Below, in pieces: positions 1 through 64,000 of a stretch of 64,000 nucleotides of DNA; the stretch's first letter is position 1, and every line of letters begins with the position of its first letter. The notes under the pieces were generated by a model that made no database searches, was not told the DNA's origin, and was given only the letters and a program-made list of their open reading frames with translations. Both the position numbers and the translations under genes were made by a program. The stretch covers positions 7,422,727 to 7,486,726 of the forward strand of contig CM073327.1 of the NCBI GenBank assembly GCA_037043015.1, given 5' to 3'. The DNA comes from Bryum argenteum (taxonomy: Eukaryota > Streptophyta > Bryopsida > Bryales > Bryaceae).

Positions 1-3000
1 GCCCTCATAATCCATTCGGTCATTGCTTCCCATATGACCAGGTCTTGGTGGAAGCAGCTCAAGAGACAGAGACTCCCAAACAAGTTTCTGATAGAGAAAA
101 ACAAGTCAACAATGAGAAATGTACGATTGCGATCACCATTCAAAGTGCTCAGTCAAAAGAGAAGTTGCGCTCGAGAATATTGGCACTTGAGTACTTCAAG
201 AAGAAATTTCAGCAATATAGGAAGCATTACATTTTACAAAAAAAAAATGTCAATCATTCACTCTAGATTAATCACCTTGAAGACATAAATGGCTCCTTTG
301 TTCACAGAGAAATCCCTCGCTTGAGTAAGCGGAACTATCTGATCATCCAATCAGCCCAGATTCAGCGAGAAGAAACCAACGAACTAATAACTTTGTCTGA
401 GCCTTTCAATAGATCACACCTTGAGTTCGTATACTTCGAGGTTCATTGCTGCCCCATTTCAAAAACAAAAAAAATACACCACAAATGAATCCTGTAGCCA
501 GAATCACCTGCCATTTATCGTCGGTGGTGTATAATTCCAGGTTCGTGATAGTAATGGAGGCCACTTCAGGGGTTCTACAAGGAACAAGGAGAAGTCTCAG
601 CTGTCAATCCATAAACGTCGACGTTATTGAGCAAGGTACTCTTTCTTCGACATTGGATATTGCTATGAACAATCCAAGAATCAAGAGAACAAATCCCGTT
701 TGATTTTCCTACCAAAGCATTCGCCACAACATACAGATTACTGATACCTAATAGACCAAAGGTCATATTCAGTATCTAGATCAATAGATTAAACAACAGG
801 AAGGTATAGCTTCAAGAGCCACTCACTTTGTTGCCGTTCCCTCACGAGGTGTTCCTCCTTTCGTCTCAAGCATGATGTGAATCCTTCCTATCTTTATAGT
901 CATCCCATCTGCAAGCTGGAGACGAAGTAGAAATAAGACAAGTGACTTGCGGCCGTACAGTGCCCAGCCTAAGACTACATCACAACATCGAGAAGTGTCA
1001 CAAAAGAGAACTGCTATGTGAATCTATAGAACATCACAGAAACGACCATGAATCGTAAAAGTTGGACAAATTCGATGTTCATATCCACTTAAGACGCCAG
1101 TCAAGAACATGATTCAAGAAATGATCACCTTGTCGGAGTACCCGTAGCCATTTCCATCAGCCGAGGAATCTGAGGGTAAGGTCCTGGATAAAATCACCGT
1201 GAACAAAATTGAGAGCAAACCGAAATTACCAGATAAAAGAATGGTATACAAGAGGCGATCAGTGGTGAAGGTATGATTAACATTATTACCCTGGAATGTA
1301 GCCAAGGTCACTGTATAATTTTTCAGATATTACCAGATCCAGCACGTCAATGTCAACAACAATGGGCTCTCTATGCACATTCGTGATGGACGCGACCTGC
1401 AGCGCCAATCACACCCCAAATGACCTCAGAGCAGAATCGCAAACGGATGCGAAGAGCGATGCAACTAAAAGTAACTCATCACCTTCAAAATTCAAATTAA
1501 AACATGAGCTTAAAACTTGCAAGAGGATTACAAAGCAGCAACTCAATGCTTTGTATGTTGATGTGGCCACTGAACTAATTTTTTAAGGCATGTCATAAAA
1601 CTGCAATTACACTTCTGATTCTTTCCTTTCCTCGTAAAGGTACAGCTTACTGAGTAGAGATTCTTGGCCAGAATGGAAACATACCCTCAGCTCCAAATTG
1701 CGAATCCGAGCTTCGGTTACCCGTAGAGTTGGTGGCAACCCTAAGCTCGTATGGATAGCATCGCCATCAACATCTGACAAAATTTTCAATTCGAACTTAA
1801 TCTTATGTTGAACATTCTCATAGTACTCTAACCATTCTTAAAGAAGCCTATCGCTTGCTCAACTTCTATCCTGGCACAAGCACCGTAGAAGAAAGAAAAG
1901 ATGAGGTGTTACAAGCTAAAGCTGGAAAGGAGAGAAAATTTGAGCATACGACGATCTGAAACGTGAAAAAGTTAACCAACTATTCTGTAAGGTGTGCTCT
2001 TAGATTCACACTGATGCATATTGGATGTGAAGATGCTGACATAAATATCAGGCATGGAGCAATTCGAAGAAGAAAGCACTATTTCGAATATTCTGTGTCT
2101 GCTTACCCAAATCATAAAGCTGGAAGCTGCGTCCAAGAAGCCTGAACTGCTCCCTGTTGAATGACTTCAGCCAGTAACGAAGTGTTGACTCGAGACCTCG
2201 AAGCAACAAGGACTCCATTTCTGTGGAAGTACTCAAATGCTAGCTCAAACGATAAACCTCAAAATCCTTATACGGCCAATCAATACTAAAGCCCGACCCT
2301 CAATAGCAACGCTGCCCTGTCTCAACAACGACTGAACGACTTCGTCATAACCTGCTTCCTAACTATCCCTTCACACACCGCTTCGCAACAAAGTCGGCTC
2401 CAATCCAGAACTTGGAATAACATAATATCTTCCTCGTCCAGCAATCCCGCACTCTCGGATGTTAAAATTTCTCACATAAAAGATATATTCTACCGAGTGA
2501 CTAGGTGACATCACTCGCATCTGCTCGTTCGAAGTGCATCTTGAACACTCTCTTTCCAACTTCAGAGTGCTGACAGCTTGAAAACTTAATTGCGCCTCCT
2601 CCCGCACAATTTCCAACCTAAGAGGAGAGATCAATTGACTGCCACAGAGCGTCCTCCTGCTTCCAAGAACATTAAAAATTTGTAAAACCTATGAATAAGC
2701 GAAATTGCTCAATCGGCAATAAAATTCGAGATCATAAATGCTGATTTCAGACCTAATCGGACATCAGAATCCGACACTGCTCTGCTCTGACATCGACCGA
2801 CCTGATCTCAAGAATATTCAAATTTCAAAAAAACAAGATTAAACCATATTTCATTCGACGGAACTGAATTGAATTGAATAGCGAGAACGATCAATCAGCA
2901 CGCGATCAATCGAGCAATTTTTGGCGTTATGGAAAATGGAGGTGCTCAGATTTGAAAATGGAGGTGCAAAATGGTGATGGCCGGCAGGCAGGAACAGGGG

Positions 3001-3193
3001 GAACAGTCACTCCAACTGGCGTCCCCGCTGGATGCCATGTGGCGAATTTTGCTGAGGTGGCGCGGGTTCGAGGACCGGGTCTAGGCCAATCAGAGTGCTC
3101 GTTGTGAAGTGCTAAATATTATTTATTGCAGTCGGTGTACTCTTTCTGTTAGCCTTTGAAACCCTTGTTTCAAAATTGTCAAATTTGCATGTT
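1..3193. other. Intergenic region, no supportable gene
   Basis: About 3.2 kb of moderate GC. All open frames are short (under 90 codons), overlap each other on both strands and show no recognisable motif. About 40 bases near 1,388-1,425 (beginning GCGACCTGCA) recur in diverged form at 5,698-5,735, so part of this region is probably repeat-derived. No tRNA or rRNA was seen. It could contain UTR or decayed gene sequence of a neighbour outside the window, but nothing here shows that. Confidence 0.5.
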
Positions 3194-3197
3194 TTAA

Positions 3198-3507
3198 CCC
3201 TTAACCCTTAAACGTCATATGCTTTCATGATACCACACCCAAAATCTCTTTTAAACTCCATTTTTGGTATTATTCTATTTTTAATTTGATTGAGCTCTAC
3301 TCTAAGAAAGTATAGATCTCTTTAAGGTGCTCAGTTTGGAATTCTAAAAATTCCATTTGGTATAATGGAGTGTAACTTATGAGCAAGATTCTCTCAAAAA
3401 AAAACCCAACCCCTCGGGCTGGGTCTGACGTTTAAGGGTTAAACGTCAGAGCATGCCCCTCGGGCTTGGTTTGCAGTGTATTTTTAGAGGGGCTTGATGT
3501 TTAAGGG
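3198..3507. mobile_element. Outer piggyBac-like MITE, split by an inner copy
   Basis: A tiny element flanked by TTAA at 3194-3197 and 3508-3511. Its left end is CCC (3198-3200) continuing at TTAAACGTCAGAGC (3439 onward), and its right end reads GATGTTTAAGGG (3496-3507). Without the insertion it would be about 72 bp and would fold through GCCCCTC/GAGGGGC. TTAA duplications with CCC-beginning ends are characteristic of piggyBac-type transposition. The inner MITE landed in the TTAA that is part of this element's own terminal repeat. Confidence 0.6.
3205..3438. mobile_element. Inner piggyBac-like MITE with TTAA duplication
   Basis: A 234-bp element with 13-bp terminal inverted repeats CCCTTAAACGTCA, flanked directly by TTAA at 3201-3204 and 3439-3442. 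It has no coding capacity. Near its right end is a GC hairpin, ACCCAACCC-CTC-GGGCTGGGT. The hairpin with its flanking A-run, about 35 bases ending TCTGACGT, reappears in the same orientation at about 23,680-23,720, marking a truncated relative there. Element type is inferred from the ends and the TTAA target site. Confidence 0.75.
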
Positions 3508-3622
3508 TTAAGGTACATTGCTCAATAATGGTACAAATTTTAAATAAACACCGGAATCCAATGGATCAAAAAATTCCCAAACTTTATTTGTAGACTATAA
3601 GTCTCTCTTACTTCTACACTTA

Positions 3623-5241
3623 TTAAAATGATGTTCGTTGTCTGTTAGTTGTGCATACTGAAACTACTCTATCAATAATCAGATTAAATTCCTGGTATAT
3701 GGCATAGGTTATTTGTCTACGAGAAGCTACACTTTCTTGGGGACTAAAGGGTATAGAAAGATGACTTGGTCCACGATTACAATAGATATCGTCTACAATC
3801 ATCCTCTGGGGAAGGAGTACTACATTTTCACCCAAAAAATCTTTTAAACTAGTAGCAAGTTCTCGAGAGAGTGCATTCACGACATGTTCTTGATTAGGGG
3901 TTGCTCGCACCCTTCGAACATCTATCATTGTTGAGTTCAAAGCAATCCTGATGTTGGAGGGACTTCCATAGCGAGGAAAATATGCACACTGCGTCGGATG
4001 GTTCTTTCTTTCGACCTTCACCATCTTTATATACTCGTCCAAGAACCTCTCTTTCCGTCTAACTCTAGATATCAATTGTTCATGATAGTTAAGGGCATGC
4101 ATTTTGTGCTTCTGTATAATTTCACGACAACTTACTTCTGAAGAGTGTTCTTTAGCCTGCAATACTAATACATTCTCTATCGCACGTCGTGTGCGAAGAT
4201 CCAAAGTTTTAAAGGAGGGAGTGTTGACTGGTACTTTCAGTCGATCAAGTACTTCAATTGGAACTTGAATAAGGACTAGCTCTTGTGGTAAAGCTTCATT
4301 TCCTTGCCTTACTTCTGGAAGATGTCTTGCAAGAAGAGTTGACCGTAGAGTTTCTCCCAATACCCCCCTACAAGAGCTTACACATTAATAGAAGCATCTT
4401 ATAAATAAAGCTCACGTCTACTTTAGATTGTCAGAGTTCAAAAAACTTGCACATGAATACAAAGACTTTCATAAAAAGATTTTCATTACTTGACAATCAT
4501 TCATGTTTCAATTGGGCAAGAAATTATGCATAATAAATTACAATTGTGCTTCCATGTGGCCAATTTCAATCATTCAACTGCTTTATCTTGCATGAGCTAT
4601 AAAATTTAGAAAATTTTCAATTTTGATCAACTTATTGTTTTTCAGATGTGCAGTTAGCATTATTTCAATTTGTGTGATAGAATACAACGAGTATTTTACA
4701 AAGAGAATTTAATGGGGGAACTTACTTGCACACCTCGCATGTTATTTGCAAAGATTCTAGAAGTCGTTCGTGATACCACTTATTCAAACAAGATTTGTGA
4801 CCGTTCCCAATATCACCTTTGCAACAACACCCTATCGAAATAATGGGGTCTGTATCGGATGCTTCTCCATAACAAACCCTATTAGAAATAATTCAACCAA
4901 ATAAGTTACATAAGATACTCATATACATGCAAGAGTTGAAAAACCACTAGACACAAGTTGTTGATTAGTGTTATTTACAGAAAGTTACCAATTTTGAAAA
5001 TTAGTGTAATGAACCTAAGGTGAATTGTGACATTTAGTGTTTCAAATCATAATAATTTTTTGTAACACTATTCAACAACTCTTCTATATTATAATGACAA
5101 TCTCGTATAAGTTTCTAATGGTTTAGCTAACATCAATCACTGAGATTATCTCGTAGAGGAGAATTACCTGCAACATTTGGGTGTGAGCGTTTCACCTGAT
5201 TGAGATACATTGGTCATTAGTTTCTTCACAATCTTTTCCAT
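3623..5241 (-). CDS. RING-CH (MARCH-type) E3 ubiquitin ligase-like protein, 3 exons
   Basis: Read as three exons: 5241-5168, 4878-4726 and 4367-3623, all with GT-AG junctions and matching phases, giving about 323 aa. Residues about 24-77 form a C4HC3 RING-CH finger: CRVC, then GCCCKGDIGNGHKSC, then CEVC about 16 residues later. Known RING-CH proteins bind E2 enzymes and transfer ubiquitin, so ligase activity is inferred from the family. Unlike most MARCH proteins I see no membrane segment. The C-terminal 245 residues are basic and unrecognised. AATAAA lies on the minus strand near 3585. The gene sits about 1.1 kb outside the large transposon's left end, so it is probably not element cargo. 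The start is the first ATG, 24 codons before the finger; an upstream exon cannot be excluded. Confidence 0.7.
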
Positions 5242-6104
5242 TGTTGACTTTTTCAAGAATAATATCCAGTCAATTTTGTAATATAAAGCAAATCCTTGGG
5301 TAAGAACAAGATCTAAAAAGATAGCTCCAAAAAATGCATTGTTAAACTAAGGTTGGCATTAACATGGACTATATATTTATATATCAACATAAATTATTAT
5401 AACTTAATGTAAAAGTTATGGTAAAAGTAATTGAAACAAAGTAAAAGCTAATAAGAAATTAAATATACTTTAATGTATCCGGTCTTCATGAAAGTAAATA
5501 ATTTTTTATGCAAGTTTTTCTATTGTAAATTTATAAACAAGCTCAGTGTAAAAGTTGACATTTTGGATGACAAGTTAAAATTTCCGAAGATCCAAAAATT
5601 ATTGTTCAAAGTGCATTTAAAAAATAAAATTAAGGTTCAAAATCAAGCTAATTTTGTAATTCAAATTACAAGTCTATCCAAGAGGGTATAATTATATTGC
5701 GACCTGCAACGCTAGTCACACTTTAAATGACGGAATTCTCCGACGCCTCTTCAAAATGCCAAATGCTCTCTCCACACTCATTATAGTAAACAAATGAATA
5801 AAACTCCAATTAGCCTTGGCTCAAGGCAAACCCTCTTTATACTCTTAAAAAAAGAACAAAACCACAATACTATGGAATCAATAGCTTTACCTACAAGTTT
5901 GGAAGGTGCTAATTGTTCACTCATGATTTATTTCCCAATATGTACATTTTGAATGAAAATCTAAGCACAACATCTACTGGCCCACCTAAAATCATAATAA
6001 AACACTATTTGTAATCTGCACAAAACTGCCCAAATCGCGCTATACACTTGTTTATTCTCAAAATCTGCATAAAATCAAGTATATCACAGAAACTTCAAAA
6101 TTTT
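5242..6104. other. AT-rich intergenic stretch
   Basis: Strongly AT-rich, with only short spurious frames. It contains the diverged copy (5,698-5,735) of a segment also seen near 1,390. Nothing else is recognised. Confidence 0.5.
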
Positions 6105-6357
6105 AGCAAAAGTTGAGATTTTGCTTCTTTTCAAGTTTTGTTTTTTTTGAACATATCAATGAGGTTTTAAGGCATGATCTCACCATTTGGATTTTCAATC
6201 CTACTGTCAAAGAGGGGCCTTTGTATTTGAATTTCAACATACGTCTATGCAAGTACTCAAGCATTTCGATAGGTTTTAAAGGTCGTAGGAGGGTCAAAAT
6301 TGCATAGACATGTTCCTATTTCACCCCGGAACAAGAATATGAAGAGTTTCATGTCAA
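6105..6357. repeat. Left half of the repeat that hosts the large transposon
   Basis: This matches, with divergence, sequence at 59,782-59,870 (phrase GGCATGATCTCA...TTCAATCC) and 60,590-60,680 (phrases GGTTTTA-AGGTC, GCATAGACAT, CTGAAGAG). A further relative lies at 32,560-32,800. The copy stops exactly at the transposon's terminal repeat and resumes at 23,283, so it is the pre-insertion target. Confidence 0.75.
6352..6357. repeat. Left target-site duplication TGTCAA
   Basis: Identical to 23,277-23,282, immediately outside the right terminal inverted repeat. Confidence 0.8.
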
Positions 6358-6379
6358 ACAAGGGTTTCGTTAAAAGTGC
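6358..6379 (+). repeat. Left terminal inverted repeat of the large transposon
   Basis: 22 bases, the exact reverse complement of 23255-23276. Beyond it, CATTGAAATGTG and TATTTTTTGG continue an imperfect match with the right end. Confidence 0.85.
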
Positions 6380-6992
6380 CCATTGAAATGTGCACTATTT
6401 TTTGGGATTATTTTTTAATATTTTAATCACAAATTTTGGTGTATAAAAGCACTAATATCAAATTTTGTTGGGGTCTTTTGAAATATTATTGATTGAAAAT
6501 AAAATCAAATGAAGCTATGTACTATACATATATATGTCATATTTATGATGTGCTTCGAGTTCATAATTAAGAATTTTTTGGATAAAAAATCAAATATACT
6601 GCATAATATCATTAAATTTGTGCATTTTAAATAATTGTTTGGAAGTTTTATAGAAAGTGGAACACTTTTACCTTATTGGATCGAAAAAATATCTTATTGA
6701 GGCAATTTCAAACAAAAGAAGATAAAAGAAAATAAATCATATTTACGTAATATATTCTTCAAATAAATTAACAAAAAAATATACCATGATAGTATGATAG
6801 TAAAACACAGTAATGTATAATGCACTCAAATAATAAGTTACACGGTAACACATTCTCTTACTCTCTATTATATCACTATGCTATAATATTAATATCAACC
6901 AAAGAAATATAGCCATACTAAGAGTCTAAACACATATTTATTTATTCTCTATTATATCACTATACTATAGTATTTATATAACTAAAATAAAT

Positions 6993-9900
6993 CTAACCCT
7001 CCAAAGAGTCTAGACCCAAGCCTAGAGAAAATATATCTTCGCGCACATCTGGATGTATCAATGCATTTTCTCCAAAATCGGTAGCTCCTTCTACAGTAGC
7101 ATTTACCTCAAGTTCTTCTTCATGATTGAGTCCAAGACTTTGCTCAATGTATTTGTAACTGATAGGTTCTTCTGGATTTACAGAAGAGATTGCCACACGT
7201 TTGAAAAATTTCATGTTCCCATCAGTCCACAATTCAGCACCTTTGTTCCAAAAATATACATCTTCATTTGCTTGAGCTGCTGCATCACTAGACCTCTGTT
7301 TCTTTTTCGAAGGACCACCGTCAAGAGTAGAAGCATGTACTTTCTGTTTTTTTGATAAATCGAGATTTTTCCTTACTTCGTCTTCTTTATCACCATCACT
7401 GTCCTCATCGGAATCATCTTCATCATCTTCCGCATCATCTTCATCACTCTCATCCGAATCTTCTATAGATTTCTCTTTATCCAACCAAAGTGGATTTTTA
7501 TTGGGTAGAGCTTGTCTAACTTTGTCAACGTAACGCTCTTTCCATTTCTCAAGCCATACTTCCATGTCCAAATTTGATTCCATAAGAATGAGTTGCTTAA
7601 CTGTACCACATACATTTTCAATCAAATGCGAGAATCCCTCCATCACCAGCATCCAATTTGAAGAAAAGAAATGGCTGATCAACTCTTCGACAACTGCCGG
7701 ACAATGAGCAGTTCGATTCTTTGAGCACATACTCCAACCGTTGGATGGTTCAATATAATAGGACTGAATGGTTTGTGGGGCCGTCTTGTTTTTTGCAAAA
7801 TTTTCTTCTAAACACGTATTAAGTGGATGTCGGAGAACCACAATATACTGCCCAATAGGAGAAAATTTGGCAATGCATTTTGATCCATCTTTAACTACTA
7901 AACCAGTAGTCTCTGAATGAGAACCAAAAATATATGTTCCGATGTGTACAAAATATTCGGGAACATTGTGCAAACCAATAACATTTTTAATTTGCTCCAC
8001 ATTCTCTTCAACAGGAAGCATAAAAATCACATTCCAACGTTGAACGTCTCCCATCCATGATTCAATTTTCTTCATGATTGATGTGTACTCTACCTTTGTC
8101 CAATAAGCATTTGTAGGTCCATAGCGACCCACAATGCACTTCTTCCAAAAGTACCACCATCACTTGTAAATATCGAATCGCCAATTTTGACTTCAGTAGA
8201 AAATCCCGATGCATTTGCCCCTTGATAATCAAAAAACATTTTCCAATTTCCCTCATCACTTCTAGGAATGACTTTTCCATTGCAGAAAAGTCCCAAACCG
8301 CCTTCAACAATCAGTTGATGATGATCAATCACGTTGCGCGGTATAAAATCAACATGCTTATGTTGTTTAACATGAGCTGTGTGGGGATTGATATGACACC
8401 ATCGCTTCAAAAACTCAACTCCTTTTGGAATGTCTTTAGCAAAATAATCTAATGCATCTTTTCCACCAAATTTCTCCACATCGGTTTCTAACCAATTTCT
8501 TTTCTCACCCTTCGGATCAATACGTACCGATTCCAACCACTTGAATGTATTTTGAATGCCAACTCGACGCTTTGCAACTTCGCACCAATGGGCCAATTCG
8601 GGTTCACTCTTATATCCGTCAAACCAAAGTGCTTGTTCTTTGTCCACCGAGTCTACTGTTAATTTTTTACAAAGCAATATATGTTCATTGGCTGTAAGAC
8701 CCTGTAAAGGACGTAGCCAACCAACAAACATACGCGGACGCTCTACAACTGAATCTTTCACCTTCTTCCCTTTCTTTGATGCAGTCAATCCAAGCTCTGC
8801 ATTTTTATGTTTTTTTGACTTGAATATAAAACCATTGTCATATGCATCGCACATCTCTTTCAACGCTTGCCAACTATCATCTGGAAGTGTCGCCATAACC
8901 GTATAATCACGAAATTTTTCTCTCATTTGTATAATTGAGATTTTGCCATCTCCCACCTTTGTGCTTGTAATACTCGGCATGGAACGTAAAAACTTCTTCC
9001 GGTTCTCATCTTCGGCATTTGGTCGGCCAAGACTCTCCCATAGTATTCTAGCTTTTTCAAGCATTTCTCCCGTTGTACTATGATATTTTCTCTCCGTTGT
9101 AATGTCATTTAACCTTGTTGATGAGAAAAGATACGTAATCTCGTTATCATACAACACGATAGTTGCCGGCCGTCGTGCAAATATTCTGTTATAATCTTCT
9201 TGAGAAATCTTTCGAGCCAAAAGATCATTTTTGGCCAACACATTACAAGCATGTTGTACTTGTTGTCCATCAACAGGCTCCCATGTTATACGGTTGAAAA
9301 AACATTGTCTTTTCTCTTCCATAGAAGCTCCCGGCATGCTTTCCAAACACTCAACAAATAACTTCTTAGCTCCTGCACCTTTGAATAGCTTAACATCATT
9401 GGGATTTCCTATTGGATCCTTGTAAAACATTGGTCGTAATGTAATCCATGAAGAGTCCACATTATGCCTCTCTCTCAAAGCTTTATAAATTTTTTTTGCG
9501 TTTTCAACATTTAGAATACGTTGGTTTGTAAAACCATCGGTAGGAGCTCGAACATGTTTCATATCAACAGTAAATGAGAAATCTTTCCCATAAATATACC
9601 CTCCATCAATTTCCTCTTGAGTTGGAGGATTGAAAGACTCTTCCATAGAAGAATTAGCTTGAGAGGTAACTAATCTTTTTCTTTTACCTTTTGATTGTTG
9701 AGCAATTGGAGCCTGAGTAGGAGTTTGTAAATCCTCTGCAGTCAATTCAAATCTGGTGTCTCTTTGAAAATGCGATGGTACTTGAGAACACAAAACAATT
9801 TGAAGTTGAGAATCAACAATTGCTTCACGTTCATAAGGAAACGATAACGCTCCACGCCATTCTAAATCTTTAGAAGGCTCTTCAGGTTCTTTTACAACGC

Positions 9901-10414
9901 TTTCATTTGACAAAGTGTCAGAAGCTCTTGAATGAAAGCGTTCATAAGAGTTCATATATTCAACCATATGATCTTCTTGAACCCGATTAAGACCTTGCGA
10001 TACTTGAAGCATAAATGAACGAAGAGATTTTTGAGTCTCGTGAAGGTCATTCCACCATTTTCGAGCTTTGGAAATTCCGGTTACTTTCATTCCCTCCACA
10101 TCAGAAACATCCCCAATAATATTTGCACACTTTAAAACATAAGAAGTAACATGGGAGGATTTTGAGTTGATAAAAATCTCACATGAATCACCGTCCAAAG
10201 TATATGCAGGAGATACAGTTTTCTGGACGGTTTCTCCTTTCGACCAAGCTTTAGAACACCATACTCTTTTTTCAAGCCACGGGAAGGTAGAAATCTTCAA
10301 AATCACCCGATTTTCATCACGTGTCAGAAACCATCCATAGTCTTTGAAAGCTATGGAAGGCCTCATAACCTTCTTTGGAGGGGCCTTTGAAGGCCCACCC
10401 CCTTTGTTAGGCAT
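6993..10414 (-). pseudogene. Transposon gene: ParB-like domain plus degenerate methyltransferase-like region; one frameshift
   Basis: Begins with ATG at 10414 (MPNKGGGPSK). It reads open for about 756 codons, then loses frame near 8,146, where a four-T run (coding strand) behaves as if one base short, and continues in a second frame to the stop at 6993; about 1,140 aa in all. I know no family name. Residues about 295-440 resemble ParB N-terminal domains: an FTNQRILN segment, ITLRP, VDGQQVQHA, then RRPATIVLYDN and SSTRLN. After the frameshift, the stretch AVVEELISHFF..WMLVMEGFSH..LILMESN is laid out like the C-terminal motif I region of N4/N6 DNA methyltransferases, but the FxGxG loop and DPPY are not visible. 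An Asp/Glu-rich tract (coding 7,380-7,470) follows, with basic KKKQR nearby. ParB-methyltransferase fusions are known in phages. The domain calls are inference. The frameshift may be real decay or a homopolymer sequencing error. Confidence 0.5.
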
Positions 10415-10639
10415 GAAAAGACCTTCCAAAATCCACCTGTAAATGCTTGGTAACAACAAAAACAAGAAGTTAATAAGCATGAAAATCACTAAAACAAAAT
10501 AGATTATATTCTTACCAAAAGAGTACAATAAAATTAATCTCTCGGAAACAAAATCAGAATCAAATGCAAATAAAGAAAGACTATGCCTAACCGTTACTAA
10601 CCTTGAGAACAAAAACCTACAGTTATCAATAAAACTAAA
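10415..10639. other. Upstream region of the transposon's left gene
   Basis: The minus-strand frame stays open upstream of the chosen ATG to 10612, but the extra 66 residues are hydrophobic, AT-driven and unlike the protein that follows. The ATG at 10414, after a pyrimidine-rich run, was preferred. Confidence 0.4.
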
Positions 10640-11392
10640 ACAACATTAAACACTCAAGGGTGAGGCATGTGCCCCACCTTCAAAATTCTCAATGAAGAAA
10701 TAAGATAACTAGATTTACAATTACATGCAAAGATGGTAAGACACATGCCTCACCCTTACAAACTTTGAGAGCAAAAACTAAATGTTATCAATAAAAAAAA
10801 ATAATATTATGAAACACTTAAAGGTGAGGCATGTACTTCACCCTCAAAATCTTCCATGTGAGAATTAGAGACCTTGGATTACAATAACATGCAAAGAAGG
10901 TCAGACACATGCCTCACCCTTCCAAATCTTAAGAACAAAAACCAAATGTGATCACTAAAAAGAAATAAAAATTATTATGCATTCAAGGGTGAGGCATGTG
11001 TCTTACCCTCAAAGTCTTCCATGTAGGAATGAGAGAGCTAGGATTAAACTAACATGCAAAGAAGGTGAGGTACGTGCCTCACCCGTACAAACGTTGAGAG
11101 CAAGAATCAAATGTTATCAACTAATTAAAAAATAAAATAAAATGAAGCACTCATGAGTGAGGCACATGCCTCACCCTTATAAACCTTGATGTTATGAACA
11201 ATAAAGATTAAAATTTTAGACACTCAAACTCTCAAAGATGAGGCACATGCCTCACTCTCATAAACCTTGATGTTATGAACAATAAAATTTAGAATTTTAG
11301 ACACTCAAAGGTGAGGCATGTACCTCACCCTGAAAGTCTTCTATGTGGAAGTAGACACCTAAATTACAATTACATGCAAAGAAGATGAGGCA

Positions 11393-11397
11393 CATGC
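11393..11397. repeat. 5-bp target duplication CATGC, left
   Basis: Matches 16,236-16,240. The two halves rejoin into one motif copy of the left array, GAGGCACATGC|CTCACCC. Confidence 0.8.
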
Positions 11398-12099
11398 TGT
11401 CAAACCTCATTTTTTCGTTTTGGCCCCAAGTAAGTCCGGATAGCGGTTAGTAATAGCTAATTAGAGGAAATAAAAACCCATATCCTGGCCTACCCGGGTA
11501 ATGACCGGGTAAGGTTAGCTTGGCCAGGAACCTGCCCACCCGGCAGCATCCTTAAGCTTAGTGGACAGGGTAGGGTAGCACTACTTTTTAAATTTTCTTT
11601 TTGCTTTTTATCTCCTGTTTTCGAGCCAGGATCCGGCCTAGCTGTATCCAGTCCGTCTGCTGTGGACCTAGATAACGCGTAGCAACCCTTCGCGGGTCGA
11701 CCCCTAACCGGGAAAGGGCTGCCTCAACCGGGAATGGCTCAACCGGGTATGGCCAGCCGGTCATGGCTCGGTCGGTTGTGGCCCGGCCGGTTGTCGATGA
11801 CCGGGGGAGGTACCGGCCGGGTCGGCAGCCACGAACGGGTCGGGCGGGGAAAACCCTGGCGGTGGCGCCGACAGTCCCAAGCTGACATGCCCGAGATTAA
11901 TGATGCGCCGCCAAAAGCGCGGCCACCTCCCCACTCCGCCTTTTTGTCTTTAGCGGCGCAAAGCGGCCGTTACCCCCCCTTTTTTCTCCCTCGTGTTTCG
12001 TGCGCCTTGCCGACTCTGTCGCTCCCCTATTCTCGCACGCTGCAGCTCTCCACGCGTTCGTCCGGCACGCCATAGCCAGGAGAGGAGAGATACGGAAGA

Positions 12100-14121
12100 A
12101 TGGCCGGGGACAGAGCTTCGCGTACCCGGAGTAAAATCATCCAAGCTGGCATTCCCATGGCGGAGGATGCCCGGGCGCAGTTGGTGCAAGACCTCACTCG
12201 AATGGGATGCGCGGGACTGTACTGGGTGCCCTGGAACGTGGAGGACGCGGAGATCATCGAGGAGGTCGTGTCCGGACAAGACCCACCGACTTTCGCAGAC
12301 AACCCTGTCCGGGCCAAGCCGCATTTCTGGCAGGAGGCATGTTGGAGGGCGACGTACGGCTTCCCGGACTCCTCCACATGGTACATACAGGTGCGGAATG
12401 ACCCCTCCCTCGGTGGAATGTTCCACAATCCCGCACACGAGCACGACGGATACCGGGTGGAGGACTGCGCGAATGCTCGGGAGCGACGGTTGCTCAGATT
12501 CCTGGCCCCGATCCTCAACCCGGAGAAGCCCCAGTTTGTCTCGAATAGGCTCCTGAAGGCAATCATGGAGTCTTACCTGGGCCGCAAGCAGGTAGGACGG
12601 GGCCACATCCTCGAGGAGGTAATCGCCCGGGCTTCGAAGAAGACCACCAGTGCGAAGGGCTGCCCGCTGGCTCCCTATGTGTACCACTTGTACGCGCACT
12701 ACGACTGCCTCAACCCGGGAGAGGTCACACTCACCGGGATGCTGATGGAGGGCAGGAGAGATATGTTTCCCGGGGAACAGATCCCCGAGGCAGGAGTCCC
12801 CGCTGCAGCCAGACTCCTCCCCAGGATGCCTGCCCCCGGAGTAGGGGCACTTCTTCCACCGCCACCACCATCTCCACCAGGGCCGCAAGGACCGCAGAGG
12901 ACAGGACCAACTGCCCCCGAGCCAGGGGATGGAGGAACATCAGGGCCGGGTTCCGGAGGAGCTGCCATACCCATGGCGGGGAGAGTCATTCCACCCCGGC
13001 CGACCACCACCCACAGGATGGCAACCCGGAGTATAGCAGAACCAGGGCCCAGCCAGCCAATTCCGGCTTTAACCGGAGAAGAGGAGGACTCTCTGATAGC
13101 CAGGGCGACCCCGTTAGCCCCCTCGATTGACTCGCCACCCCCCTTGCAGCCCGTACAGGGAAATGACAGTGACGGAGAGGAGCTCCCTGTCCTGCGTCGG
13201 AGGAAGTCAGGATGGGTTCTCCGGTTTGTGGAGCCCGATTCCTCATTACCAGGAGAACCGGAGGTAGCGGCCGCACCACGACCAGGGGATGTTGAGGCCG
13301 AGGGTACCTCACAGCTAGTGGATCCCATTCCGGAGGTGCGGACCCCGGCGAGAGAAGGACCGGTGGACGAGGTTCCCATTGAGGCCCTTCTCCTGGCCGA
13401 CAGTCCTGTCGAGGTCCCCGGGCACACTACCGCCGCAGGAGGAGTAGAGTGGGGGGAGCCAAAATACGCGAAGAAGAAGAAGGCAGACCTTCCCCCCGAC
13501 AGCCCTCGACCCCGAGTCCGGAGGAAGCTTACCAGGCCCAGGGAAGATGCTTCATCACCTCCTGTTGATTCTCCTGTCACCCGGGTCGAACTTCTTGAGC
13601 CGGCTGCCAGGGCGATTCCGGCCGCACAGCGAGCCGCAACGTCAGGAGACCGGACCGCCAGGAGGAAGGGGAAGAAGGCGATGGAGGTGGACTCGGAGTC
13701 GGAAGACGAGGGTGAGACTGGTCACCACTCCCCCCTCCCCGCTACCCGGGAACAGAGGTTAGCAGCCCCATCCACCGCCGCCCACCTACCCGCGTGGGAT
13801 GATTTCACCCCGCGAAGGCCGGAATATGATCCGAACCTTCCCTTGCCTCCTTTCCGGATTACGGAGGACAACCCCCTTCAACCCATCGCCCATGCATTAC
13901 AGTTGTGCACACAGGAGCACCTTCAGATGCACAAGGCGCTGCGGGGGATAGCCGTAGCGCTCCGGACCAACCAGGTTGAGCGGTACCCGGACATGGTTCG
14001 GGAGTTAGTACGGGATGCTGCAGAAGCCCGGACTAGTGTCAACGAAGGGTCCCTCATCATTCTACGCCAGGACCGGGAGATTAAGCGGTTGGAGGAGGAG
14101 CTGTCCAAACAGCAAGGATAA
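12100..14121 (+). CDS. Retroelement ORF1, putative Gag-like or unknown protein (673 aa)
   Basis: ATG at 12100 (MAGDRASRTRSK). Residues 1-210 look globular and are rich in Trp and Tyr (GLYWVPWNVED, HFWQEACWRATYGF, WYIQVRND). Residues about 230-560 are low-complexity Pro/Gly/Glu/Arg. The last 60 residues form a likely coiled coil ending EIKRLEEELSKQQG. No zinc knuckle, protease or polymerase motif is visible. Position and layout resemble a gag-type ORF of a non-autonomous LTR element, but I do not recognise the family. The minus strand is also open here because of high GC; coding direction is chosen from the folded-looking N-terminus and the consistent order with ORF2. Confidence 0.5.
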   Translation: MAGDRASRTRSKIIQAGIPMAEDARAQLVQDLTRMGCAGLYWVPWNVEDAEIIEEVVSGQDPPTFADNPVRAKPHFWQEACWRATYGFPDSSTWYIQVRNDPSLGGMFHNPAHEHDGYRVEDCANARERRLLRFLAPILNPEKPQFVSNRLLKAIMESYLGRKQVGRGHILEEVIARASKKTTSAKGCPLAPYVYHLYAHYDCLNPGEVTLTGMLMEGRRDMFPGEQIPEAGVPAAARLLPRMPAPGVGALLPPPPPSPPGPQGPQRTGPTAPEPGDGGTSGPGSGGAAIPMAGRVIPPRPTTTHRMATRSIAEPGPSQPIPALTGEEEDSLIARATPLAPSIDSPPPLQPVQGNDSDGEELPVLRRRKSGWVLRFVEPDSSLPGEPEVAAAPRPGDVEAEGTSQLVDPIPEVRTPAREGPVDEVPIEALLLADSPVEVPGHTTAAGGVEWGEPKYAKKKKADLPPDSPRPRVRRKLTRPREDASSPPVDSPVTRVELLEPAARAIPAAQRAATSGDRTARRKGKKAMEVDSESEDEGETGHHSPLPATREQRLAAPSTAAHLPAWDDFTPRRPEYDPNLPLPPFRITEDNPLQPIAHALQLCTQEHLQMHKALRGIAVALRTNQVERYPDMVRELVRDAAEARTSVNEGSLIILRQDREIKRLEEELSKQQG

Positions 14122-14154
14122 GCGCGACAGCATCTTTTCGGCCTACGGAAGCTC

Positions 14155-15078
14155 ATGTATGCTCTAGGAGAGGCCCAGCTCAAATCCCAGCTATTCGATG
14201 CCCAGTTTCAGGCATCCGGGTCGGACCTTCCAACTCGAATGGCGCCTTTTATGAAGAAGGCCACCGAGCGGATGGAAGGGGCCTTACAGGAGATGAGGGG
14301 CCTCATTCGTGAGATGACCAGGGCTTTTCTGGGAGAGGCACCCCCACCGGAGATAGTCGAGACTCCTCCTATCCGGGTCATACCCGAGACCGCTGAGGCT
14401 GCCCTGGCAGAAGAGGAAGAGCCAGCCGACCCCGTAGCGATGGAGGAGCCAATCGCTCCACCTGTCCGCAGCCCAGAAAAGGTTCCGACCGGGACGGGTA
14501 CCCTGCCACTCCTTCCCGAGGATAACCGAGGAGAGACAGAGACGACCCGGGGAGGGATACACCCGGAGGAGGAGGTTTCCCGGATAGAGGCGGACAGCGA
14601 TAGGGTGAGGGCTTCCTCTCCAGTTCCCCCCGACCGGGTAGTGGACCCCATGGACGAGAGCCCTACTCCCGCCCCGGAGGCCACGATCCAACCAGGGGAG
14701 GCAGTAAGGACCGACCTCCGCCCACCCGGACAGGGAGCAGAGTTGCCCCAGTCCCTCCGAGGGCCGGAGGCAACTCCCCTCTCAGGATCCCCTGGTCCCG
14801 ATGGTTCTCCCGGGCTAACCCATACTTCGGAGACTACACTCCTCGTCCCCGAAGAACTGGTGGAGGTCCCGGAAACCGGGGAGGTATTTCCTGAGGTCTC
14901 AGCCCCTGCCCCTTCCGGAGATACCGAGATTGTGGACGGAGGAGGACCCTTTCCGACACATGGCGATGCGGGAGAGGAGGAGGAGATCACATCCCAACCC
15001 GAGCCGAAGGCGCGGGTGGACGGCCCCTCCGCGACTACCGAGGCTCTGCAGTCGACGAAGCGGAAAAGGGACGAATAG
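14155..15078 (+). CDS. Retroelement ORF2, unknown Pro/Glu-rich protein (307 aa)
   Basis: ATG at 14155, 33 bases after the ORF1 stop and in a different frame. Residues 1-70 are predicted helical (AQLKSQLFDAQFQ, ERMEGALQEMRGLIREM). The rest is acidic, Pro/Glu-rich and low-complexity, ending STKRKRDE, a possible nuclear-localisation patch. It resembles the C-terminal half of ORF1 in composition, so the two could be halves of one longer polyprotein interrupted by a stop. No enzymatic motif is visible. Confidence 0.4.
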   Translation: MYALGEAQLKSQLFDAQFQASGSDLPTRMAPFMKKATERMEGALQEMRGLIREMTRAFLGEAPPPEIVETPPIRVIPETAEAALAEEEEPADPVAMEEPIAPPVRSPEKVPTGTGTLPLLPEDNRGETETTRGGIHPEEEVSRIEADSDRVRASSPVPPDRVVDPMDESPTPAPEATIQPGEAVRTDLRPPGQGAELPQSLRGPEATPLSGSPGPDGSPGLTHTSETTLLVPEELVEVPETGEVFPEVSAPAPSGDTEIVDGGGPFPTHGDAGEEEEITSQPEPKARVDGPSATTEALQSTKRKRDE

Positions 15079-16235
15079 GGCCGGGATAATCGTTAGTAGA
15101 TAGCCCTGACCCCGGTTGCTTTGGATCTAGTGGTATTAATGCGGGAAGGGGGAATGACGGCATTAGACTGACAGAGGATAGAATTAGGAAGATTCCCTGG
15201 CGCGGGATTTTGTCCTCTTCTGGGATGCCAAGGAGGATCCGCTACTTAGCCGAGGGAAGGATACTCCCTCGGGGTCTTTTTTGTGCCTTTTGCAATACCC
15301 TAATGCAGTTGCAAGTACGCCCTTTTTTTCCATTCTCCTTGTGTGTGTAAGTGTGTGCGTGGGTGTTAGGTTGCGTAATCTTTGCAGATTCCTGTCTTGT
15401 ATGCTGTGCTGGGAGTGTTGCGGAGTCCATAAGGCCCTTGCTGTCCGGGCAAGAGAGAACGGTTCCGTCCTGGAACGGAGAGTAGTAAGGAGGGTAGAGA
15501 AGCTGGCAGGAGAGGAGTGCGGCCAACGAACGGCACCTCTTACTTAGGGCACAATCTAGTATGTCCGTGCAGCATCCAGGACTACGGCGGCCAGGAAGGG
15601 ACTCCTGCCGCTTAACCGACTCCCGAGACCGCCCTCGGTTGAGTCCCCCTGGATTGCTGAAGTCCGGGTAGGCCGGTTGGTGCATAGGTAATAGCGGTGA
15701 ACTCCGGGTCAACTGCACCACCCCTAGTTCAGTAACCCGGGATCTACTAACCCGGGTAGCGAGTTGTGATAACCGGACCATAGGAGAACCGGATACCAAC
15801 CTTTGTGACATGCGCGTGGGCCTAGAGTCCGGGCGTAGAGGAAGGTGTAAGGGAAGTTCCTAACAGGGTAAGGAGAGAGAGAGAGTCGGTGACCTTTCCG
15901 GCCACGTTAATCAACGGGAAAAGTGGTCTAATCCCCCACTTATCTAAATCCGGGAAAAAATTTCTGAGGTGAATACAGAGGCTAAGCTAAACCATAAAAA
16001 ACCACACCCCCTCCCCTTTCCTGTTCGGGTAAGCTTTTCTAGGACAGGATACAAGGTACAGGGGTGACCTGAGACTACCCGGATAGCGCAAATCCGGGTT
16101 GGCTAACTGGTGGAAATTGTTGTCCTTGCACTTCACAGGATCTCCGTGGACGAATACTCGGGTTCTTGTTTGGGAAACCTCTTTTACCACGAAAAAGGGT
16201 TATCCGGGCACGAATCAGGAAAGCACGTTACGACA

Positions 16236-16240
16236 CATGC
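16236..16240. repeat. 5-bp target duplication CATGC, right
   Basis: Direct repeat of 11,393-11,397. The left array resumes immediately with the remaining half-site CTCACCC. Confidence 0.8.
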
Positions 16241-17894
16241 CTCACCCTTTCAAATCTTGAAAACAAAACCAAAGCTTATCAAAAAAAAATAAACACAAAC
16301 ATTAAACATTCAAAGGTGAAGCATGTGCCTCATGGTCAAAACCTTTCATGTGAGAATTAGATATCTAAGATTACAATTACATGAATCAAAGGTGAGGCAC
16401 ATGCCTCACCCTTACAAACCTTGAGAGCAAGAAGCAAATGTTATCAACTAATTGAAAAAAATGAAATGAAGCACTCATGGGTGAGGCACATGCCTCACCT
16501 CATAAACCTTGATGTTATGAACAATAAAAATAAAAGTTTTAGACACTAAAGGGTGAGGCACATGCTTCACCCTCATAAACCTTGTTGTTAGGAACAATAA
16601 AATTTAGAATTTTAGACACTCAAATGTGAGGCATATGCCTCACTCTTATAAACCTTGATTTTATGAACAATAAAATTTAAAATTTGAGACACTAAAAAGT
16701 GAGGCACATGCCTCACCCTCATAAACCTTGATATTATGAACAATAAAAATTAAAGTTTTAGACACTAAAAGGTGAGGCACATGCCTCACCCTTATAAACC
16801 TTGATTTTATGAACAATAAAATTTAAAATTTCAGACATTCAAAGGTGAGACACATGCCCCACCCTCATAAACCTTCATGTTATGAACAATAAAGTTTAGA
16901 ATTTTAGACACTCAAGGGTCAGACACATGCCCCACCCTCATAAACCTTGATGTTATGAACAATAAGGTTTAGAGTTTTAGACACTAAAAGGTGAGGCACA
17001 TGCCTCACCCTTATAAACCTTGATTTTATGAACAATAAAATTTAAAATTTCAGACATTCAAAGGTGAGACACATGCCCTACCCTCATAAACCTTGATGTT
17101 ATGAACAATAAAGTTTAGAATTTTAGACACTCAAGGGTCAGACACATGCCTCACCCTCATAAACCTTGATGTTATAAACAATAAAATTTTAGATTTTAAA
17201 CACTGAAAGGTCGGGCATGTGCCTCACCCTGAAAGTCTTCTATGTGAAAGTAGACATCTAGATAACAATTTCATGGAAAGATGGTGAGGCACATGCCTCA
17301 CCTTTTCAAGTCTTGAGAGCCTTTAATTTGTAGTTGGTAATGATAATAAAGTTTAATCAAGTTTGAAATTCATTTTTTCTGAGAATGACAGAAATTGCAA
17401 TAAAATTTGTAGCAAGTATGTGAAGTAAGATTTGCAACTTATATTTGATATATTTTTATAATAAATTGTTATGAGAGGTTTGTGATATTATGAAGATTCA
17501 TAATCAGATTGGAAGTCAAGTAGTGAGGCATGTGCCATACTCAAAAAAATGTGCAAAAACATAAAAAATCAGATTCTAAGAGTGAGAGTAAGTAGAACAT
17601 AAACATCTGAATTTACAAATAAGGTGTGAATTTAGTTACACACATTTCAGAATGTAGATGTATAATTTGTGTCGACATTGAAGTAATGTAACACATTACT
17701 CACGAATCCAAAAAATCTCTAATCAAGAAACAGAGTTTTATACATACAAAGACATGCAGTTTGAATTTAGATTTGAAATTGTGATGTGCACATGATAACA
17801 ATTAGATGATTTTCTAGCTGAATACTAAATGCATCTGAAAACACTAAAAATTCAGATCTAGATCTAAATGAAATCTGAAAAGCTTGAAGCTTAC

Positions 17895-18020
17895 CCTAAT
17901 CTGAGTGCTGAAACGATAAGTACAGCAGTGAGTGTGTTGAAAACTTGTGGTGAGAAGTACTACAAATAAGGTTGCTAGTAGGCTGAAATTTGTATTTGAT
18001 GAAGCTCGAAGTGCTGAGAT
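17895..18020 (-). other. Possible 5' UTR exon of the transposon's left gene
   Basis: On the minus strand a pyrimidine-rich acceptor (CTTCTTCCTACAG) precedes 18020 and a donor (AGG|GTAAGC) follows 17895, defining a 126-nt exon without a good start codon. If used, the left array would lie inside an intron of the left gene. Only splice-site consensus supports this. Confidence 0.3.
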
Positions 18021-18299
18021 CTGTAGGAAGAAGATCAAAGGTTTAGTATTCGCAAACGAGATGATCTACATGTATAAATGACGGAGTTCAGTTTGTAAGT
18101 TGTACCAAGGCGAAGGCGAAGGCGTCGACGTTGTGAATCAACACAATATAAGATCCTCTACTTTGCACGCAAAGGAATGTGATGTTCGGAGGAACAAAGC
18201 GCAGCAGGAACAAAGAGGCGGCAGAAAACTAAGGAGGCGGCGGCGAAAACCTAAGACGGCAACGTAGCAGAGAAAAGAAGCGACGAAGAGGAGAAAAAG

Positions 18300-18480
18300 G
18301 TCGGACGAAGCGAAAACAACCTAAACCCTAGGCGGTCGTTTTAAGTTTTTTAAATTTTGATCAATTCATTTTCTTTTAGATCTGAAAGGCTATATAGCTC
18401 TAACTTATTCAGATTGAAGAATTTTAACTTGAAATTTTTTGGGAGCGCCGGTGGCACTATATATATAGCATTTTCAATTT
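18300..18480. promoter_or_regulatory. Probable divergent promoter of the transposon
   Basis: A symmetrical TATA block CTATATATATAG sits near 18,459-18,470. On its minus-strand side is GC-richer, CT-rich sequence containing AAACCCTA (a telo-box often found in plant leaders, near 18,320) and GCCGCC words, typical of a plant 5' UTR. The plus-strand gene starts 1.1 kb to the right beyond the right array. The call rests on composition and position only. Confidence 0.4.
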
Positions 18481-18689
18481 TTTGGAAATAAAATAGAATT
18501 TCTATAAATATGACATTTAATATGGAAAATAAAATTATGGAGACATCCTCATGATATAATGTGCTCTTGTATGTGTTGTGAAATTAAAATTTACATTATT
18601 ATGCATGTTTCTCCATACATGGTTTAAAATTTTGAATTTTTGAGGTCATCCGACATCACACAACCTTAAAAAATTTTACTTTAAGAAGG

Positions 18690-19585
18690 TGACGTATATG
18701 CTACATTATAACAATGATAATTTGTTTTACTAAATGGTTGGGCATGTGCAACATCAATTCCTCTACTCAGTTGTTCATAATTATACATTAAGAATTTCCT
18801 TGTGCTTAAACAAGGTGCCGCAAATGATACACCTTTAGTGAAGGGTAAGGCAAATGCCACACCCTTTACGAGAAGAATTACCTCTGTTAAAATTAATTTC
18901 ACTTGTATTTATAGGAGTTAAGATACGTTCTACACCATGTTCTACCCCCTACTCATGTTATGAATTTGAATGCTATGCTTAAGAGTAAAACACATGCTAC
19001 ACCTCATATGACATTCATTAACTTCGTTAAAATTCAAGAGGTGAGGCACATGCCACACTCCTCCTCACAATATTTTCTTTGTTAGAATCTTAAGAGGTGA
19101 CGCACATGCCACACTCCTCCTCACAATATTTTCTTTGTTAGAATCTTAAGAGGTGAGGCACATGCCACACTCCTCCTCACACTATTTTCTTTGTTAGAAT
19201 CTTAAGAAGTGAGGCACATGCCACACCCCTCTGGAGAATATTTTCTCTTGCTAGAATCTCAAAGGGTGAGGGACATGCCACACCACTCCCGACAATATTT
19301 GTGCGTGGTAGAATCTCAAGAGGTGAGGCACATGCGACATCCCTCCCGACAATATTTTCCTAGCTAGAATCTCCAGGGTGGGAAACATGCCACACCCCTC
19401 CCGAGAATATTTTTCCATGCTACAATCTCAAAGGGTGAAGCACATACCACACCCCTCCCGACAATATTTGTGCGTGGTAGAATCTCAAAGGGTGAGGCAC
19501 ATGCCACTCCCTTCCCGACAATATTTGTGCTTCCTAGAATTTCAGGAGGTGAGGCACATGCCACACCCACCAATCTTATGATGTT
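18690..19585. repeat. Right array of the related motif, about 13 copies
   Basis: Copies of GGTGAGGCACATGCCACACC occur about every 58 bp, clearest from 19,030 to 19,575; earlier copies are more degraded. The left half-site matches the left array, while the right half-site is consistently CCACAC instead of CCTCAC, so this array is a diverged sister rather than a continuation. Spacer phrases differ too (ACAATATTTTCTTTGTTAGA, CTCCCGACAATATTTGTGC). It ends about 35 bp before the ATG of the transposase unit. Confidence 0.8.
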
Positions 19586-19618
19586 TTTTGTTTTTTGTTA
19601 TGACTAGGGATTCAAGTT

Positions 19619-20377
19619 ATGGAAGGTGGACTTCAAAATGGATCACCCTCATTTGTTCGACATCGCAAATATAGAAATTCCGAGATCCAATTCAATAACA
19701 TGCTTCATTCTCAAAACTCAAGGTATGTTTTTATTCATGACATTCATGAACAACAAGTTGGAAGTGGACTGCTACAAGATATGGTTGTTGGTGATACACT
19801 ACATGGTAAACCACTATCACCTGACGATGCAGTGATTTTCGTACAACAAATTATAATTCCTGAAACACGAGTTCATGAGTTGAATTTGGTATATATGAGT
19901 GATTGTCTTCACAAGTTTATTCGATGGCCTAGATCCCAAATCCAAGAATTTCAAGTATCAACAACTCCTGATTTCAATTTGGGGCCTACTAGTGTGGACT
20001 TTACTCCATCACCGCTTATGAGCCAAATGTCAAATTCCTCTACTGATGAGCGTTCATCTTTTAGACATACTATGGAAGGATTACCTGAATCTCATCCTCG
20101 CCGTCCATATATTCATAGAACTCGACCAAATAGAAGTCCTATGGGCCCCCGCATCCTTGGTGTTTCTAGAGCTAATAAAGTTACATTAGCTGCAATACAT
20201 GAAGCAAAAGTGAAAAAGCCATGTTCTAAAGAATGTCTTCAAAATATAGACGAGCATGATCTTTTATCTTTGCGGTATCAAGCGTTGGGTATGACAAAGT
20301 ATAAAGATAGAGCTTGTTGGATTCTCACAACTCTTCGAGGATTTAGAATTTCATCTCCAAGTGCAAATGAAATTTGA
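19619..20377 (+). CDS. Transposase unit, N-terminal ORF (252 aa)
   Basis: ATG at 19619 directly follows the right array. The segment DAVIFVQQI...LHKFIRWPRSQI resembles a domain often seen in plant transposon-associated proteins (DUF8039-like, low certainty). The C-terminus, KKPCSKECLQNIDEHDL...LGMTKYKDRACWILTTLRG, reads like the start of the DUF7869-type transposase region, whose continuation is in the next ORF one frame away. The two ORFs overlap by 17 bases with a one-base frame change between about 20,340 and 20,375. That means a small indel, a sequencing error or, less likely, programmed frameshifting. Confidence 0.6.
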   Translation: MEGGLQNGSPSFVRHRKYRNSEIQFNNMLHSQNSRYVFIHDIHEQQVGSGLLQDMVVGDTLHGKPLSPDDAVIFVQQIIIPETRVHELNLVYMSDCLHKFIRWPRSQIQEFQVSTTPDFNLGPTSVDFTPSPLMSQMSNSSTDERSSFRHTMEGLPESHPRRPYIHRTRPNRSPMGPRILGVSRANKVTLAAIHEAKVKKPCSKECLQNIDEHDLLSLRYQALGMTKYKDRACWILTTLRGFRISSPSANEI

Positions 20378-22397
20378 AGCAAGAATAGTTGGAAAAAAAG
20401 TATGTATTGCATGTTTTGCAAATGCAGTAGGATACTCACGGCGGAGGTTGAATTCTATTTTATCACAAATACGAGAAGAAGATGTAGTAGATGCTATTCA
20501 TGGAAATTGCGGAAGGAGGAAAGAAGTTACTCATATTAGTATGGCCCGAGCACATTTTGAGTCGTACATCAAGTTTTTTGGAGAGCCTCAACCCCATCGC
20601 CAAGTACGCCGAAAATCTGATGGACAAAATGTTGAAGTGATTTGCTTACCTATGAATGTCCGTCAATATGAAGTATGGACTGCGGTAAATAATGCATTGG
20701 ATCGCATGGGTGAGGCTAACAATGGATTGTCAACTTTCAAAAAAATGTGGAAACATGAATTTACCAATGTACATATTCCAAGTGAATCAAGATTTTCAAA
20801 GTGCCAAACATGTTGGGAGTACAAAGGGAGTATAAAGGCAATGCCTAATGAACGGATGAAACAAGCCATCCAACAATCATATGATCTTCATATTGATTTG
20901 ACTATGGAAGAACGAAAAGATTACAGCCGAGCACGTCAAGCAGCAATTGAGAGCCCTGATGAAATTATGACTCTCATAATTGATGGTATGGACCAAAATA
21001 CTACAATTGTCCCTAGATTTAAGCAAGCAGTAAAAGGCATTGAGTCTCGATTCGTAAAGACTCATTTGTGTGGGGTTCTCGTCCATGGTATTGGTTTGTA
21101 TTGCCATATATGGGTGGATTCTCATCATAAGCATGTTAGCAACCAAGTGGTCACATCCATTATGAAAGTTCTATGTGATGTCAAGAATCGGCGAGGACGA
21201 CTTCCCCCTACACTTCGCATTCAAGCGGATAATTGTGGGAGAGAAAACAAGAATGTATACATTCTTGGAGTATGTGCAACACTAGTAGCCCTTGGATTTT
21301 TTAAAGAGATCCAACTATCATTTTTGATAGTAGGTCATACCCATGAAGACATTGATCAACGTTTCAGCTATATATCTTCAGCTTTAAAGCGGCAAGATAT
21401 TGATTCCTTGGAGGAAATGTTGCAAATTATTCGTGAACGTCCTACTTTTACTGAACCGTTCATTCATGCAGAGCATCTTGGACATATTAGGGATTGGAAG
21501 AGTTTTATTACACCCTATTTGCGAGAAGATGCATTTGTCGGCATTAGTAAACCCCATCATTATAGATTTTATATGCAAAATAGCAAGCCACATGTACAGT
21601 ACAAGGATTATGCAAGGTCTTCATCGTGGATTCCTGAAAATGGACATTTATGTCTTCAAGAAGTTCCGGATGTTCGCCTGCAAATTCCATTAGCATATAT
21701 TGCTGAGCCCGACGATAGGGAATTACGAGCTTTGAATGAATTTATTCTACTCAAAGAACGTCATATTGCAAGGTTTATGGACGTTGAGAAAAATCTTTGT
21801 GTTATTGATGCAACCAACAGATTTATCTCTTATATGAAAGATTTTCCTTTGAGAGATGACTCTGAAGCTCTTTCTTTGCCATTCTGGCCTCTCTTGGAGA
21901 ATATGTCAACTATATATTGTGAGGTACCACAAGAAGTACAACCATTGGATTCTCAAGTTATGAATGTTTTACAATCTCTTCCTCCTGTGATGGAGACATC
22001 TTATTTTGGACCTCGTTCGGAAATGCCTAGGGGACATCGCATTCGAGGTTCTTCAAATAATACACGAGGGCGAGGGCAAGGTAGAGGAAGAGAAGAAAGT
22101 GTAAGGCAAGTCCATGAACCAATACATATGGAGCTAACACTTCAACAAGAAGGAAATCAAGGTCGTGAACGAGGAGGAAGAATCCGAGGGGGACACATAA
22201 GAGGACGAAGTCATCGCCAAGGCCATTCAACTACATCCAATGATGTGGCATATGATCGGTTCTTGGCATTTGATCCGCATCAAGATGTGAAGGTAGGAAT
22301 GGTCATAGCAATGAAAACCGATGATGACGATCAACACCTAGGTATTCCTTTTTTTCTAGCAAAAGTGCTCTCTTTAAGTCAACAAGCTTGTTATTGA
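20361..22397 (+). CDS. Transposase unit, catalytic ORF (DUF7869-like, DDE-like core)
   Basis: The frame is open from a GTG at 20361, which is probably not the true start; the natural N-terminus is the preceding ORF. Counting from there, a CxxC zinc motif lies at 148-151 (KCQTCWEY). The likely catalytic acidic residues are D208 (LIIDGMDQ), D290 (IQADNCGRENKN) and E329/D330/D332 (VGHTHEDIDQRFS), spaced like an RNase H-fold DDE transposase. Residues about 555-620 are Arg/Gly-rich (RGRGQGRGREE, GGRIRGGHIRGR), suited to nucleic-acid binding. The stop at 22397 comes from a local rearrangement; downstream coding continues in another frame to 22734. The DUF7869 label is from memory of its D-N-ENKN and GHTHEDIDQ signatures. 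Confidence 0.65.
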   Translation: MQMKFEARIVGKKVCIACFANAVGYSRRRLNSILSQIREEDVVDAIHGNCGRRKEVTHISMARAHFESYIKFFGEPQPHRQVRRKSDGQNVEVICLPMNVRQYEVWTAVNNALDRMGEANNGLSTFKKMWKHEFTNVHIPSESRFSKCQTCWEYKGSIKAMPNERMKQAIQQSYDLHIDLTMEERKDYSRARQAAIESPDEIMTLIIDGMDQNTTIVPRFKQAVKGIESRFVKTHLCGVLVHGIGLYCHIWVDSHHKHVSNQVVTSIMKVLCDVKNRRGRLPPTLRIQADNCGRENKNVYILGVCATLVALGFFKEIQLSFLIVGHTHEDIDQRFSYISSALKRQDIDSLEEMLQIIRERPTFTEPFIHAEHLGHIRDWKSFITPYLREDAFVGISKPHHYRFYMQNSKPHVQYKDYARSSSWIPENGHLCLQEVPDVRLQIPLAYIAEPDDRELRALNEFILLKERHIARFMDVEKNLCVIDATNRFISYMKDFPLRDDSEALSLPFWPLLENMSTIYCEVPQEVQPLDSQVMNVLQSLPPVMETSYFGPRSEMPRGHRIRGSSNNTRGRGQGRGREESVRQVHEPIHMELTLQQEGNQGRERGGRIRGGHIRGRSHRQGHSTTSNDVAYDRFLAFDPHQDVKVGMVIAMKTDDDDQHLGIPFFLAKVLSLSQQACY

Positions 22398-22466
22398 CTT
22401 AAACGTTTGCAATACCATCGAAAGTGCTCTCTTTAAGTCAACAACAACCGATGGTATTGCAAACGT
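22362..22466 (+). repeat. Template-switch-like insertion disrupting the transposase
   Basis: AAAGTGCTCTCTTTAAGTCA occurs twice (22362 and 22421). Between the copies lie two inverted pieces: TTGACTTAAA, complementary to TTTAAGTCAA, and CGTTTGCAATACCATCG, complementary to 22449-22465. The net gain of about 59 bp brings in the stop at 22397. This pattern fits replication template switching or snap-back repair. Confidence 0.75.
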
Positions 22467-22734
22467 TCTATGGTATCAACCAAGAATGCCAAGAGGATTA
22501 CAAGATGAAGTAGGGATGTTTCACAATCGATATACGAACTGCATACACCGTGCTTGGGAACCCTCACGAGAACCACATGGTTGTGTTCCAATTGATTCTA
22601 TTTTTATTGCTTGGGAGAATACCGTCAGCACCCAAAATTTGATTACTGTTTTGGGTATTAGAACTGAAAAAGAGTTAAAGATTCCATGTGGTGAAAAATT
22701 TCATTTCGAATATCACCTCAGCCTCTTAGAATAG
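22449..22734 (+). pseudogene. Displaced C-terminal segment of the transposase
   Basis: A frame with DGIANVLWYQPRM, GMFHNRYTNC, HRAWEPSREPHG and PIDSIFIAWENT continues past the rearrangement and stops at 22734. The WY-P...WEP...D-I--W pattern looks like the folded C-terminal domain of the same protein. It is no longer in frame with the catalytic ORF. Confidence 0.55.
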
Positions 22735-23254
22735 TTTTTCTATATTTGTTGTATATTTACCTTATATTTGAGAATTTATAAAATGAAATATTGATATATC
22801 ATTTTGTTAAGTTCTCATGTGAATGGATCTTTTTTCATGACTAACAATTATTGTCATTATGTGTGTATCTAAATTCAAAACTTCAACAATTTTGTGCATA
22901 ATTGAACTTGCATGTACATACCTCATTTTTTTCTTCTTGTAAGTGAAATACATATATTTCAATTACTATATATAATTATATATTTATATTTATGATCATA
23001 GATGGACTCTTGGTAAAAGGAGCAATAAAGAGTTATAAGAAAATCCTAGCAATGTTTATATTATTTTTATCAACTCAAACTTTTCATCAATTGCAATTGT
23101 AATTTCATCAATAACAAAGCATAAGAAACTTAAAATGTATCCTTGTTTTTAATTTTAATTTTTCTAACTAGTAGGATAGTTATAAGTGGTGAATTTTTTG
23201 TTGAAATTGATAGGTTTCCAAAAAAACCTTATGTGCACTTTTACACATTGAATT
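22735..23254. other. AT-rich 3' region of the transposon
   Basis: About 500 bp of AT-rich non-coding sequence between the transposase stop and the right terminal repeat. No further gene or subterminal repeat array was seen. Confidence 0.5.
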
Positions 23255-23276
23255 GCACTTTTAACGAAACCCTTGT
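23255..23276 (-). repeat. Right terminal inverted repeat of the large transposon
   Basis: The exact reverse complement of 6358-6379. The inner flank repeats AAAAGTGC a second time (minus strand) before the match with the left end fades. Confidence 0.85.
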
Positions 23277-23282
23277 TGTCAA
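23277..23282. repeat. Right target-site duplication TGTCAA
   Basis: Direct repeat of 6352-6357. Confidence 0.8.
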
Positions 23283-23530
23283 TCTCTCTACCACATGTGA
23301 TTTTTTTTGGCCATTTTTTACCTGATTACCTTTTTTACAACAAGTGGAAAAAACTTCTTTTCTAACTTTGAACATTACGATCTCACAATTGGTAACGAAA
23401 TTGAATATGAGGTTTCTTAAACATATACACATACAATTTAAGTACTAAATCTTACGGTTACATACCAAAAAATACGTCAAATTTTAAAACTCTCACCTTG
23501 CATCAAAAGCGTGTAATTTTTACGAGCTTT
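23283..23530. repeat. Right half of the repeat that hosts the large transposon
   Basis: Diverged match to 60,690-60,910, in the same order: GTG-TTTTTTTGGCCA, then TTACCTTTT, then AACTTT-AA-ATTA-GATCTC-CAATTG, then ACGTCAATTTT. Together with 6105-6357 it restores one continuous repeat copy. Confidence 0.7.
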
Positions 23531-24817
23531 GAGACTTTCTAGCAGTACTGAGGCTAAAATACTCCAGGGGTTAATGTTTTGATTTGTCCTCTGAGCAACC
23601 CATATGGTAGGCAGTCCTAAAAGCGCTAGGGGACCCAAAAGCGATTTGTACCTCATTTGTAGATTGTGAAAATACAGATGTACAGAAAAAAAACCCAACC
23701 CCTCGGGCTGGGTCTGACGTCCATTAGTCCAGAGTTCCAACAAGTGATTTTGCATGAGTAAATGAGCCGGAAGCTCTGCCATGTGGTAGACCAGAGGATC
23801 GTCGATAACGTCGTGTTGATTAATGCCATGCTATATTTAGCCGAAGAGAAATAATGCAGCATTTGGTACGTAAAAATAGACACCTGCCAGCTATGGAACC
23901 TCTGGATTTGGAACTCACCTGTTCACTCCATCTCCATACATTATATACAACTTTGAATTCCAGACCTTCCCGCACAAATCTCCGTACCGAAAGAAGCCCT
24001 ATGATCTTAATGGCTGTTGACAATCGGCAATAGATGCATGAAACATAAGGTCGCAAAAGCTAAGGCATAGGAGACTGCAAGGCTGAAGACATTAATGGGG
24101 TGGTCCCTGTGCATGAGAAAACTCGGCTCTCTATGAAAGGTACTGTATCTTCAACGTATATTCCATGTCCTTTCGAGGGAAGGATACTGTATCTTCAACA
24201 AGAGCCTGGGCGGGAATACCGTAAGGTTTGTAACTAAAGCTTTTTGCGAGAAGAGAGGAATCGAGGGAGAGAGTGATCACTGACCTTTTTGGAGCTTAAA
24301 TGCATGGGATCCCTTGCCGACGATTTCCAAGCAACTCTAGAGAGAGAGCGGCGAGAAGGGAAGCTCGAGTTGGCGCTTTACAACGATCACAACCGTCGAA
24401 TCAGGAAGGATAAGCCTGGCCCCGCTCCCGCCGGAATGGCCATTACAAATTTGAACTGTTGATCCAACTTCTTGGCACGTTGTGGTATCATCTCTTGGAG
24501 CTTGAACCTCGCCCGCCGGCTGCCAAATGTGGGTACGTGGAGGTTGAAGTGCTTGGCGCGCTCTTGCGGTGTACAGTACTGATCATTGTTGGTGCAGCAT
24601 TTGTTGTGGAGGGTTGCCAGTTTGCTGTTTGATAGCCATTCCATTGCTCATCACCTCCAAACTTCGGATTAATAAGTTGTGAGAGTAGTCTGTAGAAAGC
24701 TTGCTTCGAATACCCACGAATTAGAGATTGTTCAATGTTTTGTGCTGGAGTCAGAAGAATCGGGGACTTTGGAAATGCAGAAGCGAGGAGCGCGTAGATA
24801 GCTTACCTTGGACGAAG
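23531..24817. other. Intergenic region and probable upstream region of the next gene
   Basis: A 35-bp relic of the TTAA MITE (GC hairpin plus TCTGACGT) lies near 23,680-23,720. From 24,290 the sequence is GC-richer, with GAGAGAG runs, as in plant 5' UTRs. Open frames on either strand (up to about 100 codons) show no recognisable motif. Confidence 0.4.
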
Positions 24818-27800
24818 ATGATGCACTTGATGGTAAATAGTCGGCAACTGCCGGAGAAGAAGACGGGTTCGAGGAACGAGAATGAAGGTCTTGTGACTTT
24901 TGCTTTGGAAGGACAGGAACCGCAGCGATGTAGCTTCCAGTACCTAGAAGCGGACAGTGTACGCTCTTGCGAGGAGCGCGAGCATCGGGATGACATGGGG
25001 ATGAGCATGAGAAGCGTGAGAAGGAGACATCGCCGTTCGGCGTCTATGGATGCTCCGCAGCTAGACACCATCCGTCTTGGACCCACGTTGACAACATCGT
25101 TAGCATTCGAAAAGAGGACTACCATGTCTCCGACGATGCCTGCGAAGCTGACGGCCGATGACTCCACGGGGAGATTTGCGTACATATCCCTGGACGGCCG
25201 ACTCGTGAATGCCGAGCTCGCCACTTGCGCAACCACCATCGGCGGCAAGCTCGGTGGCAAGGAAGCGCAAGCTTGGGACGAGTTCACTCCTATGCAGCGA
25301 GTTTTGATCGTCGCGGTCGTGGCTGCGGCAGCTGCGGCGGCAAAGCACAGGAACGTGAACCAGATCGACAGGCTTCTCAAGAGCGTCGAGAATCGGGTAC
25401 TCCGGCAGCACCGCATTGTCTCCGCCATTGCTTCCTTTCTCCACATGGTCGTGTCGTCCTTGCATACATTCATCTGGACGTTGGTATCGACCTTGGAAGT
25501 GACAGCATTGTGGACGGTGCTAAGGTGGATCATACTGATGGGTAGACTAAAACTTCTTCCCTACATGATGTGCTCACAGGAGAAAGAGCTCCTCTATCTC
25601 AGCCAAGAACTTAATGAAATTTGCAAGTTGAACAGGAAGCAGAGAGCCTGCAGAGCTCAAGCTCATCCCGTATCCTTTTGGAATACTAGTCTCAAGACGC
25701 CCAAACCTCAGAGACGCACCATCGACGAAAACCTCCAACGGAGCTATGTGGCTCCATCTACCCCAATGGAGAGCTCGTCCAATGAAACCTCCCCTGTAGG
25801 TGATGAAGTGAGAACTAATGAGGAAGCCAAGTGGTATGTAAACCCCATGGTGGAAGCCACCCAAGATTCGACACCTGAGCTTTGCGATTCGTTGTTCTCG
25901 CCCTACACTCCAGAGTTCTCCTCTGAGTGGATAACTTTGAGACCTTCGGACATGGAGGTGCGCATTCACAGATTTTTATGTTTGAAAAAACTGCGATAGA
26001 TTCGTAAGACATAGAGAATATATGCGCTTTTGTGTGTATGAAGCTGAACTTACCTGTGCATGTGGTGAGAGCTGCAGACAACAGTGAGCACCTCAAGTTG
26101 GCAAACGATATCAAACGACGGGGCTGGGTACAAGTCGATGCGAGCATTGTGTGCGGTAGTCGTGCTTGATCTCATGGTAAGGCCGGTAAAAGGATTTTTG
26201 GGGGGGGGGGAAGAAGCTCATGCTGCTTAAACATTCATTGACGTTGTTTACCCATTTGTTATTGCAGAGGCGAATACTTTCAGTCTTGGACAATCAATCG
26301 TCGGTGGTTATGGCCGCCTTGGACACGAGCGTGACAGATGCAAAGATCCAAGTCTCGGCGATGCAGTCGGCAATTTCGAGTTGTTGGAACGATTCGTTGC
26401 CGGAGGCGTTGGCAGCGCTCAGCCTTTCCCCTGCCGAAATCGATGGTTATGTTCTGCAGGTAAGGATGGTCCTCCTTGAATGGTTAGTGATTTATACTGT
26501 CGAGTTTATTGTTCATACCATACTTCATGTTTGTGCATCTTCCAACGGATGGAGGCAGTCAAACTACTCAAAATGATATGAGTAGCAGCAGCACAGTTTT
26601 TGGTGGTTGAATATTTTGTTAAAAGTCTTACACAAGCGTTACGCAGGGAACTAGTCTTGAGACCAATGCATCACAGACTCAAGAGAATGTAGTGGCTTGG
26701 AGGCAATACCTGGATAAATATGATTCTGGAGGAGCGAAAGGGAAGAGCCCAGCTAAGTCGACGTTGAGTGATGAAGAGAATGGTACTGAGTTTGTAAAGC
26801 ACCTCCAACTGCAAATCGAAGATCTGAAAAAGAGTCAAAAGGTTAGATCTTGCATTCAAAACCAGAAGCCGATATTACATCTAATCGTGCATTTTGTAGA
26901 GAAATCCCTTAGAGTGCAGTGCTACAGCGATAATTGTCTAACGATCTTCTGATATCAGGCCTTACTTCAAGCCAAAAACAACGAGATAGACGAACTGAAA
27001 AGAGTCCTGGAAAACCGTGATGCTGAGCTTGACAAACTTCTGGCTGCTGGCAAAACCACCAAAATCGATGTAAGTTCACAGCAGTTTCCTTTCATCAACG
27101 TTAATTTCCCTTAATTTGTGTGAAAAGCATTAACTTTGAGTGTCACATCTTGAAACTTGCAGGTGCAGGAGTCGAGAGTATATCAATCATCAGCTGTCCT
27201 GCGAGGTCGGCGGTACTCCACATCTTCTACTCCTTCCTCGAGCCGTGGACACGGAACTCCACAGAAACAAAGTGCTCCATCATCTGATACTGGCGGTAAT
27301 TCTATCCTCGAACACATCAGAAAAGACGAATCGAGCAACTTGAGAAATCTACCTCACTTGAAGACGGATGTGATGGAAGACGGAAGATCAGAGCGTGGGT
27401 ATGACCACGAGACTTCATCGACGCCTGGATCAGCTATTGGAGATGATTGCTCACTTGACTTTTCTGAAAGTGAAGTCGACAGCCGCTTTGGAAGCGAAAA
27501 TTGTAGCTCAGGTGATGATTTAAGGTGCCTCAATTCCAAGGATCGGGGCTCGCTTCAAAAACAGAAGTCGATGTCATCTGGTAAAGAAACTGACTCAATA
27601 CAGAGAAAGATTACGTGGTCCTAATTACTATGTTGTGCTTGTTGGTTTCTTTGAAACGACAATGGTCTCATGTTCTAACTTTCTCTCGTGTTGCAGATTT
27701 AAGAAGAGCTGTAACGTCTTCCACGAGTAGTATCCGCAGCCTCGCACGGACTCAAAGCAGCAAAAGTTACACGGCAGGATCAACCAGAACCAGTAGACCT

Positions 27801-28037
27801 CTGCATACAACCCTTTCCGGCGAGATCAAGGTGCTCCCGAGAAGCCCCGGAAGCAGCCCTGGAAGCAGTCCACGGACAAGCAATTCAAAAAGTTTGGGGT
27901 CATCAGTGGCTGTCAACCACCGGAGGTCATCTTCATTAGATATGAATATCCAGGCTAACAACCCTGAGACATCTCGACACAATGGGTCACCGCGGAGCCA
28001 GGAAATTTCAGCAACGCATCGGAAACGGTGGGTGTGA
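24818..28037 (+). CDS. Unrecognised plant coiled-coil protein, 6 exons
   Basis: Exons 24818-25957, 26268-26459, 26647-26841, 26959-27069, 27163-27580 and 27697-28037, all GT-AG with matching phases, give about 798 aa. I do not recognise the family. The N-terminal part has an Arg-rich stretch (SVRRRHRRSASMD), then SGRFAYISLDGRLVNAE-like sequence and an Ala-rich helix. Encoded by exons 3-4, LQIEDLKKSQKALLQAKNNE and VLENRDAELDKLL form a coiled coil. The C-terminus is Ser/Arg-rich, low-complexity and probably disordered. The hydrophobic run in exon 1 (about 25,430-25,560: SFLHMVVSSLHTFIWTLVS...) is unusual for such a protein and may be an intron I failed to resolve or a membrane segment. The start is the first ATG in the open frame (24818); upstream exons are possible. 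Confidence 0.6.
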
Positions 28038-30960
28038 AGGACACTATCTCTTCTTGTGTAAGGACCGTGTACATATCTCAGGTACTCATAGAAGGAATTC
28101 TTTTCAAGTAGACCGCATTCTTGCTAGAGCCTTCATAGGTGGAGGTGCAGCTTCTGTCTCGGAAGCATCTGGAGAAAAGCAATGCTCAATAAGACACCAT
28201 TCTTTTGTTTAGAGATATTAGATGTAAAGTTGATGCTGAAGTGAGGAATCGACAGAACTGTATCTAGACATTTAAAACATGACGATCCCCCATCGGTGTG
28301 CAACATGATTAATTAGCTCTGTACCACATCACTCCATTTTATCGAATGGACAGCGTATTAGTAAGTGCTATATGCAAATTGGAATTTTTACTGCTGTCAC
28401 CCATGGAGTAAGTACCCCGATTGACGCCTCAGCTGCTGAGTACACTTCGCTGCCGATGTTGTCTCCACTCCTCACATGCAGAATTTGGATGCCTGCCGAA
28501 CGCAGCAGAACCTAACGATGGTGCTAAACTGAAATATATGAATGAGGAATTTGACAACGTTGGGATGAACACAAACATTGGAAACTGCTGCTCAATCATG
28601 ACATACTGTAGGTGGGAGGAATGGAGATAATGATCCTGGAGATGATCCGATTCATCTTGTAGTTACATCATAAGATCTTAACGCTACACAATTTTACTCA
28701 TATACAACAAGCAATGTGATGGTTAAATATACTAATAAGCCTCCGCTGATATAGATTCAGATGTTAAAGATTCAGGCTGCACCTATAAACACAAACAGTA
28801 TCAAAAGCCACTATTCTGAATCCTACCTGTCACAACAAATTCTATATCCTGTAATGTTCATACAAAACCACCTCATACCGCCTCCCCATTCAGACAAACC
28901 TGAAGAGATGTCTATTGGCTCCATCCAGTTGACTTCTACGTCCAGACCTGAAAACTACTCGACAACATGTCGAGTAGCTTGGGAGCAAAATTACGTAACT
29001 TTAAGTCCGTATATACAGCAGCTGCTAAAGTGCATCGCAAGAGGTTGCAAGAAGTTGTGATAGCTCAAGTTGTTTGATTGGCCTTCGCTGCCACTGCGAA
29101 TTGAGCCGTGTATTTGCTGTGTTTACTCGAGACATCTTTTTCTGGTGGACTATTCAGAAATGCATTGTTGCTCCGAGTCCACCTGCAAGGATTACCAAGA
29201 ATTCAATGTCAGTGCACACCTCAGATCTTTATATAAGGTCATATCCAAATGAAGTGCAGCTTCTTTTTGAAATAATGATATCTCTAGAGTAACCTTCAAG
29301 TTGATACAAGAAAAATACAAAATAACTGTCGAAAGTCTTATCAAAAGTGTAGAGAGCACCAATCTGGACTCATTGATACAGGCATCTCTATTTCTTCAAC
29401 GATAACCTTGGGAATTTCAATCCTAGTCGACCCGGCACTCTGCTAGAAAAAAGTACGGTCGATTCATTATGAAGAAAATAAATCTAAAAATACTGTCGAA
29501 AGAGAAACTAACGAGCGAGTCGTTGATGTGAAGTCCATCTCGGAAACGGACGAAGCAATAAGAAGTCAAATTCAATCCATATCTCGCTCTAGTTGTACCG
29601 TCTCAGCACTCTTCTGTGCCGATAACTCCTTCAAGTGCTCCTCCGTAGCTAATTGCCTTTCCCGCCAAAATTCCTGAATCTCCTCCTTTGTCAACGAGCT
29701 CTTGCTCCGATTCATCACTACACACAAGTCCTCACAGGTACTTAGAATTCCTCTTCAAATATGAGAAAAGGAAATCCACCTGCATTTGTCTTGACACGCA
29801 AATCAGAACATGCCTTGATCTCTTAACTCCTTACACTCCTTTCACTGATATGATGTCGAAGATGACCGAGATTCAAGATGAATAACAAGAATGTCTTGCT
29901 CCACTTCATTGCAACGCAAAGGCTTTTACAGGTATGTTCTCCCGCACTTTTCAAGAGCCGTGGACTAAGAAATGCCTAACCATGTTCCAGCACTACAAAC
30001 TTCATCGTTAACCGACTCCACCACACGAGATTACTGATTTAAGACATAAAAGAACAAAGATCTCTTACTCTTTTCTTCGTGTCAGGGTTTCTTGTCCCAT
30101 CCTGCCATTAAGGAGCCCATGGCTGCCAGCTCAAGAAAATCAAGAACCGCTTTCTTTGACAAAACAACGTCCGCTCTCGATTTATTAACGCACTCTGTAG
30201 TGCTTAGTTGCGCTCCTCAAGAAAGATATTCAGTGACAAAGCCTTTTTGAACAGGAGTAGCACAACTGTCATTGACTGCTGCTACTTACTCAATGTGAGA
30301 ATAGTGAAGCTCGATTACCGGAAAGGATGAGGGAGAACTTCATCTTCCTCTTCCATTGGCGACTGCATGCACTACAGAGATTCTTCTTCTCACTCTAGTT
30401 TCTTACAGAAACTCCTGATAACTTGCCGCTTCTCCAGATGCTTCTAAAGCCATGGCATGATCGTGAATCCGCTTGTTTCATGAAAAAATGACAGCAATAA
30501 TCCATTAAGAATGATACTAAAAATGTGCTCTGCATTCGCACGCTTTGGAGAACGATGAGTCCACTGTTGCTAGTGGACACTGTGGACAACGCTCTACATC
30601 GATAGTTTGTGATGTTTTGAGATGGGACTGTCCATACTCATAACCGCAGTTCAGGCAAAAACTGTAGAGGTGGCGCCTCCTCATTGGCCGAGGGAAGTGT
30701 GGTTATTTCCCATAACACTGGTTTCGGTGGCGTTATGGTCTCCCGCGGCTCGGAAGGATGCCCCACTGGTTATTTTCCATAACCAGTGGCTCCTTTTGTG
30801 TTACCTAGTACATAACATTTTCATGCAAAACTTCTTCTGACAATGACAATAATAGATTTTGTACTGTTATAATTTTCTATATATGACACATTGTCTTTAT
30901 TTTCATTTGCTTATATTTTGTTGTCCATTTGTTTGACAACATCAATAACAAGTGGCGGAT
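28038..30960. other. Intergenic, mixed composition, no supportable gene
   Basis: The probable 3' UTR of the preceding gene runs to about 28,300. After that, only short overlapping frames without motifs. A perfect 10-bp inverted repeat CCACTGGTTA/TAACCAGTGG (30763-30772 and 30780-30789) lies in a GC-rich patch at 30,660-30,800. Confidence 0.4.
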
Positions 30961-31022
30961 GTTGTAGACACTTAGCACACGGTGGTAAACTAACCTCGTG
31001 CTTGTTTGTTCCCATGGGTGCA

Positions 31023-32258
31023 GGGCACGGCCAAGGTATGGGTATCACTTTTTGTCAAGACTAATTAGGTGATTTTTGGTTGAAACATCCAAAGTTCATC
31101 ATTTTTTTCCATTTTTATCAATTTCAAAGAGTACAAAATCATTTTAAAATATCGTGTATGTAATTGGAATCAAGATGCACATTCCTAAGAAAAAAAATTA
31201 TTCAAACTTTTTATTTTTGGATCATTGAACCCTTTACAGTAAATTGCATATTGGTGGGATTTGCAAGCATCATGATGCAAAAATTATTAATTGTTTATTT
31301 GTCAAACTAACTATTTTATATAATGCTCAAGTACATGTAAGTCATATCCTAAAATGGTATCAAAATGTGATCATTTGATGTATCAAATGATTGTTTCTTA
31401 AGATTTTGTGTAATTAGGACACAACTTACTTTTTCAACTAAAATACCTAATAAAAACTCTTAACCCCTAAATGGTTTGACTCATTTGTAGTAAAATGAAC
31501 ACATCCTCAAAAGCATTGTCATAGGTGGAGGTAAAAGTGTGTTATCCAAATCTCAACCGTACAATCTTGTTGTAGACATATTGAACATCATGTGGGTCAA
31601 ATTTTGAGTCATGAGGCTTCATAGATTGCGAGATCATAATGTATTAATACTCAAAAATGATCACATAATTTCATCATTTTCACTTTAAAGTGAAAATGCT
31701 ACCATTAGACTTATTGCAATGAAAAAGTCACCAATTAGAATGTTGTTCACCTTCATCTCAGTAGCATCCTTGAACAAAAAAAAACCATGAGAAAAATTTC
31801 TTTGTGCAAATTATGGCCCTGCAATGGTGAAAACTGCCCTGAATTTTACAAAGGAAAAAATGTCTAAAGCTAGGCTGCTGTCACTGAAATGCATGCCATT
31901 AATTCATACTTCATTGTGTGGGTCTGAGATTTTTATGACATGAACTAAACTTGATTTGGGACCCAACCCAAGTGATTTCGTCCAAAACGGAGTCCGGATG
32001 AAGAAGTTATGGCTCTCCAAAGTTGGTGTCATCCAGAATGTCGATTTTCGACATTCGGCCCGCTTAAGGGTTAATATTCTTCAATGCGAATGTTTTTTTT
32101 TTTTTTTTTTTTGTAGGCTATAAGTGCTGTAAATTGAAACCACATTTGGTGTTCTCATACCTAACTTTATTTAAAAGATGGACATGTTTGACACACTTGC
32201 ATGAGCTGAAATTGTACTTGGGACAACTTTTTTGGACACCCTTAGCTTAATTGTGCCC
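31023..32258. mobile_element. MITE family A, copy 1 (contains family B)
   Basis: Ends GGGCAC...GTGCCC with a 4-bp target duplication TGCA (31019-31022 and 32259-32262). Excluding the 607-bp insertion and its TTAA, it is about 625 bp and near-identical to copy 2 at 41054-41670. Non-coding. A run of about 20 T lies near 32,094-32,113. A 4-bp duplication with these ends does not point clearly to a superfamily I know. Confidence 0.8.
31464..32070. mobile_element. MITE family B, copy 1 (piggyBac-like, 607 bp)
   Basis: Begins CCCCTAAATGG, ends CGCTTAAGGG, flanked by TTAA at 31460-31463 and 32071-32074. The matching site in the uninterrupted copy of family A (about 41,487-41,505, ATCCTTAATATTC) carries a single TTAA, which proves the insertion and its 4-bp duplication. 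The copy at 41776-42382 has the same length and very few differences. An internal hairpin ATGTCGATTTTCGACAT lies near the right end. Confidence 0.85.
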
Positions 32259-32308
32259 TGCACACGGTGGTAAACTAACCTCGCGCTTGTTTGTTTCCAT
32301 GGGTGCTT

Positions 32309-34475
32309 GTGAGGCTAGGCCTTTCGATTAACTTTCGAGGGTTTTTAATTCAAATGTAAGCATTCCTATGCAAGTTTTGGAAATTTTCATATCTTATTCA
32401 ATAACTACACTTTGTATTATGTTGAGTTCTTTTCGACATCTTTTTTGCACTTGGTGGTTTCATTATAATTTTGATATCACAAATCAATTTTATGTTAATA
32501 TATGGACTTGAACTCGTTTTATACGCTTAATATGTGTATTAACGAAGTTCATTGATTTTTCAAGTTTTGTTTTTTGTGCATGATATAAAGGTACTAAGGT
32601 ATAATCCCACTTTTCTAATTTTAGTAGAATATTCATTTACTTGTCTTTAGTATTTCAGCATTTAAATATTAGCATATCTCCATGTGAAAAGTAAGGCATT
32701 TCTATAATTTTTACACTATCATTGGGGTAAAAGTTGTATAGACATATTCCAACCCACCTAAGAACAAGAATGTGAAGAGCCTCTTGTCATACATATTTGT
32801 TTTTTAAATTGGTTCTTTGGACCTTCAAAACATTCCTTTCCCTTTTCATAACTAGGAACTAAAACGGTCTTTCAACTCTGAAGGGTATGATTTCAATAAC
32901 ACTGAAAAATTTGAGTTTAAGTTTTGGTGTACATGACCTTGTACAAGTTATCACTAGTAGAATTGTTTTTGAGTAAACCAAACATTTACCAACTAGTACA
33001 CCAATAGTGGCACATTACACCCATCGTGGGTGTATATCGTCGGTTTTTAGAATGTTGGTTGGTATAATGGCTAGTTTACTCAAACTACTTATCTACTTGT
33101 GTAAGTACTGGATCATGTTTATCCATACTTCAAAATGAGTCATACACCAAAAAATTCTCACTTTGCATTGAATGGGTAGTTTTGAGGGTATGGCACAAAA
33201 ATGAGGCCTTGAAACTTTGGAGACTAATTATGTATGCCACACAAGGAATGATCCCCCAAATGGAATACAAATGAGAGGAAATCCAATAGTTTTTAGTGTA
33301 ATATTGATACCATATAAGAACTATATTAAAGCCAAATTTGGAATATTGATAACAGGTCCTTGTAGACTTGAAAAAAGTGGATGAGACAGGACTTCGATAA
33401 ATGCACCTTGGACACTTAACCTATACGTCCTTGCGGTATTTTATGGGATGTTGACCTTCGAGTTTAGTAAGTGAGTATACCCCAAAAGTGAGTTCGAGTT
33501 CAACTGCCACCAGAGTCAGTGGGGATGTGCATAACAAGTCACTAGATTCACACGCACTTCTTCTTCGTCTTTCTTCCGAAAATAACGGAAGTCTGTTTAT
33601 GCTTCATCATCACAATATTCTCCAGGGCTTTGGGTTGTGCAAGCTTATACCATTGACTAAGACCCTGTCTGCATATGACTTTAACCCATAATTGATTCCA
33701 ATAGATTCTTTAGGTCTCAAAGAATGACAATCGTTGCAATTTCAACACCAAAATTCAGAGTCAGGATGACTCGGTTCAGAATATTCCAATAATTGCAGAT
33801 TGACCTTCAAGAGATGATGAATATGATCTTACCTCTCAATGTAACGGCAATTTTTGTATTACGGTACTTCCTGACTGCAGATTCGAGGTTCGAAGATATT
33901 GTGGTTCCGCAGCAGTCTTCAGTTGCTGCACAAGTGGTCTCATCTTTCTATTCAATTGGTGCCATGTGATTCGGATTTAACAGATTTTGATCTTCTGGCG
34001 TGCTCCTGTCAAGAAGCTCTTCATAGCGACGATTGTCAAGACCCCTTCTCTTCAAAGCTCTTGAACTCGAGCTGCAAGATTTGAATCTTCCTTCAATGTG
34101 TTTGCCATGGAAAGTGGGATCGTTGAAGGGCTTCATGCATAATTGAATGCAATCTCGTGCACTACAATTAAGGCTGGGGTTACAAAACACATGTTACTCG
34201 TTATAATGGCATAGATGGAGGTTTCTACCAGATTTGGTTGCATAGAAGATAAAGCAAAGAGAATCGTGGCATATCTTACCGAAGATGAATTCAGAGCCAC
34301 AGAGGTGGTGTCTATAGCATCTGGAGGTTTAACGTTGGGCCATGAAGGACCCTTTATTGGTATTTGAGCGATGATCGATATGATTCGGTAAGATCTGAGT
34401 TCATGAAATCTAGGTTACTCGGTGAGTGATGATAAAACCGGAAATATGAGATGAAGTGACTTGACAACCGGTAAC
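32309..34475. other. Intergenic, repeat-derived AT-rich sequence
   Basis: 32,560-32,800 is a diverged member of the repeat family also found at 6105-6357 and around 60 kb (phrases GCATGATATAAAGG, GTATAGACATATTCC, GAAGAGCCTCTTGTC). 33,000-33,060 contains a small hairpin (ACACCCATCGTGGGTGTA). 33,480-34,400 is GC-richer with short, broken frames and no motif. Confidence 0.45.
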
Positions 34476-36349
34476 ATGGGTGATTTGCCGAATATAGTTG
34501 AGACTTCAACAACGATCGTTAAAGAGGAAAAGATTGTTAAACCATCCCCTCTTGCATTGCTGAATGTAAAAGAGAATAATTGGAAGGGGCCAAGCAACAC
34601 ACCGGCATTGGAAAAGAAGTTGGAGATGAAGCTACTGCACAAGGACGAGAAACTGCAGGAGTTGCGAACCCGATGTGCTCACCTGCTGAAGGTGGAGAAA
34701 CGGTGCAACGACCTGCACAACGAGTTGAGCGTGAAGAAAGAGCATGTGGAGGTTCTGACCAAGAGTCAGGCGTGCATGCAGCAGCAAGTGGACGACGCCG
34801 AGCGGAGGCACACGGAAGATTTAACCTTGCTCGTGAGGGCCTTGGAGAAAGCCAAAATGGACTTGGGCTCGCAAGAAAAGCTCATCGGGATCTTGGTCCG
34901 GGACTTGCAGAAGATGAAGTCCACCCTTGAGTATTGCAAAGATGAATTGCTGGTCAAAGATGAACGGGTGAGTGCTCTCGAAGAAGACCTGCGGAAAGCC
35001 AAGCATCTGCAGGAGAGAACTAAAACTCCCTCGAAAATTCATCGCACTCGAACATCCGGCTTGCATGTGTCGAAACGGAAGTTCACAAGACCCTGTTGGC
35101 AACCCCTCACCAATCCAGGTAGAGCCCTCTCCACCTTTGCAATAGAAATGTGAAAACTGTGAGCCAAACGAACAGTTTCTAAATCCCCTGCCCCCACTGA
35201 ATAGCCAGAGTAGAATAATTTGTTAAACGCCCACGTAACTACTTAATAAAAAAGTAGCTTCCTACACCCATAACTTTCTTAAATGTATGATCTTACCGAC
35301 TATATCGATGAAGCCATTACTTACGTACAAGTATGGATGTCTTCGATGTTGGTAAATCATTTGCCTTCCTAAAGAGTTAATACGGGTAACACTTGCAAAC
35401 ACTGATACATAGTTGGTACGGACAGATATAGAGCTAATGAGGTTAAAAATCACCGAGAGGTTAGTGAAAGCAAGATAACCAGGACTAGTAACCAGTGAGC
35501 GAAAATGTCACTTGGTGCTAAGAGATATGAACCAAATGTGCAGTTGATGATCCTGAGCAGTGTATGGACTCATGGCAGAAAGAGAGGAGTAAGTTGCAGG
35601 CAAAGGTGGCGAAGCTTGCAAGGGAGAGGGAGTTGTGGACATTCGAGAAAACAATGTTAGTAACAGCGCTCCATGCAGCAAAAAAGGAGTTCAACCACCA
35701 ACAGGAGAATCTAAAGCTCCTTCAGGAGAAGGTTCGGAAGACAAAGAGCTTGACCTCCGCAAGCAGGTGCACCTGCGAGACGCCGCATTGCCATCGCGTG
35801 GTTGAGAAGCACCACCACCACTGCGCCGTGTGCAGGAAAAGGGCCGGGGAGAAGGAAGGCCCTGACCAGTCGAGCAATCACATCATCATGTCGTTAGGGA
35901 AGCAGTTAAGAAAGCAGATGCAATTGCACAACGACTTGGAAGAGAAGCTGAGAAGCACAAAGAAGGAGCTCAGTCAGAGTAACAAGAAGCTCAAAACCGT
36001 AGAACGAGACCGAGCTGAGATGACTGATCAGTTGGCTAATGCACGCATGCGAAGCTACGACATGGAGTATCAAATGGCTTTGCTGCATGACAGCTTGTTT
36101 GAGTCTTCGGCCAGACTGGAGCATGTCACCTCTCAGCTCCGTCAGTCGTGCCACCAGAAGGCGTCGGTGCGGAAGAACCTCGAATGCAGCTTAATTAGCT
36201 TGCACGACGCCAGTGTCGACGTGGTGTTGGAAAATTCAGCCAAAGAACTGGAACTCAAGTCCATGAAGCTCCTCCAAAGGTTGGTGGCTACCAGGCTCCG
36301 ATGGGGTGACACTGCAGCAACGGCCGTCCAGTTGCTTATTGCAAATTGA
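34476..36349 (+). CDS. Unrecognised long coiled-coil protein, 2 exons
   Basis: Exons 34476-35118 and 35544-36349 (donor CCAG|GTAGAG, acceptor GTGCAG|TTGATG, phases agree) give 482 aa. ATG 34476 follows an in-frame stop (34452). Almost the entire protein is heptad-like helix (KLEMKLLHKDEKLQELRTRC, LLVRALEKAKMDLGSQEKL, QLHNDLEEKLRSTKKELSQS). In the middle a Cys/His cluster (CTCETPHCHRVVEKHHHHCA, then VCRK) could bind a metal. No motor, kinase or membrane segment is seen, and I do not recognise the family. A cytoskeletal or scaffold role would be typical for such a layout but is only inference. Confidence 0.65.
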
Positions 36350-37129
36350 ACATCCTATTAAAACCTCGCTTCCATCAATGTTACGTAAAAGGCTACTCGG
36401 CTTGAGAGGCTTGTTCTAAGAATTAGCACCACTGATCTCAGCCTATTGAGGGGCTCCTTACATTCTTGAAACTGAAGTCTCACTCAAGATTCCTCTATAA
36501 GTTTGAAAGTGGATCTGCTATTACGGAGGGCAGAAATATCATCAGCCTCGCGATTTGATTGAGACGAGTCGAGGAATAAAACCAACTCAAGCTCGCCTAC
36601 CATGAAAGGAATTGAAACAAGGAGTGGCTTCCAGATTAAGCTTCAACCTGTGCGTCAAAGTGGTCTACAAAAATGGAACACTCCCCCAACTGTGGAGGCG
36701 CCTGAAGCAGACTACTCGCAACCACGAAATGAATCCAATCAGTTTTAACCCTGTACTGCTGTTCAACAAACACAGTAAAGTGTATGAATTTCAGAATAGG
36801 AGGTTGAGACTTTTATTAAGAGCGTGAAACTTGAAGAGAGCCAATTCACATTGCAGCAATGCTCACGAACTGGAATACGAATGATTGCATTGTGGCATGA
36901 AGCCTAGATTGTTGAGGGAAAAAAAGAGAGAGAACAGGACCATGAAAAAGAGACGTGCAAAAGTCCTCGCAACATTCGAAAATCCTCACTATATTATGAG
37001 CCTCAACTGCTTCGGCATGAAGAACCCTGCAATCTTATGTCTAACTTACCCCGCAGCTTGAGAACGAGCTCTGTATCGCCGGTGTCCTGGTGAACGACTG
37101 TTCCTAAATACAAATGATTCAGCATCCCT
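36350..37129. other. Intergenic between convergent genes
   Basis: About 780 bp holding the 3' flanks of the coiled-coil gene (+) and cactin (-). Only short frames; nothing else recognised. Confidence 0.5.
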
Positions 37130-39001
37130 CTATCTCCGATACCTGTATCTCTTGAAATTGAAATATACATGCAAAATCCCCCGCTCGAAAGTGCACTTGA
37201 AGCCCTTCTTATGGGAGTACTCCCACTCCTTATTCACAATCCGAAATGCAATGTCTTCATAAGGCGGGCCAGCATGGAAGCGAATGAGACACGTTTCCCC
37301 GGTGCCTCCATCTCTCTCAATGAAATACGTCGGTGCCTTGATCTTATCCACAAGATCAGGATAGAAAATATTGAACTTGTAGCCTTGCACAATCTTAGGG
37401 GGAGGGTTATCATGATCATAGTGAGTCTGATTGTACTTGTTCCATTCATAACCTGTATGCACTCTGTTGAAGTACTTCGGTTTCCGAGGTCTATACTTGT
37501 CGTGCCACCAATAGACCTGAGACTCGAGGTTTACCTCCGATCCGGGACCAAGCATAGTGTCACCATCCTCCATTCCTCCCATGGATTTCATCACCGAGGC
37601 ACGCTCAAGAGGTGTGAGCTCAAGCGGGTCTTCTTCTGTTGTGGCAGCTGCTGCCTCCTGTAAGCGCCGCTGCTGCTCATCCAAAACCTCAGCTCTCTTC
37701 CTCTCCAGCTCTGCCTTGTCTGCTTCGGGATCCAAGACCTCGGAACCATCCACTTCTTGCGTCGGCTCGGGGGAATAGTTGCCTGCGTCTTCTTCCTCTT
37801 CCTCTTGCACAGGCTCTGGTGAAACTGCTACCTCCTCTTCCTCCTCCACTTCCCAGTCACTTGCAACATCTCGCTCACTTTCAACCTTCTCAATGTCTCG
37901 GTCACTTTCAACTTTCTCTTCGCTGGGAAGCCGCTCACCGATGTATTCGATTCGACTCAAGTGCTTGCGGTGAAGCTCAGCATGAATCTCCCTGAGGCGA
38001 GCTTTAGCCTTGTAGATGTGGAGACGTTTCAAAACTGCTTCCCAATACTCCACAATCTGCGCCTCACCAGTGCGCATCTTGGACTCTGTATGCTCCTGTA
38101 AATTGTCCAGGTACGCAACGCTCTGACCTTGAAACATTTCATGGACTGCATCATCGACTCCACGCAAGCCTACATCATCTGCGGGAAGTGGATCCTCTCC
38201 ACGCAGCCTTGCTTTATCAAGTGCATCTCTCTTCCGTGTCTGCGCAATCTCCCAGTCGCAAACAATCATCATGGACTCCCAGAAGCTAATGTGCGTATTC
38301 GTGGCGCGGTCCAACTCAAGATGCATCTTGATATCTTGACGAAGCTCCTCCATCTCCTTCACTGTCAAGCCTTTGAATATCTTGTATGGCTCGCTCATGT
38401 CCGGGTCAAAATCCTCAGAGATGTTCAAGTTCCTGGATAGGACGTCAATAGGCTTGGCTCGCCCCTCCCGCAATCTAATTTCGCTGCGCACCTTGCTCTG
38501 TTCGAAATGAAACTCCTCTTCCTTCTTCTGCCAGTCTTGGTACTCAGCTCGCGCGCGTTCGCGAGCCAGGAGCGCCATTTCCTCCTCGTGCTGCGCTTGG
38601 TTTATCGCGCGCTCTTCTCTCCGTTTCTTGACTTTCTCGATTTCCGCCATGCGCTCCCGCTGCCGCTTCTTCTCGGATTTCACACTCATCTCTGATGGTG
38701 TTAACCCGTGCCCGACGTCCCGCTCGATCTTCTTCCTCCATACAAATCCCTCGGTGAGGTTGCTGTCTCCGAAGGGGTTGCTGTCGTTAGAGTATCCTGA
38801 GACAGAGGAGGTTTTCAATCTCTTGGCCACTTTCACTGCCTTCTTGTGCGCTTTCCTGGCTTCGTACTCCCGCAGCTCCTCTTCCGTGAACTTTGGAGAA
38901 TCGCTCCTGTCCGAGCCATCGTCACTGTCGTCGGAATCCGTATCTCTTCGCTTCCGCCTGTGACTCCTTTCCTTCCTCTTCTTCTCCTTTCGATGTCCCA
39001 T
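37130..39001 (-). CDS. CACTIN: Cactin, spliceosome-associated protein (intronless)
   Basis: Single uninterrupted ORF; ATG at 39001 (MGHRKEKKRKERSHRRKRRD) gives 623 aa and starts with the usual basic, Ser/Asp-containing N-terminus. The frame is open 20 codons further upstream, but that extension is unlike the family. A long charged helix (KKRQRERMAEIEKVKKRREE) leads into the mid domain (about 170-370, EPYKIFKGLTVKEMEELRQD). An acidic linker (about 380-460) and the C-terminal cactin domain (about 500-623: YWWHDKYRPRKPKYFNRVHT, GYEWNKYNQTHYDHDNPPPK) follow, with the hallmark end FKRYRYRR. Family knowledge: cactin is a nuclear factor acting with the late spliceosome, and is required for plant embryogenesis. 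The complete conserved C-terminus argues for a functional gene. Confidence 0.95.
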   Translation of the reverse strand: MGHRKEKKRKERSHRRKRRDTDSDDSDDGSDRSDSPKFTEEELREYEARKAHKKAVKVAKRLKTSSVSGYSNDSNPFGDSNLTEGFVWRKKIERDVGHGLTPSEMSVKSEKKRQRERMAEIEKVKKRREERAINQAQHEEEMALLARERARAEYQDWQKKEEEFHFEQSKVRSEIRLREGRAKPIDVLSRNLNISEDFDPDMSEPYKIFKGLTVKEMEELRQDIKMHLELDRATNTHISFWESMMIVCDWEIAQTRKRDALDKARLRGEDPLPADDVGLRGVDDAVHEMFQGQSVAYLDNLQEHTESKMRTGEAQIVEYWEAVLKRLHIYKAKARLREIHAELHRKHLSRIEYIGERLPSEEKVESDRDIEKVESERDVASDWEVEEEEEVAVSPEPVQEEEEEDAGNYSPEPTQEVDGSEVLDPEADKAELERKRAEVLDEQQRRLQEAAAATTEEDPLELTPLERASVMKSMGGMEDGDTMLGPGSEVNLESQVYWWHDKYRPRKPKYFNRVHTGYEWNKYNQTHYDHDNPPPKIVQGYKFNIFYPDLVDKIKAPTYFIERDGGTGETCLIRFHAGPPYEDIAFRIVNKEWEYSHKKGFKCTFERGILHVYFNFKRYRYRR

Positions 39002-39479
39002 ACTGAGAAAATGGTCGATCAAAGCGCAGAAAAAATTACGCACCTGCAAAAGCTCCGACACCTCTATTCAGCTCCATGGAACTAAGCTGTCGGGCACTGA
39101 ACCCTAATTCACGAAACGTTATGAGCTTGCGACAAGTTTCGATCCTTCGTCGCGGAAAGGGAAACCTTGCGAAAATGATAGGAAGAAGAAACTGTGTTGA
39201 GAAAAATCTAATGCCTTTGAGCCTTTCAGTTACCAACAACCAACTAGGTGATGTGTACTAAAATGTACAAATTTAGGTGAATTCTACTTCTACAAAGGTA
39301 TAATAGTGTTTAGTAAAACTAAGTCGAGCTTTTGTAAACTAGAACAAATACTAATGTAGGAAAATTGGTGATGGATTTGCACAAATTACAACTTGTATAT
39401 GATAGTACTTTTTATGAGCTGGAATTTCATGCAAAAGATAGTCCTTCTTACATTAATATGTACAAGAAAATTAAAAGAA
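39002..39479. other. Cactin upstream region and AT-rich spacer
   Basis: The first 200 bp include the probable promoter and leader of cactin on the minus strand. The rest is AT-rich without recognisable features. Confidence 0.4.
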
Positions 39480-40720
39480 ATTTAAATCAAAAGGAAACTA
39501 TGTCTCATCACTCAATTTTCCATCCTCAATCAAAGAAACAATCCAATATTTTGTCTACTTGCCTTTGGCAGTTAAAAGACCTTGGATTCTCCGTGGCATA
39601 CTTTCATACAACCTCTTATACTCTTCTAATTTTATAGAAGCCTCCACCAACTATTGTGGGGGGTCTTTGAACCTTGTTGTATGGGTACCTCAAAGCCCTT
39701 TGGGGGGATACTGTGTCAAGTATCTTCAAGGCACTAGTAACTAGGCTAGAAATTAGCGTAATTATAGTGTTCACCCTCGAGAGGGGGAAGTAGTATTGTT
39801 CCAATCTCCCCTTGTCCGGTGGCCATCGGGATATTAGCATTACGAACAGACACTTCATTCACGCCGGCCCCTTAGAAAGGGACTGGGTTTCTATCTATCT
39901 ATCTATCTTATAGAAGCCTAACATGGATTCTCTGTGGCATACTTTCATACAACCTCTTATACTCTTCTAATTCTAAAGAAGCCTAGCACTTTTCAATACG
40001 TTCTCACAATATCAAAATTCCCTTTAAAGCACATCTAAACTAGTTAAGTTGACAATTTAGCCATGCCCAAAAATACTCAATTGGATTTACATAAGTGGAT
40101 GTGCAAGCCACTTAAGAACATCAAACTTGTGTGATTTTAGCCATTGGTTGATACTTTTTGTTGTATGTTTAGAATTATTGTCATGCTGAAAAATCAATTT
40201 TGAAGAATCAAGATCATATGCCATCATGGTGTCCATCAAATCTCTCTGTAAGATTTCATTGTACTAATGTTGATCCATTCTTCCTTCAATTCTATGAAAC
40301 TTGCCTAGGCCTTGGAATGTTATACAACCTTACAAAATGAATGAACCACCACCAAACTTTACACTTTGTTTCACTTCTCTTAAATCGCAAGATTGTGCAT
40401 CGCGAATCCAACACCAACTGCGACCATTAGAGAAAAAATTGATTCGTCTTTGTCTCGTTGGAGTAGATGACATGCTTCTGATCATCAATAATCTGATGCT
40501 CATGTTGCCTAACAAATTCAAGTCGATTCTTGATGTGCCTCTCGTTCAATTTTGGTTTTTTGCTTCACTTTGATTTCAATCCCGTTGTACTTAAGATCCT
40601 TCTCACCATATCAACACTTACACTAACTTGATATTCCTCACATACATACTTCCTAGCTTATGTTGCAATTTCAAATCCACCTCACGACAAAGCTCTTATG
40701 CATGCTCTCTTCTATATATG
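39480..40720 (-). pseudogene. Tc1/mariner transposase fossil
   Basis: Read on the minus strand with several stops and frame changes, the order of Tc1-type motifs is clear. DGRSWCWIRDAQ-like and VKFGGGSFILWGCITFQGLG occur at about 40,320-40,520, FQHDNNSKHT at about 40,170-40,200, and WLAHP..IQLSIFGH-like (family WPAQSPDLNPIEHLWG) at about 40,050-40,110. KRLYESMPRRIQGLLTAKGK, the typical C-terminus, is at about 39,560-39,620. The first catalytic Asp position reads YSNET rather than the family's SDET. The C-terminal segment is duplicated (39,584-39,643 and 39,921-39,985) around a short retroposon. Long dead. Confidence 0.75.
39644..39907 (+). mobile_element. Short retroposon (SINE or truncated LINE end), (TATC)n tail
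   Basis: 264 bp between 12-bp target duplications TTATAGAAGCCT (39632-39643 and 39908-39919). It ends in a (TATC)n tail. Its last 110 bp match 50591-50702 in opposite orientation (shared phrase CACTTCATTCACGCCGGCC). Variable length at the start with a common end is the mark of target-primed reverse transcription. No clear pol III A/B boxes, so a 5'-truncated LINE is slightly preferred over a SINE. Confidence 0.75.
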
Positions 40721-40786
40721 TTTTTTTAAATGCTTGTCATCTACTACCACTATTAGTAGGAATATTAGACAATTTATTCCTTCTAC

Positions 40787-40960
40787 CTCTTGCAACATGA
40801 CTTGAGACACCTATAATTCACTTACTACATTCCTAGTCGACCTATGAGCTTGCAACGTGACCAGAACAATTTCTTCATTCTAGCTCATGCAACATGACTT
40901 GGAACACCTACAATTCACATACTACATCCTTAGTGGACCTACGAGCTTGCAACATGACCA
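40787..40960. repeat. Two-copy tandem duplication, about 90 bp apart
   Basis: GCAACATGACTTG...ACACCTA-AATTCA and GACCTA-GAGCTTGCAAC-TGACC occur at 40,793-40,862 and 40,889-40,958 with scattered differences, at the N-terminal side of the mariner fossil. Confidence 0.6.
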
Positions 40961-41053
40961 CAATAGACTTATCAAAATTTATACGAGCACTTGCAGAAAA
41001 CTCCTCTAAGTATACCATGGTGTGTAATTAAAATCAACTCAATATGTGTATAA

Positions 41054-41670
41054 GGGCACAGCCAAGGTATGGGTATCACTTTTTGTCAAGACTAATTAGG
41101 TGATTTTTGGTTGAAACATTCAAAGTTCATCATTTTTTCAATTTTTACCAATTACAAAGAGTACAAAATCATTTTAATATAACGTATATGTAATTGGGAT
41201 CAAGATGCACATTCCTAAGAAAAATAATTATTTAAATTATTTATTTTTGGATCATTGAACCCTCCACAGTAAATTGCATATTGGTGGGATTTGCAGGCAT
41301 CATGGTGCAAAAATTATTCATTGTTTATTTGTCAAACTAACTATTTTATATAATGCACAAGTACATGTAAGTCATATCCAAAAATGGTATCAAAATGTGA
41401 TCATTTGATGTATCAAATGATTGTTTCTTAGGATTTTGTGTCATTAGGACACAACTTACTTTTTCAACTAAAATACCTAATAAAATCCTTAATATTCTTC
41501 AATGCAGATGATTTATTTTTTTTGGTAGGCTGTAAGTGCTGTAAATTGAAACCACATTTGGTGTTCTCATACCTAAATTTATTTAAAAGATGGACATGTT
41601 TGACACACTTGCAGGAGCTGAAATTGTACTTGGGACAACTTTTTTGGACACCCTTAGATTAATTGTGCCC
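41054..41670. mobile_element. MITE family A, copy 2 (uninterrupted, 617 bp)
   Basis: GGGCACA...TGTGCCC ends with target duplication ATAA (41050-41053 and 41671-41674). Near-identical to copy 1 at 31023-32258 minus its insertion; serves as the empty-site control for family B. Non-coding. Confidence 0.8.
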
Positions 41671-41775
41671 ATAAAGCTCTGAATTAGTACTGCAACATTG
41701 GAGTTGAATAGTCAAAAATATAAACAATTAATCTTGATCCTTTAATCTTCAAAAGAATATGGATGTATCAATTAA

Positions 41776-42382
41776 CCCCTAAATGGTTTGACTCATTTGT
41801 AGTAAAATGAACACATCCTCAAAAGCATTGTCATAGGTGGAGGTAAAAGTGTGTTATCCAAATCTCAACCGTACAATCTTGTCGTAGACATATTGAACAT
41901 CATGTGGGTCAAATTTTGAGTCATGAGGCTTCATAGATTGCGAGATCATAATGTATTAATACTCAAAAATGATCACATAATTTCATCATTTTCACTTTAA
42001 AGTGAAAATGCTACCATTAGACTTATTGCAATGAAAAAGTCACCGATTAGAATGTTGTTCACCTTCATCTCAGTAGCATCCTTGAACAAAAAAAAACCAT
42101 GAGAAAAATTTCTTTGTGCAAATTATGGCCCTGCAATGGTGAAAACTGCCCTGAATTTTACAAAGGAAAAAATGTCTAAAACTAGGCTGCTGTCACAGAA
42201 ATGCATGCCATTAATTCATACTTCATTGTGTGGGTCTGAGATTTTCATTACATGAACTAAACCTGATTTGGGACCCAACCCAAGTGATTTCGTCCAAAAC
42301 GGAGTCCGGATGAAGAAGTTATGGCTCTCCAAAGTTGGTGTCATCCAAAATGTCGTTTTTCGACATTCGGCCCGCTTAAGGG
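41776..42382. mobile_element. MITE family B, copy 2 (piggyBac-like, 607 bp)
   Basis: Flanked by TTAA (41772-41775 and 42383-42386), with the same ends and length as copy 1 at 31464-32070 and only a few substitutions. It lies about 100 bp outside family A copy 2, whereas copy 1 lies inside family A, so these are independent insertions. Confidence 0.85.
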
Positions 42383-42386
42383 TTAA

Positions 42387-45300
42387 AGACGTTAGCTTTT
42401 AAAGAACCTTGTAATATTACACTGTATAAAATTATTAATTGAAAAAAAATATATACTTACCTCTTGAAAAGATTAACAAATCTATATTGTATAACGAGAT
42501 GCATTAATTCCACCTATGAGTATCCCTCTTCCAAACTTAAACAAATGATCAATATATAATAAGACACTAAATGAAACACCAAACAATCAAATCAATCAAC
42601 ATACAAAGACAACAATAATTGGCAATATCGTTAGTTTAAGCCGTTGATTTAAAAAATATTATGATGAATCCAACAGACAAAGTTCATATCATATAAGAAC
42701 GTATCTACAATATGAAGACTATATAAGCGCCATATGTTTTATTTCCATACTTGGAAACAAAATGCACATTAATCTAATCCTTGCTTCGAATCATACTCTT
42801 TCACTTTTGCAAGCTAATCTGAATCCTTCGTTCGAATCATACTCCTTTACTTTTGCAAGCATACAAATGCTATGTTTTTACTAAATAATCTCTTTATTGA
42901 GATGTGGTTCAACATTTTCCCTAGTATCAAAGAGCGCAAAAACGATGGCATGAAACGTCCACTTGCCATGATGACAATTTGCAATACTAACATATAACCA
43001 AATCAATTAGACAAAATTCACAAATAAGCTTTTGAATCAAAATTTTGAAAGTATAATGACTCTTTCAAGTTCAACAATAATGAAATAATATTCAAACACT
43101 AATATTGTATATCATGAATAAAACCAAAATGTCCCTTTTGAAGCTTAAAATACTAACTTATAACTAGAATATACAAAGTTTTGCAATAAAAAACAGAAAA
43201 AAAACTTGATAGACACAAAAGATGCTCAATTTTACAATGAAAAAAGCCTAAAAAATTTCGTCATTGACACACATGCACCTCAAGGGCTATATGTCGTATT
43301 CAACAAACATATTATGTGCAAAATTGAAGTTATAACATCGTGATTCAAAGTTTATGGATTAAAAGTTATTAAGAAAAAAATAATAATGTTACATCGTATA
43401 ACACTTGTCATTATAGTGACCCATTCATAACCGTAACTTCTTTTAGTTGAATAATTAATCACGAAATTATTTTGACATGATTTTATAACTTATACGCCCT
43501 TTTAGTCTCGCAAATTAAAACATTCTCAAGTGAGAGTTTAAAGATTGCTAAGATCTTTACAAGTTTGATCAAACTTTTAGGAGAGGAAATTTTAAATTAA
43601 CATATGATCAACAATATGCATAATTATTTATCATGATATACTTCTCAATTTAATTTCAATAACCCACATTGATTATAACTCTAAAAGCAAAACTTGTGCA
43701 CCATCATTGAATATTGGTATCTAGAATCATCCAAAATACAAACATTCAAATTAAAGCGTTTGGTTGCAACCATATTGGTATCAAAATTTTAATTTCATTA
43801 CATTAAAGTCAATCTATATGAGAATAATCTTCTAAGAATTTAATAAATACTAAATTATCAAAATCTAAGTATGTGTAAAATTACTTGTGAGTAGAATCGG
43901 CCATGACAGAATAGCTTATTATGTCCCAGGAATACATAAATGAAGAGCATGCTGATCTTTATATTGTAGGCATAATGATCCAACATATCAGGGGAATGCA
44001 ATTTGGTACCATTTTTACTAACAAAAACGTAGTCTTTTACGTCATAGCGGGTGCAACTAAAGATTATATCACACACTTTTTCAATGTCATTGTTAAAGTG
44101 TTCCAATGTAGTATCATTTAGAAGTCTTTGTCTGTCAAATAGTGGCGTAGATACTCTAAGATAGTCCTTGCCAATAGAACTACATGACCTTGTTTTCACA
44201 CCAGAAAGATTCCTTTGAATTGAAATACCTCCTTGCAATGACAAAGCAATGGGAACTCCCCAAATTTTTCCAACCTAATTGTTTTCACTTGTGATTTTTT
44301 TACAATAATTTACTTTCTCTAGAATTCAAAGCATTCCTGAACATCATTAGCAGCATAAATTCTTACATATAATTATGTTAGATTATAAATTTTATACGAT
44401 TTCAACAAGTTTTAGAAAAAGAATTCATATAATAAGTTCAATATAATATCTATTCCAAGTGTCCAAAACATGGGAATTGAAAATATGAATGAGCCAATGG
44501 TTGATTCAATGAGCATTTATAATATGAACTCTATTAATTGCAACGAGAATACTCAAATAAGGTCACAATACAAGAAGCTTATAACATTATCATGTTCAAT
44601 CATGATCTAGTGAAATACTTGATAGCCCAAATGAAATGCGTAAAGTCGTGTTGGGATGTTGAGTCTATGGGTGCACAAACATTTGAGACATATCACAATA
44701 AACTAGTTGCTGAAATAATAATATAGAACCAACAAAACACTTAAAGAACAAAATTCGAAGCTAAATGAAAATATAAACATTCTAAAAGAGTGGGTTAACA
44801 TTATATGAGCAACATAGAAGATTCATAGAGGAAAAAGCGGATTTGATTACAAAACTTAGCACAAGTCAAGCAAGATTTAGGCCATTGCAATCACAAGCTC
44901 AATCAAGCAATTAGAAGTTTGCAGAATACTAAGAACAAATTAATTGTCTATTTTCTTATTTAAAAAAAAATTATTCTAAACAACAAGATCAACAATGATT
45001 AAAGGATAATATCATTCAATAATTATGAATGACTTATGTAGGCGCTTCTCTCACCTTTTTGAGTCTTTGAACTTAAAAATTTCTTATTCTTATTTAATTT
45101 ATTTTTTTAGGATCATTTATACATAGAATAATTATGGGTAAACTTATATAATGACTTTGTCATCCTGTCTTCAACCTTTAAATCAAAGGTTTTGCACTTT
45201 TAAATATAATTTATATGATGGCTTATTATTTGTGATTTAACTTTTAATTGACTCTAATTTAAAATTTTCACAATAATTTTAAAAATCAACGTCAATTTAA

Positions 45301-45854
45301 ATGATTCTATAATTTTTTTTTCAGATTACCTCAACCAATAACCTTAAAAACTACTAGAAACAATATCCCCGTTCCTGATTTCACTTTACATTATTGTTCA
45401 ACCATGTGAAGTGAATTTATTTCTTTTGCATGGAAAGTGTCGGACTTGGAGTACATGCCTGGAAGTGGGTATCCGAGAAAGGGGACGAAAAGCTCAACCC
45501 TGGACTCCATTTGGTAGCTGGCTGCTCCCCCCAATCATATGAAGTGGGAAGCCAGGCACATACATGCAAGCTGAACATCCCAGCCGTTGTTTGTTGGTCC
45601 CTCCTCAGGCAGGCTCACTGCTGTCGAGTAGCTTGCTTCTTCAATGTTGTCAAGCTCTCCAGCTCCAGTGAGGCGGTGAAGGAGGGTACCCTAATCAAGA
45701 ACCAACCACCGCTCGCTCGCCCGCTGGATCTATCTCTCGCTCGTGCGTGCATGCACGGTGGTGCCAAGACCCCTTTCCTTTCTCCTTCTCTAAGGTAAAG
45801 GACGGACGGACGGACGGCAGCAATCTGTCTGTGCATGTGCAGGAGCAGAGAACG
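42387..45854. other. AT-rich gene desert, then UXS upstream region
   Basis: Over 3 kb of AT-rich DNA with only short spurious frames. A 45-bp tandem duplication (TTCGAATCATACTC...TTTTGCAAGC) lies at about 42,778-42,862. From 45,430 composition becomes GC-richer and includes pyrimidine-rich sequence and CGGACGGACGGACGG, likely the promoter and 5' UTR of UXS. The frame upstream of the UXS ATG is open to 45747, but those residues are unlike the family. Confidence 0.5.
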
Positions 45855-47162
45855 ATGAATGCCGGGGCGAGCTTGAATCACCGGCGAGTGGAGGTAATGG
45901 GGGGCCAGGAGAAGTACTCGCCCAAGCCGCAGAAGCGATGGGCGCTCTCCAAGTCAGTGGAGTACGTCCTCCGGGAGCAGCGCTTCACCTTCGTCTTAAT
46001 CGGAGTCGCGATCGCCACTATCTTTTTCCTATTCCTACAACCTGAGCTTCGTTACACTCGCACGTTCACAGACTCCTCTTCCTCCTTGTCCGCTCACGAG
46101 CTTGTCCGGAGCACCCGGAGGCTCGACGATGTGGCGCCCTACAGACCACGACAGCAAGATCTGGCCGCCACAGGGTTTGGCGGGGGCAAGATCCCACTGG
46201 GTTTGCAGCGCAAACCTCTCCGGATCGTGGTCACCGGCGGGGCGGGGTTCGTCGGGAGTCACCTTGTCGACAGATTGATGGAGCGCGGCGACAGTGTGAT
46301 CGTGGTGGACAACTTCTTCACGGGCCGGAAGGAGAATGTGCAGCACCATTTCGGCAACCCACGGTTCGAGCTCATTCGCCACGACGTCGTTGAGCCGCTC
46401 CTTCTCGAAGTCGACCAGATTTACCATCTGGCCTGCCCAGCTTCCCCAGTCCACTACAAGTTCAACCCCATCAAGACCATCAAGACGAATGTTGTCGGCA
46501 CTTTGAACATGCTGGGATTGGCGAAGCGGGTGGGCGCCAGGTTCCTCCTCACCAGCACCAGCGAAGTGTATGGCGATCCCTTGGAGCATCCTCAGAAGGA
46601 GACTTACTGGGGAAACGTGAACCCCATTGGAGTTCGGAGCTGCTACGACGAAGGGAAACGTACTGCTGAGACTCTGGCTATGGACTATCACCGAGGCGCA
46701 GATGTGCAGGTACGAATTGCTCGTATCTTCAACACTTACGGCCCAAGAATGTGCATCGACGATGGCCGAGTGGTGAGCAACTTCGTGGCTCAAGCTCTCA
46801 GGAAAGAGCCCATGACTGTCTATGGCGACGGCAAACAGACAAGAAGCTTCCAGTATGTTTCAGATCTGGTGGAAGGACTGATCAGGTTGATGGAAGGTGA
46901 GCATGTTGGACCTTTCAATCTGGGCAACCCTGGGGAGTTCACCATGCTGGAGCTCGCCGAGGTTGTGAAAGAGGTCATTGATCCTACTGCAACAATCGAG
47001 TACAAGGAGAACACTTCTGATGATCCGCACAAGCGCAAGCCGGATATTTCCAAGGCCAAGGAGCTTCTTGGATGGGAGCCTTCCATTACCTTGAAAAAGG
47101 GCCTCCCGTTGATGGTGGAGGACTTCCGGAAGCGCATTTTTGGCGACCACGACAACGTATAG
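45855..47162 (+). CDS. UXS: UDP-glucuronate decarboxylase / UDP-xylose synthase, Golgi type II form
   Basis: Intronless, 435 aa from ATG 45855 ([11 protein letters not shown]). UXS converts UDP-glucuronate to UDP-xylose and CO2 through an NAD-bound keto intermediate, supplying xylose for xylan and xyloglucan. A short basic cytosolic tail is followed by one membrane segment (about 44-61, [18 protein letters not shown]) and a stem, the layout of the Golgi-anchored isoforms. The extended SDR fold has GGAGFVG (128-134) for [13 protein letters not shown] (233-242) with the catalytic Ser/Thr, and the YDEGK Tyr264/Lys268 pair. [12 protein letters not shown] and [13 protein letters not shown] are UXS signatures. 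All key residues are present, so it should be active. Plants also have soluble isoforms; the anchor excludes that group. Confidence 0.95.
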
Positions 47163-48306
47163 ACTACGCACTGTACCCCCATTTATGTTTGGTCACTCCT
47201 TCAATGATTTCAAGCTTCTTCTTCTTTGGAATCCCAAACATGCACTTGATTTATAGTCCTCCTCCATTTGTTTTAGACCCGGCATAATATGTACAAGACC
47301 ACCTACATCAGTCGAGTAAACAGGATCCAGCTTATGGCTCTCATTTCATTCTTTCAATTCTTCCAATATCTGTATGGGGTCAACCTTGATTCATTACCTG
47401 TTCCGCAGTTTGCACTTCGATTTCAGTAAATCACCATAGACACAGCCTTGGTCTGCTCATTTGATCTGCTTATATGTGAGCTGGGAAAGGGATCGTAGGC
47501 ACCAAATGAGCAAGGTGTATCGAGCATGTACAGTATTCTTAAAACAGTGGCACTATCGTATCTTTGCCGCGGCTGCTGCAAGTTTATGATATTAATAGAA
47601 GCTCTCAAACCGAGTGTAGAAGTACATCTAATTGGCTTTAAAGTTTTGGGTTGTGAGGATTCCATCGTAGGAACCACATAAGAGAGATTACAAAAACGAA
47701 CTGTGGATGCTTCGTTTCTGTGGATATTACACGGAAAGGAACAATGTGCCTTGTGCTTGAATGAAAGTTTTGTACTCATTCGTGGCAAATAATGAGATGA
47801 GGCGGCAAACAAGTAGCCATATCTTTGTTAAGTAATTTTGTACATACGCAATCCATAAGGTGCTTCTAGTAGCCCTGAACTACAACCCAGTTTTTTAACT
47901 TGCCGCAGTGAGTGGAGCTTAAATAGAAAGATGATTCCTACTTTGTGAGCTTGGATACAAGTTAACGGTTGTCATTCAGGGGATGAGTGACAGTTTCTTG
48001 TTGGAGCCAGTTTGCCCCCGAAAGAACAAGTTAAAGATTTGATTCCTTGGTGCACACTCAAAAACAACCCGAACTTTTACTGCCGTGAGCACTCTGGCAC
48101 AGGAACTGGTTAGTCATTGATGACTGTGTGACTCACAAAACCAACAAAGCAATGTTTCTCGTTCCAAACAAGAGAAAAAGGTTCCACTATCATTGAACGT
48201 GTAATGGAAGCTCCCGGGCTGCCACAACGAAACTGGGTACATCATGCTCCCAAACCTAAACAATCTACCAAAAATGCCTAATATGTTGAAGGTCACATCC
48301 ACTTCG
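47163..48306. other. Intergenic between convergent UXS and TPR genes
   Basis: About 1.1 kb of 3' flanks. A 129-codon minus-strand frame (47,812-47,423) has no recognisable motif and lies in the likely UXS 3' region; not called. Confidence 0.5.
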
Positions 48307-50214
48307 CTATCTGAACAAGGGTGGTAAAACTGCATGTAAATCAACATCCAGTGGCTCCAAGCTCCTGCAACCAACAGCAATTGCTCGTAAGGTAAAAGGT
48401 TTAGTAACATGGAACTTGATTGCTACAACTACAAGTCTATCCTTAACAATATACTGACCCTGCGAAAAGCTGATTTGATCATCTGGGGACAAAGCATATG
48501 ATTCTGAATATAGGGATATCTTGGACAGACATCTTGTGCGAAAATTGAAAGATGAGTTGATATACTTGTCTGCTGAAATGTAGACTTCATAGTGAATACT
48601 GCTACTAGTCATCAACACATCATGGAATTCACATTTCACAAGTAGTTTCAGATATGGCGTACCTGGTGACATTACGGCCGCGTTCCACTGTACATGGCAC
48701 AAACCATAAACGTCGCATGGTTGAAGCCTCTAACTGTACAAAGAAGCCATCGGTGTCCCCATGTTTCCATTTCCTTGAGCCAGATCCTTTCCACACCTGT
48801 CACAGCATAATTATGAGAGCGTGTACATCCACCGTCAACTGAAAAGCTCTCAGTTCTCTAGTATAATGAAACAAACTGGCTTCGAAATGCACTCCTCTGG
48901 TGACCTGCAGAAAAACGGTCGCATGCATTACCTGCGGAAATGCAATACTCTTCTTTGACACTATCAGACAAGCAGCAGTTGATGATGTATCGACAACGTA
49001 CTGCCGCAAGAATGATGCACAGCTGTTTAACGTGTCAGGAGATTCAAATGCCTGCAAAGCAACCCCCCACTTGTAAGAGAATCAAAACAAATACATCATA
49101 AAGGACCCTGGAAATCAAGAACGTATTGATATAACTGCAATGTAAAAGCGTACAACACAGGCATCGTTCCAAGGCCTTGATGGATTGCAGTTCACACCTT
49201 TTCAATGGCAACATTGGGAAGAACGTCCTTGCCAACATCTGGACCCAAGCAGAAACGGACATTAGCAGCTACCTGCCCTTTCTCACTCCATTCCGTCGAA
49301 GCTGTCTCGATAGTTTCTTTTGCAAATTTTCGTGTTTCCTCAGAAGTTCCTGCAGGAAGGGTCCTCTCCAAGACCTACAGACAGTAGATTAGCCACCATG
49401 AAACAGGCAATGCTGTGCACATCTTTATACAAAACACGTACCACATCTAACGACACTGGTGCAGCTTCAGGAACAGTAGATGATCCATTCGCTTTGGGCT
49501 GGTTCCGCTTCTTATCTCGCACCAATTGTGTAAGCCTCTTCACTTTCGTAGCAACCTCAGAACTCTGAGGATTTTGAGCTAAAGCTTCTTGGTATGTGGC
49601 CAAAGCCTAGATAGCAAAAGCATACGATTAGAGATTACTTGATGAATTCTGTTTACAAGCATTAGATCATTGGGAGTGGACCCTAACCAATACAGGCCAC
49701 AACCATCACCTCTTCATAGCGTTCCATCGCCTCCAACGCACATCCTTTCCTGAAGAAGCCCTACAACAACAACAACCACCTCGTTCTTGTTAAACCCTAA
49801 ACCAGCAAAAAATACAAAAGTTTCCGAAACTGGAGCAAAAGAAACACCTTCTCCCAATCCGGGTTCAGCTTGATCGTCATCTCTGCATCGGCAAGAGCTT
49901 TGGTCAACTTCACCAAGTTCAAGAAAGCCGCCGATCGGTTGCTGCACTTCCAAAAAAATCACGAAGCGCGCTCTGATCAGGTAAAGGCGACATAATACGA
50001 TAAAATCTCGACATTAAATCTCAGTCAGCTACTCCTGAGCAGATCTTTGCAAGGGTGCGCTCTTCGTATCGTACCTGTAGAGAGCCGCATTGTCAGGGTC
50101 CAATTTGATGGCCTGAGTGTAAAGAGCCGCGGCCTTGAGGTAGTTAGCGGCCTTAAATTGCACGTTTCCTTGGTCTTTCAAAGACGCCGCGGTTGCGGAG
50201 GGCGTGGCCTCCAT
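48307..50214 (-). CDS. TPR co-chaperone-like protein (Arabidopsis TPR3-like), 8 exons
   Basis: Exons 50214-50075, 49941-49848, 49760-49710, 49606-49442, 49374-49198, 49051-48932, 48796-48663 and 48364-48307 all use GT-AG and join in phase to 311-312 aa. The N-terminal 110 residues are three TPR motifs (DQGNVQFKAANYLKAAALYT; SNRSAAFLNLVKLTKALADA; GFFRKGCALEAMERYEEALA). A charged linker follows, then a C-terminal domain (FESPDTLNSCASFLRQYVVD, VWKGSGSRKWKHGDTDGFFV, LWFVPCTVERG) that I remember from a small plant family including Arabidopsis At1g04190/TPR3. TPR repeats of this kind often bind Hsp90/Hsp70 C-termini, so a co-chaperone role is inferred. The last exon encodes only 19 residues; its placement is supported by phase and by the family's C-terminus. 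Confidence 0.85.
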
Positions 50215-51477
50215 GGAAATATCTCACTACTAAAACAACAACAACAACAACAACAGAGAGGAGGGAAGGAATTTGGTTGCTTCAAATTGTGCAATGACAA
50301 AGAAAGAGATATTCAGCTGGATAAGCAATTGATGTCGATGGAAATCGCGAAATGGCAAAGGTTTGCAAATCGATGGCGCCCTCAGTGCACCCGCCGGATT
50401 AGCGAAGCGAAGCGGAGGGAGAACAGAGGAGAATGGCGTTCCACGGTCTTCGGTGCCCGGTCTTCGGACTCTCTCTCGGAGCATACCTAGTGGATTTCCA
50501 TCCCTTTCATTAGAATAGGTTCATGGAGAAGAAGAAGTCCAAACCTATTTCAAGGCCCATTGAATGTTTGTTCGAACTGCCCATGAACTAGATAGATAGA
50601 ATAGATAGAAACTCCGGTCTCTTTCTAAAGGCCGGCGTGAATGAAGTGTTCGTTTGTAGTGCTAATAACCCGGTGGCTACTTGACAAGGGGAAATTAGGA
50701 CTCCATGAACTACAGATTACAATACAATACACGGATGTGAGATTTGGTAAATTTTTGCCAAGTAATGATTTTTCCTTCTAGATATGAATTCGGCAACCTA
50801 GTTTACAATTTATTGGGATTTCAACATCACCATTAGGTTTTGTGCTATATCTCCGAGGGGTTTTGAGTATCATTTTTGGGTTTTGAAATGTGATTTATTG
50901 TTTTAAATCAAGATAAGATAATCATACAACGCCCAACGTTTATTTATCGATGCTTCCATGTAGAGTTATTGGACCATTTTAGCACCTAGATATTGCAATT
51001 AGGACTTCGAGGTATTACTCTCCAAAATCCGAAGACACCCGCCATTGATCATCACAGGCAATGGGTAGAATAGAGATCAACGTCCTCTTCACGTCCCCTT
51101 GGAGAACGACGTTCTGGAACGAAATTATCATCCATGCGGATGATTATCTTCAGTAGCGATGAATGAAAACTACCATTTGGACTCCCGAGGAGAAACGAGA
51201 CTACCATTCGCCAACGCGCGATCGCCAGGAGATTTAATTGCTTTTCAAATTTTCTTTGACGCTTTGCAGCAACATCAAAGCCTCCAGCAATCACCTTCTG
51301 TACTAGAGGATTCTCTCAAAATTTCAAAGTAAGTTTCAAGCTGGAGGGAGAGGTATGGAAGGTAATCAGTGCGGAGTAAGTAATCCGTGCATTGGAAGAA
51401 GAATATTAGACCGTGTGATGACGAGAGCTTGCGAGTAGAGTAGAGAAGAGAAAGAGAGGAGAGGGACTAAGTTAGCT
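50215..51477. other. Divergent intergenic region between TPR and CENP-O genes
   Basis: About 1.26 kb serving as promoter for the TPR gene (-, with a (CAA)n-like run near 50,232-50,255 in its leader) and CENP-O (+, GA-rich leader at 51,425-51,475). Apart from the truncated retroposon no other feature is recognised. Confidence 0.5.
50591..50702 (-). mobile_element. 5'-truncated retroposon, (TCTA)n tail
   Basis: 112 bp between 10-bp target duplications CCATGAACTA (50581-50590 and 50703-50712). Read on the minus strand it matches the last 110 bp of the element at 39644-39907, ending in the same tetranucleotide tail. Truncation at the 5' side is typical of LINE-driven insertion. Confidence 0.75.
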
Positions 51478-54073
51478 ATGGCGGAGGAAAAAGAGAAGCG
51501 GAAGGTAGGGGAAAGGAGGAGTGCGCAACGGATCAAGCGTGTTCTCGCAGACACGACGCCCAAGCATTTGGAGCAACTAACGAAACAGGCGCGGGCATTA
51601 GCGGGTGACGACGGCGAGGCTGATGAATACTACGAGTCTTCCGTGGACGCAGTTCGGCGGAAGTTAGGGCATTTGCACAAGCGGCACACTTTGTTGCGGG
51701 AGAAGCTCACCGATCCGAGTCCCTCACAACAATCTCTTGTTTCCAGGTTGCAGGTCAGTGTAAACCTCGTTTCTGTAAACCCTAATTCTTGTCATGGCCG
51801 CTCAAGAACCCTTGCCTCGCTCTCATTCTTGACTCTGATGCTCTCTGAGAAATTCACTTCGAGTATTTCTCGTTACTCAACAACATCTTCAATAAATATT
51901 AGGTTTCTGCGATAAAACCGCCTTGAACCTTCATATTCTACCAGGCTTTTGGAGGATATTCGAAGTTCAATTCAGTAGTTCTTTTTCTCGAGGCTGGCAG
52001 GACAGGCCTTGTGAACTCAAGCCTCGTCGTCCTCGTAAGTCCTAGCATTCGTCAAAGCTGCTCAGGAAGTCTTCGATTAACCAGCGTATTAGGACGCATT
52101 GGCAAGTTTAGTTTTACCATTATTTCAGTAGGTTTCTACGGATCTATGAGTTTGGTTTTCTGTAACTTCAATGGGATTGAGCCACTTGCTTCAAGGTCGG
52201 AGTCATATGAAAGGTGTAGAGTCTGTCGGGGGAGTCTGGTGACTTCCAACATGACCAACTTGGCTCCTTATAGAATGCCAGAACTCTTGATTTAGAAGTG
52301 CATGTCTTGAGGCTGGAAAGTCAGTCCATGTGAACTTAAGCCTTGTTATTGTAAAACCTTGCTCTCATCAAGGCTGCTCAAGAAGTCTTGCAAGTAGCAT
52401 GGATTGACTGAGCTTAATGATCATCGCATTATCTTAGTACGCTCTTCTGGATCTCAAAGTTCAGTTTCCCATAACTTTAATGGGCTTGAGCTTCTAAACT
52501 CACAACAAAGGCTTCCTTATATTCTGTCGGTGGGGTTTAGCAGCCTGCCCTTTTTCTCAGAGGAATGATCATTAACTCGGAGGGCAATCCTTCGTACTTA
52601 AATCTAAACCTGGAGATATTTTCATTACCCACATGCCTCTTCTTTTTTCCTCTACTGCTATATGGTGAGGGTTAAAGTTGTTCAGTGCTCTTATTGCGCA
52701 GGCAGAATTTGAGGACCAAATCAGAGGCAAGCGATTAGAGGGGGATGAATGGGACGACAGCGTAATCAGGGAGCTTCAACAGAGATTATACAACAGTGAT
52801 GCTGCTGGTAGTGGTCAAGATGAACAGGAGCCAAACGGGGAATTTGAAGGTCATAGAGGTAGGCCACGGCAGTTTCTCTTACACCGTACAAGTAGGGGAC
52901 AAGAACCGTTCCTTATTGTTCTTATTGTTCCGTTCGAGCCTTGAGTACTTTATCCTTGTTGGCTCTTTCAGGTGACGAGAACTTGACCCTCCTCGTCGAT
53001 CAGAAGGTCATACGTGGGGTGAGAGGGGGACAAATTGTTATTCGCTTCGACACAACATACGAAGATAAGAATTTTGAGAGCTACTACTGTGTACTTAAGA
53101 GCAATTCGTCTATGGAGAAACTGCATGTCATTGAACATACGATTCCCTTCTTCTTACCTGTGCGGGAGCTTGAGAAGCAGCATCTGGGTAACAGTCCCAA
53201 ATTGTTCATTGACTATATGGGCGATGTCTTACAAGCTTATGTTTCAAGACGTGAACAGGTGCGCTAAGTGTGCCACTGGTCTGATGGGTTTGCTTGCTTG
53301 CTTGATTTTTCGTTCATTGTTTATCCATGGCTAGATCTCTTGTTCACTGTGCGATTTGTTTGGACGCTGAACAGCTCAACGAGTTGAAGAGACTGAAAGG
53401 AGACCTCATAGGGCAGTTGTATCATAGCCTGTCATATACACTGATTGAGATCATGATAAAAGAGCCTCAATGCCAGGTATTAGACCAGCTTCTCTCTTGG
53501 TGATTCTTCCATTGTTGTGTTCCTAGTATTATATCTTACCAGCAATGAAGTCCGTGTTTTGTGTGCTTTTGACGAAGTCATGCGTTTCTCCAGGTGGGAT
53601 TGAGTTTGGCATACCACAACTCGGATTCGGAGCTTCCTACACAGAGCACTATCACTGCGTGGCCGTTGTCTACCGAGATTATTACGCAGACTACCGCCAG
53701 ACGATCTGGAAGGGCGGTTTTGAAGAATTCATCGGCATTCCGTCTGCCCAGAGCTGAGGCTTTTCTGCGGACATTTCCTCTACCGCGAGGGTTTGCGGAG
53801 TTTTTGACTGATTTGCGGGAAACTCTCGGTCTGTCGTCTCCAGTGCTGGCCATTGAAGCTCCCCCAGAAGCTCAACAACCATCCACTGAAGCTCCGCAGG
53901 TGGACACCGAAGCTCCAGAAGTGGCGACTGAAGCCGCTGAATTGGCGGTTAATGCTCCACCATCAGATGTTGTTGCTACGAAATTGGCGACTGAAGCTCA
54001 ACCTATGGTGATTGATCCTGAACCGATGGCGATTGATGCTGAAGCCGAAGGTCTATTGGAGACACCTCATTAA
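51478..54073 (+). CDS. CENPO: Centromere protein O (CENP-O/Mcm21), 5 exons
   Basis: Exons 51478-51753, 52702-52849 (or to 52858), 52972-53258, about 53376-53477 and 53594-54073 give about 430 aa. The N-terminal half is helical (KRHTLLREKLTDPSPSQQSL). The CENP-O fold follows: LLVDQKVIRGVRGGQIVIRF, FESYYCVLKSNSSMEKLHVI, EHTIPFFLPVRELEKQHLG, then LNELKRLKGDLIGQLYHSL. CENP-O belongs to the CCAN complex with CENP-P, -Q and -U at kinetochores; the role here is inferred from the family. The C-terminal 75 residues are an unusual Ala/Glu/Pro tail with repeated TEAP units, probably disordered. The second exon has two competing donors (GAAG|GTCATA, AGAG|GTAGGC) that differ by three codons and both keep frame. 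Confidence 0.85.
51950..52420 (+). repeat. Imperfect tandem duplication inside CENP-O intron 1
   Basis: CGAGGCTGGCAGGACAGGCC... to GCTGCTCAGGAAGTCTT (about 51,990-52,075) recurs as TTGAGGCTGGAAAGTCAGTC... to GCTGCTCAAGAAGTCTT (about 52,308-52,395). Diverged, so not recent. Confidence 0.55.
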
Positions 54074-54767
54074 TTTCAGGTAGAACCTGTAGACTGGTTC
54101 TTTGTGGTTCCAAATCACTAAGCTTGTGCTTGTGATATGTTACTCTTTCTGGAATCAAGCAAGAGACACATGGAGTTGGCAACTGCCAGTTTTTTCAGTA
54201 GTGTTCACAAAGCACCTTATTCACTTGGCAGCGGGACGTTCTGTGACCTGGCGATGTGTTGAACATACAGAATAGATTTTACAAGTGGATGTTCACCTTT
54301 TTTTTTTTAATGGATGTTCGAATTCACCTTCTATTATCATTACAATCCAGTATACAATGCAGAGTAGTAGCCAATGAGCACTTTGAGATACATGGTTCGT
54401 TTGGCGAAGGTTTCATTTGCGATGTGGCGTTTTATCAAACAACATTATGTAAGTATTTGTGCAATTATGGTGCTGTTTGAGATGCAGCAGTGCGGATCGA
54501 GATACCTCAATTTTGTCAAACAGGTGTATCTCAATTCCTATGCATCGAATGCAGGGTAGGCTGTAGTACTAGCGACCTCCAGCCATCACCTCTGACTTCA
54601 TCGGGTGATCCATCGATGAAGTAAAATGATATCTACATAATTGAAGGAGGTGAAAGGTGAGGACGAGGAGTATTTAAGTATTACAATGCACGCAGATCAA
54701 AACAAGAGATACTCAGGGAGACCATGATGAGAGAGAAATTCTGAGTGTCATCCATGATTGAATGTAA
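54074..54767. other. Convergent 3' region of CENP-O and NTMC2T5 genes
   Basis: No gene seen. Short frames at 54,256-54,560 overlap in two phases and carry no motif. Confidence 0.5.
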
Positions 54768-57700
54768 TCACGGATGCAATGGATTCGATAAATGTAAACT
54801 GCACCCAATAATGTAGGCCACAGTGGTAAACATACACAACCAGAGTAACTTATTGCCATCTGGTTTCTCCTCAACCTCAGCCTTACTCGTCGTCGTCTCA
54901 CTGCTTTCTGCCTCCGACGTTGTTTCAAATAAGAACTCCTGGTCAGATTTGTTGTTATGATGATCGGGACGTGACGAGGAGCTTCGTTGTTTCCAGCCGC
55001 TTGGGATCGCATGCGAGTCTGCACCGTCTTCGTGAGCTCCAGAGCCTGATCTCCTTATTAAGCTCTCCAACTCCCTGTACACATCACCACTCTCCTCGCC
55101 ACTCCTTGGCAATCGCACATCTCCATTGTCACCAAAGCCCCTGGCCACATCTCCGTTGTCGCCAAAGCCCCTGGCCACATCTCCATTGTCACCAAAGCCC
55201 CTGGCCACATCTCCATTGTCACCAAAGCCCCTGGCCACATCTCCATTGTCATCAAAGCCCCTGGCCACATCTCCATTGTCATCAAAGCCCCTGGCCACAT
55301 CTCCATTGTCCCCAAAGCCCCTGGAAAACGCAAAACTCTCTTCGGTGGCACCATCCCTCCCCAACGCAGCTCCATTGCCATGCCTTGAAGTGGCAGCAGC
55401 AGCAGCTCCGTTGCTATGCCTAGAAGCGGCAGCAGCAGCTCCATTGCCATGCTTTGAATCATGGATCTTTTGCCTTGAAGCAGCAGGAGCTCCATTGCTG
55501 TGCCTTGAAGTAGCAGCACCATTTGTGCTTCTGACGTTGCCGTTCTTTGATGCACTGGACGTCGAGGCATTCGAGACTTCCACGCTTGAGTCCTCTCTTG
55601 GGATTGAGACGATTGGGATTTCTGATTCGCCATCCTCATCGGTCGTAGTCGTCACGCCTTTGCGCTTGGCTTCCTCCATGAGGCTTGCTTCTACTGCCTC
55701 CCCCAGACTCACTCCAATGTCCTCCGCACTCTCGGCACCGGAATCCCCGTACACTTTGATGTAGGGCGAGGAAGAGCCTTCCTTCTCGTCAGCGCCCTCT
55801 TCTTCTTCGTCTACGTAGGATTTGTACGTCAGTGCTATTCGTACCCTGCCTGGCACCTTCTTCGGCCCAAACAGTCCATCTCGCTTCAGATTCACCCACA
55901 TTGTACGAGGAACGCAATCCTGAAGTTACCATGTCCCACAAAACAGTCAGTGCTATAACTCCATACACAAAACATTGGTAAACCTCAAGTGCCCGACCTT
56001 GAATAGAAAACACACATACAAGCAACCTGAACGCGGAGGATTTCTATGTGAACCGACGCCATCAAGTTGCACCATCTTTTCACTCCCTATAATCCTCAAA
56101 ATGAGTAATCCACGGTAGCTTAACCTTAACGAATTCCACAGAGTTCTTACTCAAGCTTAATGAATCTTTGAAGACAGTTGGCATCTTCAGCATGTACTTG
56201 GCACAGGGAGTCACAGTGATCGTTGAGTTGGGTGAAGCTCACTAACCTGAAGCTCGGCAAGGTTGATTTGACAGTAGCCGATGTTGGGGTTGAGAGTCAT
56301 GGTGCTGTCCCGAATACGAAGCATGAGCCGCTGTCGTCGGGGGTCCTCGACGAGCAGCAAGAAGTCCTGATTCCAGACGGGGTCCTTGTGACCAGACGGA
56401 TGCGACGTTTCCTTATTCCGTTTGCTCTCCAGAACCTGGTCTCCCAAAGAGAGAATACAGTAGGGGTTGCTCCAACCAGTGAAGCCACGGATTGGCAAGT
56501 CCCAAGCATCGCAGATGGTGACGGACAGCTCCCCGACGAAGGCTTCACTCGGGTCGTCCTGCGGAACCGTGGGCTCCGTGGACGCTGTTTTGAGCAGATC
56601 AAGCACACCGGATGCGATGGACTCGTCCATGGCGCCCGACTCCACCGACGCTTCCATGGCCTCCATGGAGTCCATCACGTTCTGACCCTGCGGCAGGAAG
56701 TCGAAGGTGATGTGCCGAGGAAGCACCAGCAGACGGGGCAAGTCCACTGTCAACAGCTTCGACAGAAAGTTGTTCAGAAATGGGATGGAGAACAGGTTCA
56801 CCACTCTGAAGGGCGCCAACACTAATTTGATCGTCGGCAAGCGCACAAAGGCCAACGATAGTGTCCCCACGTAGGGCTTCACTGGAGCCAATCGCAGTTT
56901 CACCCATAGCTCTGCGTCCACATCCAGGTCGTAAACTCCCACCGGAATCACCGTCTCCAATCCTGCACGCCCCAGCTTCAAATTCAGCAAGCACCTCGCA
57001 CCGCCCGCGTATCGCAATCCGAAGTGATACTGCAAGTCATTTGCTCGCCTGCCAACAAATCCACCAACAAGTCAAGCTCTACTTTGCATCGAACATCAAT
57101 CAAACAGCCGCTTCTGCTAACTAACGCCCGGGAAGAGCTTTCATTGAAAAGCTGTCCGACTCCGAAAAGGTAAACTACAAAACGATGATTTGATGTCAAG
57201 TGATGAATTGATGGATTGATGATTGATAGATTGTGGCTCACCGAGAGGCGCGCCGCTGCACAGTGCGCACAATGATGGGCTCGTAATCCAAGTTCAGCTC
57301 CACGATTTTCACGCTCTTCACCCAATTCGGCTTTCCGAGGTTATCAATGGCCGGTTGCAGGAGCTGAATCAACCATCCTTGCAAGCTCCGTCGGTACACT
57401 TTCCATACTTTGTGAATCACCATGTTCACCCATTCCACAGACTCCTTCTGACCTTGATTGGACCCCATCTCCGGCATGGTTGCAGTGCCGCGCTCTGCCG
57501 AGCTTTCCCTAAAGTAACGCTCTTCCAAACACCACACCCGCGCCAAAACCCCCGCAAACAGGAACGCAAAAACGGCTCCGATCAATGCAAACAAAAAATC
57601 CCGAAGTGGACCAGCTCCTGGCAGGATGCGCGGCAAAGCTTGCGCTTGCGCCACAGTACATCTCTCGCTCCTCCTCCTATAATCTCCTATACTCAAATCC

Positions 57701-57882
57701 ACTCCTCTACTCAAATCGACTACTCTACTGCACAAATCTGGCGCAAATAAATACGGCGGTCTTAATCTACTCTGCAGCTTCCGCGGCAGAACTCTCTCGC
57801 CATGACAACACCTCAATCTCCTCTCAAAATGCGTACACGGTATTGCCACTAACGACGGCGACAACTGGTATACTTGCGCCAT
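54768..57882 (-). CDS. SMP-C2 lipid-transfer protein of the NTMC2T5 type, 3 exons
   Basis: Exons 57882-57242, 57048-56247 and 55919-54768 give about 864 aa. N-terminal 95 residues: Arg/Ser-rich, plastid-transit-like. A membrane segment follows (DFLFALIGAVFAFLFAGVLA). The SMP domain starts at SVEWVNMVIHKVWKVYRRSL and runs through ANDLQYHFGLRYAGGARCLL to LTVDLPRLLVLP. A C2 domain follows (ELSVTICDAWDLPI, SNPYCILSLGD, PVWNQDFLLLVEDP), ending in RIALTYKSYVDEEEE. This order matches what I remember of Arabidopsis NTMC2T5 (At1g50260/At3g19830). SMP domains carry lipids between membranes at contact sites. Unusual here: about 300 extra residues with a 10-residue repeat (GFGDNGDVAR, seven copies) and a second hydrophobic segment near the C-terminus (LLWLCMFTTVAYIIGCSLHL). 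The calcium-binding Asp set of the C2 is incomplete by eye. Confidence 0.85.
55111..55324 (-). repeat. 30-bp in-frame minisatellite coding a decapeptide repeat
   Basis: Seven tandem units of 30 bp (plus-strand phrase CTGGCCACATCTCCATTGTC), differing by one or two bases, encode G-F-(G/D)-D-N-G-D-V-A-R. The unit length is a multiple of three, so copy number can change without a frameshift. Confidence 0.9.
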
Positions 57883-59781
57883 CGCGAAACCCTCACGAAT
57901 TGCTACTGAATCATTGCAGTAACCTCGTTCTCGACCAAAACCATAAGAATGCCATGGTTAAATTCGTAACTGCCCTAAATTTCAAATGTTAAAGTGGCGC
58001 CGGCCACCAGAAGAATCGTCGACGAATACTAAACTGAGCTTCCAATTGGAGGCAAGAAGTGGGGGAAAACGGTTGAACACAAATTCCGAGCTGAAAGCAC
58101 GAGGGATTGACCGGTACACTCAAAGGATGCATCCATTGATTGCACACCATGATGTTGTAGTGTTGTACACATCGTACTCGCCGCCGAGGTAGGTAATCCT
58201 CATCCCAAATTGATTGCAAGCACGCAATCTCCCGTTCCAAACAGCATCATTCTCTCGTTCAATCCGCCAAACACACATTCCCGAATCCCTTCAAGCCGCA
58301 TCACATCACGGCAGCGCGACGATCCTGCGAATGACCACTCCTGTAGCCCCGAACAATCTTCCTTTTTCCTAGATCTGGCTACCCGCCGGGTAATATTGAC
58401 TTTCAATGCCGAGTCTACGATATTTACCGATTTTTGTTGATTTGAGGGATGGGCATTGTGAAATGTACGGCTGGGGTGGAGTTCTGGTTCTTTGCGGATT
58501 GGAGATTTGGGGTTTGGCGGGGGTGGGAGGGCCCTGGTCCACTGATATGGGGCCCGTGACGCGTGGGCTATATGATGGGGGTCGTGGCGGGGAGTTCATG
58601 TGCCACGTGGGATGGGGAATTTGTACTTGCAAATTGTGAACGTTTGGTCTTTTGGATTGTTTTGTGATTTGCTAAGGTGATGTAAAGTGTTTTGGGTGTA
58701 GATATCCACAAGGCCCCTTGTCATTGGAAGATTCATAGAAAAAATTCTTGTGTGCATATCCATAATGATGGTTGTTTCGAGAAATATATTTTATGTCTTT
58801 TTTGCATGTGCAAGGAAGGGCTATATCACTAGGAGGAATATGAAGAATGTACTTCCTATGTCTCACAATTAGTGTTATTATTTGTTCAAACTTTAAGTTT
58901 GACTCCTATCTAATTTCAGTCTAGAATCAATATATGTGGAAAGTGACATTAATATACATAATATAAGTTTAAACTCTCTAACATACAATATCAGGTAAGA
59001 ATTATTGTAAACTATGTGAATCGCATTTGGAAGTAGGAGGCCTTATAGATTGGGAGATTGTAATATATAAGGGCATTATAAACAGACTTGGCTAAAAGGG
59101 TAAGACTAGCTACATTTAGTCATGTCAAGATCAGATTTATTTCTACACAAACTTGCTTGCTATACGACCAACCATCTTTGGCGGCCCGCCATAGAAACTA
59201 GCTAGATGTAGCAGCCCGCCACAACCATGGCTACTCGTTCAACTCCTACTCAAATCTATTATTTCAAGTAAACTTGACTTTTGGGGGATTTCATGCCGCC
59301 TATTGGAACACCTCAAAATATTTGGACTTTTGGACTTCAAGAACTTCTAAATCTTTGTCATGGTGTCGTAGAAGATAGAATGCAGCGAGGTCATTTAGTG
59401 AGTCCATAGTAAAAGGTTTTGAGTTTAACGGGTTGCTATACTAGGCAATCCCTCCTCCCTTGCTACATTCTGCGAGTCCGTTGGGAATGCCCTAAATACT
59501 CAAAAGAAATTTAACCCGTAAACTAGACAGAGGCCCAATATAGATTGTTTAGTGTTTGGTCAGCTTATGATTTCCTATATTTAGCTCGAACGAAGTTGAA
59601 ACCTTTTAAAATTGTAGATTTTTTTCATTTCACGTTCAAAATGCTTTATACTTTAGGAAATATTTTTAGTCAAAGTTTGAAAACACTATTTGAAATGAGC
59701 CCAAAACTACCCAAAGTACGGTATATGCATAATAATTCTAAAAATATGCCCCAAAGCAATTAGATTCCAAAAACTTCAAAA
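57883..59781. other. Intergenic region upstream of the NTMC2T5 gene
   Basis: 57.9-58.6 kb is GC-richer promoter-like sequence of the minus-strand gene, with G-rich stretches near 58,460-58,570. The remainder is AT-rich with short frames. No gene called. Confidence 0.45.
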
Positions 59782-60532
59782 GTTGAGATTTTTATATATT
59801 TTTTTAGTTTTGTATTTTGTACATGTAGATAAATTTTCAAGGCATGATCTCATTGTTCGGATATTCAATCCACTTATCTTTCACATGTCATTTTTATCGT
59901 CAAAGAACAATCTCTGTAGTTATATTCCAGCGTACCTCCATGTGATCAACCCTTAAATGCGTCGTGTGTTGAAAACTAACAAAATGGATGTCAAGCAACA
60001 ACTTTGAAGGGCCATAGCTTATTCATAGAAAGTCTATTTTGAATGAAATGACTTGGGTTGGGTCTCAAATCAAGTCTAGTTTGTGTGGTAATAACTGCAG
60101 ACCTACATAGTATAATTTGAGTTAATAGAATGCATTTTAGTGAAGGCAACTCTTGTTTTTGAGCTCTCAAACATGGGACATGTTTTATCCATGTAAGCCA
60201 ATTATGTGATCTCAAAAATAGATTTTTATGAATTTTTTGCATAATCATGATTTCAGTATGAAGTTTGACAAATTTTTAGTTATAATTTTTTATTCTAAAA
60301 CTTATGGTATTAGATTTGCAATGATGTTTCTACAATGAAAGAAGTGAAAAGATGGATGATTATTGAGGAGCTATATCACTCTCATCTACCATTGGATTGG
60401 ACTTCATTTTTGGGATGAATTCAAATTAGTGTTTAGTTTTAGTGGTAGAAACCTTGACCCAAACAAAGGTGTTTTGAAGGTAAGTCAAGGCTTTGAGTGC
60501 AATGGGTGTAGCTTTGGACTACTTTTTTTACC

Positions 60533-60583
60533 AAAGTTCTACCAAGTTCTACCAAGTTCTACCAAGTTCTACCAATACTTTCA
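60533..60583. repeat. Short tandem repeat, 10-bp unit AAGTTCTACC, about 4 copies
   Basis: Four nearly perfect head-to-tail copies within the loop of the foldback element. Confidence 0.85.
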
Positions 60584-61002
60584 AAGTAAACCAAAGCATT
60601 TCTATAGGTTTTATAGGTCATATGAGGGTAACAATTGCATAGACATCTTCCTAACTCACCTACAAAGAAGAATCTGAAGAGCCATATATCAAATTTTCTA
60701 CTAAAAGTGGTTTTTTTGACGGCCAAAAACTACTTACCTTTTCCTCAACAAAGGAAATAAAACATCTTCTATAACTTTAAATATTATGATCTCCCAATTG
60801 TTCAAGAATTTGAATAGGAGATTTGATATACATGTACAGAGTATACTAGATCCTACCATTATATACGTGAACATACGTCAATTTTTACCTCACATCAAAT
60901 GTAGTTAATTTTTGGCAATTTTGAGATTTTAGATAGATTTGAGGCTAGTCAACTTTAGGTGTTGAAGTTTTATTACTTTCACTCTAGAGTAATAATATTA
61001 TG

Positions 61003-61260
61003 AAAAAAAAAAAAAAAAAAAGAGAAAGAAAAAAAGAAAAGAAGGAAAAAAAAGAGAGAGAAAAAAAGAAAAAGAAAAAAGAAAAAGAAAAAGAAAAAAG
61101 GAAAGGAAAGAAAAGAACAAGAATAAAAAAAGAAAAAGAAAAGAAAAAAGAAAGAAAAAGAAAAGTAAAGTAAAAGTAACAAAAAGTAAAAGTAAAAGAA
61201 AAGAATAAGAAAAGAATAAGAAAAGACGTAAGTAGAAGAAGAAAAGAAAAGAAAAGTAGT
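61003..61260. repeat. Long purine (A/G) tract, about 255 bp
   Basis: Almost pure A and G on the plus strand (GAAAAAG, AAAGAAAGG words) with occasional T and C toward the right end. The long Phe/Leu/Ser open frames on the opposite strand are a consequence of the CT composition and are not genes. Confidence 0.9.
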
Positions 61261-62367
61261 AAGTAGATGAAATGGTAGACATGGGATACTTTTTCCCCTC
61301 AGGAGGACGGAGACCTTACTAGTTGATCATGAGAAAATATTTGCATAGAGAACTACCCTCCAATACTAAAAATGGCCCCAAACTATCAACTTATAGAGTT
61401 CAAAACTAAAGATCTTGGAATAAATGCATACCATCTCATTATAATATCCTTGATTGATTTTTTTTACAAGAAGTTGATTTTGGACCCAATCCAACATATA
61501 ATGTCGAATTCTATTTATTGTGGAGGGGATATTAATAGTTGCTCAAGAACCATGTGTTAGATAGGTTTCATAAACCCCTATTAGCTCTTTCCAGCCAAAA
61601 AATCACATCTTCAAAAAATGTACCATATTTGAAAATAAATGTAAGTGTTTTAAATCTTAATCGTACAATCTTATAGTAGACTCATGGTAAGTCATGTGAA
61701 CCAAAAAAACTCATTAAAAAAATTTCTTGGCTCAAAAAATAGTCTTGCAATGGCGAAAATTGCCAAAAAATTTACAAAGGAAAAATAGTTAAAAAACATA
61801 CCTTTGGCACTCAAATCCATACATTATCTTAATCTTTTCAAGGTTTCTACCACTAAAACAACACTCTAATAGGAATCTATCCAAAAAAAAAGAAGTTAAA
61901 AACTAACATTTGATGAAGGAGATATAGCTCTTCAATAATCATCCATTTATTTACTTTTCTCATTGTAGAAACATTATAGCAAATCTAATACCAAAAGCAT
62001 TTGGATCAAATAAACTTCAACCAGAAAGTTTTCAAAAATCAATCGAAGATCGTACTCATAAAAAATAATTCATGAGAAGAACCATTTTTGATTTCACATA
62101 ACTAACTTAGGAGTTGTAAAACATGCTTTCCGTTTGATATCTCAAAATCAGAAGTCTCTAAACTAAAGTGCATGCCATGAATTCATACTTAATTGTGTGG
62201 GCTAACAAGTTTTATTACACAAACTAGACTTGATTTGGGACACAACCCGAATGATTTCGTCAAAGACAGAGTCCAGATGAAGAAGTTATGGCTCTTCAAA
62301 GTGTAGAAAAACAACACTGGGGTGACTCATGAAGGCAAGAGGGCCCTCCTCGCCTAGTCACCAATGG

Positions 62368-62505
62368 GATGAGCTGGACGGACACGAAGAAGAAATGGGG
62401 TGAGCTGGACGGACACGTAGGAGAAATGGGATGAGCTGGACGAACACGTAGGAGAGACGAGGTGAGCTGGACGGACACGTAGGAGAAATGGGGTGAGCTG
62501 GACAA
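62368..62505. repeat. 31-bp minisatellite upstream of LTD
   Basis: About 4.5 units of GATGAGCTGGACGGACACGT followed by AGGAGAAATGG, with small differences, ending about 120 bp before the LTD start codon. It abuts the end of the foldback element. Confidence 0.85.
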
Positions 62506-62626
62506 CCACATCATACCATCCCACTTATCCATTCGCAATCCATTCCAAGCCTTTCGGTCGTCTCGCACCTCTCGACAAGCTCAACGATTTGCATTAGCAC
62601 AAAAAATTTGTCATACTTCCCCAGCC

Positions 62627-63860
62627 ATGGCGTTGCTGCAGAGTGCCGCGCTGTCTGTGGCGACAACCTTCGCTTCCGCGGAAGCAAAGGCAACGTCGAG
62701 CACTCTCAGGAGCTCCTTCACGAGCCACGGCGTCGGGAGAATCTCATTCAGTCGCCAGCTCAGAGTGCAGAATGGGAGCCGCGTCTCCGCTTGGTTCAAG
62801 TTCGGCAAGAATGGCGCCGATTCCAAGTCCGCTGGAATCTACGGTAGCCAGAGCCGTGACGAATTCGACAAGGACGACGTCGAACAGGTTCTTTTTCCTT
62901 AAACCCTACCTCGATGGAGTCTCTAGGGTTTCAAACAATCAATTTGCATGCTGGCTTTACTATCTTTCTTTTGAATGCCGTTCTCACATGTACGTACAAT
63001 CTGAAACTGAAATTGCAATTTTGACGCGGATCCTTTTATTAGGTCATGAAATTGCCGGTAGAGTCTTGCAATATTGTTACTGATCATGAGCTTCTTAGGA
63101 AAGGATAATAGCTACTCTTCACTCTTAATTCAATGAAACATTCGAATGTACTTGGTCGTCTTAAATCCATCTTCACGAGATTCTGAGCATGTGTATCTCA
63201 TTTGTCAATTAGGCGCTGTGCATGTTTTTCAGGCAGCGATTAGTTTTCACGAGTGATGTTTTACTATCTTTAGGTTGGCTTGTTTCAGTATTTCAATCAA
63301 TTGAGAATGCTTTTGTTGAATGCATCTAGCATATTCAGAAAATGTATGTGTTAAATTGTATCACTAACAGCTAAGAGAAACTGATAATTTGTAATGAGGT
63401 AATGAATTGCCGGTGTATTCAAGGCAAGATGTTACTGGTAAGAAGAGGATAATGACGTATCATTCTGAGCCTTAGATCAATTATACACATAGATGTACAG
63501 GAACGTCCAATTCCACTAGATGCTAAGCAATTGTTTGTTATAGAGAGTACTGTGTTTCATTTGTGAGTGATTTCTTACGATCTTAGCGTTGGCTTGTGAC
63601 AGTATTTCAACTACATGGGAATGTTGGCAACCGAAGGCACGTATGACAAGATGTATGCCCTACTAGACCAAGGCATTGCTGCAGTCGACATCCTTCTACT
63701 GATGGCAGCTGCAGAGGGAGATCAACCCAAGGTAGAGGAGCTGATCATGGCTGGTGCTGATGGCACAGTGAGGAATGCGGACGGTAAGACTGCAGTAGAC
63801 CTCGCAGCCAACGACGTGATTGAGGAGCTTATTGTGAAGAGCTTGAAGGCAAATGCGTGA
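62627..63860 (+). CDS. LTD: LHCP translocation factor LTD (GDC1), chloroplast ankyrin protein, 2 exons
   Basis: Exons 62627-62887 and 63603-63860 (GT-AG, phase 0) give 172 aa. The first 55 or so residues are Ser/Ala/Arg-rich with few acids, a chloroplast transit peptide. The mature part begins VSAWFKFGKNGADSKSAGIY, includes DEFDKDDVEQYFNYMGMLA and the ankyrin-like helices (DILLLMAAAEGDQPKVEELI, GADGTVRNADGKTAVDLAAN), matching the LTD family over its whole length. Family knowledge: LTD guides light-harvesting chlorophyll proteins arriving through the TIC translocon to the cpSRP pathway in the stroma. This is the clearest sign that the host is photosynthetic. The 715-bp intron contains a duplicated copy of its own 3' end. 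Confidence 0.95.
63040..63650 (+). repeat. Diverged tandem duplication covering the LTD 3' splice site
   Basis: About 63,045-63,330 resembles 63,400-63,650. Paired phrases are GAAATTGCCGGT / GAATTGCCGGT, GAGTGATGTTTTACTATCTT / GAGTGATTTCTTACGATCTT, and TAGGTTGGCTTGTTTCAGTA / TAGCGTTGGCTTGTGACAGT. The upstream copy keeps a CAG acceptor followed by TATTTCAATCAATTGAGAAT, a decayed version of the first codons of exon 2. Confidence 0.65.
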
Positions 63861-64000
63861 TTATCAATAGAGTGCTGTTTTAGATTATTTATTAGACATT
63901 CGGATGGTTCATTGGGCTCCTCCCTGGATAGTTTTGATATCCACAATTTTGCTCCATTGACCATGTATACTACAACTTATCAATCGCTTTCGAACAAATT

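Follow-up and report, generated by a model that had tools for sequence, protein, structure and literature searches.

A large two-gene element with 4-bp target duplications, very likely a DNA transposon of a DUF7869 lineage, in the moss Bryum argenteum

Structure and boundaries of the element

The window analyzed here, a stretch of 64,000 nucleotides from Bryum argenteum contig CM073327.1, contains an element of 16,921 bp that carries a transposase gene, a second gene, repeat arrays positioned between the two, and a nested insertion. A repeat search of the window delimited it by exact terminal inverted repeats of 23 bp (AACAAGGGTTTCGTTAAAAGTGC), at positions 6357 to 6379 on the forward strand and 23255 to 23277 on the reverse strand, outside which lies the 4-bp target-site duplication GTCA (6353 to 6356 and 23278 to 23281). 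The first-pass annotation had located these ends and rightly called them exact, but had given their length as 22 bp and so stopped one base short on the outer side. When the flanks were joined, 40 matches were scored of 1,264 candidates; two were the locus itself, and the remaining 38 (75 to 79% identity) all span the junction, so the element was inserted within a dispersed repeat that, as originally noted, becomes continuous once the element is removed.

The first internal array comprises a left part (10609 to 11397), whose repeats contain the near-palindrome TGAGGCACATGCCTCA, and a right part (16236 to 17316) with about ten 73-bp repeats, likewise with the near-palindrome; a second array (18991 to 19583) consists of 57-bp repeats, mostly with TGAGGCACATGCCACA. 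Arrays of TGAGGCACATGCCTCA were present in most copies of the element. The nested insertion (11398 to 16235), G+C rich and with TG...CA ends, is flanked by the 5-bp duplication CATGC (11393 to 11397 and 16236 to 16240) and is missing from a sister copy on C2, in agreement with its initial recognition as a nested insertion. Comparison of its first and last 1.5 kb revealed no repeated ends, and a scan of two frames gave no Pfam match. Subtracting it leaves 12,078 bp, consistent with the earlier description of a very large two-gene plant DNA transposon of about 12 kb.

Copies in the host genome and length of the target duplication

A genome search with the 22-bp end, allowing up to 3 mismatches, returned 76 occurrences in the host genome versus 2 for a reversed control. 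The duplication length was determined from 16 elements (the window copy and 15 others of the same genome), which account for 32 of the 76 ends and whose facing pairs were chosen by eye. In all 16, the base preceding the 22-bp end was A and the base following the opposite end was T, so this outer base is part of the element. Outside the resulting 23-bp end, an exact 4-bp direct repeat was found in 12 of the 16 elements, compared with 1 of 240 mismatched pairings, and its sequence varied among elements; a duplication of 5 to 10 bp had support in none. Both ends begin with AACA in 14 of the 16, one end being AATA in C5 and AAAA in C1f. Elements retrieved from other end-families showed a 4-bp duplication in 5 of 6 cases, where the offset chosen was the one giving AACA at both ends (in 4 of the 5 resolved, a repeat of 4 or 5 bp arises by chance at other offsets as well); for the sixth, on C3 near 1.86 Mb, clean ends were not found.

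The first-pass annotation had correctly read TGTCAA outside both 22-bp ends of the window copy and had taken it for a 6-bp target duplication. At this copy, TGTCAA is GTCA with a T before it and an A after it by chance, and the comparison of 16 elements replaces the 6-bp reading with a 4-bp one; a different duplication length in other copies was the condition under which the first-pass annotation would itself have given up the reading. The argument that the lineage falls outside known superfamilies, which had been built on the 6-bp length, therefore falls as well. CACTA/EnSpm elements have CACTA ends and 3-bp duplications and were rejected, the ends here being AACA and an exact 3-bp flanking repeat occurring in 0 of 16 elements. 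Kolobok, piggyBac, and Sola3 are TTAA-specific; none of the twelve exact duplications is TTAA, and these were rejected too. The TGTCAA flanks would suit a lineage whose target duplications are genuinely 6 bp long, a length described for IS3EU and GingerRoot families, DDE DNA transposons of which GingerRoot was discovered in a clubmoss (PMC10045372, accessible parts). That reading is nevertheless extremely improbable: in none of the 16 elements does the repeat beyond the 23-bp end reach 5 bases, the A and T beside the 22-bp end are invariant, the Pfam scan of the element proteins detected no integrase domain, and the AACA..TGTT ends match neither the TA..TA termini of these families nor the TG..CA that GingerRoot occasionally has (PMC10045372, accessible parts).

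Sister copies in the same genome had been anticipated, and the copy on C2 is 98.0 to 98.3% identical to the window copy over aligned bases. The suggestion that intact ones may exist found no support among the 15 others examined: C1a, C1b, C2, C4, C7c, and C8a have matches to the transposase or to the second gene, and none of these 6 has both genes whole. The window copy itself is structurally complete but no longer encodes intact proteins, with frame breaks in both genes and a further insertion inside.

The transposase gene

The transposase is encoded on the forward strand by an N-terminal frame (19604 to 20377) and a main frame (20295 to 22397), with a frame change near 20.36 kb. The main frame contains a DUF7869 domain (residues 251 to 440), a domain of unknown function in Pfam (PF25273), with a match of 186.3 bits (E = 5.7e-55; gathering score, 26 bits) that confirms the initial naming of the transposase; the Pfam scan found no other known transposon family in either element protein. 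A locally templated insertion of about 55 to 59 bp on the forward strand (22386 to 22444), made up of a 24-bp direct repeat and an inverted copy, terminates the main frame ahead of its C-terminal part (22429 to 22728).

Structure modeling predicted an RNase H (DDE/D) core, with a fold match among the structures listed; relatives among retroviral integrases and Tc1-mariner were matched by fold only, and a PDB sequence search with the family profile gave no match below E = 0.23. The predicted fold and conserved acids together suggest candidate catalytic residues (all on the forward strand): the first Asp (D230 or D233) in the motif DGMDQ (residues 230 to 234; 20982 to 20996) at the end of the first core strand, the second at Asp312 (21228 to 21230) after the fourth core strand, and the third acid (E351, D352, or D354) in the motif HTHEDID (residues 348 to 354; 21336 to 21356) at the start of the last core helix.

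Among the best 120 of 468 matches, named proteins of sea urchin, mussel, amphioxus, sponge, and the fern Ceratopteris, among others, share the domain at 26 to 39% identity over 37 to 83% of the query; these animal and fern proteins carry the names uncharacterized, hypothetical, or DUF7869 protein. Among viral contigs, 44 stretches fit a pattern, and tblastn found 0 relatives. Literature searches found no paper using the word DUF7869 and none combining the motif HTHED with a transposase.

A conserved second gene

The second gene (ORF2) lies on the reverse strand (6993 to 10645) and occupies two overlapping frames in the window copy (8090 to 10645 and 6993 to 8159), with a break near 8.13 kb. 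Its placement was assessed at 45 loci (the size of C10 was assumed in this trial, and no second-gene locus lies on C10): at 28 of them ORF2 and a DUF7869 match among those listed stood head-to-head, and at none tail-to-tail; where such a match was listed nearby, the orientation was head-to-head in 28 of 29 cases. Relatives are retained down to 27 to 32% identity at about twenty loci. No known domain was detected in the protein by Pfam (no match over the cut-off) or PDB profile searches, and its structure model (pLDDT 31) was unusable. A stretch containing DGQH resembles ParB-like proteins, a kinship that is not claimed here because neither profile search supports it.

Pairing of a transposase with a second element protein has precedent. 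CACTA is a two-gene plant transposon encoding TnpA and TnpD, with internal repeats as likely binding sites. PIF/Harbinger elements likewise encode an ORF1 and a transposase (PMC2836001, accessible parts). Both differ from the window element in their ends and duplication length. Alternatively, the second gene might be cargo carried along for silencing escape or host interaction, outside the transposition machinery; the protein is without a known domain and has only 2 homologues at E ≤ 0.001 among 5.8 billion proteins (in a search that requires shared short words), as cargo might be. We consider this rather unlikely, since conservation to such low identity and the near-uniform orientation fit a required partner at least equally.

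Relationship to Sola

The 4-bp duplications point to the Sola superfamily. As described in the accessible parts of PMC10741241 and PMC9033089, Sola elements have 4-bp duplications, a DDD transposase, ends of 11 to 1,124 bp, and sizes mostly of 2 to 9 kb with some over 15 kb, and are known in the moss Physcomitrella while being uncommon in flowering plants, Capsicum also being named as a host (PMC9033089). Accessible parts of further sources report AT-rich 4-bp duplications and 12- to 21-bp ends for Sola2 (PMC3627910) and a brown-algal Sola-1 of giant size (PMC12477816). The element shares the 4-bp duplication, short inverted ends (23 bp), a size of 16,921 bp (12,078 bp without the insertion), a moss host, and, by prediction, a DDD/E transposase with an RNase H core. 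It is probably a plain member of the Sola superfamily (Sola1 or Sola2), and Repbase entries may already contain its second gene and arrays. The likeness is one of element structure. Against membership, literature searches (DUF7869, Sola, moss, second ORF) found no statement connecting DUF7869 with Sola, and the accessible parts of the Sola sources make no mention of a head-to-head second gene or near-palindrome arrays. The competing possibility, to which we give tentative and lesser weight, is an undescribed two-component superfamily of early land plants, independent of Sola. Such a group would combine 4-bp duplications and AACA..TGTT ends with a DUF7869 transposase, an orphan partner protein (about 1,200 residues) set head-to-head to it, and near-palindrome arrays, particular to each family, at which assembly would take place.

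Proposed mechanism and implications

Under either affiliation, the element is very likely a DNA transposon of the cut-and-paste type that belongs to a large DUF7869 lineage, as indicated by its AACA-starting 23-bp ends, varied 4-bp duplications, many copies, predicted RNase H core, conserved head-to-head second gene, and the arrays separating both genes. In the proposed mechanism, the transposase would bind the inverted ends, two Asp residues and a third acid in HTHEDID would excise the element, and the element would be joined to a target opened with a 4-bp stagger between its strands. Either the second protein or the transposase may bind the near-palindromes, making the arrays putative assembly or control sites, much as subterminal repeats act in CACTA elements; short relatives with only ends and near-palindromes would then move in trans.

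The history of the 6-bp reading illustrates the risk of relying on one copy, in which a 4-bp duplication looked like 6 bp by chance. Together, the boundaries, target duplications, and predicted core link DUF7869 to DNA transposition in a plant genome with many copies, and the fixed pairing with an orphan second gene offers a testable example of transposition by two proteins acting at defined DNA sites.

Ends and target-site duplications

The large DNA transposon in the window, with its DUF7869 transposase gene on the plus strand and a second gene on the minus strand, is bounded by inverted ends where the first-pass annotation had placed them, although a repeat search lengthened these ends from the annotated 22 bp to 23 bp (6357-6379 and 23255-23277). 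At up to 3 mismatches, the host genome (258.8 Mb) contains 76 occurrences of the 22-bp end and 2 of its reversed control. End matches facing each other at most 17 kb apart were paired by hand; besides the window pair this yielded 15 more, so that 32 of the 76 ends were assigned to 16 elements ranging in length from 2.5 to 16.9 kb. An A preceded the 22-bp end and a T followed the opposite end in all 16, and an exact 4-bp direct repeat flanked the 23-bp end in 12 (GTCA, ATAC, AATA, ATTT, TAAG, TTGT, AAAT, CTTA, CAGC, ATTG, CTAA, and CTAC), versus 1 of 240 control pairings of one element's left flank with another's right flank. The remaining four have imperfect 4-bp flanks: a single mismatch in C1e and in C8b (elements are named by contig), three in C11, and two in C1b, whose left and right flanks are reverse complements of one another. 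Flanking repeats of 5 to 10 bp were found in none of the 16. Because the A or T beside the 22-bp end is fixed and the 4-bp repeat lies outside the 23-bp end, the window's TGTCAA reads T-GTCA-A, its inner A or T being part of the element. The annotation had taken TGTCAA as a 6-bp duplication to be sought beside other host copies; shared repeats were indeed present there, but of 4 bp.

Two reviews describe Sola elements as having 4-bp duplications, a DDD transposase, variable ends, and large size, and as occurring in moss but rarely in flowering plants (PMC10741241, PMC9033089); Sola2 duplications are described as 4 bp and AT-rich in PMC3627910. The window element, from a moss, large, with 4-bp duplications and a transposase predicted here to have an RNase H (DDE/D) core, fits Sola by these described features; since membership is defined by transposase sequence, it was not filed as Sola. 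IS3EU/GingerRoot was ruled out, as duplication length and ends in the 16 host elements differ from those described in PMC10045372.

Near-palindrome arrays and nested insertion

Searched for on both strands with up to 2 mismatches allowed, the near-palindrome TGAGGCACATGCCTCA had 30 sites in the window element, mostly spaced 56-92 bp apart, and none in the remaining 47,079 nt of the window. Genome-wide, at up to 1 mismatch, there were 222 matches (some sites counted on both strands) versus 2 for the reversed control. In the short elements C1c, C1d, C1e, C7b, C8b, and C11, as in the long elements C5 and C6, the distance from sites to the element end was 150-300 bp on one side and 206-677 bp on the other; in C1f it was 417 and 228 bp, and C1b, C7c, and C8a yielded no sites. 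The near-palindromes are putative binding sites.

In blastn (pieces of at least 80 bp), seven short elements (L042-L045, L053, L056, L057; 2.5-4.1 kb) aligned with the large element over only a single segment of 82-148 bp. All seven had near-palindromes and four had exact 4-bp duplications; they are likely non-autonomous families of different interior. The C5 and C6 elements (L049-L052; 15.7 and 11.2 kb), with the same ends, gave no transposase or second-gene match (tblastn, E 1e-5).

The nested insertion (11398-16235; 4,838 bp) has TG...CA ends, a 5-bp CATGC duplication, about 60% G+C, and long open frames on both strands. Two frames scanned with Pfam gave no match, and a search for repeated ends found none. 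Its target lay inside one near-palindrome.

State and age of copies

Subtracting the nested insertion together with its 5-bp duplication leaves a window element of 12,078 bp. The C2 copy (11,471 bp) is 98.0-98.3% identical to it over aligned bases, gaps excluded, which points to fairly recent movement of the family. Intact sisters had been thought possible, yet both genes were whole in none of the fetched copies C2, C1a, C4, C8a, C7c, and C1b. C2 lacks about 560 bp within the transposase and C1a its middle part, both with breaks in the second gene; in C4 the second gene is reduced to a remnant and no transposase match extends past the middle; C7c has several frame breaks; and no transposase match was found in C8a or C1b. 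The window copy's second gene is broken near 8.13 kb, and its transposase frame near 20.36 kb and again near 22.39 kb by a locally templated 55-59 bp insertion. There (22362-22444), a 24-bp direct repeat with an adjoining inverted copy, about 55-59 bp of it missing from C2, looks like a template switch during repair.

Two copies adjoin at C1:30952025-30968007 (L039-L041). The smaller copy's flanks are mutual reverse complements, the right one matching the larger copy's right flank, which suggests an inverted duplication or aberrant transposition.

Elsewhere in the window, Pfam identified a Cactin gene (37133-39067), a nucleotide-sugar-type NAD-dependent epimerase (45672-47159), and a C2-domain protein fragment (56214-57071). 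Among the best 120 of 651 Cactin matches, the closest named were Marchantia paleacea (72%), M. polymorpha (71%), and Calypogeia (71%), with seed plants and a fern close behind at 65-72% and other matches up to 86%, which suggests a land plant, perhaps a bryophyte, as host.

The second gene and its pairing with DUF7869

Minus-strand frames 8090-10645 and 6993-8159 constitute one gene, because a single homologous protein (P0121) spans both; in the C2 copy, P0121 residues 1-769 align in one stretch with one TGA within. For the 851-residue frame, a protein search requiring shared short words returned 2 homologues (E <= 0.001), and Pfam and PDB profile searches revealed no relationship apart from weak hits, for the most part to low-complexity acidic segments. 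The host genome holds at least 60 second-gene matches (57 of 445 candidates scored); identity is 27-32% in about twenty of those listed. DUF7869 has at least 151 matches there (150 of 1805 first-look candidates scored), and among those listed many cover profile positions 6-190 and many others 53-192 only. DUF7869 was found in none of 14 control genomes.

Element ends were fetched for six further two-gene loci. In five, the ends begin AACA with an exact 4-bp repeat outside; the sixth lacks clean ends. Three elements share the end AACACTYGATTCRTTAAAAGTGC (duplications TTAT, CTTT, and ATGG) and two share AACACARTATTGAGG... (ATAT and TTAT), and with offsets 0 to 39 scanned, only one of the five (ATGG) was free of other chance repeats. 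Beside the second gene, two fetched stretches of such families hold tandem arrays whose units include a related near-palindrome (with a period of 120 in L071 and 58 in L072). The AACAC-type end pattern had 37 genome matches versus none in the control, 3 of them belonging to the window element's family. Ten facing pairs (11.5 to 20.3 kb), including the three elements that supplied the pattern, all enclose a second-gene match, and at least 8 also enclose a DUF7869 match among those listed.

Second-gene matches merge to 45 loci; for at least 29 of them a DUF7869 match among those listed lies no more than 25 kb away, versus a mean of 1.3 and a maximum of 6 in 1000 trials of random placement, and the other 16 had none among the 150 rows listed (150 of 1805 candidates scored). 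At the 29 loci, the two genes stand head-to-head in 28, on the same strand in 1, and tail-to-tail in none, and we regard this fixed head-to-head arrangement of the second gene and DUF7869 as the most interesting result of the analysis.
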